DNA of 43,442 nucleotides from a virus. This document shows positions 1-43,442 of this stretch, one piece after another (within the stretch, counting starts at the first letter, position 1; each line of letters begins with the position of its first letter). Both the position numbers and the translations under genes were made by a program. The notes under the pieces were generated by a model. That model ran no database searches, was not told the origin of the DNA, and saw only the letters and a list, made by a program, of their open reading frames with translations. The stretch covers positions 1-43,442 of the IMG/VR virus record IMGVR_UViG_3300009285_014194. The stretch is one strand, 5' to 3'.

Positions 1-2
1 TC

Positions 3-35
3 AAGATAATTGAGATATTGATGGCGAAAGAATAA
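3..35 (+). CDS. Possible 3' end of an upstream gene
   Basis: One frame is open from the left edge and ends in TAA at 33-35, reading roughly KIIEILMAKE. The following 38 bases hold only the ribosome binding site of the helicase gene. The piece is too short to identify and could be chance. Confidence 0.2.
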   Translation, partial: KIIEILMAKE

Positions 36-73
36 TAACCTAAGACCAATCGGGAGGGGCGGGAGGTAGGGAG

Positions 74-2305
74 ATGAAAAGAATTATTCAAAGATTATTG
101 GACCTTGGATCTCCCATAAAATGGGATCACCAAGGGTTTAATAAATTTGATTATCGAGTTGCTTATGAGCTTGTTCTTACTTCTTTCTGGTCAGAGAAGG
201 AAGAACATAGAGCTGCTCAAATTCTTTATAAGTATCGAAACACACAACTAGAAAAAGAAGAGATAAAGTTAGTTGAATCCTACCTAAAAAATTTCTCAAA
301 GATCACTCTTCAGTTATCTTTGAACCAGATTTCTCTTATTTTCTATTATGATAAGAAAATAATAGAGAAGGTAAAGGAAATATCTAGTAGAAGGTTCGAT
401 CCGATAAAAAAGGTATGGACTATATCATTATCTTCTTTTGAGGAAACCTTGAAGAAATTAGAGGGATTAGCTATTGAAGTTGATCCTAAGATTTATCAGG
501 CTCTTGATGAATTGGCTCAGGAGAAAAAGGAGTTGGAAATTAATCCTCTTCAGGAGCAAAGCCCTCTTAGATTGATCTCTGCTAAGGAGCTTCCTAGGTC
601 TGGATATATTTGCTTGGATAAAGAAGAGAATGGAATCTTAGTTAAGACAGAATGGGAAGATGGTTGTTATGATAAGATAGTTAGATTGGGAAGATATAGT
701 AATGGGCATGTAAAAATAAAGGATCGAGACTATATCATTCAAGCTCTTGATCTGATAGTTTCTCAGTATCCTGGCTATGTGTGTACTGAAAAAACTTTTG
801 AGTTTTATCTTTACTTGAAAGAGCAGCAAGAGGCCCAAGAAAAGAGGGATAATGAAATAAAGACTATAGTAGAAGCTGATCAGACTCAATCCTCTTTAAA
901 AATTCCTTCTTGTATAACAGGTCAGCCTTATCCTTTTCAGTTGAAGGGAATAGAGTTTATGCTTAAGGCTGGGAGTGGAATAATATCTGATGAGATGGGG
1001 TTGGGCAAGACTATACAGGCTATAGTATGGTCTGAATGTCTTCTGTCCCAAAAAACTTTGGTTGTTTGCCCAGCTTCTTTAAAATGGAATTGGAAAAAAG
1101 AAATAGAAAAGTGGACAAACAAAAAAGGTTCCTTTCTTGGTGATGGTTTTGAAACCCCTTATCAAATTACTAATTATGAAGCTTTAATTGATCGGGCAGA
1201 AACAATTGGCGTAGATGATAGGGGTAGAAAAGAGAAGGGTTCCAAGCCTTCTGTGTATATGCCTTTTGTCCTTAATCAGAAATGGGATTGTATTATACTT
1301 GATGAAGCCCATAAGATGAAATCCCAAAAAGCAAAACAAACAAAGGCTGTTCAAAGAATACGCAGTCTTTTCAAACATCATTGCCTTCTAACGGGCACCC
1401 CTCTCATAAACCGGCCAATAGAATTATTCCCCCTTCTTAATTATGTAGCCCCCAATAAGTGGAATAATTTCTTTAAGTTTGCTAAGGAATATGCTGGGGC
1501 TCATCAAGGGAGATGGGGATGGGATTTTAGTGGAGCTACAAACCAAGATAAGCTTCGGGAAGAGATTAAGCCCTATATGATTAGGAGAAAAAAAGAGGAG
1601 GTCTTACCTAATCTACCCGAAAAGACCGTTCAGGTAATTGAAGTAGGGCTTAATGGAGTGGAGAGAGAATATAGAAGAGCAGAAGAGGCTCTTATAGCCT
1701 GGATAGCAGAAAGATATGGGGATGAAAGGGCTATGAGAGCTAGTAGAGCAGAGCAATTAACTCGGTTCAATTATCTAAAACAGATATGCTCTAACGCTAA
1801 AATAGATATGGTATTGGAGCTTGTTAAGAACGCTAATGGCAATAAACTGGTTATTTTTTCTCAGTATAAAGAACCTTTAAGAAAACTCAAAGAAGAACTT
1901 AAAGAAAAAGCAGTTCTTTATACTGGGGATGAATCTACTGAAGATAGAAACAGAGCAGTGGAGGCTTTTCAATCTAATCCTGATATTCAGGTGTTTTTAG
2001 GGTCAATAAAGGCTGGAGGGTTAGGCATAACCCTAACAGCAGCTTCTACCACTTTGATGATGGATTTACCCTGGACACCAGCAGATATGGAGCAGGCAGA
2101 GGCTCGTATCCATCGAATAGGCCAAAAGAATGCAGTATTAGCTTGTAGATTAATTTGTAGAGATACAATAGAGGAGAGTATATTAACTCTTTTGGGGAAA
2201 AAGAAGGAGGTAATTTCTAATATTCTTGGAGAAAGACAAGAGATTATTGAAAAAGAAGATATTTTAGATTCTTTAATTAACCAATTACTAGGAAAGGAGG
2301 AGTGA
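74..2305 (+). CDS. SNF2-family DNA helicase/translocase
   Basis: This is an SNF2/SWI2-type superfamily 2 ATPase that should move along duplex DNA and remodel DNA-protein complexes or forks. Motif I (DEMGLGKT, residues 306-313) and motif II (DEAH, 410-413) are intact. Motif III (LTGTPLINRP) and motif VI (ARIHRIGQ) are also present. Residues 75-140 resemble the HARP-like region of annealing helicases of the SMARCAL1 type, with a phrase close to FDPIKKVWTI; that is an inference from resemblance. The length of 743 aa is normal for phage SNF2 proteins. The ATG follows a strong GGGAGG tract. It heads a group of small zinc-ribbon genes and ends with a built-in ribosome site (GGAAAGGAGG) for the next gene. 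It probably serves replication restart or recombination. Confidence 0.95.
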   Translation: MKRIIQRLLDLGSPIKWDHQGFNKFDYRVAYELVLTSFWSEKEEHRAAQILYKYRNTQLEKEEIKLVESYLKNFSKITLQLSLNQISLIFYYDKKIIEKVKEISSRRFDPIKKVWTISLSSFEETLKKLEGLAIEVDPKIYQALDELAQEKKELEINPLQEQSPLRLISAKELPRSGYICLDKEENGILVKTEWEDGCYDKIVRLGRYSNGHVKIKDRDYIIQALDLIVSQYPGYVCTEKTFEFYLYLKEQQEAQEKRDNEIKTIVEADQTQSSLKIPSCITGQPYPFQLKGIEFMLKAGSGIISDEMGLGKTIQAIVWSECLLSQKTLVVCPASLKWNWKKEIEKWTNKKGSFLGDGFETPYQITNYEALIDRAETIGVDDRGRKEKGSKPSVYMPFVLNQKWDCIILDEAHKMKSQKAKQTKAVQRIRSLFKHHCLLTGTPLINRPIELFPLLNYVAPNKWNNFFKFAKEYAGAHQGRWGWDFSGATNQDKLREEIKPYMIRRKKEEVLPNLPEKTVQVIEVGLNGVEREYRRAEEALIAWIAERYGDERAMRASRAEQLTRFNYLKQICSNAKIDMVLELVKNANGNKLVIFSQYKEPLRKLKEELKEKAVLYTGDESTEDRNRAVEAFQSNPDIQVFLGSIKAGGLGITLTAASTTLMMDLPWTPADMEQAEARIHRIGQKNAVLACRLICRDTIEESILTLLGKKKEVISNILGERQEIIEKEDILDSLINQLLGKEE

Positions 2306-2307
2306 AT

Positions 2308-2496
2308 ATGAAAAGAGCACAAATAAAAATAGGAAACATTTATGAAGCAAAAGTCTCTAATTTGTTAGTTCCTATCAGAATAGATAGGGAAAGTCCTTTT
2401 AGAAAAGGATGGGAAGGGACTAATATGAAAACTAAAAAAGCAGTGAGAATTAAATCTGCTGCTAGGTTAAGAAGAGAGTGGTGGGAGGAGATATAG
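2308..2496 (+). CDS. Small basic hypothetical protein
   Basis: This 62-residue protein is rich in Lys and Arg (KRAQIKIGN start, SAARLRREWW end). I do not recognise the family. The ATG at 2308 is preferred over the GTG at 2302, because the GGAAAGGAGG site at 2291-2300 is then 7 bases away rather than 1. It follows the helicase by two bases and lies in the same operon. The charge suggests nucleic-acid contact, but no motif proves it. Confidence 0.7.
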   Translation: MKRAQIKIGNIYEAKVSNLLVPIRIDRESPFRKGWEGTNMKTKKAVRIKSAARLRREWWEEI

Positions 2497-2498
2497 AG

Positions 2499-2714
2499 AT
2501 GAAATTAAAAGATACATATATTTGTTTAAGTTGTGAGGAGTTATTCACAAATGGGCGTGATGGTTGTCCTTCTTGTGGAGATGTTCATTATTATTCTGTA
2601 GTCAAGTGGCTTGGTACAATACCGGATCTAGAAGAAGAGCTTTCAAAAGGGAAGACAAAGGAGGAGGAGGTTCTATGGAAATTAGATGGAAATGTAAATG
2701 TGGGTACAATTTAA
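2499..2714 (+). CDS. Small zinc-ribbon protein
   Basis: This 71-residue protein has two CxxC pairs (CLSC near residue 10, CPSC near 24), the layout of a zinc ribbon, followed by an acidic tail. The start at 2499 sits 8 bases after GGGAGGAG; an in-frame GTG at 2478 lies inside the previous gene and is less likely. Its last 40 bases overlap the next gene, which uses another frame. The function is unknown. Tiny zinc ribbons in phages often act as adaptors or inhibitors, but nothing here shows which. Confidence 0.7.
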   Translation: MKLKDTYICLSCEELFTNGRDGCPSCGDVHYYSVVKWLGTIPDLEEELSKGKTKEEEVLWKLDGNVNVGTI

Positions 2715-3004
2715 CAAAGAGGGAACTAAGGAGCAGTATAGAGGAAGGGGACTTATCGAAGCCATCCTCTTTAGTTATAACTTGTCCTAGCTGTATGGAA
2801 GCTATAAAATGGTTTGATTTAACCCCTTTCTTTTTAAGTGGGAATAATGGACTTGAGGCAAATAAGATAGAAAATGAGGAAAGACAAAAGAGAGCCAAAG
2901 CTCCTGTTGTCCCAGAGAGAAAGAAATTTAAATTTAGGAAAAAAGATTTCAGCAAGATTAAGGAAAGAAGTGTGAAAGAAGGAGAGATGGATGATAAGAG
3001 ATAG
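2675..3004 (+). CDS. Zinc-ribbon protein with basic tail
   Basis: This 109-residue protein has an N-terminal CKCG and a CPSC about 30 residues later, consistent with one zinc site. Its C-terminal third is very rich in Lys/Arg (KKFKFRKKDF and following) and probably disordered and nucleic-acid binding. The ATG at 2675 follows GAGGAGGAGG at 2661-2670. Upstream in-frame starts lie inside the zinc-ribbon gene before it and have no ribosome site. It overlaps its neighbours on both sides, as expected for a compact phage operon. No specific family recognised. Confidence 0.65.
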   Translation: MEIRWKCKCGYNLTKRELRSSIEEGDLSKPSSLVITCPSCMEAIKWFDLTPFFLSGNNGLEANKIENEERQKRAKAPVVPERKKFKFRKKDFSKIKERSVKEGEMDDKR

Positions 3005-3179
3005 TAGAATTGAGGAGGTTATGAAATTACCCAGGGATGGAAAATGGGCTACCTTGAAGGAAGCTCTGACTCATTATAAGATATCTTATGCGATACTCTA
3101 TATGAGGATACGAATGGGAAAAGTGAGAGCTGTAAACTGGCGAGGAATAACCTTTGTGGAATTAGAGAAAGAGAAGTAG
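2991..3179 (+). CDS. Excisionase/MerR-like helix-turn-helix protein
   Basis: A 62-residue protein in which WATLKEALTHYKISYAILY followed by RIRMGKVRAVNWRG fits a winged helix-turn-helix of the excisionase or HTH_17 type: a recognition helix, then a wing with a basic turn. Such proteins bind DNA as small regulators or recombination cofactors. It overlaps the preceding gene by 14 bases and has AAGGAGA upstream. It is the last gene before a 100-base gap, so it may be the end of the helicase operon. The target is not known. Confidence 0.6.
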   Translation: MIRDSRIEEVMKLPRDGKWATLKEALTHYKISYAILYMRIRMGKVRAVNWRGITFVELEKEK

Positions 3180-3214
3180 ATTGTACAATATGATTGCATA
3201 AATAAATTAGGAGA

Positions 3215-3313
3215 ATGGTGGAATTGTTTTTTTGTAAAACCACGGGTTTTACCTTTAAAAGAGAAAGGAAAGAAATAGATGAAAGAATGGTCAAAGGAAA
3301 ACGAATATTGTAG
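3215..3313 (+). CDS. Possible 32-residue micro-ORF
   Basis: An ATG just after TTAGGAGA opens a 32-codon frame (MVELFFCKTT start) that ends inside the radical-SAM gene. The spacing of AGGAG to the ATG is too short, though a GTG one codon later fits better. The same stretch forms a perfect 8-bp hairpin (GTAAAACC/GGTTTTAC, 3234-3252), so it may be a control element instead of a gene. Confidence 0.22.
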   Translation: MVELFFCKTTGFTFKRERKEIDERMVKGKRIL

Positions 3314-4406
3314 TTTCAATTCTTGGAAGGGGTTATCTTATATTGAGCATTATAACGCTATAGTACAGGATAGACTCCTCTCTCCTATAGAAGCCAGCCT
3401 TGATCCAACTTCTCTTTGTCAATTATCTTGTCAATGGTGTAATTCTTATTCCTTTCTTCAGCCAGAAGGAAGTTTGTATAATAATATGAGAATAAGAAAA
3501 TATCCTTCTGAGCACCTAGAAAAACTGGTCAAATTTTTAATTGATTGGGGGGTAAGAAGTTTTTGTTTTGGAGGGGGAGGAGAACCTTCCCTTAATGATG
3601 AGGTAAGGGAATGTATGAAATTAATCTGTAATGAACAAAAGGAGTTTAGTTTAGTAACTAATGGAATATACATATCTAACCAACTTCTTTCCCTTCTTCC
3701 TCTTTGTCGATGGATAGGAGTTAGTGTAGATGTAGGAAAAAGAAAGACTTATCAACAATTAAAGGGAATAGATAAGTTTGATACAGTATTAAAAAACATA
3801 GAAAGAATAATAGCTTTCAGAGAAAGTTTTTATAAAGCCGGAATAATTAAACCTGATAAGTGTGATATTAGTTATAAATTTCTAATAATCCCAGAAAACA
3901 GCAAAGAAATATTATTAGCTTGTAGGATAGCTAAAGAATTAGGAGTCAATGAATTTCATGCTCGGCCAGCTTCTACAGATAGAAGGGAGGCTTTTGCTGG
4001 AAAATATATTCAATATGACTTAAATTTAATTGATTTTTTGTTTGAAGATTGTCATAGTTTAGAGGATAAAAATTTTAGGGTTATAACTAGCTTTCATAAG
4101 TTTTCAGAAGGATTTCATATTAAAAATGATTTTTCTAGGTGTTGGGCTTCAGCTTTGCAGATTCAATGCTGTGCTGATGGATATGTATATGTCTGTCAAG
4201 ATCAAAGGATTAACCCTAAATATCGGCTTGGCAGCCATTATCCCAATCCTGAAAATATATTATCCTTTTGGGGAAAGGAAAAGCATATAGAATTATTGAA
4301 GAGTATTAATCCAAAAGAAGATTGCCCTAGATGTACCTATGGGCCTTATAACAAACAAATAGAAGAGGTAATTATAAAGGATAGAATGTGCCTTAGTTTT
4401 CCATAA
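3279..4406 (+). CDS. Radical SAM enzyme with SPASM-like C-terminus
   Basis: The 4Fe-4S cluster motif CxxxCxxC is at residues C47, C51 and C54, and a glycine-rich SAM-binding stretch FGGGGEPS follows about 60 residues later. The C-terminal part has several more cysteines (CWAS, CC, CQD, CPRC), which resembles the SPASM/twitch auxiliary cluster region of enzymes that modify peptides or sugars. Length is 375 aa, usual for the class. The ATG follows AAAGGAAAG. It opens an island that also holds a PLP enzyme, a TPP enzyme, glycosyltransferases and a second radical-SAM protein, so it probably takes part in a common modification pathway. No precursor-peptide gene is evident, though the tiny proteins just downstream are candidates. 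Confidence 0.9.
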   Translation: MKEWSKENEYCSFNSWKGLSYIEHYNAIVQDRLLSPIEASLDPTSLCQLSCQWCNSYSFLQPEGSLYNNMRIRKYPSEHLEKLVKFLIDWGVRSFCFGGGGEPSLNDEVRECMKLICNEQKEFSLVTNGIYISNQLLSLLPLCRWIGVSVDVGKRKTYQQLKGIDKFDTVLKNIERIIAFRESFYKAGIIKPDKCDISYKFLIIPENSKEILLACRIAKELGVNEFHARPASTDRREAFAGKYIQYDLNLIDFLFEDCHSLEDKNFRVITSFHKFSEGFHIKNDFSRCWASALQIQCCADGYVYVCQDQRINPKYRLGSHYPNPENILSFWGKEKHIELLKSINPKEDCPRCTYGPYNKQIEEVIIKDRMCLSFP

Positions 4407-4424
4407 GGAAGGGAGGATATTTTA

Positions 4425-4511
4425 ATGAAAGAAGAATTAGAGAAAACCCCTCAAGTTTTGATTAATAAGATAGAAGAAGAGGAGAGGAAAAATGAGAAGA
4501 GACATTTATAA
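4425..4511 (+). CDS. Micro-ORF, 28 residues
   Basis: A highly charged 28-residue frame (MKEELEKTPQ start) directly follows the radical-SAM gene. It has a good GGGAGG site at 4411-4416 and overlaps the next gene by 20 bases. It could be a leader peptide for translational coupling or, more speculatively, a substrate of the neighbouring radical-SAM enzyme. Confidence 0.4.
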   Translation: MKEELEKTPQVLINKIEEEERKNEKRHL

Positions 4512-4752
4512 TTGTGACACTATATTATGTAATAATGAAGTAAAACAAGGCATAGAATTTCCGAAGTTTGTTTTTTCTACAAAAACCAGTAAGGGTAGTT
4601 GCTCTTTGGCTTTAGTCTTTGATAATAATGGAGAAATTGGAGAAGTGTGTTCAATTGGCTGTTTAATTAATTACATTAAAACTGAATTTGATAGGGCTGT
4701 AGACAAAAAGAAAGCAGAGGAAAATATTTCTGTAATTAAAAAAGAAAATTAA
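4492..4752 (+). CDS. Hypothetical Cys-containing protein
   Basis: An 86-residue protein with cysteines at CDTILC and CSIGC plus one between, perhaps a metal site of the MYM/zinc-knuckle kind, then a charged helical C-terminus. I do not recognise the family. It starts after GAGGAGAGG, inside the end of the 28-residue frame. Its place between the radical-SAM and aminotransferase genes suggests an accessory role in the same pathway. Confidence 0.6.
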   Translation: MRRDIYNCDTILCNNEVKQGIEFPKFVFSTKTSKGSCSLALVFDNNGEIGEVCSIGCLINYIKTEFDRAVDKKKAEENISVIKKEN

Positions 4753-4754
4753 TT

Positions 4755-4904
4755 ATGAGACTAATTTCTTTTCTATACAAAATAGCTAGGGCAGCTAATG
4801 ATATTGAAACTATCAGCTCAGGCAATCCTAAAAGAATTTTGAAAAGAATAAAAAATAAATATATAGGTAGAAAAATAGTCTCTAAGCTATTTAAATTTCC
4901 TTAA
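4755..4904 (+). CDS. Small basic protein, 49 residues
   Basis: A 49-residue frame begins two bases after the previous stop (MRLISFLYKIARAANDIE). It has a hydrophobic start and a Lys/Arg-rich second half with KRILKRIKNKY. This pattern, a short amphipathic segment followed by KRxKNK, recurs in small phage and Gram-positive proteins of unknown function, as far as I remember. It lacks a strong ribosome site and may rely on coupling. Confidence 0.5.
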   Translation: MRLISFLYKIARAANDIETISSGNPKRILKRIKNKYIGRKIVSKLFKFP

Positions 4905-4963
4905 TTAAAAGAGGAGAAAGTTTGGTTTTGTTTGTTGAATTTATTCGTGGGGAGATAAGATAT

Positions 4964-6127
4964 ATGCAACTATCTACTTTATCAAATAGGTTAGTTGGTC
5001 AACCAATGTTCCAATTATTAGCAAAAGTAAAAGAATTGGAAAAGCGGGGAAAAAGAATTATTCATATGGAAATAGGAGATAGTAATTTCCCTACTCCTGA
5101 GTTTGTTATTGATGTGACCAAAAGAGCCCTTGATGAAGGGTATACTCATTATTGCCCTTCTATGGGCTTATCAGAGTTAAGAGAAGCTATTTGTGATTAC
5201 ACGAAGAAGGATTTAGGCTTTAGGCCAGATATAGAACAGGTGTTAATATGTCCAGCTAATGCTATTATTGATTTTGTTGTTAGGTGCATTTGTGACGAGG
5301 GAGAAAGGAAAATAGTTTTTCCTGACCCTGGATTTCCTTCATACAGTTCTGTGTCAAAGTATAATGGAGTTAATGATTTTCAATATGATCCCATTCTCCT
5401 CTCCCCTGCTAAAATAGAACGTATATTGTGGCTAGTAAGGCCCGCTTTATTAATAATAAATTCTCCTAATAATCCTACGGGAGTTATAATACCGGATGAA
5501 GAAGGAGCAAGGCTTATTTATAATAGTGCAAAACAAAATGGCTGTTTTCTTTTTTCTGATGAAGTCTATTCCAAAATTATATTTGAAGGTCAACACCATT
5601 CTCCTGCCATATACGATCAGTGTAAGGAAAGAGTAGTTTTGCTTCAGAGCTTTTCTAAGCTCTATTCCATGTCTGGTTTTAGGTTAGGTTATGCTATAGG
5701 ACCAAAAGAATTGATAAATAAGATGGGACTTATGCTTGAAACTATTATAAGTTGTGTTCCTCCATTTATACAAAAGGCAGGAGTTGCTATTTTGCGTAAT
5801 GAGATGGAATTATATACTTGGCTTCAAGATAAAAAGTACATTCTTTGTTTCCGAAGAAGAGAGTTAGTAGATGGTTTAAATAGAATCCCTGGTTTTAGCT
5901 GCTCACTCCCACCAGGGGGCTTCTATGCTTGGTGTAATATAGAAGAGACTGGTTATAATGATTTACAATTAGCAGATATATTATTAGAAAAGGCTGGGAT
6001 AGCTTGTTTGCCCGGAAGATATTTTGGTGGTCAGGGAGAAGGCTATATTAGGTTTTGTTTTGCCTCTGTAATTATAGATGAAATAGAAGAGGCTCTGGAA
6101 AAGATAAAAAAGATATTAGAAAAATGA
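4964..6127 (+). CDS. Class I/II PLP-dependent aminotransferase
   Basis: A fold-type I aminotransferase of the aspartate/alanine aminotransferase group, about 387 aa. The PLP lysine is K232 in SFSKLYSMSGFRLG. Other family marks are the NSPNNPTG loop, SDEVYSKI with the PLP-contacting Asp, and the C-terminal GxIRFCF segment. The ATG at 4964 is 9 bases after GGGGAG and matches the usual N-terminus (LSNRL then IIHMEIGDSNFPTP). An in-frame TTG at 4922 with GAGGAG is an alternative. The enzyme would interconvert an amino acid and a 2-oxo acid. Next to a TPP-dependent enzyme that acts on 2-oxo acids, the pairing suggests one pathway. The substrate is unknown. Confidence 0.9.
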   Translation: MQLSTLSNRLVGQPMFQLLAKVKELEKRGKRIIHMEIGDSNFPTPEFVIDVTKRALDEGYTHYCPSMGLSELREAICDYTKKDLGFRPDIEQVLICPANAIIDFVVRCICDEGERKIVFPDPGFPSYSSVSKYNGVNDFQYDPILLSPAKIERILWLVRPALLIINSPNNPTGVIIPDEEGARLIYNSAKQNGCFLFSDEVYSKIIFEGQHHSPAIYDQCKERVVLLQSFSKLYSMSGFRLGYAIGPKELINKMGLMLETIISCVPPFIQKAGVAILRNEMELYTWLQDKKYILCFRRRELVDGLNRIPGFSCSLPPGGFYAWCNIEETGYNDLQLADILLEKAGIACLPGRYFGGQGEGYIRFCFASVIIDEIEEALEKIKKILEK

Positions 6128-6363
6128 TTTGTTTACAATGTGGTTCTTGCTGTAAAGAAATATCTCCTTTTGGAAATCCGGGCCCTAAATTAATAATAAA
6201 GGGGGCTATAGCATATTGTAAGATTTATGGTTGTAGGCCAAAAGTATGTAGGGATCACTCATTTAGTGATTACTCTAAGTGCCCAGTGGGATTATCAGTA
6301 TTAAAAATACGTGATTCTACTGAGTTACAACACAGGTATGGGGAGTTAGGGTTATTATTATAG
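6124..6363 (+). CDS. YkgJ-like cysteine-cluster protein
   Basis: A 79-residue protein starting with CxxCGSCC, followed by CKIYGCRPKVC, the pattern of the YkgJ/zinc- or iron-chelating family (CxxCxxCC). These proteins bind metal, with no agreed function. It overlaps the aminotransferase stop by ATGA, so the two are probably translationally coupled. It is shorter than typical family members of 100 aa or more, so it may be a minimal core. Confidence 0.75.
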   Translation: MICLQCGSCCKEISPFGNPGPKLIIKGAIAYCKIYGCRPKVCRDHSFSDYSKCPVGLSVLKIRDSTELQHRYGELGLLL

Positions 6364-6372
6364 GAGAAATTA

Positions 6373-9210
6373 ATGGAGATATTAAAATGGGAAAAGAAGG
6401 AAAAATCTAAAATTAGTTTTATTCTTTTTGATTGGTCAGTTAGGGAGAGTTTTCATATATTAGATTATTTTGCTAAACAGACTATTCCTAAGAAAGATTT
6501 TGAACTTATTTGGATAGAATTTTATAACCGCAGACCAGAACAAATTAGACAAAAAATAAGTATGGTAGATAAATGGATAATATTAGAATATCCTGAAACC
6601 ATCATTTATCACAAACATTTAATGTATAATATAGGGGCTATTGTAGCTAATTCTTCTATTATTTGTATTCTTGATAGTGACTCTTTTTTTAAGCCCTCCT
6701 TTATAGAATCTATTCTAAAAGAATTTGAGAAGGATTCTAATATAGTTTTATTTCTTGATGAATGTCGAAACGAAAGTATTAAATTCTACCCATTCAATTA
6801 TCCAGATTTTAAAGATGTAGAAAACTCCAAAGAATGTTGGAACTGGCCTAAGGATCCAATCAAAGTACAGCAAGACCCTCTGCACATGCTTAACTATGGT
6901 GCTTGTATGGTAGTGAGAAAGGAAAGTTATATTAATGCTGGAGGAGTGGATGAAGATATAGGGTATTTAGGGTATATAGCTGGTCCTCATGAACTAGGTT
7001 GGAGATTAGTTAATAGAGGATTAAGGGAAGTATGGCATCCAACTGAGTATCTTTATCATACTTGGCATCCAGGACAAGGTGGGGATTATGAATATAAGGA
7101 AAAGCATGATGGCTACAATATGAGTTTAATGGCTTTAGAAGTAAAAGAAAAAAAGAAAACTAGGCCCCAATACGAAAACCCAGGAATTAAATTTTTGAGA
7201 GAAAACCCTTGTTGGATAGGAGATAAAAAAGGAATATTACCTGTAGCTCTTCCCCAGATAACAACTGAATGGTTAAGATTATCTAAAGGAAAGGACTTGT
7301 TCATTCGAGGTCCTGCTAAAAAAAAATATTGTGATTTGTATTATCAATATATGGATAGGAGAAAAGAAATGAAGGTCAGTGATTATGTAGCTAAGTACTT
7401 AGTGGAACAAGGTATAGAGAAAGTGTTTTTGATATATGGAGCCCACAATGCTGATTTAGTAGATAGCATAGCTCAGGAGCCTAAGATTGATTATATCTGT
7501 GTCCATCACGAGCAAGCTGGAGCGATGGCTGCAGATGGATATTTTAGAGCTAATGGAAACTTATCTGCCGTAGTAACTACCAGTGGTCCTGGGGGAACTA
7601 ACCTTCTTACTGGGATAGGTTGTGCCTGGTATGATAGTATTCCTATACTATGTATCACTGGGCAAGTACACACAGCCTTTTTAAAAACCAATGATAAGGT
7701 TAGACAGTCAGGTTTTCAAGAAAATGACATAATAACTCAGGTCAAAAATATAACTAAGTATGCTTCTCAAATAAGAAAAGTAGGAAATATTAGAGAAGAG
7801 CTAGATAAAGCCTTCTATTATATGTTGGAAGGGAGGCCTGGTCCAGTTTTACTAGATATTCCTACCAACATACAAAAAGCAATTATTAATCCCTGCGAAC
7901 TAAAAAAATGGGATTTTCCTAAAAATGCCTATATCCGTGACTATCCCATAACTGAGATAGAAACTACTATTGAATGGTTAAGGCAGAGTAAAAGACCTGC
8001 TTTATTATTAGGTGGAGGAATTCATTTATCCCAAGCCCAAAAAAAGGTCAGGGAGTTGATTCACGCTCTAAAAATCCCTACCTTTCTAACTTATAATGCC
8101 CTTGATTTATTACCCTATGATGATCCTCTATATGGAGGAAGGATAGGAACTTTTGGAGGAGAGGGAAGAAATTTTGGAATTCAAAATTGTGATTTTCTTT
8201 TGTGTATAGGGACTAGAATATCGGGAAGGATAACTGGAGGAGAAATAAAAGACTTTGCCAGAGGAGCTATGATAGTTGTAGTAGACATAGATAGAGAAGA
8301 AATGATCTATAGTCTTGTAAGAAGAGACCTAAATATTAATTGTGATGCAAAACTTTTTATTAATTTATTTTTGCAAAAGGGCCAGGAGAGGGGTTTATTT
8401 AATACTAATTTCACCCTAACTAGAAAAGAATGGATAGGCAAGATAAAATATTGGAAGGAAAAGTATATACCTTCCCTTGGCTATTGGCCATATGAGTTTA
8501 TTAGAACCCTGAGTCAATCTTTAGAAGAAAAAGAAATAATTATTTTTGCTGCTGGAGGAGCTTTAGTTATATGCTCCCAGGCTTGGATAACTAAAGAAGG
8601 ACAAAGAATATTTACAGACAATGGTCATAGCTCTTTAGGATATTCTTTACCTGCGGCAATAGGGGCAGCTATTGCTTATGAGGGAAAAAAAAGAATAATA
8701 GCTATTATAGGAGATGGGGATTTAATGATGAATCTCCAAGAATTTCAAACAATAAAAAATTATAATCTTCCTATCAAAATATTCATTATGAATAATCAAT
8801 GCTATGGTATAGCTAAGAATTATCAAGATATGTATTTTGAGAGTAGGTATGAGGCCAGTGGGAAAGGATATAGCATCCCGGACTTTAAAAAAGTTTCTTT
8901 CGCTTTTGGTCTTTCTTATGCAAAAATAGAAAAAGATCATAAAGGATTATTTTTTATGAGCCCTAATGAGTTTCTGGAATTAATAGAAGAAGACAATCTT
9001 CAAAAAAGGCTATCACAACTATTAGCAAAAAAGGGGCCATGTATAATAGATGTAGATATGAAAGATATGTATAAATATAAGCCTTATCTAGGTTGGGGAA
9101 TGCCGATAGAAATGCAACTTCCTTTATTATCAAAAGAAGAGTTCTTAGAAAATATGATTATTAAGCCAGTAAATAATTGGGAAGAAATTTATGAAAGATA
9201 TAAGAAATAA
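6373..9210 (+). CDS. Glycosyltransferase fused to acetolactate synthase-like TPP enzyme
   Basis: A two-part protein of 945 aa. Residues 1-300 form a GT-A glycosyltransferase (family 2-like): a DSDS metal motif near 101-104 and a GGVDEDIGYLG ... HELGWRL acceptor region. Residues 333-945 are a complete TPP enzyme of the acetolactate synthase group: catalytic E380 in HHEQAGA, a TSGPGGTN loop, a central domain (GGGIHLSQAQ) and the TPP motif GDGD near 780 ending NN about 27 residues later. Known relatives decarboxylate 2-oxo acids and add the aldehyde unit to another carbonyl, including two-carbon branches on sugars. I infer that the TPP part makes or extends a group that the transferase attaches. 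An internal ATG at 7369 with its own ribosome site could also give the TPP enzyme alone. The start follows AGGAGA. The fusion is unusual; see findings. Confidence 0.9.
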   Translation: MEILKWEKKEKSKISFILFDWSVRESFHILDYFAKQTIPKKDFELIWIEFYNRRPEQIRQKISMVDKWIILEYPETIIYHKHLMYNIGAIVANSSIICILDSDSFFKPSFIESILKEFEKDSNIVLFLDECRNESIKFYPFNYPDFKDVENSKECWNWPKDPIKVQQDPLHMLNYGACMVVRKESYINAGGVDEDIGYLGYIAGPHELGWRLVNRGLREVWHPTEYLYHTWHPGQGGDYEYKEKHDGYNMSLMALEVKEKKKTRPQYENPGIKFLRENPCWIGDKKGILPVALPQITTEWLRLSKGKDLFIRGPAKKKYCDLYYQYMDRRKEMKVSDYVAKYLVEQGIEKVFLIYGAHNADLVDSIAQEPKIDYICVHHEQAGAMAADGYFRANGNLSAVVTTSGPGGTNLLTGIGCAWYDSIPILCITGQVHTAFLKTNDKVRQSGFQENDIITQVKNITKYASQIRKVGNIREELDKAFYYMLEGRPGPVLLDIPTNIQKAIINPCELKKWDFPKNAYIRDYPITEIETTIEWLRQSKRPALLLGGGIHLSQAQKKVRELIHALKIPTFLTYNALDLLPYDDPLYGGRIGTFGGEGRNFGIQNCDFLLCIGTRISGRITGGEIKDFARGAMIVVVDIDREEMIYSLVRRDLNINCDAKLFINLFLQKGQERGLFNTNFTLTRKEWIGKIKYWKEKYIPSLGYWPYEFIRTLSQSLEEKEIIIFAAGGALVICSQAWITKEGQRIFTDNGHSSLGYSLPAAIGAAIAYEGKKRIIAIIGDGDLMMNLQEFQTIKNYNLPIKIFIMNNQCYGIAKNYQDMYFESRYEASGKGYSIPDFKKVSFAFGLSYAKIEKDHKGLFFMSPNEFLELIEEDNLQKRLSQLLAKKGPCIIDVDMKDMYKYKPYLGWGMPIEMQLPLLSKEEFLENMIIKPVNNWEEIYERYKK
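7357..7371 (+). promoter_or_regulatory. Internal ribosome site and ATG for the TPP half
   Basis: AGGAG at 7357-7361 lies 7 bases before an in-frame ATG (7369) that begins exactly where TPP-enzyme homology starts (MKVSDYVAKYLVEQG). This would yield a separate 613-residue TPP enzyme, the normal length for the family. Confidence 0.5.
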
Positions 9211-9217
9211 GGAGAAA

Positions 9218-9259
9218 ATATTTATGAAAAAAGAAAAAATATTTATGAAAAAAGAAAAA
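9218..9259 (+). repeat. 21-bp perfect tandem duplication at a start site
   Basis: Two identical 21-base units, each ATATTTATG plus A/G-rich DNA, lie side by side and are followed by a partial third. Each unit carries an in-frame ATG and encodes MKKEKIF, so the gene has two equivalent start codons (9224 and 9245). Replication slippage is the simplest origin. Confidence 0.85.
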
Positions 9260-9556
9260 ATATTTTGTGCTTTCTTAGATAAAGATAAAGAGGAAGCCTT
9301 TATTTCTGTCTTAGCTGAAAAAATAGTAGATCCTATTCTAACCTCTTCACAAATAGAATTATATGTTCACGAAGAAATCAACCATAAGTCTTCTAAAAAA
9401 CCATTTTGGGTAATTACAGAAAAAAAGACAGGCCTCTGGATTTTAAAAGGAAACACAAAAAGAGAAGCTATAGAAGAAGTAATAAAATTACTTAACGAAT
9501 CAGAAAAAATAGAAGACATAAAAACAGCAATAAAAATAAATCTTATAAAAGAATAA
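9224..9556 (+). CDS. Hypothetical charged protein
   Basis: About 110 aa, with MKKEKIF repeated twice at the N-terminus, then an alpha/beta-like domain (CAFLDKDKEEAFISVLAEKI ... IELYVHEEIN). I do not recognise the family. AAGGAG at 9209-9214 is 9 bases before the ATG at 9224; the second repeat gives an alternative start 7 codons later. It lies between two glycosyltransferase genes and ends 6 bases before the next one. Confidence 0.6.
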   Translation: MKKEKIFMKKEKIFCAFLDKDKEEAFISVLAEKIVDPILTSSQIELYVHEEINHKSSKKPFWVITEKKTGLWILKGNTKREAIEEVIKLLNESEKIEDIKTAIKINLIKE

Positions 9557-9562
9557 CTTCCT

Positions 9563-10522
9563 ATGAACATTAACCCCCCTAAAATCTTAGCAGTAATAAC
9601 TACTTTTAACCCTGGCGATATTGGATGGGTTACCTCTAAACAGGGGTCTTCTTTTAATCATTTTTGGTTTAAAACAATATATAGTTGGTTAGAACAGAAA
9701 GAAGTAGAGTTAGATTTAATAGTAGCTGATACTATATCTGGCTCTATCAGTAGAGAGAGGCTAAAGGCTTATCAAGAATTAAGAAACAAATTCAATCTTA
9801 TATTTATCAATGAACACTACAGTATGCTTGTGGCAATCAATTTAGCTATAATGCTTTCTAAGAAAGAAAAATATAATTACTTTGCCTTTTCTCATTCAGA
9901 TTTAGAATTCCAAAATAAATATAATTTGCAAAAACTGTTGGGTATTTTTGGAAATTATCCCAATACAGTTTTGGTGGCTCCTCAATCAGATAGAGATATG
10001 TTTCTTTATTCTCCTCAGCTTATCTGTTTTAATGAAGATAGAGTTCCATCAAGGATAGTTATAGGGGAGGGAGTGAATGGTCATTTATTTATTTGGAACA
10101 AAAGATTTGCTCAGGCTTATGACTATAAAATACCAGATATTTTAGAAGGAAGCAGAGTAGAGGATTTTTTTCATTATCTTTGTGCAGCTATAAAAGGAAA
10201 TTGGATGATTTCTCATGATGTTCAAATAAACCACTTGGTTAATCAAGATAAAGGTGGAGATTATAGAAACCAAGAAAGCAAGTTCTATCACAAAGATTTC
10301 TATCAAATGCTAAGAGAGGGGGTTCCTTTAGGACTGGGACATCAAGAATGTCTTCCTTATTCAAAAGAACCTAATAGAATAGATAAAGATAGGAAATTGT
10401 ATAATAAATCTGGATACCCTATCTATGATAAAGCTCTACATTTCTACCTAAAAGAAAATCTGTTTCTAAAAAAAGATAGGTTTGATTATGATAAAATTAA
10501 TTATTCAATGAAAATGAAATGA
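9563..10522 (+). CDS. GT-A fold glycosyltransferase-like protein
   Basis: A 319-aa protein with the beginning of a nucleotide-sugar binding fold (ILAVITTFNPGDIGWVT), a SHSDLE motif about 115 residues in at the place of the metal-binding DxD, and a later EDFFHYLCAAIKGNW region that fits an acceptor side. It resembles family 2 transferases but is divergent, so activity is inferred. It lies close behind the GT-TPP fusion gene and probably acts on the same product. The stop overlaps the next start by ATGA. Base use is AT-rich like the phage core, unlike the following cassette genes. Confidence 0.65.
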   Translation: MNINPPKILAVITTFNPGDIGWVTSKQGSSFNHFWFKTIYSWLEQKEVELDLIVADTISGSISRERLKAYQELRNKFNLIFINEHYSMLVAINLAIMLSKKEKYNYFAFSHSDLEFQNKYNLQKLLGIFGNYPNTVLVAPQSDRDMFLYSPQLICFNEDRVPSRIVIGEGVNGHLFIWNKRFAQAYDYKIPDILEGSRVEDFFHYLCAAIKGNWMISHDVQINHLVNQDKGGDYRNQESKFYHKDFYQMLREGVPLGLGHQECLPYSKEPNRIDKDRKLYNKSGYPIYDKALHFYLKENLFLKKDRFDYDKINYSMKMK

Positions 10523-10884
10523 GTATAGATCTAAAGGAAGCAGTCAGGCTAACCTTAACACGGTACGAAAAGGTCTTGGCTGGTGATAAGACCGGCTGGG
10601 AAGGAAGATGCCTTATGTGTGATTACCAGAGTACACTGGCTCAATCCGCCATTTGTAGAGGGTGCCCCCTGGAAGGTTGTTCCCAGGGGAAATTCCCCTA
10701 TTTTGGTGCAATCAAAGATTTACACTATATAAGCCCGAGTCTACGGCAGGAGCAGTGGGATTACATATGTGATCACTGGCGAGGGCCAAAGGGCTGCCAA
10801 GAAATATCCCATGATTCCAGGATAAAATGGCTCCTGGAGCAAAGATATGGGGAGTTAAAACAACTTTTGGCTGAATGGCTATAA
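10519..10884 (+). CDS. Cys-rich hypothetical protein, attC-type cassette gene
   Basis: A 121-aa protein with a cysteine patch (CLMCDY ... CRGCPLEGC) and a C-terminal helix ending in LLAEWL. The family is not recognised. The DNA is visibly richer in G and C than the genes before it. The stop codon TAA forms part of the R'' box of the hairpin at 10881-10934, as is common for integron cassettes. The ATGA overlap with the preceding glycosyltransferase marks the join of two differently composed sequences. Confidence 0.7.
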   Translation: MSIDLKEAVRLTLTRYEKVLAGDKTGWEGRCLMCDYQSTLAQSAICRGCPLEGCSQGKFPYFGAIKDLHYISPSLRQEQWDYICDHWRGPKGCQEISHDSRIKWLLEQRYGELKQLLAEWL

Positions 10885-10934
10885 CGTCAAGGGTCAGAGG
10901 TGGCTCTTAGCCATCTTCTGCGCCCGCTGGTTAT
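10881..10934 (+). other. attC-like recombination site A
   Basis: ATAAC (10881-10885) is matched by GTTAT (10930-10934). Between them GGG/CCC and an 11-bp stem (CAGAGGTGGCT with AGCCATCTTCTG, one bulged T, two G-T pairs) close on a CTT loop. Outer boxes, an unpaired spacer, then an imperfect stem with an extrahelical base is the known attC plan. It overlaps the stop of the gene before it. Confidence 0.7.
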
Positions 10935-10950
10935 CTTGAGGGTTTATAAT

Positions 10951-11373
10951 TTGGTTTTTGTAACTACAAGATTTCAAAGCAAAACAGACGAATGGTCTAC
11001 ACCAAATGACCTGTTTAAACCATTGGATGATGAATTTCATTTTACTCTTGATGTGGCGGCAACATCTGAGAATGCAAAAGCCAATCATTTTTTTACGGCG
11101 GATGATGATGGGTTGTCCCAAGAATGGAAAGGAATATGCTGGATGAATCCACCATACGGACAGCAGATAAAGAAATGGATAAAAAAGGCATGGGAAGAAG
11201 CTGGGAGGGGGGCTACGGTCGTTTGCCTTCTTCCGGCCCGCACAAATACAGGATATTGGCATGATTATTGTCTCAAGGGTGAAGTTAGATTCGTCAGAGG
11301 ATATCCCAAATTTGGAAAAGCAAAACAAGGATTGAAAGCACCTTTGGCTGTGGTAATTTTTCATGCAAGATAA
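10951..11373 (+). CDS. dam: Phage N6-adenine DNA methyltransferase (Dam, PF05869 type)
   Basis: About 140 aa, matching the small phage DNA N6-adenine methyltransferase family. Marks are an N-terminal DEWSTP, a LDVAAT SAM-binding segment, the catalytic NPPYG motif, and LLPARTNTGYWHDY. It would methylate adenine in a short target such as GATC, protecting phage DNA or timing replication. No ATG is available: TTG at 10951 is 8 bases after GAGGG, and an in-frame GTG at 10900 lies inside the attC-like hairpin and is less likely. The gene sits between two attC-like sites, and its TAA stop forms the start of the second. Its GC-rich composition differs from the phage core. It looks like a complete mobile cassette. 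Confidence 0.88.
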   Translation: MVFVTTRFQSKTDEWSTPNDLFKPLDDEFHFTLDVAATSENAKANHFFTADDDGLSQEWKGICWMNPPYGQQIKKWIKKAWEEAGRGATVVCLLPARTNTGYWHDYCLKGEVRFVRGYPKFGKAKQGLKAPLAVVIFHAR

Positions 11374-11427
11374 CATAAAGGCTGACTTGCCGGGGCTTCC
11401 CCGGTCAAGTCCAGCCGCTTGTTAGAA
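11371..11427 (+). other. attC-like recombination site B
   Basis: TAAC (11371-11374) pairs with GTTA (11421-11424, in GTTAGAA). The stem GGCTGACTTG / CAAGTCCAGCC (11380-11389 and 11406-11416) has one extrahelical C and is capped by CCGGGG/CCCCGG with a CTT loop. It is about 57 bases, like classical 59-base elements. It shares its whole 5' half with site F at 15.07 kb. Confidence 0.85.
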
Positions 11428-11436
11428 AGGAAATTT

Positions 11437-11670
11437 ATGATGAGTAATACAAGGAAAAACATCTTAAGTAAGCAGGAAATTATTGATATTATTCTCGAAG
11501 ATTTGGAAAATAATGGGCCAATAATGAATAAATTGCAAAGACGTTTTGATCCGTTGAATATGATTAGACATGTAGACACTAGAGATGCGATATCATGTTT
11601 TACACCGAATATTAGCCATCTTACTTTAGCTGATTTAGCCAAGCTTAATGAAAAAAAAAGAAATCGTTGA
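11437..11670 (+). CDS. Hypothetical 77-residue protein
   Basis: This small helical protein (MMSNTRKNILSKQEIIDIIL) starts right behind attC-like site B, with AAAGG 6 bases ahead of the ATG. No family is recognised. It has no clear attC-like site after it, so it is either the last gene of this cassette patch or a phage gene beside the insertion. Confidence 0.6.
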   Translation: MMSNTRKNILSKQEIIDIILEDLENNGPIMNKLQRRFDPLNMIRHVDTRDAISCFTPNISHLTLADLAKLNEKKRNR

Positions 11671-11705
11671 TTAGAAGGGAAGGAATCCATGAGGGGGGTT
11701 AAATT

Positions 11706-13181
11706 GTGATAGATATATTATTTATTCATCCAGGAGGCCAAAAAGGCATTTATCAAGAATTATCTAATAATCTAACTGCTATATGCCCTCCAGCTTATAC
11801 ATTATTATTGGCTGATTATGTAAGAAGACAAGGGTATTCAGTAGCAATACACGATTGCAATATATCAGAATGGAAAGAAAAAACAGCGGGAGCTTTAATT
11901 TATTATTATGAGCCTAAGCTTATAGTTATATGGGTCTTTGGCCACCATCCCTCAGCTAGCACTCAGACTATGCCTATAGCTAGCCAAATAGCTAAAGATA
12001 TTAAAGCTGTTAATAAGGATATACCTATAGCTATGGGAGGTATTCATCCATCAGCTTTGCCAGAGAGAACTTTAGAAGAAGAGGCTATTGATTTTGTAAT
12101 AACTGGTGAAGGCCCATACCAAATAATCGATATTCTTGATTATATAAGGGGAAAATCTAAAGGTAATAGTTCTATAGAGTTAGCTTTTAAAACCCCAAAT
12201 TTAGGGCTGTTCTGTGCCTCTGAGAGGGTATTTATAGAAGATCTTAATAAAGAATTAATTGGTTATTCTTGGGATCTTATTCCCTCATTGGATTATTACC
12301 GATCCCATAACTTTCATTGCTTTCAATATTTTAAGGATAGTAAAAAGGAGGATTTTAGTGATGTTAGATCTCCTTATGCTGCTATTTATACTAGCCTTGG
12401 CTGTCCAAATAATTGTTTTTATTGCTGTGCTAATCATTTGCATAAGGGAGAAGGAAGAGATTGGGAACTAAAAACTATTCTAAGATGGATAGATGAATTA
12501 GTACTGAAATATGAAGTAAGAAATATCAGAATACATGATCATTTATTTACTTATGATATTAAGAAATTAGAGTCCTTTGCAGACCAAATAAAAGAAAGAA
12601 GATACAATCTTAATCTGTCTATTTATGCTCGATTAGACACCCTTAATGACAACACTCTTTTTTCTATGGCTGAAGCTGGAGTAAAATGGATAGGTATAGG
12701 CATAGAATCAATTAATGATATTAAAAACAGAAAAGCAAAAGAAACAATAAAAATGACACAAGATTATTTTATGTTTACCTGTACAAATTATATGTTTGGA
12801 ATGCCTAATGATACTTTGCAATCTATGCAAGAGACTTTAGACCTGGCTCTAGAGCTCAATACAGAATTTGCTAATTTCTATTGTACAATGGCATATCCTG
12901 GTAGTCAATTATATGAAAAAATTAATAAAGAGGAACCTTTTAGATTACCTTTATCATGGGAAGGATACTCTCAACATGGATACGAAACTTATCCATTGTC
13001 TAACCAAAATCTTCTTGCCAAAGAAATCCTGGCTTTCAGAGATAAGGCTTTTCATCGATACTTTGGTAGTGAAAAATATTTAAATATGATAAATAAAAAG
13101 TTTGGTTCCAAGGTAGTTAAGCATATTCAGGACTTCAATTCTATCAGATTAAAAAGAAGGCTATTGGAAGATTGTGACTAG
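11706..13181 (+). CDS. B12-binding-domain radical SAM enzyme
   Basis: A 491-aa protein. Residues 1-150 resemble the cobalamin-binding domain that precedes class B radical-SAM enzymes (ILFIHPGG, PPAYTLLLADYVRRQGY, MGGIHPSALPE, DFVITGEG). The cluster motif CPNNCFYC is at C233, C237 and C240. Class B members carry out methylations, ring contractions and other C-C chemistry. I do not see the DxHxxG B12 ligand, so the first domain may not bind cobalamin in base-off form. The start is GTG 7 bases after a GGGGGG tract. AT-rich composition fits the phage core, and with 3279-10522 it completes the modification island. Confidence 0.88.
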   Translation: MIDILFIHPGGQKGIYQELSNNLTAICPPAYTLLLADYVRRQGYSVAIHDCNISEWKEKTAGALIYYYEPKLIVIWVFGHHPSASTQTMPIASQIAKDIKAVNKDIPIAMGGIHPSALPERTLEEEAIDFVITGEGPYQIIDILDYIRGKSKGNSSIELAFKTPNLGLFCASERVFIEDLNKELIGYSWDLIPSLDYYRSHNFHCFQYFKDSKKEDFSDVRSPYAAIYTSLGCPNNCFYCCANHLHKGEGRDWELKTILRWIDELVLKYEVRNIRIHDHLFTYDIKKLESFADQIKERRYNLNLSIYARLDTLNDNTLFSMAEAGVKWIGIGIESINDIKNRKAKETIKMTQDYFMFTCTNYMFGMPNDTLQSMQETLDLALELNTEFANFYCTMAYPGSQLYEKINKEEPFRLPLSWEGYSQHGYETYPLSNQNLLAKEILAFRDKAFHRYFGSEKYLNMINKKFGSKVVKHIQDFNSIRLKRRLLEDCD

Positions 13182-13333
13182 TCTCTGACTGCATCGGCCT
13201 ACTCAACCGGAGATAATAAACCATGAGCGTTTCTTTTTCTTGCCATTGTGAGAAATATAGCGATACGAGAAGGAATCTTCAAGAGACAAAGGGATAAGTA
13301 GGAACATTGACTTATTTGAGAAAGGAGATTGTT

Positions 13334-13627
13334 ATGTATTCTTTTTGTGCCCGATGTAAAACCAATAATGACCTTGGGAAGATCATTCAACCAATAGTTC
13401 TTGTAGGACATTATCATACCATCCTATGCCAGGATTGTCGGAATGACCTACAAGAGACTTTTGCCGAGAATGAGTTGTATCTCCACTGGAACCGAGAAAG
13501 GGCCTTCTTTTTTAAGACCCAGGACGTAGATAAAGCCATAAGTAGTACAGATCGACTAATGGTATTAGAGAAAGAGTTGTTTCAGATTTCTAAAGCCTGG
13601 GTAGAAAAGGGGGCTGGGGATTGGTAA
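13334..13627 (+). CDS. Hypothetical zinc-finger-like protein
   Basis: A 97-aa protein with CARC near the N-terminus and CQDC about 27 residues later, a likely zinc site, followed by a helical region. The start at 13334 is 5 bases after AAAGGAGA. No family is recognised. It is the first gene of the second cassette patch; its upstream 150 bases (13182-13333) show neither promoter, tRNA nor a clear attC. Confidence 0.6.
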   Translation: MYSFCARCKTNNDLGKIIQPIVLVGHYHTILCQDCRNDLQETFAENELYLHWNRERAFFFKTQDVDKAISSTDRLMVLEKELFQISKAWVEKGAGDW

Positions 13628-13659
13628 ACAAAATGAAAACCCGTTTATTGGAGGAGATC

Positions 13660-13791
13660 ATGGAAAATTTGCTGATTCCGATAATTAAAGGGATCTGTAT
13701 AGCGATTTTATTAGGGACGCTTGGATTGGAAATAAATGAGGATCATTGGTGGATCACAATGGGATCGTTGCAAATTCTGACTCAAATTTGA
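13660..13791 (+). CDS. Small single-pass membrane protein
   Basis: A 43-aa protein whose first half (LLIPIIKGICIAILLGTLGL) is a probable membrane helix. GGAGGAG precedes the ATG at 13660 by 4 bases; the in-frame ATG at 13633 is an alternative giving 52 aa. The stop lies 8 bases before attC-like site C, so it looks like a cassette gene. The function is unknown; very small membrane proteins of phages often act in lysis or exclusion. Confidence 0.55.
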   Translation: MENLLIPIIKGICIAILLGTLGLEINEDHWWITMGSLQILTQI

Positions 13792-13798
13792 TTCCCCG

Positions 13799-13854
13799 AA
13801 CGACAAGCTCACCTGCCGCCGATCCTGGCGGTTAGGTGGAGTGACTAGTTATGT
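13799..13854 (+). other. attC-like recombination site C
   Basis: AAC (13799-13801) faces GTTATGT (13848-13854). Stem CTCACCT / AGGTGGAG (13808-13814 and 13834-13841) has one extra G. It continues, past a bulged T, as GCCGCC / GGCGGT and closes on GATCCT. The next gene starts 18 bases after the R' box with GGAGGG before its ATG. Confidence 0.75.
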
Positions 13855-13871
13855 GTTTTATTGGAGGGTCC

Positions 13872-14051
13872 ATGAAGAAAAAGGGAGGGGTAATCCATGT
13901 GGTGGCAGAATGTGAGGATTGTGCGTGGCGGACAGAAGAATATAAAAATGGGCAAGCGATAGCCGCAAAACACGCCAAATCTAAGAAGCATAAGGTTAGA
14001 GTAGACGTGGGGCTTGTTTTTGAATATGATGGTAGAATACAGAAAACATAA
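13872..14051 (+). CDS. Small zinc-finger cassette protein
   Basis: A 59-aa protein: CEDCAW then HAKSKKH spaced as in a C2H2-like finger, and a C-terminal beta strand. GGAGGG lies 3-4 bases ahead of the ATG. An upstream ATG at 13851 lies in the R' box of site C and has no ribosome site. The TAA stop is part of site D, so gene and sites have the complete cassette layout (13849-14096). Confidence 0.7.
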   Translation: MKKKGGVIHVVAECEDCAWRTEEYKNGQAIAAKHAKSKKHKVRVDVGLVFEYDGRIQKT

Positions 14052-14102
14052 CGTAGAAATCAGCGGGAGCCCTTAGTGATCCGCTGGAATGCCTTGTTAG
14101 CA
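14049..14102 (+). other. attC-like recombination site D
   Basis: TAAC (14049-14052) pairs with GTTA (14096-14099, in GTTAGCA). The inner stem CAGCGG / CCGCTG (14061-14066, 14081-14086) encloses 14 bases. It is shorter and less perfect than sites A-C. It overlaps the stop of the zinc-finger gene and sits 20 bases before the next start. Confidence 0.65.
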
Positions 14103-14122
14103 CTTTTTTATAGGAGGATAAT

Positions 14123-14488
14123 ATGGGAGCAAAATTGAAAGACCTGATAGGCAAAACGATGATGAGTGTTGAGAACAAAGACAATGAGGAGATAATTTTT
14201 ACCACAGATAAAGGGGAAAAATACAAACTATATCACACATATGATTGTAGTGAATCTGTTACTGTTGAGGATGTCATTGGCAATCTGGCGGATTTAGTAG
14301 GTTCCCCACTTCTGATGGCTGAAGAGGAGACGAGCAACGAGAATCCAGAAGGGATAAATAAAGAATATCAGGAAAGTTTCACATGGACATTCTATAAATT
14401 TGCCACCCTGAAAGGTTATGTAACAATTCGGTGGTATGGTGAATCGAATGGATATTATAGTGAGAGTGTGGATTTCTGTGAGTGCTAA
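14123..14488 (+). CDS. DUF7448-like phage protein on a cassette
   Basis: A 121-aa protein whose C-terminal segment (ESFTWTFYKFATLKG then IRWYGESNGYYSE) matches a protein I know as a conserved phage family (DUF7448-like). The N-terminal LIGKTM and YDCSESVTVEDVIG also fit. The function is unknown. TAGGAGGA gives a strong start at 14123. It begins right behind site D, and its TAA stop lies in CTAAC of a shortened site E, so a typical phage accessory gene is here in cassette form. Confidence 0.75.
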   Translation: MGAKLKDLIGKTMMSVENKDNEEIIFTTDKGEKYKLYHTYDCSESVTVEDVIGNLADLVGSPLLMAEEETSNENPEGINKEYQESFTWTFYKFATLKGYVTIRWYGESNGYYSESVDFCEC

Positions 14489-14498
14489 CAGACGTTAG
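14485..14498 (+). other. Shortened attC-like remnant E
   Basis: CTAAC (14485-14489) and GTTAG (14494-14498) are perfect complements only 4 bases apart. The stop codon TAA lies in the first box, as at the other sites, but the central stem is absent. A second inverted repeat, TTAGGT/ACCTAA, follows at once (14495-14514). It may be an attC that lost its middle, or a chance palindrome. Confidence 0.35.
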
Positions 14499-14541
14499 GT
14501 TGATGTCTACCTAAGAGTAAGTACGAAATGAGAGGTAATGT

Positions 14542-14677
14542 GTGACATTGAAGAAGATATATTTCAAATCAGATAGTGGAGCCATAAAAGCATAAGGAAG
14601 TAGCAGAGAATAACAGCGATGAGGATCTTGAGTATGACATAAACGAGGGAGATCTTCCATATCCCAAGGAGTACTAA
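14542..14677 (+). pseudogene. Possible broken small gene
   Basis: From GTG 14542 a frame reads 17 codons to a stop at 14593-14595. In another frame, open from 14588 and without any start codon, the DNA reads EVAENNSDEDLEYDINEGD up to the stop at 14675-14677. Joining the two with a single +1 shift would give about 44 residues. Codon use in the second part looks coding. Evidence is thin, and chance is possible. Confidence 0.25.
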
Positions 14678-14832
14678 TGGCCAGGACATACCGCAAGCAA
14701 CGAGACCGTACCCATAATACCCGGGCCCGTAAAAGGCAGAGATATGAAAAGAAGATGGGTCTGGAGAATAAGATTCTGGTAGCGTGGGAACCCCAGCTTC
14801 GGTTCCATAAATATATTAGTGAGGGAGGATAA
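14677..14832 (+). CDS. Small very basic protein, 51 residues
   Basis: ATG 14677 is 5 bases behind AAGGAG and opens a 51-residue frame rich in Arg/Lys (MARTYRKQRDRTHNTRARKR), probably nucleic-acid binding or ribosomal-protein-like in character. Its last codons contain the GGGAGGA ribosome site of the next gene, which starts two bases after the stop, so both genes form one unit that ends in site F. Confidence 0.6.
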   Translation: MARTYRKQRDRTHNTRARKRQRYEKKMGLENKILVAWEPQLRFHKYISEGG

Positions 14833-14834
14833 TT

Positions 14835-15077
14835 ATGTTTCCTGAAACCGCAAGGAATTTAGCTTTAGACTGTATCCAGAAAGCAATTTTAGGGCTGTGG
14901 GATAAAGATATGGCAACTATTGCAGATAAGCTATTTGAGAAAGTTAAAGGGTTATTACGGGTAGCTTTTGAGGAAGAAGAAGAAAAAGAAAAGGTAGAGA
15001 GGAAAAGAATCCAGATAGAATATGAGGATGGAGAAGTTAAGAAAATTATGCCACCGAGAAAGAAGGGGAGAACGTAA
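14835..15077 (+). CDS. Hypothetical helical cassette protein
   Basis: An 80-aa helical protein (FPETARNLALDCIQKAI) with a charged C-terminus (EEEEKEKVERKR). The start follows GGGAGGA closely. The stop TAA at 15075-15077 lies within attC-like site F. No family recognised. Confidence 0.65.
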   Translation: MFPETARNLALDCIQKAILGLWDKDMATIADKLFEKVKGLLRVAFEEEEEKEKVERKRIQIEYEDGEVKKIMPPRKKGRT

Positions 15078-15127
15078 AGGCTGACTTGCCGGGGCTTTTG
15101 ACGGTCGGGTCAAGTGGTTTGTTAGAC
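15071..15127 (+). other. attC-like recombination site F
   Basis: AAC (15071-15073) faces a textbook R' box, GTTAGAC (15121-15127). The stem ACTTGCCG pairs with CGG-GT-CAAGT (15105-15115, GT bulged). Its first half (AAAGGCTGACTTG and on) is the same as in site B, while the second half differs, suggesting a common origin followed by decay. The next gene's ACGGAGG overlaps the end of the R' box. Confidence 0.75.
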
Positions 15128-15140
15128 GGAGGTTTTTAAG

Positions 15141-15587
15141 ATGGTTAAAACTCTTTTTATGGAAACCACTAAAATTTCTGCCAGTCAAACCGTGGGAGAA
15201 ATTCAGCGGTTATTGGGCAATTATGGAGCAAGTGCTGTCCTGACAGAATATGAAAAAGGCGAAGTTATAGCTGTCTCATTCAGGGTTCTATTCAACGGGC
15301 AGCATATCCCCTTTCGTCTCCCCTGCCGATGGCAAGCGATTTTTAAAAAATTGCAATCCAAGAGAAAGAGAAGACCCTATAACCGTAATGATGAAACACA
15401 GGCCCGCCGGGTGGCCTGGAGACAGATTCTTCGCTGGATTGAAGCACAATTAGCCCTTGTGGATACCGAGATGGTTCAAATTCAAGAAGTTTTTATGCCC
15501 TATCTTCAAATGAATACGGGCAAAACATTGTACGAACAACTAGAAGAAACCAAGTTCAGAATGATTGATCATAAATCCGTAGTGTAG
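15141..15587 (+). CDS. Conserved phage-type hypothetical protein
   Basis: A 148-aa protein (FMETTKISASQTVGEIQRLLG start; later RRVAWRQILRWIEAQLALV). I recall similar proteins from phages and mobile elements of diverse bacteria, with VAWRQxLRWxEAQ as the best conserved part, but with no known function. ACGGAGG is 8 bases before the ATG. It is the last gene of the second cassette patch; no attC-like site follows, and a promoter begins within 25 bases of the stop. Confidence 0.7.
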   Translation: MVKTLFMETTKISASQTVGEIQRLLGNYGASAVLTEYEKGEVIAVSFRVLFNGQHIPFRLPCRWQAIFKKLQSKRKRRPYNRNDETQARRVAWRQILRWIEAQLALVDTEMVQIQEVFMPYLQMNTGKTLYEQLEETKFRMIDHKSVV

Positions 15588-15607
15588 TGAGCTACAAAAA
15601 CTTTTTC

Positions 15608-15636
15608 TTGGCTTTTTCTTTTCTTTGTTGTATAAT
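15608..15636 (+). promoter_or_regulatory. Sigma70-type promoter
   Basis: TTGGCT (15608-15613), a 17-base spacer and a perfect TATAAT (15631-15636). The -10 lies in TTGTATAATATA, a string also found between genes near 21.42 and 30.34 kb. It would start transcription about 15643 and serve the replication genes. Confidence 0.65.
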
Positions 15637-15651
15637 ATATTTATTCTGTAT

Positions 15652-15713
15652 GGAGGCCCCAAGGCCAGGCAGGGGCAACGAAGGAAGCTTCTCGGAAAAG
15701 CTTCCTTCCCTCC
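15652..15713 (+). other. Structured leader RNA
   Basis: Three nested or adjacent stems: GGAGG (15652-15656) with CCTCC (15709-15713), CCCC with GGGG inside it, and an 11-bp perfect stem GAAGGAAGCTT / AAGCTTCCTTC (15680-15690, 15698-15708) with a CTCGGAA loop. There is no U-run, so it is not an ordinary terminator. It sits between promoter and first gene of the replication operon. The sequence from 15714 to 15750 holds only the GAGGA site of that gene. Confidence 0.5.
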
Positions 15714-15750
15714 AATCAACTGACATCAATAATTTTCCGAGGATTAGTGC

Positions 15751-16149
15751 ATGTTAAAAAAACTACCTAGATTTAAGTGTAAGTCTGCCAAAATAAAAAA
15801 TAGAAAGGCTTTGGCATTACTTGAATTAATCTTGAAAGCCACTTCTTCCAACAATTCAAACAAAGATCCACTAATAATCTCTCCAGATCAAATAGCTTCC
15901 TTAGATATTAAAAACCCCTATGACAAAAAAGCTACTTTGTATTATCTCCAAAGACTACAAGCTCAGGGTAAATTGATCCTTTCTGAAGATAATACACACA
16001 AAAAAGAAGCCACTCAAAAATCACCCTCCCACAAGACATACAAAAGAAAAGCTATTGACTCCCCCGTAAAAAAATCTGAATCTGAGCAAGAGCTTCAGAA
16101 GAGAGCTCTATTAATCAAAAGCAAATTCTTCATCAAAAAACATTATTAG
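15751..16149 (+). CDS. Lysine-rich hypothetical protein
   Basis: A 132-aa protein. The first 90 residues could form a helical winged domain (NRKALALLELILKA ... KKATLYYLQRLQAQGKLIL), which reads like a small wHTH with a hydrophobic core and a basic last helix. The C-terminal 40 residues are Lys/Ser-rich. It is the first gene behind the promoter and leader and sits just before the replication initiator. A DNA-binding regulator or replication accessory is likely but not proven. Confidence 0.6.
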   Translation: MLKKLPRFKCKSAKIKNRKALALLELILKATSSNNSNKDPLIISPDQIASLDIKNPYDKKATLYYLQRLQAQGKLILSEDNTHKKEATQKSPSHKTYKRKAIDSPVKKSESEQELQKRALLIKSKFFIKKHY

Positions 16150-16163
16150 AAGGAGTAAAGAAA

Positions 16164-17708
16164 ATGAAAAAAATAGAACCAAATTTTATATTTGAGGATA
16201 CTTTTTTTAGTAAAGGTTTTACACCAATCCCTAAGTATATCCAGTTAAATCCAATATTATCTATACAAGGCAGGATGTTATATGGGGTTTTACTTAGTTT
16301 TGCTTGGGAAAATAAAAAGCTCTGCTTTCCAGGAATAGAACGCTTAATAAACATAATGAATCTATCCCAACCTCAGATTAACAAACATTTGAATGAATTA
16401 AAAGAGGCCGGGTTAATTAAAATTATAAGGAGGGGACAAACATTAACTAATCTATACATATTCAATAAATTACCCAATGAAAAATACAAAAAATATCTCT
16501 CAGAACATGCTGAAAAACTCTTTAAAAATAGGCCTCCTTTTGATCAAAAATTTGCTAGTGATCAAAAGTCTACTTATGATCAAGATCAAAAGTCTACTTA
16601 TGATCAAGGCGAGAGCATTCGTGATCCCATCTATAATCAAGATAGAAGCAGGTTTGGGAACGTTTACGATCAAGATTATAAATTTAGTGATCAAAAGTCT
16701 ACTTATGATAAAGAAGAAGAAGATAAGAATAAAGAAGAAGAAAAGAAAAGAATAAAAGAGAAAAAATTTAAATCTACTCTTCTTTTAAAACCAAAGAAAC
16801 TAAAAGACCCTAAAAACAAGATCTCTCTTCCAAAGGACTTTAAACTTTCCGAGAAAATGAAAGAATATGCTTTAAGCAAATTTCCTAATATGGATATAGA
16901 AACCGAATTTGAATTGTTTAAGAATAAGCATTTAGAAAAAAAGTCAAAGTTTATACTTTGGGAGAGGGCTTGGGAGAATTGGATTTTAAATCAGGTTAAG
17001 TGGGCTAAAGAAAAAGAAGGCAAACTTAATAATGTCAATCAGAATTATGGAGTTTTCTTAGACTCTCCTCTCCCATCACAGAAAGATCAAGAGTATGCTT
17101 TGGATTGGTTTAATACTGAGTGTCGAACAGAGGAGTTTGAAAGAGATTTGCCTCCTTATGAGTTAGATAAACTAACAGAAAAAGAAAGATCTCAGCTTAA
17201 TAAGGCTATATGGTTATGCAAAGAAGTGGTTAATAAGGATAATAAAGCAATAATACAGGACAACGGACGGCCCTGGAAAGATATAATAAGAAAAGAAGAG
17301 TGGATAGATAATCCAGCTTGGGTAAATGATGGTCGGAGGCCTTGGGAACAGCAGGGAGAAGATAAGATATTAAAAGTTACAGAGATGGAAGAGCCTTTAG
17401 ACAATGTTTGCTGCCAGGGAGCTCATCCTACCTTGAGATTTGGTTATCATTGGAAAACAGCTTTTAGAGAATTAAGTAAGGCTTTGTGGTTTGCTTTTAG
17501 GAAGGAGGAGGAATCTCCTAATTTAAAAGAGCGGAAAGTTTTTTTAGGTCATCTCTTATCAAGATGGGTATGGGAAGAAGTATTGCCAAAATATATGGAA
17601 TGGAATTGGCTTTTTGAAGGCTTTGAATTAAACAAGATCTTTTTAGATAAATATCTTCCAAAAAAAGAGAGCAAAGAAGAAGGTGAAAAGAAAGGTAAAT
17701 ATATTTAA
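16164..17708 (+). CDS. Replication initiator-like protein with HTH_36 domain
   Basis: A 514-aa protein. Residues 10-110 fit the helix-turn-helix of phage replication proteins (YGVLLSFAWENKKLCFPGI ... INKHLNELKEAGLIKI), as in lambda O-like and HTH_36 initiators. Residues 125-185 are a low-complexity tract with repeated DQKSTYDQ, encoded by the iteron-like DNA. A Lys/Glu-rich linker and a C-terminal domain of about 200 aa without a known family follow. DnaB and primase genes come shortly after. In lambda, O binds iterons inside its own gene and recruits helicase; the same order here suggests this role. AAGGAG stands 8 bases before the ATG. Confidence 0.75.
   Translation: MKKIEPNFIFEDTFFSKGFTPIPKYIQLNPILSIQGRMLYGVLLSFAWENKKLCFPGIERLINIMNLSQPQINKHLNELKEAGLIKIIRRGQTLTNLYIFNKLPNEKYKKYLSEHAEKLFKNRPPFDQKFASDQKSTYDQDQKSTYDQGESIRDPIYNQDRSRFGNVYDQDYKFSDQKSTYDKEEEDKNKEEEKKRIKEKKFKSTLLLKPKKLKDPKNKISLPKDFKLSEKMKEYALSKFPNMDIETEFELFKNKHLEKKSKFILWERAWENWILNQVKWAKEKEGKLNNVNQNYGVFLDSPLPSQKDQEYALDWFNTECRTEEFERDLPPYELDKLTEKERSQLNKAIWLCKEVVNKDNKAIIQDNGRPWKDIIRKEEWIDNPAWVNDGRRPWEQQGEDKILKVTEMEEPLDNVCCQGAHPTLRFGYHWKTAFRELSKALWFAFRKEEESPNLKERKVFLGHLLSRWVWEEVLPKYMEWNWLFEGFELNKIFLDKYLPKKESKEEGEKKGKYI
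16542..16712 (+). repeat. GATC iterons: putative replication origin
   Basis: A 24-base unit (GATCAAAAGTC then TACTTATGATCAA) is present twice in perfect tandem (16560-16583 and 16584-16607) and a third time with one change at 16689-16712. Eight GATC sites fall within 151 bases (16542, 16560, 16578, 16584, 16602, 16622, 16668, 16689). A long purine-rich, AT-rich stretch follows (about 16710-16790). Iterons inside the initiator gene followed by an AT-rich tract are the lambda ori plan. Confidence 0.6.
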
Positions 17709-17726
17709 GAAGGGATTTTCCTTTTT

Positions 17727-19013
17727 ATGTATGAGCTTAATCACTACTTACAAGACGCTGTATTAAAGCTTATGATAGAAGAAAAAGAGTTTTTAAGAAG
17801 GGGCGCAATAATAATAGATCCTATAATTTTTACTGAGCCGGTAAGAAAAATAGTTTGTAGAAAGGTTTTGGATTTTTATTCGTCCTATCAAGATGCTCCG
17901 GGTTATGAGATTTTTCTTATTGAGGAGAAAAAAGACAAAAAAAATATAGAGAAGGAGTTATTAATTTATTTAGAAAATTTATTAGAGATGTCTGTTAATA
18001 GGGATTTTGTATTAAGTGAGCTTAATAGTTTTGTGCGGAAGATGGAGCTAGTTAGGGTGTTAGATGATAGTGAGGAGTTACTTAGAATGGGCCGTTTGGA
18101 CGAGATAGAAAAACGATTATATTCTACCCTTAACAAGGGGATAAAAGACCTTAATTTAGGAAGAGATTATTTGTTAGACGGTTTGATGGCTTATTCAAAG
18201 AAAGAGTATAATAAAGGGGTTATTATAGGTATTGATAGAATAGATAGGAAGGGGTTAGAAAATAAGGGGCTGGAGCCAGAGCGAGTGGCTTGCTTTATGG
18301 GGGCACCAAAGGGAAAAAAGAGCTGGACTTTGGTTCACATGGTTATTCAGGCAGCCTTACAAGGGTTTAGGGTTCTTTTGGTTTCTTGTGAATTGAATAC
18401 GGATGAAATAATAGGGAGATTGGATACTATTATTTCAAGAAAAGAGCTAGCAGAGATATTAAATGATCCACAAAGAATAATTGCTATTAGGAAAAAAATA
18501 ATGAGGTTTGGAGGAGGAATTAGGATTAAAGATTTTCCTAATTATTCAATTACTGTAAGGGATATAGAGGCAAGTATAGATCAGTTAGAATTAGTGGAAG
18601 GATTTAGTCCTAATGTAGTAATAATAGACTATGCTGATTTATTGAAGCCGGAAGAGAAATATAAAGAGGGGAGGGATAAATACGATGATGTATTTAAGGG
18701 ATTGAAGCGGATGTCTTCAGTAAGGAAGATATTGATTATAACTGCTACCCAGGCAGTGCGGGCGTCGATAAAGAGGAATAGAAAATGGAAATGGGACGTA
18801 AGTGAGGATATAAGAAAAATGGCTCATGTGGATTATATGTTTGGTTTAAGTCACCCTACTGATAAATTGGCCGATTCTGTTTTGAGGGTAGATTTGGTAG
18901 CTAATCGGACCGGAGAGGAAGGGTTTTTTGCTGATGTGAGAATGGATCTTAAAAGGGGAATAGTATTTGGAGAATCTATTAGTTTAGGTGGAGAAGATAG
19001 AGAAGAGGACTAG
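17727..19013 (+). CDS. dnaB: DnaB-type replicative helicase
   Basis: A 428-aa RecA-fold helicase. Walker A is GAPKGKKS near residues 192-199. The RVLLVSCELNTDEIIGRL segment after it matches the H1a/H2 region of DnaB, and Walker B is VVIIDYADLL near residue 300. The N-terminal 150 residues are helical and correspond to the primase-binding NTD. It should unwind DNA at the fork as a hexamer, together with the primase encoded 1 kb downstream. GKKS rather than GKTS is seen in Walker A. The ATG follows AGAAGGG at a rather long spacing. Confidence 0.88.
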   Translation: MYELNHYLQDAVLKLMIEEKEFLRRGAIIIDPIIFTEPVRKIVCRKVLDFYSSYQDAPGYEIFLIEEKKDKKNIEKELLIYLENLLEMSVNRDFVLSELNSFVRKMELVRVLDDSEELLRMGRLDEIEKRLYSTLNKGIKDLNLGRDYLLDGLMAYSKKEYNKGVIIGIDRIDRKGLENKGLEPERVACFMGAPKGKKSWTLVHMVIQAALQGFRVLLVSCELNTDEIIGRLDTIISRKELAEILNDPQRIIAIRKKIMRFGGGIRIKDFPNYSITVRDIEASIDQLELVEGFSPNVVIIDYADLLKPEEKYKEGRDKYDDVFKGLKRMSSVRKILIITATQAVRASIKRNRKWKWDVSEDIRKMAHVDYMFGLSHPTDKLADSVLRVDLVANRTGEEGFFADVRMDLKRGIVFGESISLGGEDREED

Positions 19014-19037
19014 AACTGTATTTTATTATGAGGAAAT

Positions 19038-19895
19038 ATGAGAAGCCCAATTGGTTGGTTTGGTGGAAAAGGTAATATGGTAAGAAAAATAATTCCCATT
19101 TTAACCAGGATACCCCATGAAAGGTATGTAGAGCCGTTTGGCGGAGGGGCCTCAATTCTGTTGGCCAAGAAGCCTAAACCAGTTGAGGTTTATAATGATT
19201 TAGATCATGGCCTATATGATTTCTTTTCTGTGCTAAGTAATCCTGAGTTATTTGACCAGTTTTATCGTAGGGTAGCAGTATTGCCTTATAGCAGGCAGTT
19301 TTATAATGAATACCGAAAAGAGTGGAAGGAAGAAGCAGATAAGATTGTCAGGGTGGCTAAGTGGTTCTTGGTGGCAAGGCAGAGCTTTAGTGGTGCTTTT
19401 GGAGGGAGCTGGAGCAGCAGTGTAACCTTAACACATAGGGGAATGATCGCAACTTGTTCTAAGTGGTTATCCTGTATAGATATGCTGCCCCAAATACATG
19501 CTCGGCTACAACGAGTACAGATTGAGAATGCTGATTTTAGGACCATACTAGACCGGTATGATACTCCCAAAACGCTTTTTTATTGTGATCCGCCATATAT
19601 TCCCGAGACACGTAAAGCTGGTGGGTACACCCATGAAATGACTGCCGAAGATCATCAAGAACTTGTTACTCTTCTTCTTAGCTTGAAAGGAAAAGTGGTT
19701 TTATCTGGATATAATCACCCCAACTATGACCCATTAGAACAAGCTGGCTGGGAAAGATACGATTTTCATACTGCTTGTTATGTGGCTGGTAGAACTCGTA
19801 GTAGCGGTTTACAAGGAAAGGGTAAAGCCTTAGAAAAACAGGGACGAGTAGAGAGCCTCTGGATAAAACCATGTGCCAAAGGAAGGTTGTTTTAA
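19038..19895 (+). CDS. D12-class N6-adenine DNA methyltransferase
   Basis: A 285-aa protein of the MethyltransfD12 family. Marks are SPIGWFGGKGNM (SAM-binding start), FGGGASILL (motif I) and the catalytic YCDPPY near residue 185. Known members include Dam and DpnM, which methylate GATC. It is the second adenine methylase in the window. The eight GATC sites in the initiator gene are plausible targets. The gene is noticeably more GC-rich than its neighbours (for example its GGCGGAGGGGCC stretch), so it was probably acquired. It separates helicase and primase in an otherwise ordered replication operon. The start follows GAGGAAAT. Confidence 0.92.
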   Translation: MRSPIGWFGGKGNMVRKIIPILTRIPHERYVEPFGGGASILLAKKPKPVEVYNDLDHGLYDFFSVLSNPELFDQFYRRVAVLPYSRQFYNEYRKEWKEEADKIVRVAKWFLVARQSFSGAFGGSWSSSVTLTHRGMIATCSKWLSCIDMLPQIHARLQRVQIENADFRTILDRYDTPKTLFYCDPPYIPETRKAGGYTHEMTAEDHQELVTLLLSLKGKVVLSGYNHPNYDPLEQAGWERYDFHTACYVAGRTRSSGLQGKGKALEKQGRVESLWIKPCAKGRLF

Positions 19896-19920
19896 GGCAT
19901 AAATATTGGAGGTAATAAAA

Positions 19921-19992
19921 ATGCTTCAAAATTATGAAGGTAAAAAACGTTTTTGTATAAGGGAAAATAAAAAATGGATTTTAATTTATTGA
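19921..19992 (+). CDS. Leader micro-ORF for the primase, 23 residues
   Basis: A perfect GGAGGT (19908-19913) lies 7 bases before an ATG that opens a 23-codon frame (MLQNYEGKKRF start), ending 19 bases inside the primase gene. The primase ATG has only a weak ribosome site. The layout suggests translational coupling: ribosomes finishing the short frame restart at the primase ATG. Confidence 0.45.
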   Translation: MLQNYEGKKRFCIRENKKWILIY

Positions 19993-20933
19993 ATTATTTG
20001 GAATCAAGAAATATTTTTTATAGAATTGAGGGGAAAAATGTAGGTAGGGAAGATGTGGCTATATCCTGCTTGTTTTGTGACGATCCTAGTTATCATCTTA
20101 ATATCCATAAAACTATAGGGATGTATCATTGCTGGGCTTGCGGGGCTAAAGGAGGAATATTTAATTTAATTAAAACTATAGAACCGGAAGGGACTAGGAT
20201 AAAGGATATATTAGCAGATTATTTTGGTTATGAAACAAGGGAAAAAAAGGAAAGGAAACCATTTAAAGTAGATTTTAATGATTTAGATTTTATTCAAAGA
20301 GTAGGTTATAAAGGAATTTATGAAAATTTATTTTGGCCTCTTTTATCTGAATGGATAGAGGATAGGGGATTTGATAAGGAGGATTTATATAAATGGGATA
20401 TTTCTTTGGCTAAAGAACGGAACCATTATTTTAGTTATCGTATAATAGTTTCTGTGTGGGAAGAAGGCGAAAGGGTTTGTTTAGTTGGTAGGGATATGAC
20501 TGGAAAGGCTAAAATTCGTTATTTGCCTGCTCCTAATGGAAGTATGAGAAAGAATTATCAATCCTGTTTATATAATATAGATTTGTCTTTAGAGAAAGGA
20601 GGTTTAATATTTGTGGAAGGAATATTTGATGTGTGGCGATTAAGTAAGATTAAAGAGTTAGATAACTATGCAGTTATTGGTACTTTGGGAAAAGTTTTAT
20701 CATCAGATCAGGCTTTTTTAATTAGAAATTTGGTTAGTAGAAGGAATTTGATGGAGGTGGTGGTATGCTTGGATGGGGGGAGTGAAAAGGAAGTTAAAAA
20801 GTTTATTGAAACAATTTCTCCTTATCATAGAAATATAACTGTTGTGGAGCTACCCGAAGGGGAAGACCCGGACAGTTTAGGAAAAAAAGGACAGTTTGAA
20901 TACTATTTTTATAGGAGGAAAAGGATTATCTAA
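19974..20933 (+). CDS. DNA primase (CHC2 zinc finger plus Toprim)
   Basis: A 319-aa DnaG-type primase. The N-terminal zinc finger has C32 and C35, a His in the YHLN segment, and CWACG about 20 residues on. The C-terminal Toprim domain contains LIFVEGIFDVWRL with its conserved Glu, and CLDGG supplies acidic residues for metal. It makes RNA primers for the lagging strand. It is shorter than bacterial DnaG (about 600 aa) and lacks the C-terminal helicase-binding domain, which is usual in phages. The start overlaps a leader micro-ORF. Confidence 0.9.
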   Translation: MDFNLLNYLESRNIFYRIEGKNVGREDVAISCLFCDDPSYHLNIHKTIGMYHCWACGAKGGIFNLIKTIEPEGTRIKDILADYFGYETREKKERKPFKVDFNDLDFIQRVGYKGIYENLFWPLLSEWIEDRGFDKEDLYKWDISLAKERNHYFSYRIIVSVWEEGERVCLVGRDMTGKAKIRYLPAPNGSMRKNYQSCLYNIDLSLEKGGLIFVEGIFDVWRLSKIKELDNYAVIGTLGKVLSSDQAFLIRNLVSRRNLMEVVVCLDGGSEKEVKKFIETISPYHRNITVVELPEGEDPDSLGKKGQFEYYFYRRKRII

Positions 20934-21010
20934 GGGGGAAGGAAAGAACATCCAAATTTCGGCCTGTTTTAGGCTTCTCCTAGGGTATTTTAAATGGATT
21001 GGAGATTAGA

Positions 21011-21427
21011 ATGATGAAAGGAGAGAGAAAGGAGATGAGAAAGATTGATATCAGACTGATTGATTTGAGATTGGTGAAAAAGATGATATGTTGGTGGGCG
21101 AGCACTACCTATGAGGCCTTGCGGTATAGTGATTATTCGGGAGATTATGAGGATTTGGTGCAGGATGGAATAGTTGTTTTTTTGGAAGCTTTGAATGCCT
21201 ATGACCCCACCAGGGTAGGGAAGCAGGGGAAAAGGTGTAAATTCAGTTCGTTTTTGTATAGGTTATTAATGAATGAGGCCAAGAATAGAAAGAAGAAAAT
21301 TATGATAAAAAGAAAAAGATTGGGTGAAGTATTTGATGCTTGTGAATATCTGTTTGCGGTTGATAGGAAAGGAAAAGAAAGAAGTCAAGAATTTAATTAC
21401 GAAGAAATTGGTAGGATAATTGTATAA
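21011..21427 (+). CDS. Sigma-70 region 2-like protein
   Basis: About 138 aa. The segment YEDLVQDGIVVFLEALNAYDP followed by CKFSSFLYRLLMNEAKNRKKK matches sigma-70 region 2, the part that binds core polymerase and melts the -10 box. The usual region 4 (-35 recognition) is missing. It ends soon after a basic linker. It may be a minimal sigma factor that redirects host polymerase, or an anti-host relic. GGAG at 21001 is 6 bases before ATG 21011; three other in-frame starts are possible. A promoter-like box overlaps its stop. The 77 bases upstream hold only weak hairpins. Confidence 0.65.
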   Translation: MMKGERKEMRKIDIRLIDLRLVKKMICWWASTTYEALRYSDYSGDYEDLVQDGIVVFLEALNAYDPTRVGKQGKRCKFSSFLYRLLMNEAKNRKKKIMIKRKRLGEVFDACEYLFAVDRKGKERSQEFNYEEIGRIIV

Positions 21428-21433
21428 TATAGA
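21418..21433 (+). promoter_or_regulatory. Putative promoter -10 element
   Basis: TAATTGTATAATATAG overlaps the stop of the sigma-like gene. The same 16 bases occur at 30335-30350, and 12 of them at the 15.63 kb promoter. No good -35 box lies 16-18 bases upstream. It is about 35 bases ahead of the next ATG. Confidence 0.4.
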
Positions 21434-21462
21434 TAAAGGATAAATTAAGGAGGGCTAGAAAA

Positions 21463-22041
21463 ATGGCTAAGAAGGGAAATAAGAAGGAAAGAGTTAAGAA
21501 GGAGAGTATACATGAGAATACGGAGTTGGAAAGGTATGCTCTAATTATGGAAGTGATTGAGGAAGGGGATATTCCTGTATCTGAGGAGAATTTGGAGGAG
21601 GTAACTGTAGCTGTTCTAGAAGCTATAGGAGGGGCAGAAGGTGATGAGCGAATAACAAAAGAGATGGCAGAATGGTTTAATAGGGAGGCAGAAAAACGAG
21701 GGCTGCTTGAGGAAGAAGGGATTGGGCTTGAAGAAGAGTCTTTGATAATAGAAGAAAAGAAAGAAGAAAAGAAAGAAGAAAAGGAAATAGAAATTCCAGA
21801 AGGGATTGATAGTTTTGCTGAGAGATATTTAAAGCAGGGTAATCCTTTTACCAGAGGAACTTCAGCTTTCCTTGCTTATGAATGTCTTGAGATAATGGGG
21901 AACAAAGATGTTGCAGAGGTTATATTATTAATGGAGAAGGGATTGGAAAAAGCTGGGATTAGATGCAGTAATGTAAAAGCTAGAATAGAAATGGCAAGGA
22001 AATTTGGGGAGAAACGGGGATGGCTAATAAAAAGAAAATAG
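21463..22041 (+). CDS. Acidic hypothetical protein
   Basis: A 192-aa, very Glu/Lys-rich protein. A middle tract reads EEKK in tandem (three 12-base DNA repeats at 21751-21786), and a more ordered C-terminal domain follows (FAERYLKQGNPFTRGTSAFLAYECLEIMG). No family recognised. The start has AAGGAGGG at a good distance. It overlaps the next gene by 22 bases. Confidence 0.65.
   Translation: MAKKGNKKERVKKESIHENTELERYALIMEVIEEGDIPVSEENLEEVTVAVLEAIGGAEGDERITKEMAEWFNREAEKRGLLEEEGIGLEEESLIIEEKKEEKKEEKEIEIPEGIDSFAERYLKQGNPFTRGTSAFLAYECLEIMGNKDVAEVILLMEKGLEKAGIRCSNVKARIEMARKFGEKRGWLIKRK
21751..21786 (+). repeat. 12-bp tandem repeat, three copies
   Basis: GAAGAAAAGAAA is repeated twice exactly and a third time as GAAGAAAAGGAA, encoding EEKKEEKKEEKE in the acidic protein. 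It is an in-frame slippage-type expansion. Confidence 0.8.
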
Positions 22042-23033
22042 TAATATTAGGGTTGGGTTTAGCTGGCTCTATAATGCAGGCAGTATTATCTACGTGGGAA
22101 AAAGAAATCCTGAATGAAATCTGCATTATAGGGGACAGTAAGTATTGGGATCATAAGGCTTTATTCCGGTTTCAGAATGCAGATTTAGGGGCCTTGTTGG
22201 GTATTGATCTTATAGAGATTATTGTTTATAAGGCTATATATTATCGAGGGAAGGTGTATACTGAATCTAATATATTATTTTCAAATTTGTATAGTCTTAA
22301 AACAGTAGAAGCTTTGATAATAAAGTCAATTAAAGATTTGACCCCGAGGATGAGATGGTTGCCTAAGACCCGGGGCCATTTCAGAGAAAGTAGAATAAAC
22401 AGAGGTTGGATTAAGGTTTTACCTGGTAGGGTGTCTCAGGTGGGTCTTGGTTGGGTAAGTTATGAGGCCGAGGATTGTAAAGGGAAGGGGGAGATAGATT
22501 GTGATACAATTATTAGTACATTGCCTATGGAATTTGTGGTTAATTGTTTGGGGCTAGATTTAGATGAAAGAATAAAATTTAAATCTAGTCCTATATTTAT
22601 ATATAGAGCAGATTTTGAGCCTGAATTTAATGAATTATGTCAAACGATTTATTTTCCTGATTTGGAGTTTCCTGTTTATAGAGCTTCTATTGATTTTAAG
22701 GAGATTATTATAGAAGCTATTAGAGAATGCAAAGAAGAGGAACTTTTAGAGGTTCTCGGAGCATTTGGATTGTCAAAGATCCATTTGCCTGGAAAAGGAA
22801 CATTTGATTGCTTTATTCAGAAATATGGTAAAATAAAGCCTTTGCAAGATGAAGTTAGGCAGACACTTCTTTATAAACTTACAACAGATTATAATATTTA
22901 TAGTTTGGGGAGGTTTGCTTTATGGAAAAACTTGAAAGCTGATGAAATATTGCAGGATGCCCAAAAAATTAAAAAGTATATTGAATCTCCTGTTTTATCC
23001 CAAAAATATTTTTCAAGAAGGGGAGGGGTTTGA
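22020..23033 (+). CDS. Rossmann-fold FAD/NAD(P)-binding protein
   Basis: A 337-aa protein with a clear dinucleotide-binding start, IVILGLGLAGS (GxGxxGS), and a CDTIISTLPMEFV strand. Its C-terminal SLGRFALWKNLKADEILQDA recalls the flavin-contacting end of UDP-galactopyranose mutase and amine-oxidase type flavoproteins. The likeness is partial, so the reaction is unknown. It directly precedes the flavin-dependent thymidylate synthase (4-base overlap TTGA/ATG region), which suggests a role in nucleotide or flavin redox chemistry. Sugar-mutase activity for the glycosylation island is the alternative. Confidence 0.6.
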   Translation: MANKKKIVILGLGLAGSIMQAVLSTWEKEILNEICIIGDSKYWDHKALFRFQNADLGALLGIDLIEIIVYKAIYYRGKVYTESNILFSNLYSLKTVEALIIKSIKDLTPRMRWLPKTRGHFRESRINRGWIKVLPGRVSQVGLGWVSYEAEDCKGKGEIDCDTIISTLPMEFVVNCLGLDLDERIKFKSSPIFIYRADFEPEFNELCQTIYFPDLEFPVYRASIDFKEIIIEAIRECKEEELLEVLGAFGLSKIHLPGKGTFDCFIQKYGKIKPLQDEVRQTLLYKLTTDYNIYSLGRFALWKNLKADEILQDAQKIKKYIESPVLSQKYFSRRGGV

Positions 23034-23767
23034 TGGATGTTAAATTGGTGAATTATACTTCTGATGCTTTAGAATTGCTTATTTTTAGTAAACAAACTAG
23101 GCTTTTAACAGAGAGTGCAGAGTTAGATGATATTAAAAAATTATCCGAAAAGGAGAAATTGAAAGAACTTCAATATATTAAAGGAACAATAAATAGTAGC
23201 TGGGAATTTGTAGATTATGTATTTTTGATTATAGGGGTTTCTAGAGCTTTTACTCACCAATTGGTGAGGCATAGAGTGGGAGTATCTTTTGCTCAAGAGG
23301 CACAAAGGGTTATAGACGCTTCTGAGTTTGAATATTTGGCTGCGAATACTTGTAAAGATTTGGAAGAATATCATAAGGGGATGGAGGCTATTAGGGATAA
23401 TTATAAGGCCTGTCTTGGTAAAGGGGCAAATATACAGGATGCTAGAGGATTACTGCCTACTAATATTTTGACTAATATATTGTTTAAGGTTAACTTGAGG
23501 GCCTTGAGTACAATAATGAATATTAGGTTGTGTTATAAGGCTCAAGGGGAATTTCAAGATGTGGCTCGGAAGATTAGGGAAGAGGTTATAAAAATACATT
23601 TTTGGGCAGAGTCATTTTTGGAGGTCTATTGTGTAGATAAAGGAATTTGTGCATTTCCTAATTATACTGGCTGTCCAATAAAAGAAGTTTTATTAGAGAG
23701 AAAAGAGATGAAGACTGAAGCAAAAAAGATTTGGCTAATAACAAAACATGAAGTTCAGCCAATTTAA
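23033..23767 (+). CDS. thyX: Flavin-dependent thymidylate synthase ThyX
   Basis: A 244-aa ThyX that makes dTMP from dUMP using FAD, NAD(P)H and methylene-tetrahydrofolate. The family motif is present in a variant form: R79-H-R-V-G-V-S85-F-A-Q-E-A-Q-R92. Compared with RHRxxSxxxxSxR there is one extra residue, and the second Ser is Ala. LLPTNILT and the LRALSTIMNIRLCYKAQGEFQ segment also fit the family. The ATG at 23033 follows GGGAGGGG; the TTG at 23030 is less likely. Phages use ThyX to feed their own DNA synthesis. It heads a set of SDR, Nmad1-like and VOC genes. Confidence 0.88.
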   Translation: MDVKLVNYTSDALELLIFSKQTRLLTESAELDDIKKLSEKEKLKELQYIKGTINSSWEFVDYVFLIIGVSRAFTHQLVRHRVGVSFAQEAQRVIDASEFEYLAANTCKDLEEYHKGMEAIRDNYKACLGKGANIQDARGLLPTNILTNILFKVNLRALSTIMNIRLCYKAQGEFQDVARKIREEVIKIHFWAESFLEVYCVDKGICAFPNYTGCPIKEVLLERKEMKTEAKKIWLITKHEVQPI

Positions 23768-23789
23768 TTGGTTAAGAGGAGAGATTGTT

Positions 23790-24524
23790 ATGAATAGAAG
23801 CAGGATAGCAGTGGTGACAGGAGGCTGCCAAGGACTTGGATTAGAGATTTCTAAAAATTTAAATAATCGGGGAATTGCTGTGATAAGTCTTGCTATTTCT
23901 CTGCCTAATAAAGAGGATGCTGTGGTGGGAATAAGAAATATTATCTGTGATGTTTCTAATGCTAAAGAAATATTTGATTGTGCTCAGCAGGTGCCTGTTG
24001 TAGATATTCTGATTAATAATGCTGGAATTAATAAGATAAATTATTTGGAGAATTTGGTTGAAGCTGATTGGGATTCTGTTCTTGGTGTTAATGCAAAAGC
24101 AATATATTTAGTCACAAAACAGTTTTTAAATCAGTTGAAACAATCTAGGGGGATCGTGGTAAATATAATTAGTAATGCCTATCGGATTCCTATGACGGCT
24201 AGTTTAGCTTATAATGCGAGCAAAGGGGCTGCATATATAATGACGAAACAGCTTGCTAGAGAGCTTACTAAAAAATATGGTGTTACTGTATTTGGTGTTG
24301 CTCCAAATAAATTGGAGGGGACTGGTATGAGTAAATATATAGAGAAAAGAACCTTGGAAGTAAGAAGTTGGACAGAAGAATACGCTAAAGAGTATCAGTC
24401 AAATTCTATAGTTTGTGGCGAAGAGACAGATCCAGTAATTCTTGCTGATTTTATTGGTTATTTGGTTAGTGAGAAAGAGAGATGTAAATATCTTTCTGGT
24501 TGCATTTTGGAATATGGAGATTGA
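23790..24524 (+). CDS. Short-chain dehydrogenase/reductase
   Basis: A 244-aa classical SDR. It has TGGCQGLGLE (NAD(P)-binding TGxxxGxG), NNAG in the middle, and the catalytic triad S128, Y141 and K145 (YNASK). Best general resemblance is to 3-oxoacyl-ACP reductase-like enzymes, but SDR substrates cannot be read from sequence. The ATG at 23790 follows AGAGGAGAG; an in-frame ATG at 23748 inside thyX is rejected. Lying in the thyX cluster, it may reduce a carbonyl on a nucleotide or sugar precursor. Confidence 0.88.
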   Translation: MNRSRIAVVTGGCQGLGLEISKNLNNRGIAVISLAISLPNKEDAVVGIRNIICDVSNAKEIFDCAQQVPVVDILINNAGINKINYLENLVEADWDSVLGVNAKAIYLVTKQFLNQLKQSRGIVVNIISNAYRIPMTASLAYNASKGAAYIMTKQLARELTKKYGVTVFGVAPNKLEGTGMSKYIEKRTLEVRSWTEEYAKEYQSNSIVCGEETDPVILADFIGYLVSEKERCKYLSGCILEYGD

Positions 24525-24527
24525 GAG

Positions 24528-24929
24528 ATGTGCTGTTATAAAGGAGGAAAAACAGATAGAATTGATAAAGCTATTAAGTTAGGCTTGAAAACTCAAGAGG
24601 GTTATGAAAATGTGTTGGAGGAGATGGCTGAAATCAGATTGAAAAAGGTTTATCAGTATGGTGAGGATAGATATGAGAGGGGAGATATTAAATTTGATAT
24701 GATAATGTGTTATTCTGATGTTTATAGAAAATATATTAGATTAAAAAGACTCATATATCATATCTTGGAAGGGGCCGAGGAGGTTAATTCTGTATTAGCT
24801 GTATTGCGGGAGACATATTTGGATTTAGCTAATTATGGAGTTATGGGCGTTCATAATATAGATTTATACACAGGAGAGGGAGACAAGGAAGGTGGAGATA
24901 AAAATAGATCAGATTGCTGTGTATGCTGA
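24528..24929 (+). CDS. DUF1599/Nmad1-like nucleotide-associated protein
   Basis: A 133-aa protein. YQYGEDRYERGDIKFDMIMCYSD, then KYIRLKRLI and ETYLDLANYGVMG, fit what I remember of the DUF1599 family, also called nucleotide modification associated domain 1 (Nmad1). That name comes from its co-occurrence with DNA base-modification genes in phages. The biochemical role is unproven. Next to ThyX and in a genome with glycosyltransferases, it is a hint of modified thymidine. The last residues (CCVC) are odd, and the end overlaps the next gene by 38 bases. Confidence 0.6.
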   Translation: MCCYKGGKTDRIDKAIKLGLKTQEGYENVLEEMAEIRLKKVYQYGEDRYERGDIKFDMIMCYSDVYRKYIRLKRLIYHILEGAEEVNSVLAVLRETYLDLANYGVMGVHNIDLYTGEGDKEGGDKNRSDCCVC

Positions 24930-25359
24930 GGAACCTTTAATGATTGTTGATATGTTAAAAAAAATTGGTTTACGAGATTGGATAGAAGATGAGGTTATAG
25001 CTGAAGGATTTGTTTATGGGAGAAAGACGACTAATAAAGCAAGGTTGTTTTTTAATTATCAATTATTGCCATGTGAGTTTGAAGTGCTACAGTATGAGAG
25101 GGGAGATTTCTGGCATAAGATTAGGGGATTAGAAAGAGGAAGGATTTTTATTAGTCATTTTGGTATGCATGTGGAAGATATAGAAAAATATAAGCATGTT
25201 ATGTTTGCTGAATTTCCTGATATTAGACCAATTCAGGAAATGATTACAATTAGTCATCAGAATTTAGCTATTAAAGATAGGACATATAAATATATTATAT
25301 TTGATACATTATCCATTTTGGGTTATGATTTGAAAGTTATTCAGAGAATTTTTAAATAA
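24892..25359 (+). CDS. VOC (glyoxalase)-fold protein
   Basis: A 155-aa protein. The pattern IDQIAVYAEEPLMIVDMLKKIG (first beta-alpha-beta-beta-beta module), an E in CEFEVLQYE, and ISHFGMHVEDIEKYK (second module) fit the vicinal oxygen chelate fold with possible metal ligands His/Glu. VOC proteins include glyoxalases, dioxygenases and epimerases; no subfamily can be assigned. The GTG start is within the end of the previous gene, behind GGGAG. It precedes the polymerase gene and may act on nucleotides. Confidence 0.6.
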   Translation: MEIKIDQIAVYAEEPLMIVDMLKKIGLRDWIEDEVIAEGFVYGRKTTNKARLFFNYQLLPCEFEVLQYERGDFWHKIRGLERGRIFISHFGMHVEDIEKYKHVMFAEFPDIRPIQEMITISHQNLAIKDRTYKYIIFDTLSILGYDLKVIQRIFK

Positions 25360-25376
25360 TTTTAAAGGCTTGGATT

Positions 25377-28300
25377 ATGGAATTTTGCCCACTGCATATT
25401 CACACTGAGTTTTCGTTACTTGATGGTTTCTGTAAAATAAAAGATTTGGTAGCTAAAGCTGCAGCGATGAAATTTCCATATTTGGGTATTACTGATCACG
25501 CTAGTATTTCGGGAGGATTTAGATTTATTCGGTCTTGTAAAGAGGCTGGAATTAGGCCTATAATAGGCTGTGAGTTTTATGTAGTTGATGATTTAAATTG
25601 GCCTGGTTTAAGGGCGGAAAGAAATAAGCAAGAGAGAGAGCAGAGATTTCATGTTTTAGTTTTGGCTAAGTCATGGGTGGGTTTGCAATCTATTTCCTTG
25701 GCTTTAACTAAGGCTTCTTTTAATTTTTTTAGAAAGCCTAGAATTGATTGGGATGATATATTAGGATTAAAAGATGTTATTGTTGCTACTGCTTGTAGTT
25801 CTGGAGTATTGAGTCATCCTAATTATGAAGAAAAAGTGATAGGATTGAGAGAACGATTTGGAGAGGATTTGTATTTGGAAATTATGCCTTTGGATTTTAA
25901 AAACCAGATTGAAATTAATTATAGAGCATTGGATCTGTCCAGGCGATTGGGGATTGGTTTGTTAGCTTCTAATGATGTCCATTACATAGAAAAAGAAGAG
26001 GCCTTTTCTCACGAAATTTTATTAGCTTTACAGCGGAAGACTACTCTTGATGATCCTAAGAGGTGGAAATTTGATGTAGAGGGGTTGTTTTTGAAGTCAG
26101 AAGAGGAAATGATTTATTCTTTTGAGCAATTGGGTATGTCTGAAAAGATATATTTAGATGCTCTCCATAGAACCACAGAAGTAGCAGAAAAATGCTGTTG
26201 GGAATTTTCTCCTTTGCTTGTTTCCTTGCCTTCGGTCAGAAGCAAATTTCTGGGAAATTTAGAGGAGAATAAGACGACTGATGAACAGTTGATAGAGCTA
26301 TGTTTTAATAAGATTATGGGAGATGATCATTTTAGAAAAAAAAAGAATTTTGATGAATATTCAGAACGATTGATTTATGAGTTGGATAGAATAATAGAGT
26401 TAGGGTTTAGTGGATATTTTCTGATAGTTCAGGATTTGATAAATCATTGTAGAAAAATGGGTATTTTTGTTGGGCCAGGCAGAGGCTCTGCGTCAGGTTC
26501 ATTGGTATGTTATTTATTGGATATAACTCGGCTAGATCCGGTGAAATATAAATTGTTATTTGATAGATTTATTTCTCCAGCAAGGATTGATCTGCCAGAT
26601 ATAGACATGGATTTTGAAGATAAGAGAAGAGGAGAAGTAATAGATTATCTGAAAAGGAAATATGGAAAAGATCACGTTGCGGGCGTGGTTACCTGGGGAG
26701 AAATGAAAGCTAGAATGGCTTTAAAGGATGTGGCAAGAGTTTTCAAGGTTCCTCAAAAGGATGTCAATGATGTGACAAAATTGATTGTGCAAAGGACTAA
26801 GGGGGATGAAAGGACAGATTTTAGCTTGGAGGATTCTTTCCAAATCTTCGAAGGCTGTAAAAGATTTGAGCAAAAATATCCCCAAGTAGTGGGGCAGGCA
26901 AAGAAATTTGAGGGATTAGTCCGGCAAAGGGGCAGACACGCAGCCGCAGTAGTAGTGTCTGCTGTTTCCCTGAAAGAAAGAGCTCCTCTAATTACAGAAA
27001 CCAATGGTGGAGAAACCCTGGTAGCTTATGATAAATATGATCTGGATGATTTAGGATTAATGAAGCTGGATATTTTGGGACTGCGGACTCTGTCTATATT
27101 AAGTCTAGTAAAACAATTGGTATTAGAGACTAAAGGAAAAGAGCTGGATTTTGAATCTATTCCTCTAGATGATAAAAAGGTGTTTGAAGAATTAGGGACA
27201 GGAAATGCCTTAGCAGTTTTTCAAATGGAAAGTGAAGGATTTATTAAACTGTTGAGAAGTCTGGCTCCAATAACAGAATTTGAGACTTTGGTTGCTGCCA
27301 ATACATTGCATCGGCCAGGAGGCATTAAATCAGGGATAATGACTTCTTATGTCCAAAGAAGACGAGGGTTGGAGAAAATAGAATATATGATCCCATATAT
27401 GGAGGAGTTGACTAGAGATACTTATGGATTGATAATATATCAAGAACAAATCATGTTAGCTTTATACGAATTGGCAGGGTTTACGTGGAAAACGGCAGAC
27501 ACTATACGAAAAATTATTAGTAAATCACAGGGACAAGCTAGATTTGCTAAATTTACAGAACAATTTGTAGAAGGGTGTAAAAACCGGCATAATATTCCAG
27601 AAAAAATTTCAAGGGTCCTATTTAAGGAAATGAGTTATTCGGGTTCTTATTCTTTTAATAGGAGTCATTCCGCTACCTATACATTGATAGGATATTGGTG
27701 CTGTTATTGTAAGATATATTATACTGCTGAATTTTTTGCTAGCTATCTAGCTTTGACTGAAGATAAGAATAAGGTTATTGCAGCAATTAAAGATGCTTTG
27801 AGACTGGGGGTAAAATTTTTACCCCCTGATATTAATATTAGTAATTTTCATTGGAAAATAGTATTGGAAAATACTTTGCAGGTAGGATTGTTAGAAATAA
27901 AAGGTCTGGGGGAAATAGCAGCAAGGGCAATATTAGATAGTAGAGAATCAGGCTCTTTTAAAAATATTGAGGATTTTTTATATCGAATAGATAGAAGGAA
28001 AGTGAATAAACAAAAGGTTCAGATTCTGGCTAAGGCAGGGTTGTTTGATAATATAAGTATTAATAGAAAAAAATTAATAGAAGCTCTTCCTCTTTATTTG
28101 GGTGGAGCAATACAGAAAGGAAAAGGGAACCTTTTAAGGCTGAGGGGTAAAAATAGACTTTTTGGAGAGTCAGGAGATTTGTTATCAAATACTGTATTTA
28201 AAGAAGATTTATTTTCAGCAGAAGATTTTGAAGAGAAAGAAAAACAACAGATGCTTATTTCTGAGATGGGAGGGGTGTCTATTTTTCCTGTTAGTTTTTT

Positions 28301-29378
28301 ATCTCAGGTTTTATCTACAGATAATTTGAGAAAATATCTTTTTAAAGAAAAGCTGATGTTGTTAGGTATAAATGAATTGAATAGTAAACAAAAATCTTTA
28401 CAAGAGCTTTATCTCTTGGGTTTGGTAAAAGATATAAAATATGGATTTAAGCAAAAGGTAGCATTTTTAGGTGGGGTGGCAGGGGCTTCTGAGGGCAGAA
28501 GGATAGTCTCAGATTATTTAGGAGGAATATATGGCAATTTTGAAGATGCTACTGATTTTATGATGGTGGTGTATGGTTCTGATTTATATCGGTCAAATAA
28601 AGAATTATTAGAATCACTGGCAGGGAGTATTTGCTTGGTTAGGGGAGGCATAAAAATAATAGGCAAGGACAATTTTTTTGTTGATGATCTTGTTTCTATA
28701 GATAGATTAGATCAGTGTTTAACATTTCAGCAAGGCCAATTTAGCCAGCAGTGGTTTAATTTGAATAATTATTTTTTGGTTACAAATTCTATTGTTGATT
28801 TGTGGGAAGAGATTTGTGATTGTTATTCTTGTGGACTTGGTAAGGAAGGTAAAGGGCCTGTGTTAGCGGATTATATTGAAGGCAAAGCCAGATTTATGAT
28901 AATAGGAGAGGCCCCAGGTAGGGAGGAAGAAAGCCAAGGGGTTCCATTTGTTGGGAAAGCTGGGATATTATTGATGGAAATTTTAAATGATATAGGATTA
29001 AATAGAAATCAGGCATATATTACGAATGTAATAAAATGCAGGCCTCCTGATAATAGAAAGCCTTCTTCTGTTGAAGTTAAAAAATGTAAGAGTTGGTTAG
29101 AAAAAGAAATTGAAATGGTAAGGCCTTTGTTGATTTTAGCATTGGGAAATACTGCAGCAGAATTTTTTTCTGGTCAGTCTTCAGGTATTCTTGATAGGAA
29201 TGCTTCTGTGGAATGGAATTTTGATTGGGGGTGTTGGATAGTTTATAGTATTCATCCTGCAGCAGTTTTGTATGAGGCAGATAAATTACCGCTTTTGAAA
29301 GAATCAATAGAGAAGGTGGGTAGATTTTATGACTTGGCTAAGAAGGTTGGGCAGAGGAGGTTTAGGGAAAAGGAGTAA
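25377..29378 (+). CDS. dnaE: DNA polymerase III alpha fused to family-4 uracil-DNA glycosylase
   Basis: A 1333-aa fusion. Residues 1-220 are a PHP domain (HIHTEFSLLDG). The C-family palm follows, with GPGRGSASG near 365, catalytic D408 and D410 (PDIDMDF) and D565 (KLDILGL), and a helix-hairpin-helix region (GLGEIAARAIL) near 850. Residues from about 1140 on form a complete family-4 uracil-DNA glycosylase: C1147/C1149/C1152, GEAPGREEESQGVPFVGKAG near 1176, KCRPPDNRKP, and cysteines for a 4Fe-4S cluster. The usual bacterial tau-binding end seems replaced. The enzyme should replicate the phage genome. The attached glycosylase would remove uracil, or scan for it, at the fork. The clamp-loader gene follows immediately. 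Confidence 0.93.
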   Translation: MEFCPLHIHTEFSLLDGFCKIKDLVAKAAAMKFPYLGITDHASISGGFRFIRSCKEAGIRPIIGCEFYVVDDLNWPGLRAERNKQEREQRFHVLVLAKSWVGLQSISLALTKASFNFFRKPRIDWDDILGLKDVIVATACSSGVLSHPNYEEKVIGLRERFGEDLYLEIMPLDFKNQIEINYRALDLSRRLGIGLLASNDVHYIEKEEAFSHEILLALQRKTTLDDPKRWKFDVEGLFLKSEEEMIYSFEQLGMSEKIYLDALHRTTEVAEKCCWEFSPLLVSLPSVRSKFLGNLEENKTTDEQLIELCFNKIMGDDHFRKKKNFDEYSERLIYELDRIIELGFSGYFLIVQDLINHCRKMGIFVGPGRGSASGSLVCYLLDITRLDPVKYKLLFDRFISPARIDLPDIDMDFEDKRRGEVIDYLKRKYGKDHVAGVVTWGEMKARMALKDVARVFKVPQKDVNDVTKLIVQRTKGDERTDFSLEDSFQIFEGCKRFEQKYPQVVGQAKKFEGLVRQRGRHAAAVVVSAVSLKERAPLITETNGGETLVAYDKYDLDDLGLMKLDILGLRTLSILSLVKQLVLETKGKELDFESIPLDDKKVFEELGTGNALAVFQMESEGFIKLLRSLAPITEFETLVAANTLHRPGGIKSGIMTSYVQRRRGLEKIEYMIPYMEELTRDTYGLIIYQEQIMLALYELAGFTWKTADTIRKIISKSQGQARFAKFTEQFVEGCKNRHNIPEKISRVLFKEMSYSGSYSFNRSHSATYTLIGYWCCYCKIYYTAEFFASYLALTEDKNKVIAAIKDALRLGVKFLPPDINISNFHWKIVLENTLQVGLLEIKGLGEIAARAILDSRESGSFKNIEDFLYRIDRRKVNKQKVQILAKAGLFDNISINRKKLIEALPLYLGGAIQKGKGNLLRLRGKNRLFGESGDLLSNTVFKEDLFSAEDFEEKEKQQMLISEMGGVSIFPVSFLSQVLSTDNLRKYLFKEKLMLLGINELNSKQKSLQELYLLGLVKDIKYGFKQKVAFLGGVAGASEGRRIVSDYLGGIYGNFEDATDFMMVVYGSDLYRSNKELLESLAGSICLVRGGIKIIGKDNFFVDDLVSIDRLDQCLTFQQGQFSQQWFNLNNYFLVTNSIVDLWEEICDCYSCGLGKEGKGPVLADYIEGKARFMIIGEAPGREEESQGVPFVGKAGILLMEILNDIGLNRNQAYITNVIKCRPPDNRKPSSVEVKKCKSWLEKEIEMVRPLLILALGNTAAEFFSGQSSGILDRNASVEWNFDWGCWIVYSIHPAAVLYEADKLPLLKESIEKVGRFYDLAKKVGQRRFREKE

Positions 29379-29401
29379 TGACTATATAAGGGGAAAGAGA
29401 A

Positions 29402-30337
29402 ATGCCTTTACACACAGATTATAGGCCCTTAGATTTTAATGAGATTTATGGAAATACTGCTGTAGTAAATGGATTAGTTAGTTTATTTGATAAAGGAGAA
29501 AAGATTCCACACACATTTCTTTTAGAAGGCCCTTATGGGTGCGGTAAGACAACGGTAGCTAGAATAATAACCCAAAAAGTAAAGGGCTCTTTGATAGAGA
29601 TTAATGGAGCTAATACTAGGGGTATTGATACTATTAGAGAGATGATAGATTTATCTTCTCTCAAGCCTTTGGGTGGGAGGCCTGTTTGTTATTTAATTGA
29701 TGAAGTTCATATGTTAACAAAGGAGGCTCAAAATGCCTTTTTGAAATTATTGGAAGATACTCCTAAGTATATGTATTTTTTGCTTTGTACTACTGATCCT
29801 CAGAAGATAATTCCTACTATTATTAATCGTTGTTCTCGGTATAGACTGAGTAAGTTGCGGGATGGGGATATTAGGGAATTGGTTAGGGATGTAGCGGGGT
29901 TAGAAAAAATAGAGTTATCTGAAGAAAAAGAAGAATTGGTCGTTCGGGCTGCTAACGGAATACCTAGAACAGCTTTAATTATTTTGGAACAGATTAAGGA
30001 TATAAAAAATATAGAAGAGGCAGAACAAATAGCTCTTGATTGTATCTATGAGGATGAGAAAGAAATAATAGAGATTTGCAGGAAGGTAAGTAAAGGATTG
30101 TATAAAAGTTGGAGAGATTTTGCGGAAGATTATAGACAATTAGCTTTAGAGCCAGAACCTATTAGAAGGATTATGTTGAGCTATTTTTCTAGATGCTTAT
30201 TGGGGGCAGGGAGTTCTGAGGAGATAAAAAAATATTCTTGTTTTTGCAATAGTTTGATTGAAGCTAATATTTTCTATTTTGGTGAGCCTGCTTTGATAAC
30301 TGCTTTGGTGAAGGTTTGTGTAGGGAATTTAGGGTAA
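29402..30337 (+). CDS. Clamp loader AAA+ ATPase (DnaX-like)
   Basis: A 311-aa DnaX/RFC-small-subunit-like protein. It has the YRPLDFNEIYGN start typical of gamma/tau, Walker A GPYGCGKTT, Walker B LIDEVH (a DExx variant), and the sensor/arginine-finger segment INRCSRYRL. It loads a sliding clamp for the polymerase encoded 23 bases upstream; no clamp gene is seen in this window, so the phage may use the host's or carry it elsewhere. GGGAAAGAG lies just before the ATG. Confidence 0.9.
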   Translation: MPLHTDYRPLDFNEIYGNTAVVNGLVSLFDKGEKIPHTFLLEGPYGCGKTTVARIITQKVKGSLIEINGANTRGIDTIREMIDLSSLKPLGGRPVCYLIDEVHMLTKEAQNAFLKLLEDTPKYMYFLLCTTDPQKIIPTIINRCSRYRLSKLRDGDIRELVRDVAGLEKIELSEEKEELVVRAANGIPRTALIILEQIKDIKNIEEAEQIALDCIYEDEKEIIEICRKVSKGLYKSWRDFAEDYRQLALEPEPIRRIMLSYFSRCLLGAGSSEEIKKYSCFCNSLIEANIFYFGEPALITALVKVCVGNLG

Positions 30338-30350
30338 TTGTATAATATAG
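30335..30350 (+). promoter_or_regulatory. Putative promoter -10 element
   Basis: TAATTGTATAATATAG overlaps the end of the clamp-loader gene and is identical to 21418-21433. A TTGTGT at 30316 is a poor -35 at 19-base spacing. It would serve the SSB/RecA genes. Confidence 0.4.
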
Positions 30351-30380
30351 GGAAGAGATAAGTGAAGGGAGATGAAGATA

Positions 30381-30860
30381 ATGATAGAAAAGAGAAATTT
30401 TATTCAGGAAATAAATATTGATCGGTTTAATCTAGAGAAAGAATGTGCCGAGAATGGGGAGAAGGTAATTTATTGGGGAGAAAAATGGGCAGAGACTGAG
30501 GCTCAGAAAGAAAGGACAAAGAAAGAATTAGATGAAGTCAGGGGAGAATTAGATATTAGGATAAGGAAAAATCCTGGAAATTATGGGATAGAGAAAATTA
30601 CTGAGGGAGTTATTAATTCATTAATTCCTTTACAGGAGAAATATATAGAAGCTAATGAGAAATATATAGAAGCCAGGGAAACAGCCATGACTTTGTCCTT
30701 GGTTAAGGAGGCTTTTCTCCAACGAAAAGATTTATTGTTGGCAGAGGTAAGATTATTTTTGGGGGGTTATTATACTTCAGAAGATAAAATTAATTTGGGA
30801 GATGAGAAATCTTTTCAGGATAGAATTAGAATGAAGAGGAAATTAAAATCTGATGGATGA
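30381..30860 (+). CDS. Hypothetical early phage protein
   Basis: A 159-aa helical protein, predicted coiled (ETEAQKERTKKELDEVRGELD), with a 21-base duplication encoding EKYIEA twice. Similar proteins sit upstream of SSB/recombination genes in other phages, as I recall, but with no known function. ATG 30381 is 9 bases behind GGGAG; the ATG at 30372 has none of the needed spacing. It overlaps the next small gene. Confidence 0.65.
   Translation: MIEKRNFIQEINIDRFNLEKECAENGEKVIYWGEKWAETEAQKERTKKELDEVRGELDIRIRKNPGNYGIEKITEGVINSLIPLQEKYIEANEKYIEARETAMTLSLVKEAFLQRKDLLLAEVRLFLGGYYTSEDKINLGDEKSFQDRIRMKRKLKSDG
30636..30673 (+). repeat. 17-bp direct repeat, 21-bp period
   Basis: GAGAAATATATAGAAGC occurs at 30636-30652 and 30657-30673. 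The in-frame copies encode EKYIEA twice. Confidence 0.8.
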
Positions 30861-30996
30861 AATAGGAAAATATTTTGGGGTTGTTGTATATTTATTGTTA
30901 GGGATGTTGATGTTGCCCTTTTTTGTGAGGATATTGGTTTTTAGTTATGGTAAAGCAATAAAAGAATATAGGAGGAGGTATAAAGACGATGAGTGA
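30853..30996 (+). CDS. Small membrane protein, 47 residues
   Basis: MDEIGKYFGVVVYLLLGMLM begins a frame with one probable membrane helix (FGVVVYLLLGMLMLPFFVRI) followed by a basic tail (KEYRRRYKDD). It overlaps both neighbours by 8 bases, and the SSB's GGAGGAGG lies within it. No family known. Topology by the positive-inside rule is N-out, C-in. Confidence 0.5.
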   Translation: MDEIGKYFGVVVYLLLGMLMLPFFVRILVFSYGKAIKEYRRRYKDDE

Positions 30997-31876
30997 GAAG
31001 AGAAAAAGAGTTATTGAGAGACAGCAAGGGAGTAGTCATTATGGAGATAGAGAAAGCTGTTTAAGGGGAGATATATTACCGATTTATCAAATTAAGAAGG
31101 GAGATAATTATATTTGTTTTCTTCCTCCAGAAAAAGAAGATGAATATTTTGGTTTGAGGATATTTGTTCATTATCAAATAGGAGTAAATAGGGGGTCTGT
31201 TCTTTGTAATGCTGGAATGTGGGGAACTCCTTGTAGTATATGTGAGGAACGGCATGGATTATATGATAGAGGAGGGGGAGAAAAGGAAATAAAGGCTTTG
31301 AATTCTACTCCTCGATATTTATATATAATTTTGGATGTAGCAAATAGGGAGGAGATTAGAAAAGGACCTCAGATATTTTTCGCTCCTATTACGATAGAAG
31401 ATAATGTAAGAAAACAATGCCGGGATCCTAAAACAGGAGAGATACTTGATATATCTGATCCTGATCCGAAAGAAGGAAGAGTGTTTTATTTTGAACGGAA
31501 AGGATCTACTATGACTGATACAGATTATCTTGGGTTTAGGTTGTATCCTATGGATTATGAGATACCAAAGTCTTTGTTAAAAGGACTTCCTAAATTATTA
31601 GATCTGCTTGTTAAGAGAACTTATGAAGAAGTTAGAGATATTTTTAGAGGGGGTATAGGAACTGTAAAAAGAGAAGAAGAGGAGGAGAAGGTAAGAGAAA
31701 TGGATGACGAAATAAAAGATCTGAGGGAAAACCGCTTTAAGGAAAGAGAAACAGGGGTTTTTGTTGAGGGGAATGAGGAAAAGGAAAAGTCTGAAGGAGA
31801 AGGAATAGAAAAGAGAGAGGGAGAAGAAAGGATAGGTAGATTAAGGCAAAGATTGAGTGAGAGAGGAAAAAGATAG
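30989..31876 (+). CDS. gp32-like single-stranded DNA-binding protein
   Basis: A 295-aa protein resembling T4 gp32-type SSBs. There is an OB-like core (YICFLPPEKEDEYFGLRIFVHYQIG) with an inserted zinc site (C near 73, then CSICEERH near 82-89) and a strongly acidic C-terminal third of the kind that contacts partner proteins. It would coat single-stranded DNA in replication and recombination. GGAGGAGG stands 10 bases before ATG 30989. RecA follows, the usual functional pairing. Confidence 0.85.
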   Translation: MSEKRKRVIERQQGSSHYGDRESCLRGDILPIYQIKKGDNYICFLPPEKEDEYFGLRIFVHYQIGVNRGSVLCNAGMWGTPCSICEERHGLYDRGGGEKEIKALNSTPRYLYIILDVANREEIRKGPQIFFAPITIEDNVRKQCRDPKTGEILDISDPDPKEGRVFYFERKGSTMTDTDYLGFRLYPMDYEIPKSLLKGLPKLLDLLVKRTYEEVRDIFRGGIGTVKREEEEEKVREMDDEIKDLRENRFKERETGVFVEGNEEKEKSEGEGIEKREGEERIGRLRQRLSERGKR

Positions 31877-31890
31877 AAGGATTGTATTAT

Positions 31891-32937
31891 GTGAGAAATC
31901 TAGAAATGAGAAAAATAATTAATAAAGCAGATAATAGCTATTTAGATCAGATAGCTAAGGATTTTGACCTTTGGATACCGGGTAAGAAGGAAGTTAGTCC
32001 CCGGTATTATTTTTCTGCGGGATCTACTTTGTTAGATTTGGCTATTGGAGAAGGAGGGGGGGTTCCGTCTGGAATTATGGTTGAAGTGTCTGGATGGGAA
32101 TCTACTGGAAAGACAGCTATTGGGGCTGCTATAGGAGGTAGTTGCCAGAGATTGGGGGGGGTGGTTGTCTTATATGATATAGAAGCTACTTTTGATTATA
32201 GACAGAATTCTCTTTATGGATTGGATGCTAGAAGAATATTAACTCCTTCTTCTTCTCCAGGAACTATAGAAGAAACTTTTGACCAAATAAAAAACCTTTT
32301 AAATAAGACTAATGAGAAATGTTATTGTTTTATAATTGATAGCTTAGCTGCTCTTGAAACTTTAGAAGAGGCTGGATCTAGCTTTTCTACACCTACTATG
32401 GGAACTCAGAGGGCTAGAAAATTTAGTCAAGTACTTAGATCAATGGCTAATTTAATTCAAAAAAAACAGGCTACTTTAGTATTTATTAATCAGTTGCGAA
32501 AAAACATAGGCCAGCAATGGGGGAGGAATGAGTCTTCTCCAGGAGGAAGAGCTATTCGTTTTTATTGTTCTCTTAGGATTTTATTGAGGCAGGAAGGAAA
32601 AATTAAGGAAAATAAGAATATTATTGGAATTGATATAGAAACTGAAATTATTAAAAATAAGGTAGGAATTCCTTATCGGAAAGCTAATTTTCCTCTCTAT
32701 TTTAATTATGGAATAGATGATTTGGAAAGTTGTGTTATTTTTATTAGAGGAAATTCTGATAGGCTAGGTAAGAAGGGAGAAAAGTTTAGGTTTGATTGTA
32801 TAGAGGAGAAATCTTTGATTAAGTTTTTAAATAGATTGGAGAGAGAAGATAAGATAGGAAATTTGAGAAAGATGGTTAAAGAAATATGGGATGAAGTTTA
32901 TAGTGATAATAGAGGAAGAGAAAATAAGAGAGTTTAG
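31891..32937 (+). CDS. recA: RecA/UvsX-like recombinase
   Basis: A RecA-family strand-exchange protein of about 348 aa. It has Walker A GWESTGKT about 70 residues in, the IEATFDYRQNSLYGLD segment (RecA DAEH/LDP-like), Walker B CFIIDSLAAL, and the DNA-binding loop region FSTPTMGTQRARKF followed by FINQLRKNIGQQWG and SPGGRAIRFY. GTG 31891 is 10 bases after GAAGG. A TTG at 31882 and an ATG at 31906 are alternatives. It works with the SSB upstream. The end overlaps the next small gene by 47 bases. Confidence 0.92.
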   Translation: MRNLEMRKIINKADNSYLDQIAKDFDLWIPGKKEVSPRYYFSAGSTLLDLAIGEGGGVPSGIMVEVSGWESTGKTAIGAAIGGSCQRLGGVVVLYDIEATFDYRQNSLYGLDARRILTPSSSPGTIEETFDQIKNLLNKTNEKCYCFIIDSLAALETLEEAGSSFSTPTMGTQRARKFSQVLRSMANLIQKKQATLVFINQLRKNIGQQWGRNESSPGGRAIRFYCSLRILLRQEGKIKENKNIIGIDIETEIIKNKVGIPYRKANFPLYFNYGIDDLESCVIFIRGNSDRLGKKGEKFRFDCIEEKSLIKFLNRLEREDKIGNLRKMVKEIWDEVYSDNRGRENKRV

Positions 32938-33082
32938 ATATGTTGCTTGTTGGGAATTATTAGAATGGATAGCTGAAGGATGGAAAGTGGTATGTATAAG
33001 ACCCCTGCCTACTACAATTCTTCATTATCTGGTGGAAAGAGAGATATTTGATAGTGAAATACAAGAAAAAGAAGGGAGTTAA
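32891..33082 (+). CDS. Hypothetical protein overlapping recA
   Basis: A 63-aa frame (MKFIVIIEEEKIREFRYVAC start) that shares 47 bases with recA and runs on with a plausible coding pattern (WELLEWIAEGWKVVCIRPLP). No family is recognised. The start has no good ribosome site, so coupling with recA translation is likely. Confidence 0.5.
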   Translation: MKFIVIIEEEKIREFRYVACWELLEWIAEGWKVVCIRPLPTTILHYLVEREIFDSEIQEKEGS

Positions 33083-33090
33083 AGTTTGTA

Positions 33091-33612
33091 ATGGGATCTA
33101 AAGAAGGAGCTAGGAAGGGAAGGGAAAAAGGAAAAAGATGGGAAAGGCAATTTGCAAGGGAATTATCGCTATGGTGGAGTGAGGGGGAGGATAAAGATAT
33201 TTTTAGGAGGACTTTTGGTAGCCGGTCTATAGTTGAAGCTGATAGTCAGGCTAGAGATATAATGGCAGTAAAAGGGGAAGGGTATCGTTTTACTTCCCGT
33301 TATGATATTGAGTTGAAAAATTGTAAGATAGATTTATGGAAAAATTTCTTAAAGGGTGAGAAAGCTCAAATTTATCAATGGTGGGATCAGGCTGAGAGAG
33401 AAAAAAAAGAAAACAAACAGGTCTTTTTGGTTATTAAAAGCAATTGGGGAAAGCCTTTGGTAGTGATAGGAGAGCTTTTGTATCAACATTTATTATCTTT
33501 TTTTGGTAGTAAATTTAGTCCTTCTTTACTGAAATGGAGGGTTTTAGGGGACAATAGGCTGTTTATTTTTCCCTGGGAAGAGTGGAAGAAATTTGACCCC
33601 CGATTATTTTAA
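33091..33612 (+). CDS. PDDEXK nuclease, Holliday junction resolvase-like
   Basis: A 173-aa protein. GKRWERQFARELSLWW contains the conserved Glu of the first helix, RDIMAV the central Asp, and DIELKN the (E)xK pair, the PDDEXK order used by Hjc/RecU-type resolvases. These cut four-way junctions left by RecA. The family match is by motif order only; a different nuclease of this fold is possible. It is the last gene before a terminator. Confidence 0.65.
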   Translation: MGSKEGARKGREKGKRWERQFARELSLWWSEGEDKDIFRRTFGSRSIVEADSQARDIMAVKGEGYRFTSRYDIELKNCKIDLWKNFLKGEKAQIYQWWDQAEREKKENKQVFLVIKSNWGKPLVVIGELLYQHLLSFFGSKFSPSLLKWRVLGDNRLFIFPWEEWKKFDPRLF

Positions 33613-33618
33613 CTTATG

Positions 33619-33649
33619 GTTCAGGAAAATTTCCTGAACTTATCTTTTT
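33619..33649 (+). terminator. Rho-independent terminator
   Basis: GTTCAGGAAA pairs with TTTCCTGAAC (10 complementary bases around a single A, so in practice an 8-9 bp stem), followed by TTATCTTTTT. It closes the SSB/recA/nuclease unit. Confidence 0.75.
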
Positions 33650-33691
33650 CCTTATCTAGTTTAGCTCTAGGCAGAGAAAAAGGAGGCAAAA

Positions 33692-34012
33692 ATGAGGGCA
33701 ATAGATTTAGAAGAAGTGGCTGCAGAAAGTATTAAAGAACTAGGAAAAGTTTTGAAAGATGAGTCTGTAGTTACTCCTAAAACTAAAATAGCAATGCAGA
33801 CTTTGGGTGCTTATACCAGGCTGCGAGCTACTGATAATCATGATATAGCTTTGAAATATAAGATATGTAAAGATTTTGCAGATAAGAATATGAAGGAATT
33901 GAAAGAATTAGTTGCTTTCAATATACCCGAAATAAGGACAGATACTAAACTGATAGCTGAAACTATAAAAAAAGACCTAAAAAAAGTTACGAAGGAAGAG
34001 ATTAGGGTTTGA
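33692..34012 (+). CDS. Hypothetical helical protein
   Basis: A 106-aa all-helical protein (MRAIDLEEVAAESIKELGKV) with no known family. AAAGGAGG precedes the ATG by 6 bases. It starts the next transcription unit after the terminator and is followed directly by a pentamer repeat array. Confidence 0.6.
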   Translation: MRAIDLEEVAAESIKELGKVLKDESVVTPKTKIAMQTLGAYTRLRATDNHDIALKYKICKDFADKNMKELKELVAFNIPEIRTDTKLIAETIKKDLKKVTKEEIRV

Positions 34013-34015
34013 GTG

Positions 34016-34065
34016 AGGTAAGGTTAGGTAGGGTAAGGTTAGGTAGGGTGAGGTAAGGTTTGGTA
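34016..34065 (+). repeat. Pentamer repeat array 1 (RGGTN x10)
   Basis: Ten in-phase 5-base units: AGGTA, AGGTT, AGGTA, GGGTA, AGGTT, AGGTA, GGGTG, AGGTA, AGGTT, TGGTA. It follows a gene stop after GAGTG and precedes an AAGGAGGAG-led gene. A second array lies at 34632. Confidence 0.9.
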
Positions 34066-34083
34066 AGAGAAGGAGGAGAAGAG

Positions 34084-34617
34084 ATGTATAAATGTAGAAT
34101 AAAAATTAAAGGCTTAGCTCCGTTGAGGATGAATCGTTTTGATTTGGAAAATTATATGAATCCTTCTGGAGTGAAAAAAAACAAAGAAGAAGTTAAAAAA
34201 GAAGCTATGAAGTTGGCTTATTATGATGAGAAAGTAGGTTACTATATCCCAGCTGAAGCCCTTCGGAAATGTTTTACGTTAGGGGCAGCGAAAGTTAAAG
34301 TTAAAGGGCTTACTAAAGGTTTGTTAGAAGCTGTTTTGGCAATAGAGCCTTGTCCCTTTGTCCCATTGATTGGAGAATTGTCTGGTTTACATGAAGCTGT
34401 AGTTAGAATCCCCCCTAGAACCGGGGGTAGAGTAGTAAAATATTGGCCTTTTTTTGAGAACTGGGAGGTGTCTTTTAATTTGGTATTGTTAGATGATCGT
34501 ATTTTGGAAAGTGTAATGAAAACATGTATTCAGGAAGCGGGTATGCTTTTAGGCCTTTTAGATGGTCGCCCAGTATGGGGGAGATTTGGAATAGAGAATT
34601 TTGAAAGGATAAAATAA
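34084..34617 (+). CDS. Conserved phage hypothetical protein
   Basis: A 177-aa protein (YKCRIKIKGLAPLRMNRF; YYIPAEALRKCFTLGAAKV; IPPRTGGRVVKYWPFFENWEVSFNLVLLDD; GLLDGRPVWGRFGIENF). The combination of an N-terminal Lxx(M/H)RF, a central IPAE and a C-terminal GRFxxxxF is one I have seen in phage early proteins near recombination genes. The overall feel is of a RAMP-like fold. Function unknown. ATG 34084 follows GGAGGAGAAG; the in-frame start at 34060 is inside the repeat array and rejected. It is enclosed by the two pentamer arrays. Confidence 0.65.
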   Translation: MYKCRIKIKGLAPLRMNRFDLENYMNPSGVKKNKEEVKKEAMKLAYYDEKVGYYIPAEALRKCFTLGAAKVKVKGLTKGLLEAVLAIEPCPFVPLIGELSGLHEAVVRIPPRTGGRVVKYWPFFENWEVSFNLVLLDDRILESVMKTCIQEAGMLLGLLDGRPVWGRFGIENFERIK

Positions 34618-34631
34618 AGTTTAATTGAGTG

Positions 34632-34691
34632 CGGTGAGGTCTGGTCTGGTTAGGTAGGGTTAGGTTAGGTCAGGTAAGGTATGGTAAGGTA
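34632..34691 (+). repeat. Pentamer repeat array 2 (NGGTN x12)
   Basis: Twelve in-phase units after GAGTG: CGGTG, AGGTC, TGGTC, TGGTT, AGGTA, GGGTT, AGGTT, AGGTC, AGGTA, AGGTA, TGGTA, AGGTA. It ends 6 bases before the SbcC-N start codon and supplies the only AAGGT-type ribosome site there. Confidence 0.9.
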
Positions 34692-34697
34692 AGAAAA

Positions 34698-35696
34698 ATG
34701 ATAGATAAAATTAAAATACAAAATTATCAATCTCATGAGAATACAGAATTGGAGTTGTCTCCGGGTATAAATGTAATAATAGGTGAGACTGATAGAGGAA
34801 AGACATCTATTCTGAGGGCTTTGAATTGGATGTTTAGTAATCGGCCTTTAGGAGAAGGTTTCAAATGCGATAAGAATATAGATTCAGAAGTGAGGGTATT
34901 TATAAGCAAGGGAGAATGGGATCTAGCTAGAATAAAAAATTTAGAGAAAAATTTTAATGGTTATTTTCTTTATCATAAGAAAGATAATGAAAAAAGATTT
35001 GATTTCAATAAGATTGGAAGCGAAGTTCCCGAACCAATTAAGAAGGCTCTAAATTTGTCTTCTATAAATTATCAATCTCAATTATCTAATCATTTTTTGA
35101 TTAGAGAAAGCCCTGGAGAAGTAGGGAGAGTAATTAATGACTCTACACGGATGGTAGATATTGATTCCGTAATGAGTTGGTTTGAGAAGGAATTAAGAGA
35201 AAAACGAAACCAGGAGAGATCCATTTCAAAGGATTTAGAGAATAAAAAAGAAGAAATTAAACAATACGAAGGGATTGAGTTAATAGGAGAGAAAATAGAG
35301 AGATTATTGAAATTAGAAAATAAAATACCTCCAATAAAGACTAGATTAGAGAGGTTTTCTTATTTGGTATCTAGATTGGATAAGTTGGAGAAGGAGGAGA
35401 AAGAGATTAATGTTTGGATAGATAAGGAAGGGAAGGTAAGGGAGCTTATTAATAGGGTAGGAGAATTAAAAATAAGTGAAGGTAGGATGGATAAAATATC
35501 CTTTGGAATTAGTGAGTTGTATAGAAAAGAAAACAGTAAATTGGATTTAGTTTCTAGTCTTGATTCTTGTATTGTAAGTTTAGATAAAATGAAAGAAGGT
35601 TTTATTCAAGAAATTATTAAATTGGGGTTTTGCCCATATTGTAGAGGTAAGATAGATGAGAAAAAGGCAGAAGCTTTATTGAAGGGGGGAGAATAA
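34698..35696 (+). CDS. sbcC: SbcC/Rad50 N-terminal half, ending at the zinc hook
   Basis: A 332-aa protein. It has an SMC-type ATPase start (IKIQNYQSHENTELEL; Walker A GETDRGKTS at 31-39) and a Q-loop region (INYQSQLSNHFLI), then a coiled coil with many Lys/Glu from about 150 to 300. The zinc-hook motif CPYC is at C312-C315, and the protein ends 17 residues later. Full SbcC runs through the hook, back along a second coil, and ends with signature and Walker B; these are encoded at 38564. The gene is thus half of a split SbcC. With SbcD it should form a nuclease that processes DNA ends. Confidence 0.88.
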   Translation: MIDKIKIQNYQSHENTELELSPGINVIIGETDRGKTSILRALNWMFSNRPLGEGFKCDKNIDSEVRVFISKGEWDLARIKNLEKNFNGYFLYHKKDNEKRFDFNKIGSEVPEPIKKALNLSSINYQSQLSNHFLIRESPGEVGRVINDSTRMVDIDSVMSWFEKELREKRNQERSISKDLENKKEEIKQYEGIELIGEKIERLLKLENKIPPIKTRLERFSYLVSRLDKLEKEEKEINVWIDKEGKVRELINRVGELKISEGRMDKISFGISELYRKENSKLDLVSSLDSCIVSLDKMKEGFIQEIIKLGFCPYCRGKIDEKKAEALLKGGE

Positions 35697-35699
35697 ATT

Positions 35700-36188
35700 A
35701 TGACCGAATATAGTAAGGCAGAAGAGGCTAAAAAGGTTATTTATGATTTGATTGAGAATTATAGAACTGATTTAAAAGGAATTAATATAGAGCCGGTTTT
35801 TCGGAACTCTCCTATTTTAAAGAAGAACAAAGAACTTTGGGCTAAGATATATAGATTATCTGGTTTGTTTAGGTTTTTGTTGAGGGTTGATTTTATTATA
35901 GAAATTTATAAAGCTGCTTGGGATCAGTTTTTAGATGACGGAAGAGATGCTTTGATAGCTCATGAATTAAAACATATCGATGTGAGTTATGATAATAAAG
36001 GAAAGAGAATATTAAGTTTAATTCCTCATGATTTTGAGGAGTTTATTGAGATTGTAGAAAGATATGGTTTTTGGTCAACTGACTTGGTTTTTATGAAAGA
36101 TAAACTTTTTGATAAGAAAAGGGGGGGGAACGAAGAGGAGATAAAAACCAAAAAAGTTTTAAAATTTAATAGGAAGGAAAAAGAATAA
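35700..36188 (+). CDS. Putative phage metallopeptidase
   Basis: A 162-aa protein with AHELKHI, an HExxH-like HELKH zinc motif, in the middle, preceded by DQFLDDGRDALI. This matches a small family annotated as putative phage metallopeptidase. Its target is unknown. It lies between SbcC-N and SbcD, with 3- and 4-base gaps, in the same operon. The C-terminal 25 residues are Lys/Glu-rich. Confidence 0.75.
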   Translation: MTEYSKAEEAKKVIYDLIENYRTDLKGINIEPVFRNSPILKKNKELWAKIYRLSGLFRFLLRVDFIIEIYKAAWDQFLDDGRDALIAHELKHIDVSYDNKGKRILSLIPHDFEEFIEIVERYGFWSTDLVFMKDKLFDKKRGGNEEEIKTKKVLKFNRKEKE

Positions 36189-36192
36189 AAAG

Positions 36193-37191
36193 ATGGTTAA
36201 ATTCATAGTTTTAGGGGATCTTCATTTAAGAAATCAAAACCCGATTAATCGGAAAGATAATATATTTGAAGCTCAGATGAATAAGCTTAATCAAACGGCT
36301 GAGTTTGCGAAGGAAAATGGGATTAAATATATTATGCAGGTGGGAGATTTTTTTGATTCCTATTCTCCTTCTAAAGAAGTGCTTAATAGGACGGTTGGTT
36401 GGTTATTTGATAAGCAGGTAGACCAAGGCTTAAATTTTGTTTTAGTTTACGGACAACATGATCTTTATATGAGAAGTTATAGATCTGTTGAAAGAACAGC
36501 TCTAGATTTACTTTATAAGGCTGGATTAGTCGAGATAGTTGGAAAGGAGCCTCTTGTTTTAGAGAAAGAAGTTGTTGTTTATGGAATGTCTTTTGGAGAA
36601 GAAATTCCAAAGGTTTGTTTAGAGTACGCTAATTTATTTTCTATATTACTTTCTCATGAGCCAATTTTAACTCCTAAACAACTCCAGAAGGATGAAGTTT
36701 TTTGTTCTACGGTAAGAAAAATAAATAGAGAGAAGGGAAAAATATTCGATCTTTTTATTAATGGAGATTGGCATTATCCATATTGTAATTCACGTTGCGA
36801 AGGAGGTTTGGCTGTATTAAATCCTGGGGCAGTAACCAGATTGAGTTTAGGAGATAGGGAAAGATTGAAGAATTCTGAAGGTAAGATAATGAGGCCGGGA
36901 TTTGAACTTGTAATAATAGACAAAAAAGAGATTAAATTTGAGAGGATACCTTTTGATTGTTCTGATTGGGAAGAGATATTTGTAGAAAGAGAAATAATAG
37001 GCCTTGAAAAAACAAATATTCGGGATTGGTCGTTTAAGGATTTTTTGGATGAGCTAAAAAAAGGAGTTAAGGGAGAAGAAGGAATATCTTTTTATGATAA
37101 TGTAATGAAATGGATGGATACAGAGAAAAATGAGGAAGTAAAAGAAATAGTGATGGAGGCTCTAAAATATGCTAAAGAAAAGGGAAATTAA
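36193..37191 (+). CDS. sbcD: SbcD/Mre11-like nuclease (metallophosphoesterase)
   Basis: A 332-aa calcineurin-type phosphoesterase. It has metal motifs GDLHL (I), GDFFDS (II), GQHD (III, with Q in place of the usual N in GNHD), SHEP, and NGDWH with a later GA (PGAVTR). It should be the nuclease partner of the SbcC ATPase, opening hairpins and trimming ends. The gene sits between the two halves of sbcC, which supports one complex. The Q in motif III is a small departure from the family. Confidence 0.88.
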   Translation: MVKFIVLGDLHLRNQNPINRKDNIFEAQMNKLNQTAEFAKENGIKYIMQVGDFFDSYSPSKEVLNRTVGWLFDKQVDQGLNFVLVYGQHDLYMRSYRSVERTALDLLYKAGLVEIVGKEPLVLEKEVVVYGMSFGEEIPKVCLEYANLFSILLSHEPILTPKQLQKDEVFCSTVRKINREKGKIFDLFINGDWHYPYCNSRCEGGLAVLNPGAVTRLSLGDRERLKNSEGKIMRPGFELVIIDKKEIKFERIPFDCSDWEEIFVEREIIGLEKTNIRDWSFKDFLDELKKGVKGEEGISFYDNVMKWMDTEKNEEVKEIVMEALKYAKEKGN

Positions 37192-37233
37192 TTCAAAAAA
37201 AGAGGATTTGATCTTGAGAAGGCTAACCAGGAA

Positions 37234-37467
37234 TTGAATAAGGCTGGCCGAGAGATTGAATATAAAAAAAGAGAATTAGATAAAACTCAGTCTGAGATTG
37301 ATAATATTTTGGATCAATTAAAAAAGGATTTTGGAATAGAGAATGTAGAAGGCTTGGAAAAAGAAAAAAAAAGAATAGAGTTTGAATTAGAGAGCCTAAT
37401 TGAACAGGTCTCTAAAGAATATGAAGAATTAATGGATTCGCTGGAAGAGAAAGGAATTAAAGTTTGA
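37234..37467 (+). CDS. Coiled-coil protein, possibly an sbcC fragment
   Basis: A 77-aa coiled coil (EIEYKKRELDKTQSEID ... DFGIENVEGLEKEKKRIEFE). The same frame is open and coding-like 14 codons further upstream, to the sbcD stop (FDLEKANQELNKAGRE), but with no normal start there. The TTG at 37234 has no good ribosome site. It could be an independent small phage coiled-coil protein, which I recall next to sbcC elsewhere, or the ascending arm of the second sbcC coil, cut off from 38564 by the inserted genes. GTTATGT at 37495 downstream hints at a cassette border. Confidence 0.55.
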   Translation: MNKAGREIEYKKRELDKTQSEIDNILDQLKKDFGIENVEGLEKEKKRIEFELESLIEQVSKEYEELMDSLEEKGIKV

Positions 37468-37566
37468 GTGAGGAGACTACTCTGCTACCTGCTGGTTATG
37501 TGATGGAGTAAGCTCCCGACGCCTTCATTTAATTGTTATTTTTATCTTTAAGGGGGTGGAGGGAAT

Positions 37567-37773
37567 ATGCCAGGAGAAAATTTCAGAAGTATCGGGCATG
37601 TTAAATGTTGTGCCACCTGTCAAAACGCATACCAAGAAGAAACTTTGGTCTGTACAATAGAGGACAAAACAGGGGATATTTTGAATTCAGATGACGGCGA
37701 CGAATGCGCTCCGATATTAATTTTTGATTTATGCGATGCTTACAAAAAAGGGTCGCCCCAAAGGTGGGATTGA
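37567..37773 (+). CDS. Cys-rich cassette protein
   Basis: A 68-aa protein with CCATCQ, CTIED and further cysteines, consistent with metal binding (GHVKCCATCQNAY). No family is known. GGGGGTGGAGGG gives a strong start. It is GC-richer than the sbc genes around it and is followed within 10 bases by an attC-like hairpin, so it looks like a cassette. The 99 bases before it (37468-37566) hold only weak hairpins and GTTATGT/GTTATTT boxes. Confidence 0.65.
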   Translation: MPGENFRSIGHVKCCATCQNAYQEETLVCTIEDKTGDILNSDDGDECAPILIFDLCDAYKKGSPQRWD

Positions 37774-37782
37774 TAATGCTGA

Positions 37783-37826
37783 AGATAAGCGGCGCTGCAA
37801 GCGACCGCTGGAGTAGCTGGTTATCT
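37783..37826 (+). other. attC-like recombination site G (degenerate)
   Basis: AGATAA (37783-37788) is the exact complement of TTATCT (37821-37826, in GTTATCT). The inner stem GCGGCGCT / AGCG-A-CCGC (37789-37796, 37800-37808) has one bulged A; 12 bases on the 3' side stay unpaired. After it the leader TGTGTTTTTATTGGAGG is nearly that of site C. The R'' box lacks the usual final C. Confidence 0.6.
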
Positions 37827-37846
37827 GTGTTTTTATTGGAGGAAAC

Positions 37847-38332
37847 ATGAGACGACATTTCAATTATTTGAAATACGAACTTAGGCATAAATGGTTTGTT
37901 TTTCTCGCCTGTGTCAGGATTGATGCTCCGCTTTGGGGGGCAATTATCCACGACCTCAGCAAATTTAGACCTTCCGAATGGTTACCCTACGCCAGATGCT
38001 TCTTTGCGCCAGATGGATCAAAGCAATATAAAGAGGATTATGCTTTTCGTGTTGCCTGGAATGACCATCAAAAACGGAATAAGCATCATTACCAATACTG
38101 GGTACTTTTGTGGGATCGGGGCGATTACGAGCCGCTTGAAATGCCACAAAAATACATACTTGAGATGATTGCTGATTGGATGGGCGCAGGCCGGGCGAAA
38201 ACAGGAAAGTGGGAAGTTAACGAATGGTATGAGAGGAATAAAGATAACATAAAATTGTCTCTTATTACAAGACGGTCGGTGGAGTCAATTTTAGATAATA
38301 TTAAATTGAGCGGATTTATTCTGCTCCAATGA
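37847..38332 (+). CDS. DUF5662-like protein on a cassette
   Basis: A 161-aa protein matching my memory of the DUF5662 family: RHKWFVFLACVRIDAPLWGAIIHDLSKF, then WNDHQKRNKHHYQYWVLL, MPQKYILEMIADWMGAGRA and NEWYERNKDNIKL. IIHDLSKF and the DH/NKHHxQYW histidines could be metal ligands of an HD-like site. It is common in phages, and the function is unknown. TTGGAGG lies 7 bases before the ATG, right after site G. The stop lies in site I. Confidence 0.8.
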   Translation: MRRHFNYLKYELRHKWFVFLACVRIDAPLWGAIIHDLSKFRPSEWLPYARCFFAPDGSKQYKEDYAFRVAWNDHQKRNKHHYQYWVLLWDRGDYEPLEMPQKYILEMIADWMGAGRAKTGKWEVNEWYERNKDNIKLSLITRRSVESILDNIKLSGFILLQ

Positions 38333-38342
38333 TTGGTTAGTA
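38305..38342 (+). other. attC-like recombination site I (degenerate)
   Basis: ATTGAGCGGA (38305-38314) pairs with TCTGCTCCAAT (38320-38330) in ten pairs with one extrahelical C, closing on TTTAT. GTTAGTA (38336-38342) is in the R' position. The left box is TTAA, without AAC. The stem overlaps the end of the DUF5662-like gene. Confidence 0.55.
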
Positions 38343-38352
38343 AAGGATATAA

Positions 38353-38499
38353 ATGAGACATTGGTACGAAAAAATAAAAACAAAGATAGTAATTTGCAAA
38401 CTCTGTGGAGCTATGTTTAGGACTAAACTAGCTCCGTATTATTCTGAACATAAAATATGTCTTGATTGTGAAGATGTCCTGCGTTCTTCTCATCGCTAA
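38353..38499 (+). CDS. Small zinc-ribbon cassette protein, 48 residues
   Basis: MRHWYEKIKTKIVICKLCGAM followed later by CLDCED: two CxxC pairs about 22 residues apart, a zinc ribbon. AAGGA stands 6 bases before the ATG, and the TAA stop lies in the CGCTAAC box of site H. Gene and flanking sites have cassette layout. Confidence 0.6.
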   Translation: MRHWYEKIKTKIVICKLCGAMFRTKLAPYYSEHKICLDCEDVLRSSHR

Positions 38500-38550
38500 C
38501 GCGGTCGTGAGGGGTGTGGTTCTCAGCATCCTTCACGACGAACCTTAGCG
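38494..38550 (+). other. attC-like recombination site H
   Basis: CGCTAA (38494-38499) is matched by TTAGCG (38545-38550). A 12-bp stem TCGTGAGGGGTG / CATCCTTCACGA (38505-38516, 38527-38538, two G-T pairs) closes on a 10-base loop. Total 57 bases. The R' box reads CTTAGCG, so the normally invariant first G is C. Confidence 0.7.
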
Positions 38551-38563
38551 GAGAATAAAATAT

Positions 38564-39205
38564 ATGCCTTTACATACAGACGAAGGAGATATAAATGTAA
38601 TAAAAGATTGGTATATAGGACAAAAAAGCAGAAAGGATTATTTGGAGAACCTAATATCTTCTTTGGAAGAACAGCTTTTTGGATTGAAAAAATTAATTGA
38701 ATTGATAGTTATGGTTAGAGAAAAGATAGCTAATATTGGGATTGAAACGCAAAATAAAATAAAAAGTTATATAGAAAATACAGTTATAAAAGGCTTAAAG
38801 GAAGTACTAGGAAAGGAATATGCTTTTGAGGTTAATTTTGAAATTAATCGTAATAAACCAGAAGCTTTTCTATATTTGATTAAAGGGAAAAATAAATATT
38901 CTTTTGATGAAGAGTCTTTTGGTGGGGGTGTGTATGATGTAGTATCTCTATTAATGAGATTAGTAATATGGGCTATGAATTATGATAGGACAGAGCCCTT
39001 TTTTGCTCTAGACGAACCCTTTAAATTCCTTCACGGAGAAGAACATATTGAAGGTATAAAAGTCTTATTACAAGAGCTTAGGGATGAGATGGGAATACAG
39101 TTTTTGATAACTTCTGTGGATGGAGCTCTAGGGGATTTAGCGGATCGGGCTTGGACTTGCTTTCAGAATGAAAAAGGTATAAGCTATTTAAAGGAAAAGG
39201 AGTAA
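38564..39205 (+). CDS. sbcC: SbcC/Rad50 C-terminal half
   Basis: A 213-aa protein carrying the second half of an SbcC-type ATPase. It has a coiled coil (KDYLENLISSLEEQL), an ABC signature-like S118-F-G-G-G (SFGGGVYDVVSLL), and Walker B FFALDEPF with D150/E151. The C-terminal FLITSVDG contains the switch region. Together with 34698-35696 it would make one ATPase; SbcD, a metallopeptidase, a coiled-coil piece and three cassette-like genes lie between the halves. The start lies 13 bases after site H. The opening MPLHTD is the same as that of the clamp loader, an odd match. Confidence 0.82.
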   Translation: MPLHTDEGDINVIKDWYIGQKSRKDYLENLISSLEEQLFGLKKLIELIVMVREKIANIGIETQNKIKSYIENTVIKGLKEVLGKEYAFEVNFEINRNKPEAFLYLIKGKNKYSFDEESFGGGVYDVVSLLMRLVIWAMNYDRTEPFFALDEPFKFLHGEEHIEGIKVLLQELRDEMGIQFLITSVDGALGDLADRAWTCFQNEKGISYLKEKE

Positions 39206-39208
39206 ATA

Positions 39209-39382
39209 ATGACAGAACTATTTTTAAGGCAGCTTAAAAGTTTTCTTTCTTTTATCTTTTTTTTTCCTTTTATTTATATTATAATAAGTTTTGAGTCTAA
39301 AAAATATAGAAAAAGAAGGGAATTAAAAGAAAGAAAAAAACCCTTCTCAAGAATAACTAAAATATCTAATTGTTTTTTATGA
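39209..39382 (+). CDS. Small membrane protein coupled to the packaging genes
   Basis: A 57-aa frame with one strong membrane helix (FLSFIFFFPFIYIIISF) and a very basic C-terminus (KKYRKRRELKERKK). AAGGAG lies 5 bases before the ATG. The stop overlaps the next gene's ATG as ATGA, and that gene has no ribosome site of its own, so coupling is likely. Function unknown. Confidence 0.55.
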   Translation: MTELFLRQLKSFLSFIFFFPFIYIIISFESKKYRKRRELKERKKPFSRITKISNCFL

Positions 39383-39819
39383 AGAAAAAAAAAGTTTTAG
39401 ATGAAATAGCTGAAACCCTTACTAAACCCCAAAAAAGAGGTAGGGGAAGACCTAAAGGCTCTTATAAAACAGGAGAAAGGAGTTGGTCTATAAATGGAAA
39501 AGAAATAATCCCTTTATATATAGAATCTATAAGAGCTCTTAAATTATATTTGTCCAGACTTATTAGAGGAATGGAACAAGGGGTCATTACAACAACCCTT
39601 GGAAATGCTATAGTAAATGCTTGTAGGATATTGCTAGAATGTTTAAGGGAAAATAAGAATGAAAAGATTATAGAAGAGAGAATAAAGAAATTGGAGGAGA
39701 TGTTTGATGCAATTAGAAGTAAACAAACGGATAATGGGATTGGAGAGGTTGGCTGGCCAACTTTCGTCCCCAGTATTGGGAGTAGAAAAAAATCTGATTC
39801 AATGGATAACCTCATTTAA
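39379..39819 (+). CDS. AT-hook DNA-binding protein, candidate small terminase
   Basis: About 146 aa. An AT-hook-like KRGRGRPKGS near residue 25 is followed by a helical core (YIESIRALKLYLSRLIRGME ... NAIVNACRILLECLRE) and a disordered tail. The place directly before the large terminase and the DNA-binding motif fit a small terminase subunit, which recognises the packaging site; sequence similarity is not evident. It overlaps the preceding small gene by ATGA and the terminase by 113 bases in another frame. Confidence 0.5.
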   Translation: MKKKKVLDEIAETLTKPQKRGRGRPKGSYKTGERSWSINGKEIIPLYIESIRALKLYLSRLIRGMEQGVITTTLGNAIVNACRILLECLRENKNEKIIEERIKKLEEMFDAIRSKQTDNGIGEVGWPTFVPSIGSRKKSDSMDNLI

Positions 39820-41431
39820 CTCTTCTTATCCGTTAGAGAGATTTAGAAAAGAGCCTGTAGAATGGTTAGACTGGATAGGGTTTGATACTTGGTGGGATAA
39901 ACAGAAGGAAGTAATAGAATCAGTCAGGGATAATCAGAGGACAGCAGTAAGATCAGGGCATACTGTAGGAAAGACAAAGATAGCTGCAGGAACAATGCTT
40001 TGGTTCCAATTTAATTTTTTTCCTTCTCGGGTAATATCTACTGCTCCTACGGGTCGACAGGTGAGTTTGTTGTTGTGGGGAGAGATCCGAAGACTGTATA
40101 GACAAATGATGCTTAAAATTAAAAGGGAATTCGGAATAGCTATGGGAGCAAGGTTATTTGATACAGACTATTTAGAAATATATAAAAAACTTTGGTATGG
40201 TATAGGATATTCAACTGATGAGGTAGAAGCTTTTACTGGGTCTCATGAAATTAATATATTATTTGTTGTTGATGAGGGGTCTGGAGTAAAAGAAGGGATT
40301 TTTGAAGGGATAGAGACCTCTTTAAATTCTCCTAACAGTAAAGTCCTTACAATAGGTAATCCTACTAATTTAGGTAGTTATTTTGGGAAGATATTTCTGA
40401 CTAAAGAAGGTAGAGATTGGAATAAGATACATATAGATTGTGAGGAGAGTCCCAATGTATTAGCCGGAAAGAATATTATTCCTGGCCTATGTAATTATGA
40501 TTGGCCGGAAAAGATGGCTAGAAAATGGGGGAGAGAAGACCCTCGCTTTTTAATACGAGTTAAAGGTAATTTTGTAGAAGAGGGTATTAATTGTCTTGTT
40601 AATTATCAGAAGGCTTATTCGGCTTATGTAGAAAATCTGGAGTTATATAAAGAAAGTGAATTAGTATTAGCTATGGATGTAGCTAGGGAAGGTGATGATA
40701 CTACTGTTATTTTACTAAGGGAAAAATGTATTAGAGATGAAAGATTATGGATAGAGGAAGATATAGAGAAGAAAGGAGGAGAATGGGAAGATACTAGAGA
40801 AAGGGATAATGGCAGTGGGGATAGTGTTTCTGATAATGATGGGGATAGTGTTTCTGATAATGATAAAGAAAGATCAAGAGAAACTAGATCAGTATGTTCA
40901 TATAATGAAGAACATAATGAAGAAATTGGAGCTAAAATAATAAAGAAAATACCTAAGCATAAAACTATGGATGCTGTAGCAGAGATAGTGATTTTGGTAA
41001 AGGAAAATTCTAATATAAAAGAGATATGCATAGATGTAGTGGGAGTAGGTGCTGGGGTATATGATCGCTTAGTAGAGATAAAAGAGAGCGGAGAGATGGA
41101 AAAATTTAATGATATAGAGATATATGCTGTTAATGTAGGAGAATCGGCGTTGGACAAAGGCAATTATATGAATCTAAGGGCTGAGTTAGCTAATGAAGTA
41201 AAGAAGGAGATTGATAATGAGACCTTATTATATAATAATGAAGATATAGTGGATCAGGTAAGTCAAATAAGATATAAATATCATAGTAAAGGGCACTTAG
41301 TTTTGGAGCCAAAGGAGGAGTTCAAGAGACGGTATAAGAGAAGCCCCGATGAGCTTGATGCTCTTATGATCTCGTTTGCTTCTCGTATATTAAAATTAAA
41401 ATCAGCAGAACCCAGGATAAGGTTTGTATAG
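39707..41431 (+). CDS. terL: Terminase large subunit
   Basis: A 574-aa packaging motor. The ATPase has Walker A GHTVGKT (G84-T90), Walker B FVVDE (D189/E190) and a TIGNPTN coupling motif. The RNase H-like nuclease begins with D324 (LAMDVAREGDD), and EICIDVVGVGAGVYD holds a second acid; SPDELDALM near the end supplies the third. About 45 residues rich in Asp/Ser/Glu, with GDSVSDND duplicated, are inserted between the first two nuclease motifs. ATG 39707 is 7 bases after GGAGGAG; a TTG at 39704 is less likely. It starts 113 bases before the end of the previous gene, which is a long overlap for a terminase. Confidence 0.92.
   Translation: MQLEVNKRIMGLERLAGQLSSPVLGVEKNLIQWITSFNSSYPLERFRKEPVEWLDWIGFDTWWDKQKEVIESVRDNQRTAVRSGHTVGKTKIAAGTMLWFQFNFFPSRVISTAPTGRQVSLLLWGEIRRLYRQMMLKIKREFGIAMGARLFDTDYLEIYKKLWYGIGYSTDEVEAFTGSHEINILFVVDEGSGVKEGIFEGIETSLNSPNSKVLTIGNPTNLGSYFGKIFLTKEGRDWNKIHIDCEESPNVLAGKNIIPGLCNYDWPEKMARKWGREDPRFLIRVKGNFVEEGINCLVNYQKAYSAYVENLELYKESELVLAMDVAREGDDTTVILLREKCIRDERLWIEEDIEKKGGEWEDTRERDNGSGDSVSDNDGDSVSDNDKERSRETRSVCSYNEEHNEEIGAKIIKKIPKHKTMDAVAEIVILVKENSNIKEICIDVVGVGAGVYDRLVEIKESGEMEKFNDIEIYAVNVGESALDKGNYMNLRAELANEVKKEIDNETLLYNNEDIVDQVSQIRYKYHSKGHLVLEPKEEFKRRYKRSPDELDALMISFASRILKLKSAEPRIRFV
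40817..40864 (+). repeat. 24-bp perfect tandem repeat in terminase
   Basis: GGGGATAGTGTTTC followed by TGATAATGAT appears twice in direct succession, encoding GDSVSDND twice in the acidic insert. Confidence 0.9.
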
Positions 41432-41443
41432 TGGAAAAGCGTC

Positions 41444-41470
41444 GTTTAGTCTCGCTAAACAGAGGTTTTT
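41444..41470 (+). terminator. Possible weak terminator after terL
   Basis: GTTTAG / CTAAAC (6 bp, loop TCTCG) and, 5 bases later, five T. The stem is AT-rich and the T run is displaced, so function is uncertain. TATAAT at 41470-41475 could instead be a promoter box for the next gene, but no -35 is seen. Confidence 0.3.
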
Positions 41471-41482
41471 ATAATAAATAAT

Positions 41483-42181
41483 ATGAGAATAGATAAATAT
41501 CCTTATATTGAAGGTGTTTGTGATAAATGTAATAATAAGATAATAACTATTCTTTCTATAGTTACCTCTAGATGGGAAACTAAGGGAGAGGGGATAATAA
41601 AGACTTTGTTAGAAGATAAAGTTTTTTATGGGATGGGTTCTTATTGGGCTATACATAATGAAGATACTGAAGAGGGATATAATTGTTGTGAAGCATTTAA
41701 TAAAGCTACAGACCTTTGTAATTCAGATATAATAATATATACTACTGGAGATGGGTTAATAGAGCCTCAATTATTATGGCGGGCTTATGGTGAGTTATTA
41801 ATTCATAACCTCCCAGTATTTGCTTATCGGATGGATGAGGGGGAAGATAGGAGTTGGAAAGAAAATAATGATTCCCTGGGGGATTTTATTATGGTTAGAA
41901 GGGAATGGGCATTGACTATTGGGGGATGGGATTGTAGAATGAAAGATTGGGGATTTATGGATTATGACTTTTTGGGTCGAATGAGCTTGCTTCTTCAGAA
42001 GGATTATTTTAAACTAGGTTTATTGTTGGGGAAGGGGCTGGCTGATAGGGTTAAGCATTTTTATCATCCTCGAAGAACTGATGAGTGGTATAGGGAGCAA
42101 AATAAAAAGAATAGGCTTATAGTGGAAGAGCAAGGTTTGTGGACTAGGGAAAGTTATGAAGAGCTTGTTTGTAGGGGTTAG
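41483..42181 (+). CDS. GT-A fold glycosyltransferase
   Basis: A 232-aa protein resembling the family 2/27 (galactosyltransferase C-terminal) fold. IITILSIVTSRWETK starts the nucleotide-binding region, YTTGDG provides an acidic motif, and GGWDCRMKDWGFMDYDFLGR is the classic GGxDE-like acceptor part. It is short, so only the catalytic core is present. It lies between terminase and a lipoprotein, away from the island at 3-13 kb; virion protein glycosylation is one possibility. The ribosome site is weak (GAGGT, 16 bases upstream). The end overlaps the lipoprotein by 26 bases. Confidence 0.72.
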   Translation: MRIDKYPYIEGVCDKCNNKIITILSIVTSRWETKGEGIIKTLLEDKVFYGMGSYWAIHNEDTEEGYNCCEAFNKATDLCNSDIIIYTTGDGLIEPQLLWRAYGELLIHNLPVFAYRMDEGEDRSWKENNDSLGDFIMVRREWALTIGGWDCRMKDWGFMDYDFLGRMSLLLQKDYFKLGLLLGKGLADRVKHFYHPRRTDEWYREQNKKNRLIVEEQGLWTRESYEELVCRG

Positions 42182-42539
42182 CTTTTTGTTTTTTTGTAGC
42201 TGTGCTACTACTAATAGTCTATCCTCTCAGCAGAGGATAGATGTAGGAAACCAGCTGATTCAGAGGGCTGATTATTGGGAATATCAACATATGCCTTATG
42301 AGAGTGATTCTTTTCTTTCTTATTGGTTCCGAGCGGATGTATTTTCAGCTACTATGAGATGGAGAGGAAGGCGGATAGTAGGAGAAGGACAAAGACAGAA
42401 GAGGTTATGGAAGATGAAATTGGAAGCTCCTAAAATATTTGCTATAGATAAGCAAAGGGAGGAATTAGATAGATTAATTAGAGAATATAATAGTAGAGAG
42501 AAGATAGGAGAAGATATGAGAAGATATGAAAAGAAATAA
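42156..42539 (+). CDS. Phage-encoded lipoprotein
   Basis: A 127-aa protein with a lipoprotein signal peptide: MKSLFVGVSFLFFCSC, with the lipobox cysteine probably C16, followed by ATTNSLSSQQ. The rest is soluble and helical with an Arg-rich end. It would be exported and anchored in the membrane. Phage lipoproteins are often superinfection-exclusion factors or outer spanins; length and the position next to structural genes fit either. No family is recognised. TATGAAGAGC around the start overlaps the transferase gene. Confidence 0.6.
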   Translation: MKSLFVGVSFLFFCSCATTNSLSSQQRIDVGNQLIQRADYWEYQHMPYESDSFLSYWFRADVFSATMRWRGRRIVGEGQRQKRLWKMKLEAPKIFAIDKQREELDRLIREYNSREKIGEDMRRYEKK

Positions 42540-43442
42540 GTATATTTATTTTATCTTAATTATTGCCCTTTTGATAGGGTTAAATATGGTTGTAAATATA
42601 GAGGGATATGAATTATCTAGTCGGGCTATCCGATCCTTGGAAGCTCTGTTAGATGAAGAAGGAACATTAAGATTAGTACTAATGGATATTGATGAGTCAA
42701 ATACCATCAGCTTAGTGTGGAACGAAAATGATTCTGCTGATCGGGTATTGAATCTTCTTGTCAATAATTTAAGCCGCACAATCAATCTTGGTGGCAATCT
42801 TGTCCTTGCAAATAATTTAACAACAATAGGCAATTTTGCTCTAACGTTGACGCTTACTGGTACAACTAATCTTGCTTTACCTACTTCAGGAACTCTATTC
42901 ACTACATCTGGAGGTACTATTTTGGGGCCGGTTACTTTAGGCCAAGATGATACAGGCTACGATGTTCAGTTTTTTGGGGCAACATCCGGCAAATATGAGT
43001 TGTGGGATGAGTCAGCAGACAAAAAATATATTGTTGGGGCTTTTGAAGTAGGCGATCTGACTAATTTTATACGGATAAGTAATGCTGGGGTTCTGTCTTA
43101 TGGCGGTTCTGCTAAGCCTACCGAATGTGTTTTTCTATCTCCCTCCACTGCCTATTTACCGGATGGCACTCCAGCAGCCGCTACTTTAGTAACGGTAGAT
43201 GGGACTTCTCCTTATGCCGTTCTTGATTTCTCCGATGCGGCAGATAATAATGCCTATTGGGATTTTCAAGTCCCCACTGGTTATGATGCTGGAAATGCTA
43301 CAGTCGAGGTATATTGGTTCTCTGCGGCTGCTATTGTGGGAGATGCTCAATTTGATATAGATTATCGGAGTGTTAGTGATTCTGATGCAGTGGATGGCGC
43401 AGCAACCGATGTAGCCATGACCTTACAGACTACGGATGGGAC
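42526..43442 (+). CDS. Partial tail-fibre or structural protein
   Basis: The frame runs from ATG 42526 off the right edge (305 codons visible). It begins with a membrane-like segment (KYIYFILIIALLIGLNMVV), then NEND, LGGNLVLANNLTT and SGTLFTTSGGTILGPVTLGQDD, the Gly/Thr-rich phrases of phage tail or fibre proteins. A jelly-roll-like part follows (YLPDGTPAAATLV, AVLDFSDAADNNAYWDFQVP). Base composition turns richer in GC after about 42.7 kb. A signal or membrane start on a virion protein is unusual. The 3' end is outside the window. GAGAAG is a poor ribosome site. Confidence 0.7.
   Translation, partial: MKRNKYIYFILIIALLIGLNMVVNIEGYELSSRAIRSLEALLDEEGTLRLVLMDIDESNTISLVWNENDSADRVLNLLVNNLSRTINLGGNLVLANNLTTIGNFALTLTLTGTTNLALPTSGTLFTTSGGTILGPVTLGQDDTGYDVQFFGATSGKYELWDESADKKYIVGAFEVGDLTNFIRISNAGVLSYGGSAKPTECVFLSPSTAYLPDGTPAAATLVTVDGTSPYAVLDFSDAADNNAYWDFQVPTGYDAGNATVEVYWFSAAAIVGDAQFDIDYRSVSDSDAVDGAATDVAMTLQTTDG

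Follow-up and report, generated by a model that had tools for sequence, protein, structure and literature searches.

Integron gene cassettes are exchangeable units through which bacteria trade genes. In such a cassette the opening bases pair with the closing bases, since both meet in the excised circle, and the substrate recombined by the integron integrase (IntI) is the bottom strand of the attC site in its folded form. Clusters of attC sites lacking an integrase (CALINs) are a known kind of element in phages since the report of Qi et al. in 2023 (PMC9892861), which describes 17 phage CALINs and IntI1 activity at five of the six phage attC sites assayed. A first-pass annotation of the present locus knew of no established attC array within a phage replication/metabolism region; its belief that no phage case is established is not supported in view of that report. 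The locus described here is assigned, with a probability of roughly 90%, to the same kind, as an integrase-less cluster of true integron attC sites with their gene cassettes in a tailed phage.

The window, that is, the whole stretch of DNA analysed, is the linear IMG/VR record IMGVR_UViG_3300009285_014194 of 43,442 bases. Nearly all its genes are on the plus strand, in a block of replication and metabolism genes that includes a DnaB-like helicase, a primase, a DnaE-like DNA polymerase and a clamp loader. A sister contig (G001), 99.97% identical across the cassette region, extends 12.9 kb beyond the window and encodes there a portal protein and a head morphogenesis gene, which identify the window as part of a tailed phage. 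The two contigs differ at 37195-37281, where sequence near 37.2 kb is duplicated or repeated, and at 41961-43439, where a stretch after 41.96 kb is replaced and 88.6% identity then resumes. The gene at 6373-9210 encodes a 945-aa protein with a glycosyltransferase-like N-terminus and a complete thiamine-diphosphate enzyme, and is accompanied by radical-SAM, aminotransferase-like and B12-binding radical-SAM genes, an island unusual in a phage. The DnaE-like polymerase (25377-29378, 1333 aa) can be aligned over about 68% of its length to most of its phage relatives, and thus has an extra C-terminal part.

Two covariance models were used for the detection of attC sites: R1, trained on 28 sites of two sources, plasmids with class 1 integrons and integrase-linked arrays in genomes of one phylum, and R2, trained on 25 sites exclusively from other phages. 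R2, run unfiltered across the whole window and giving rough E-values, detected six sites (A, B, C, D, F and G) with 22-41 bits, all on the minus strand, the next best match reaching 14.5. The top three matches of R1 in the whole window were D (28.9 bits), B (22.0) and A (12.9); this stricter model gave site C only 9.6 bits and site F 5.4. The scores of R2 at the six sites, and of R1 at D, B and A, support the attC fold, which is marked by complementary outer R boxes carrying AAC and GTT, inner L arms, unpaired bases and a variable loop. The sites occupy at least three places of the phage genome, with A and B 0.5 kb apart and C, D and F within 1.4 kb. A covariance search and folding had been proposed in the first-pass annotation as checks of its sites, of which C, D and F were borne out by the phage-trained model; the sites A, B and G had escaped it, and its shortened attC site E had to be dropped, as detailed below.

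Site A (10879..10936, minus strand; boxes CTATAAC and GTTATCT; R2 21.6 bits, E 0.0036) folds into an imperfect hairpin with paired outer boxes (z -2.5). Site B (11368..11427, minus strand; AGATAAC and GTTAGAA; R2 40.7 bits, E 4e-8; fold z -5.9) is the best formed, and its counterpart in L096, a contig of another tailed phage, shows a compensated stem change from CCGGGG with CCCCGG to CCGTGG with CCACGG. Site C (13795..13854, minus strand) has the boxes CCCGAAC and GTTATGT (R2 34.9 bits, E 1.4e-6), site D (14046..14102, minus strand), the best match of R1, ACATAAC and GTTAGCA (R2 40.1 bits, E 6e-8), and site F (15067..15127, minus strand) GGAGAAC and GTTAGAC (R2 28.9 bits, E 5e-5). The left arm of F is 93% identical to that of B (11369-11398) in a self-comparison of the window, which gave the first pointer to the upstream sites. 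Site G (37771..37826, minus strand; R' box GTTATCT; R2 23.1 bits, E 0.0015), also present in the sister contig, is outlying and partly decayed, its left box lacking AAC; the leader TTTTTATTGGAGG follows R' there as it does at site C. The motif AGATAAC at 38242, a possible closing box for G, falls within a gene and was left out of the counts. Sites A and G are weak. The stretch CGCTAACGCGGTCGTGAGG...CCTTCACGACGAACCTTAGCGG at 38507-38565, where the right GTT reads CTT, resembles a further decayed attC site and gave no R2 match. The TAA stop codon falls within the first box, as the first-pass annotation had noted for several cases; this holds for the genes that end at A, B, D and E, whereas the gene ending at F has its stop codon one base past the box. 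The array is broken up by a B12/radical-SAM gene with 32.5% GC, the cassette parts having 38-47% GC against 35% for the phage.

Three intervals are closed by exactly complementary boxes. The A-B cassette (10930..11374, plus strand; GTTATCT and AGATAAC) carries a phage N6-adenine methyltransferase (Dam), ORF 10900-11373, with a probable TTG start at 10951 and matches to Pfam PF05869 (E 2e-26) and TIGR01712 (82.9 bits, below the cut-off of that model). The C-D cassette (13848..14052, plus strand; GTTATGT and ACATAAC) holds a zinc-ribbon-like ORF of 66 aa (13851-14051), with a likely ATG start at 13872 and its TAA stop within the closing box. The D-E cassette (14096..14489, plus strand; GTTAGCA and TGCTAAC) holds the DUF7448 gene 14123-14488 (Pfam DUF7448, E 1e-30; phrog_2650). 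The box comparison concerns four variable positions, for which a chance match is expected in about 3% of pairs (3.2% among non-neighbouring boxes). Neighbouring boxes of the window were complementary at all four positions in three of the four testable intervals (P = 1.3e-4), in agreement with the integron cassette plan put forward by the first-pass annotation, and in eight phage arrays pooled the closure was exact in 22 of 32 intervals (P = 7e-26). The cassette following site B does not close. The gene at 15141..15587 (plus strand; phrog_17260, weak RecT-like match) is probably the payload of site F, and no closing box was found for it.

Site E (14483..14500, plus strand) consists of the closing box TGCTAA^C (14483-14489; caret, cutting point of IntI), which is real, being exactly complementary to GTTAGCA of site D, and of no attC hairpin (fold z = -0.15; no R2 match in the whole-window scan). 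We infer that it is probably the anchor of the array, its integration point; the predicted empty site of C-E, ATTCCCCGAA^CAGACGTTAGG, found no match in the viral contigs. Array 1 of the phage contig G003 ends in the same manner, with ACATAA^CAG, ACATAACAG, and the DUF7448 gene of G312 also ends in TGCTAAC, followed by different sequence.

In the proposed mechanism, an integron integrase provided in trans by the host or by a co-infecting element would fold the single-stranded attC sites, cut at AA^C (G^TT) and insert or remove cassettes in the phage genome. Each cassette unit, in the reversed orientation described below, would consist of an attC site followed by its gene. The cassette genes (N6-adenine methylase, DUF7448, small zinc-ribbon proteins) would be translated within the plus-strand block from their own ribosome sites, which are found shortly after the opening box. 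Relatives of the window showed no alternative cassette order and no empty site; no recent cassette movement is seen, since the sister contig is nearly identical.

All attC sites of the window are on the minus strand and the genes on the plus strand, so that the usual bacterial polarity, with the gene on the attC top strand and the recombinogenic strand non-coding, is reversed. The first-pass annotation had not noticed this reversal. Orientations are separated by R1, whose best matches in integrase-linked controls were on the strand set by intI. Reversed attC sites were found in the window and in G003, G311, G312, G005, MW202573 and PH101, and the usual orientation in TJE1, a Vibrio phage and G310. 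When each interval was represented by its longest ORF, 16 phage cassettes were opposite, 5 same and 12 unclear, against 1 opposite, 51 same and 3 unclear in bacterial integrons (Fisher P 6e-11), calls that shift somewhat with the way ORFs are cut (a variant count was made) and that for the A-B interval of the window were decided by the methylase homology; because the intervals within an array depend on one another, counting by phage is fairer and gives seven reversed and three usual. Reversed polarity in phage arrays is apparently new as far as the literature examined shows; the main text of Qi et al. (PMC9892861) makes no mention of it.

Owing to the reversal, the coding strand is the strand used by IntI. 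What this may do for the phage is suggested by replication and by expression. Excision at attC is higher when the bottom strand is on the lagging-strand template (PMC5371416), and the coding (bottom) strand would be the lagging template if phage replication here runs the same way as the genes. A cassette inserted in a reversed array would be expressed only if its gene and its attC point in opposite directions, so selection for expression could by itself yield the reversal.

The DUF7448 cassette provides an independent test of the recombination footprint. Among 69 viral relatives of DUF7448, an exact box pair (at most 52 bases upstream and at the stop codon) was present in three and in none of the other 66, with the opening box 28, 38 and 52 bases upstream of the gene; the pairs were GTTAGCA and TGCTAAC in the sister contig of the window (L001), GTTAGGC and GCCTAAC in G310, and GTTATGC and GCATAAC in G311. 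An alignment of four phages showed that the homology of the DUF7448 region stops at TAAC, where IntI cuts. Records with DUF7448 or Dam relatives contained attC arrays in G311, G312, G353, G005, G455 and G310, and in G005 a Dam methylase homologous to that of the window is flanked by two attC sites. A pattern scan yielded L096/G003, a contig of a tailed phage that encodes terminase, portal and major head proteins, in which eleven attC sites and an end box form two arrays with nine of ten intervals exactly closed. The G003 arrays (L114/L115) lie at 4178-6866 and 10750-12806, and the latter stops immediately ahead of the large terminase gene; two cassettes of G003 on the minus strand (L096:855-1232 and L115:351-728) have the usual bacterial polarity and code for membrane/coiled-coil proteins that are related to each other.

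Cassette-gene relatives mostly lack a nearby attC site, which indicates that the cassettes carry genes from the general phage stock. Likewise, nine other viral contigs with relatives of one cassette protein from G003 had no attC sites, so that cassette genes are not tied to cassettes. One G003 cassette protein of canonical polarity gave no match in 398 genomes of one phylum, and the arm shared by sites B and F gave nine matches in 84,980 bacterial and archaeal genomes, none of the nine with AAC/GTT boxes and all judged to be chance. That unrelated phages have DUF7448 and Dam cassettes in common is new as far as the literature examined shows.

These data tentatively suggest, at somewhat less than even odds, that phages run a cassette economy of their own, in which attC-bounded units of reversed polarity, with the coding strand recombinogenic, carry phage-type genes (DUF7448, Dam methylase and others) between unrelated phages. 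If true, expression from the operon of the phage would go together with attC sites being exposed on the lagging-strand template as the phage replicates, and phage replication itself is predicted to open the attC sites. Integron recombination would then enter everyday phage mosaicism, and a host integrase could swap small genes between unrelated phages at a defined joint; the genes so exchanged could be small anti-defence or host-takeover genes. The reversed polarity sets phage cassettes apart from bacterial ones and offers a test, from sequence only, for the direction of transfer.

It is unlikely that the block was instead taken once from a bacterial integron and now decays without cassette exchange in the phage, as would be paralleled by the Vibrio phages described in the main text of Qi et al. 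(PMC9892861). The decay of A and G, the unclosed cassette of B, the interrupting B12/radical-SAM gene and the identical order in the sister contig would agree with such passive inheritance. Against it, the cassette genes are of phage type and many phages carry them outside cassettes, 51 of the 52 callable bacterial cassettes have the opposite attC polarity, the sites occupy several genome places, and other phages also hold DUF7448 as a cassette, with different boxes.

Regarding the integrase, the window and the sister contig contained no match to TIGR02249 or PF00589, and no intI with an attI site beside the first cassette, as in a complete integron, was found. The classification as a CALIN follows from this absence, which confirms and extends by 12.9 kb the finding of the first-pass annotation that the window holds no integrase. 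As neither contig is a closed genome, an integrase may sit off-contig. A complete phage integron, with an IntI of its own in the window phage or its relatives, is nevertheless improbable, more so than passive inheritance. It is favoured by G310, in which an IntI-like integrase gene adjoins the DUF7448 cassette, near the terminase. The G310 integrase (342 aa) reached 214.7 bits with TIGR02249 (model cut-off 265) against 91 with XerC and XerD, and has all catalytic residues R, K, H, R, H and Y and the IntI-type extra region WEWQYVFPA; the DUF7448 protein of G310 is the second closest to that of the window (72%). At L002:2379-3407 (IMGVR_UViG_3300049914_000070, with terminase and portal genes) a divergent IntI-like integrase lies directly before a DUF7448 cassette bounded by GTTAGGC and GCCTAAC, a candidate phage-encoded integron. 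Against an own integrase, none was found in the other eight of nine attC-bearing virus records tested, the sister contig included, a search with the G310 integrase found no other relative in viral contigs, and the G310 sites are in the usual orientation. Of the two routes considered by the first-pass annotation, a host enzyme would act in trans, a mode of recombination supported by the lack of an integrase on the contigs, and an unseen phage enzyme gains some support from G310, whose integrase beside a cassette indicates that the enzyme may in some phages be phage-encoded. For the window phage, a host-supplied integrase is the simpler reading, and we infer that IntI acts in trans on its sites.

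A reading of the hairpins as common RNA elements between cistrons (terminators, or elements for processing or translation coupling), with AAC/GTT boxes by chance, can hardly hold: such hairpins between co-directional genes, directly after stop codons, are common in phages and the operon is entirely plus-strand, but a terminator scan (GC stem plus T run) found nothing at any site, an Rfam scan gave no match, and this explanation predicts neither the match of opening and closing boxes several hundred bases apart, nor the end of homology at TAAC in unrelated phages, nor the scores under bacterial and phage attC models. At B, C and D it is already refuted by the complementary boxes together with the scores.

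Compared with known systems, the attC and cassette array of the window shares with the sedentary chromosomal integrons of bacteria the attC anatomy, the box complementarity and the GTT core, and differs from them in its reversed gene polarity and phage-type cargo, with neither intI nor attI seen. The complete integrons of temperate phages (Vibrio phage MK672802 and Shewanella M16-3), described in the main text of Qi et al. (PMC9892861), likewise place attC sites and cassettes in a phage; they carry intI and were excised from chromosomal integrons of the host, whereas the window has no intI and shorter attC sites. The phage CALINs of the same source (TJE1, PH101, P12002L and MW202573; PMC9892861) are, as here, integrase-less attC arrays in tailed phages with short genes that include DNA methyltransferases. 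In the present scan, MW202573 and PH101 showed the reversed orientation of the window and TJE1 the usual one. Unlike these CALINs, the array of the window is located among the replication and metabolism genes of an uncultured phage, and its DUF7448 and Dam cassettes are held in common with other phages.
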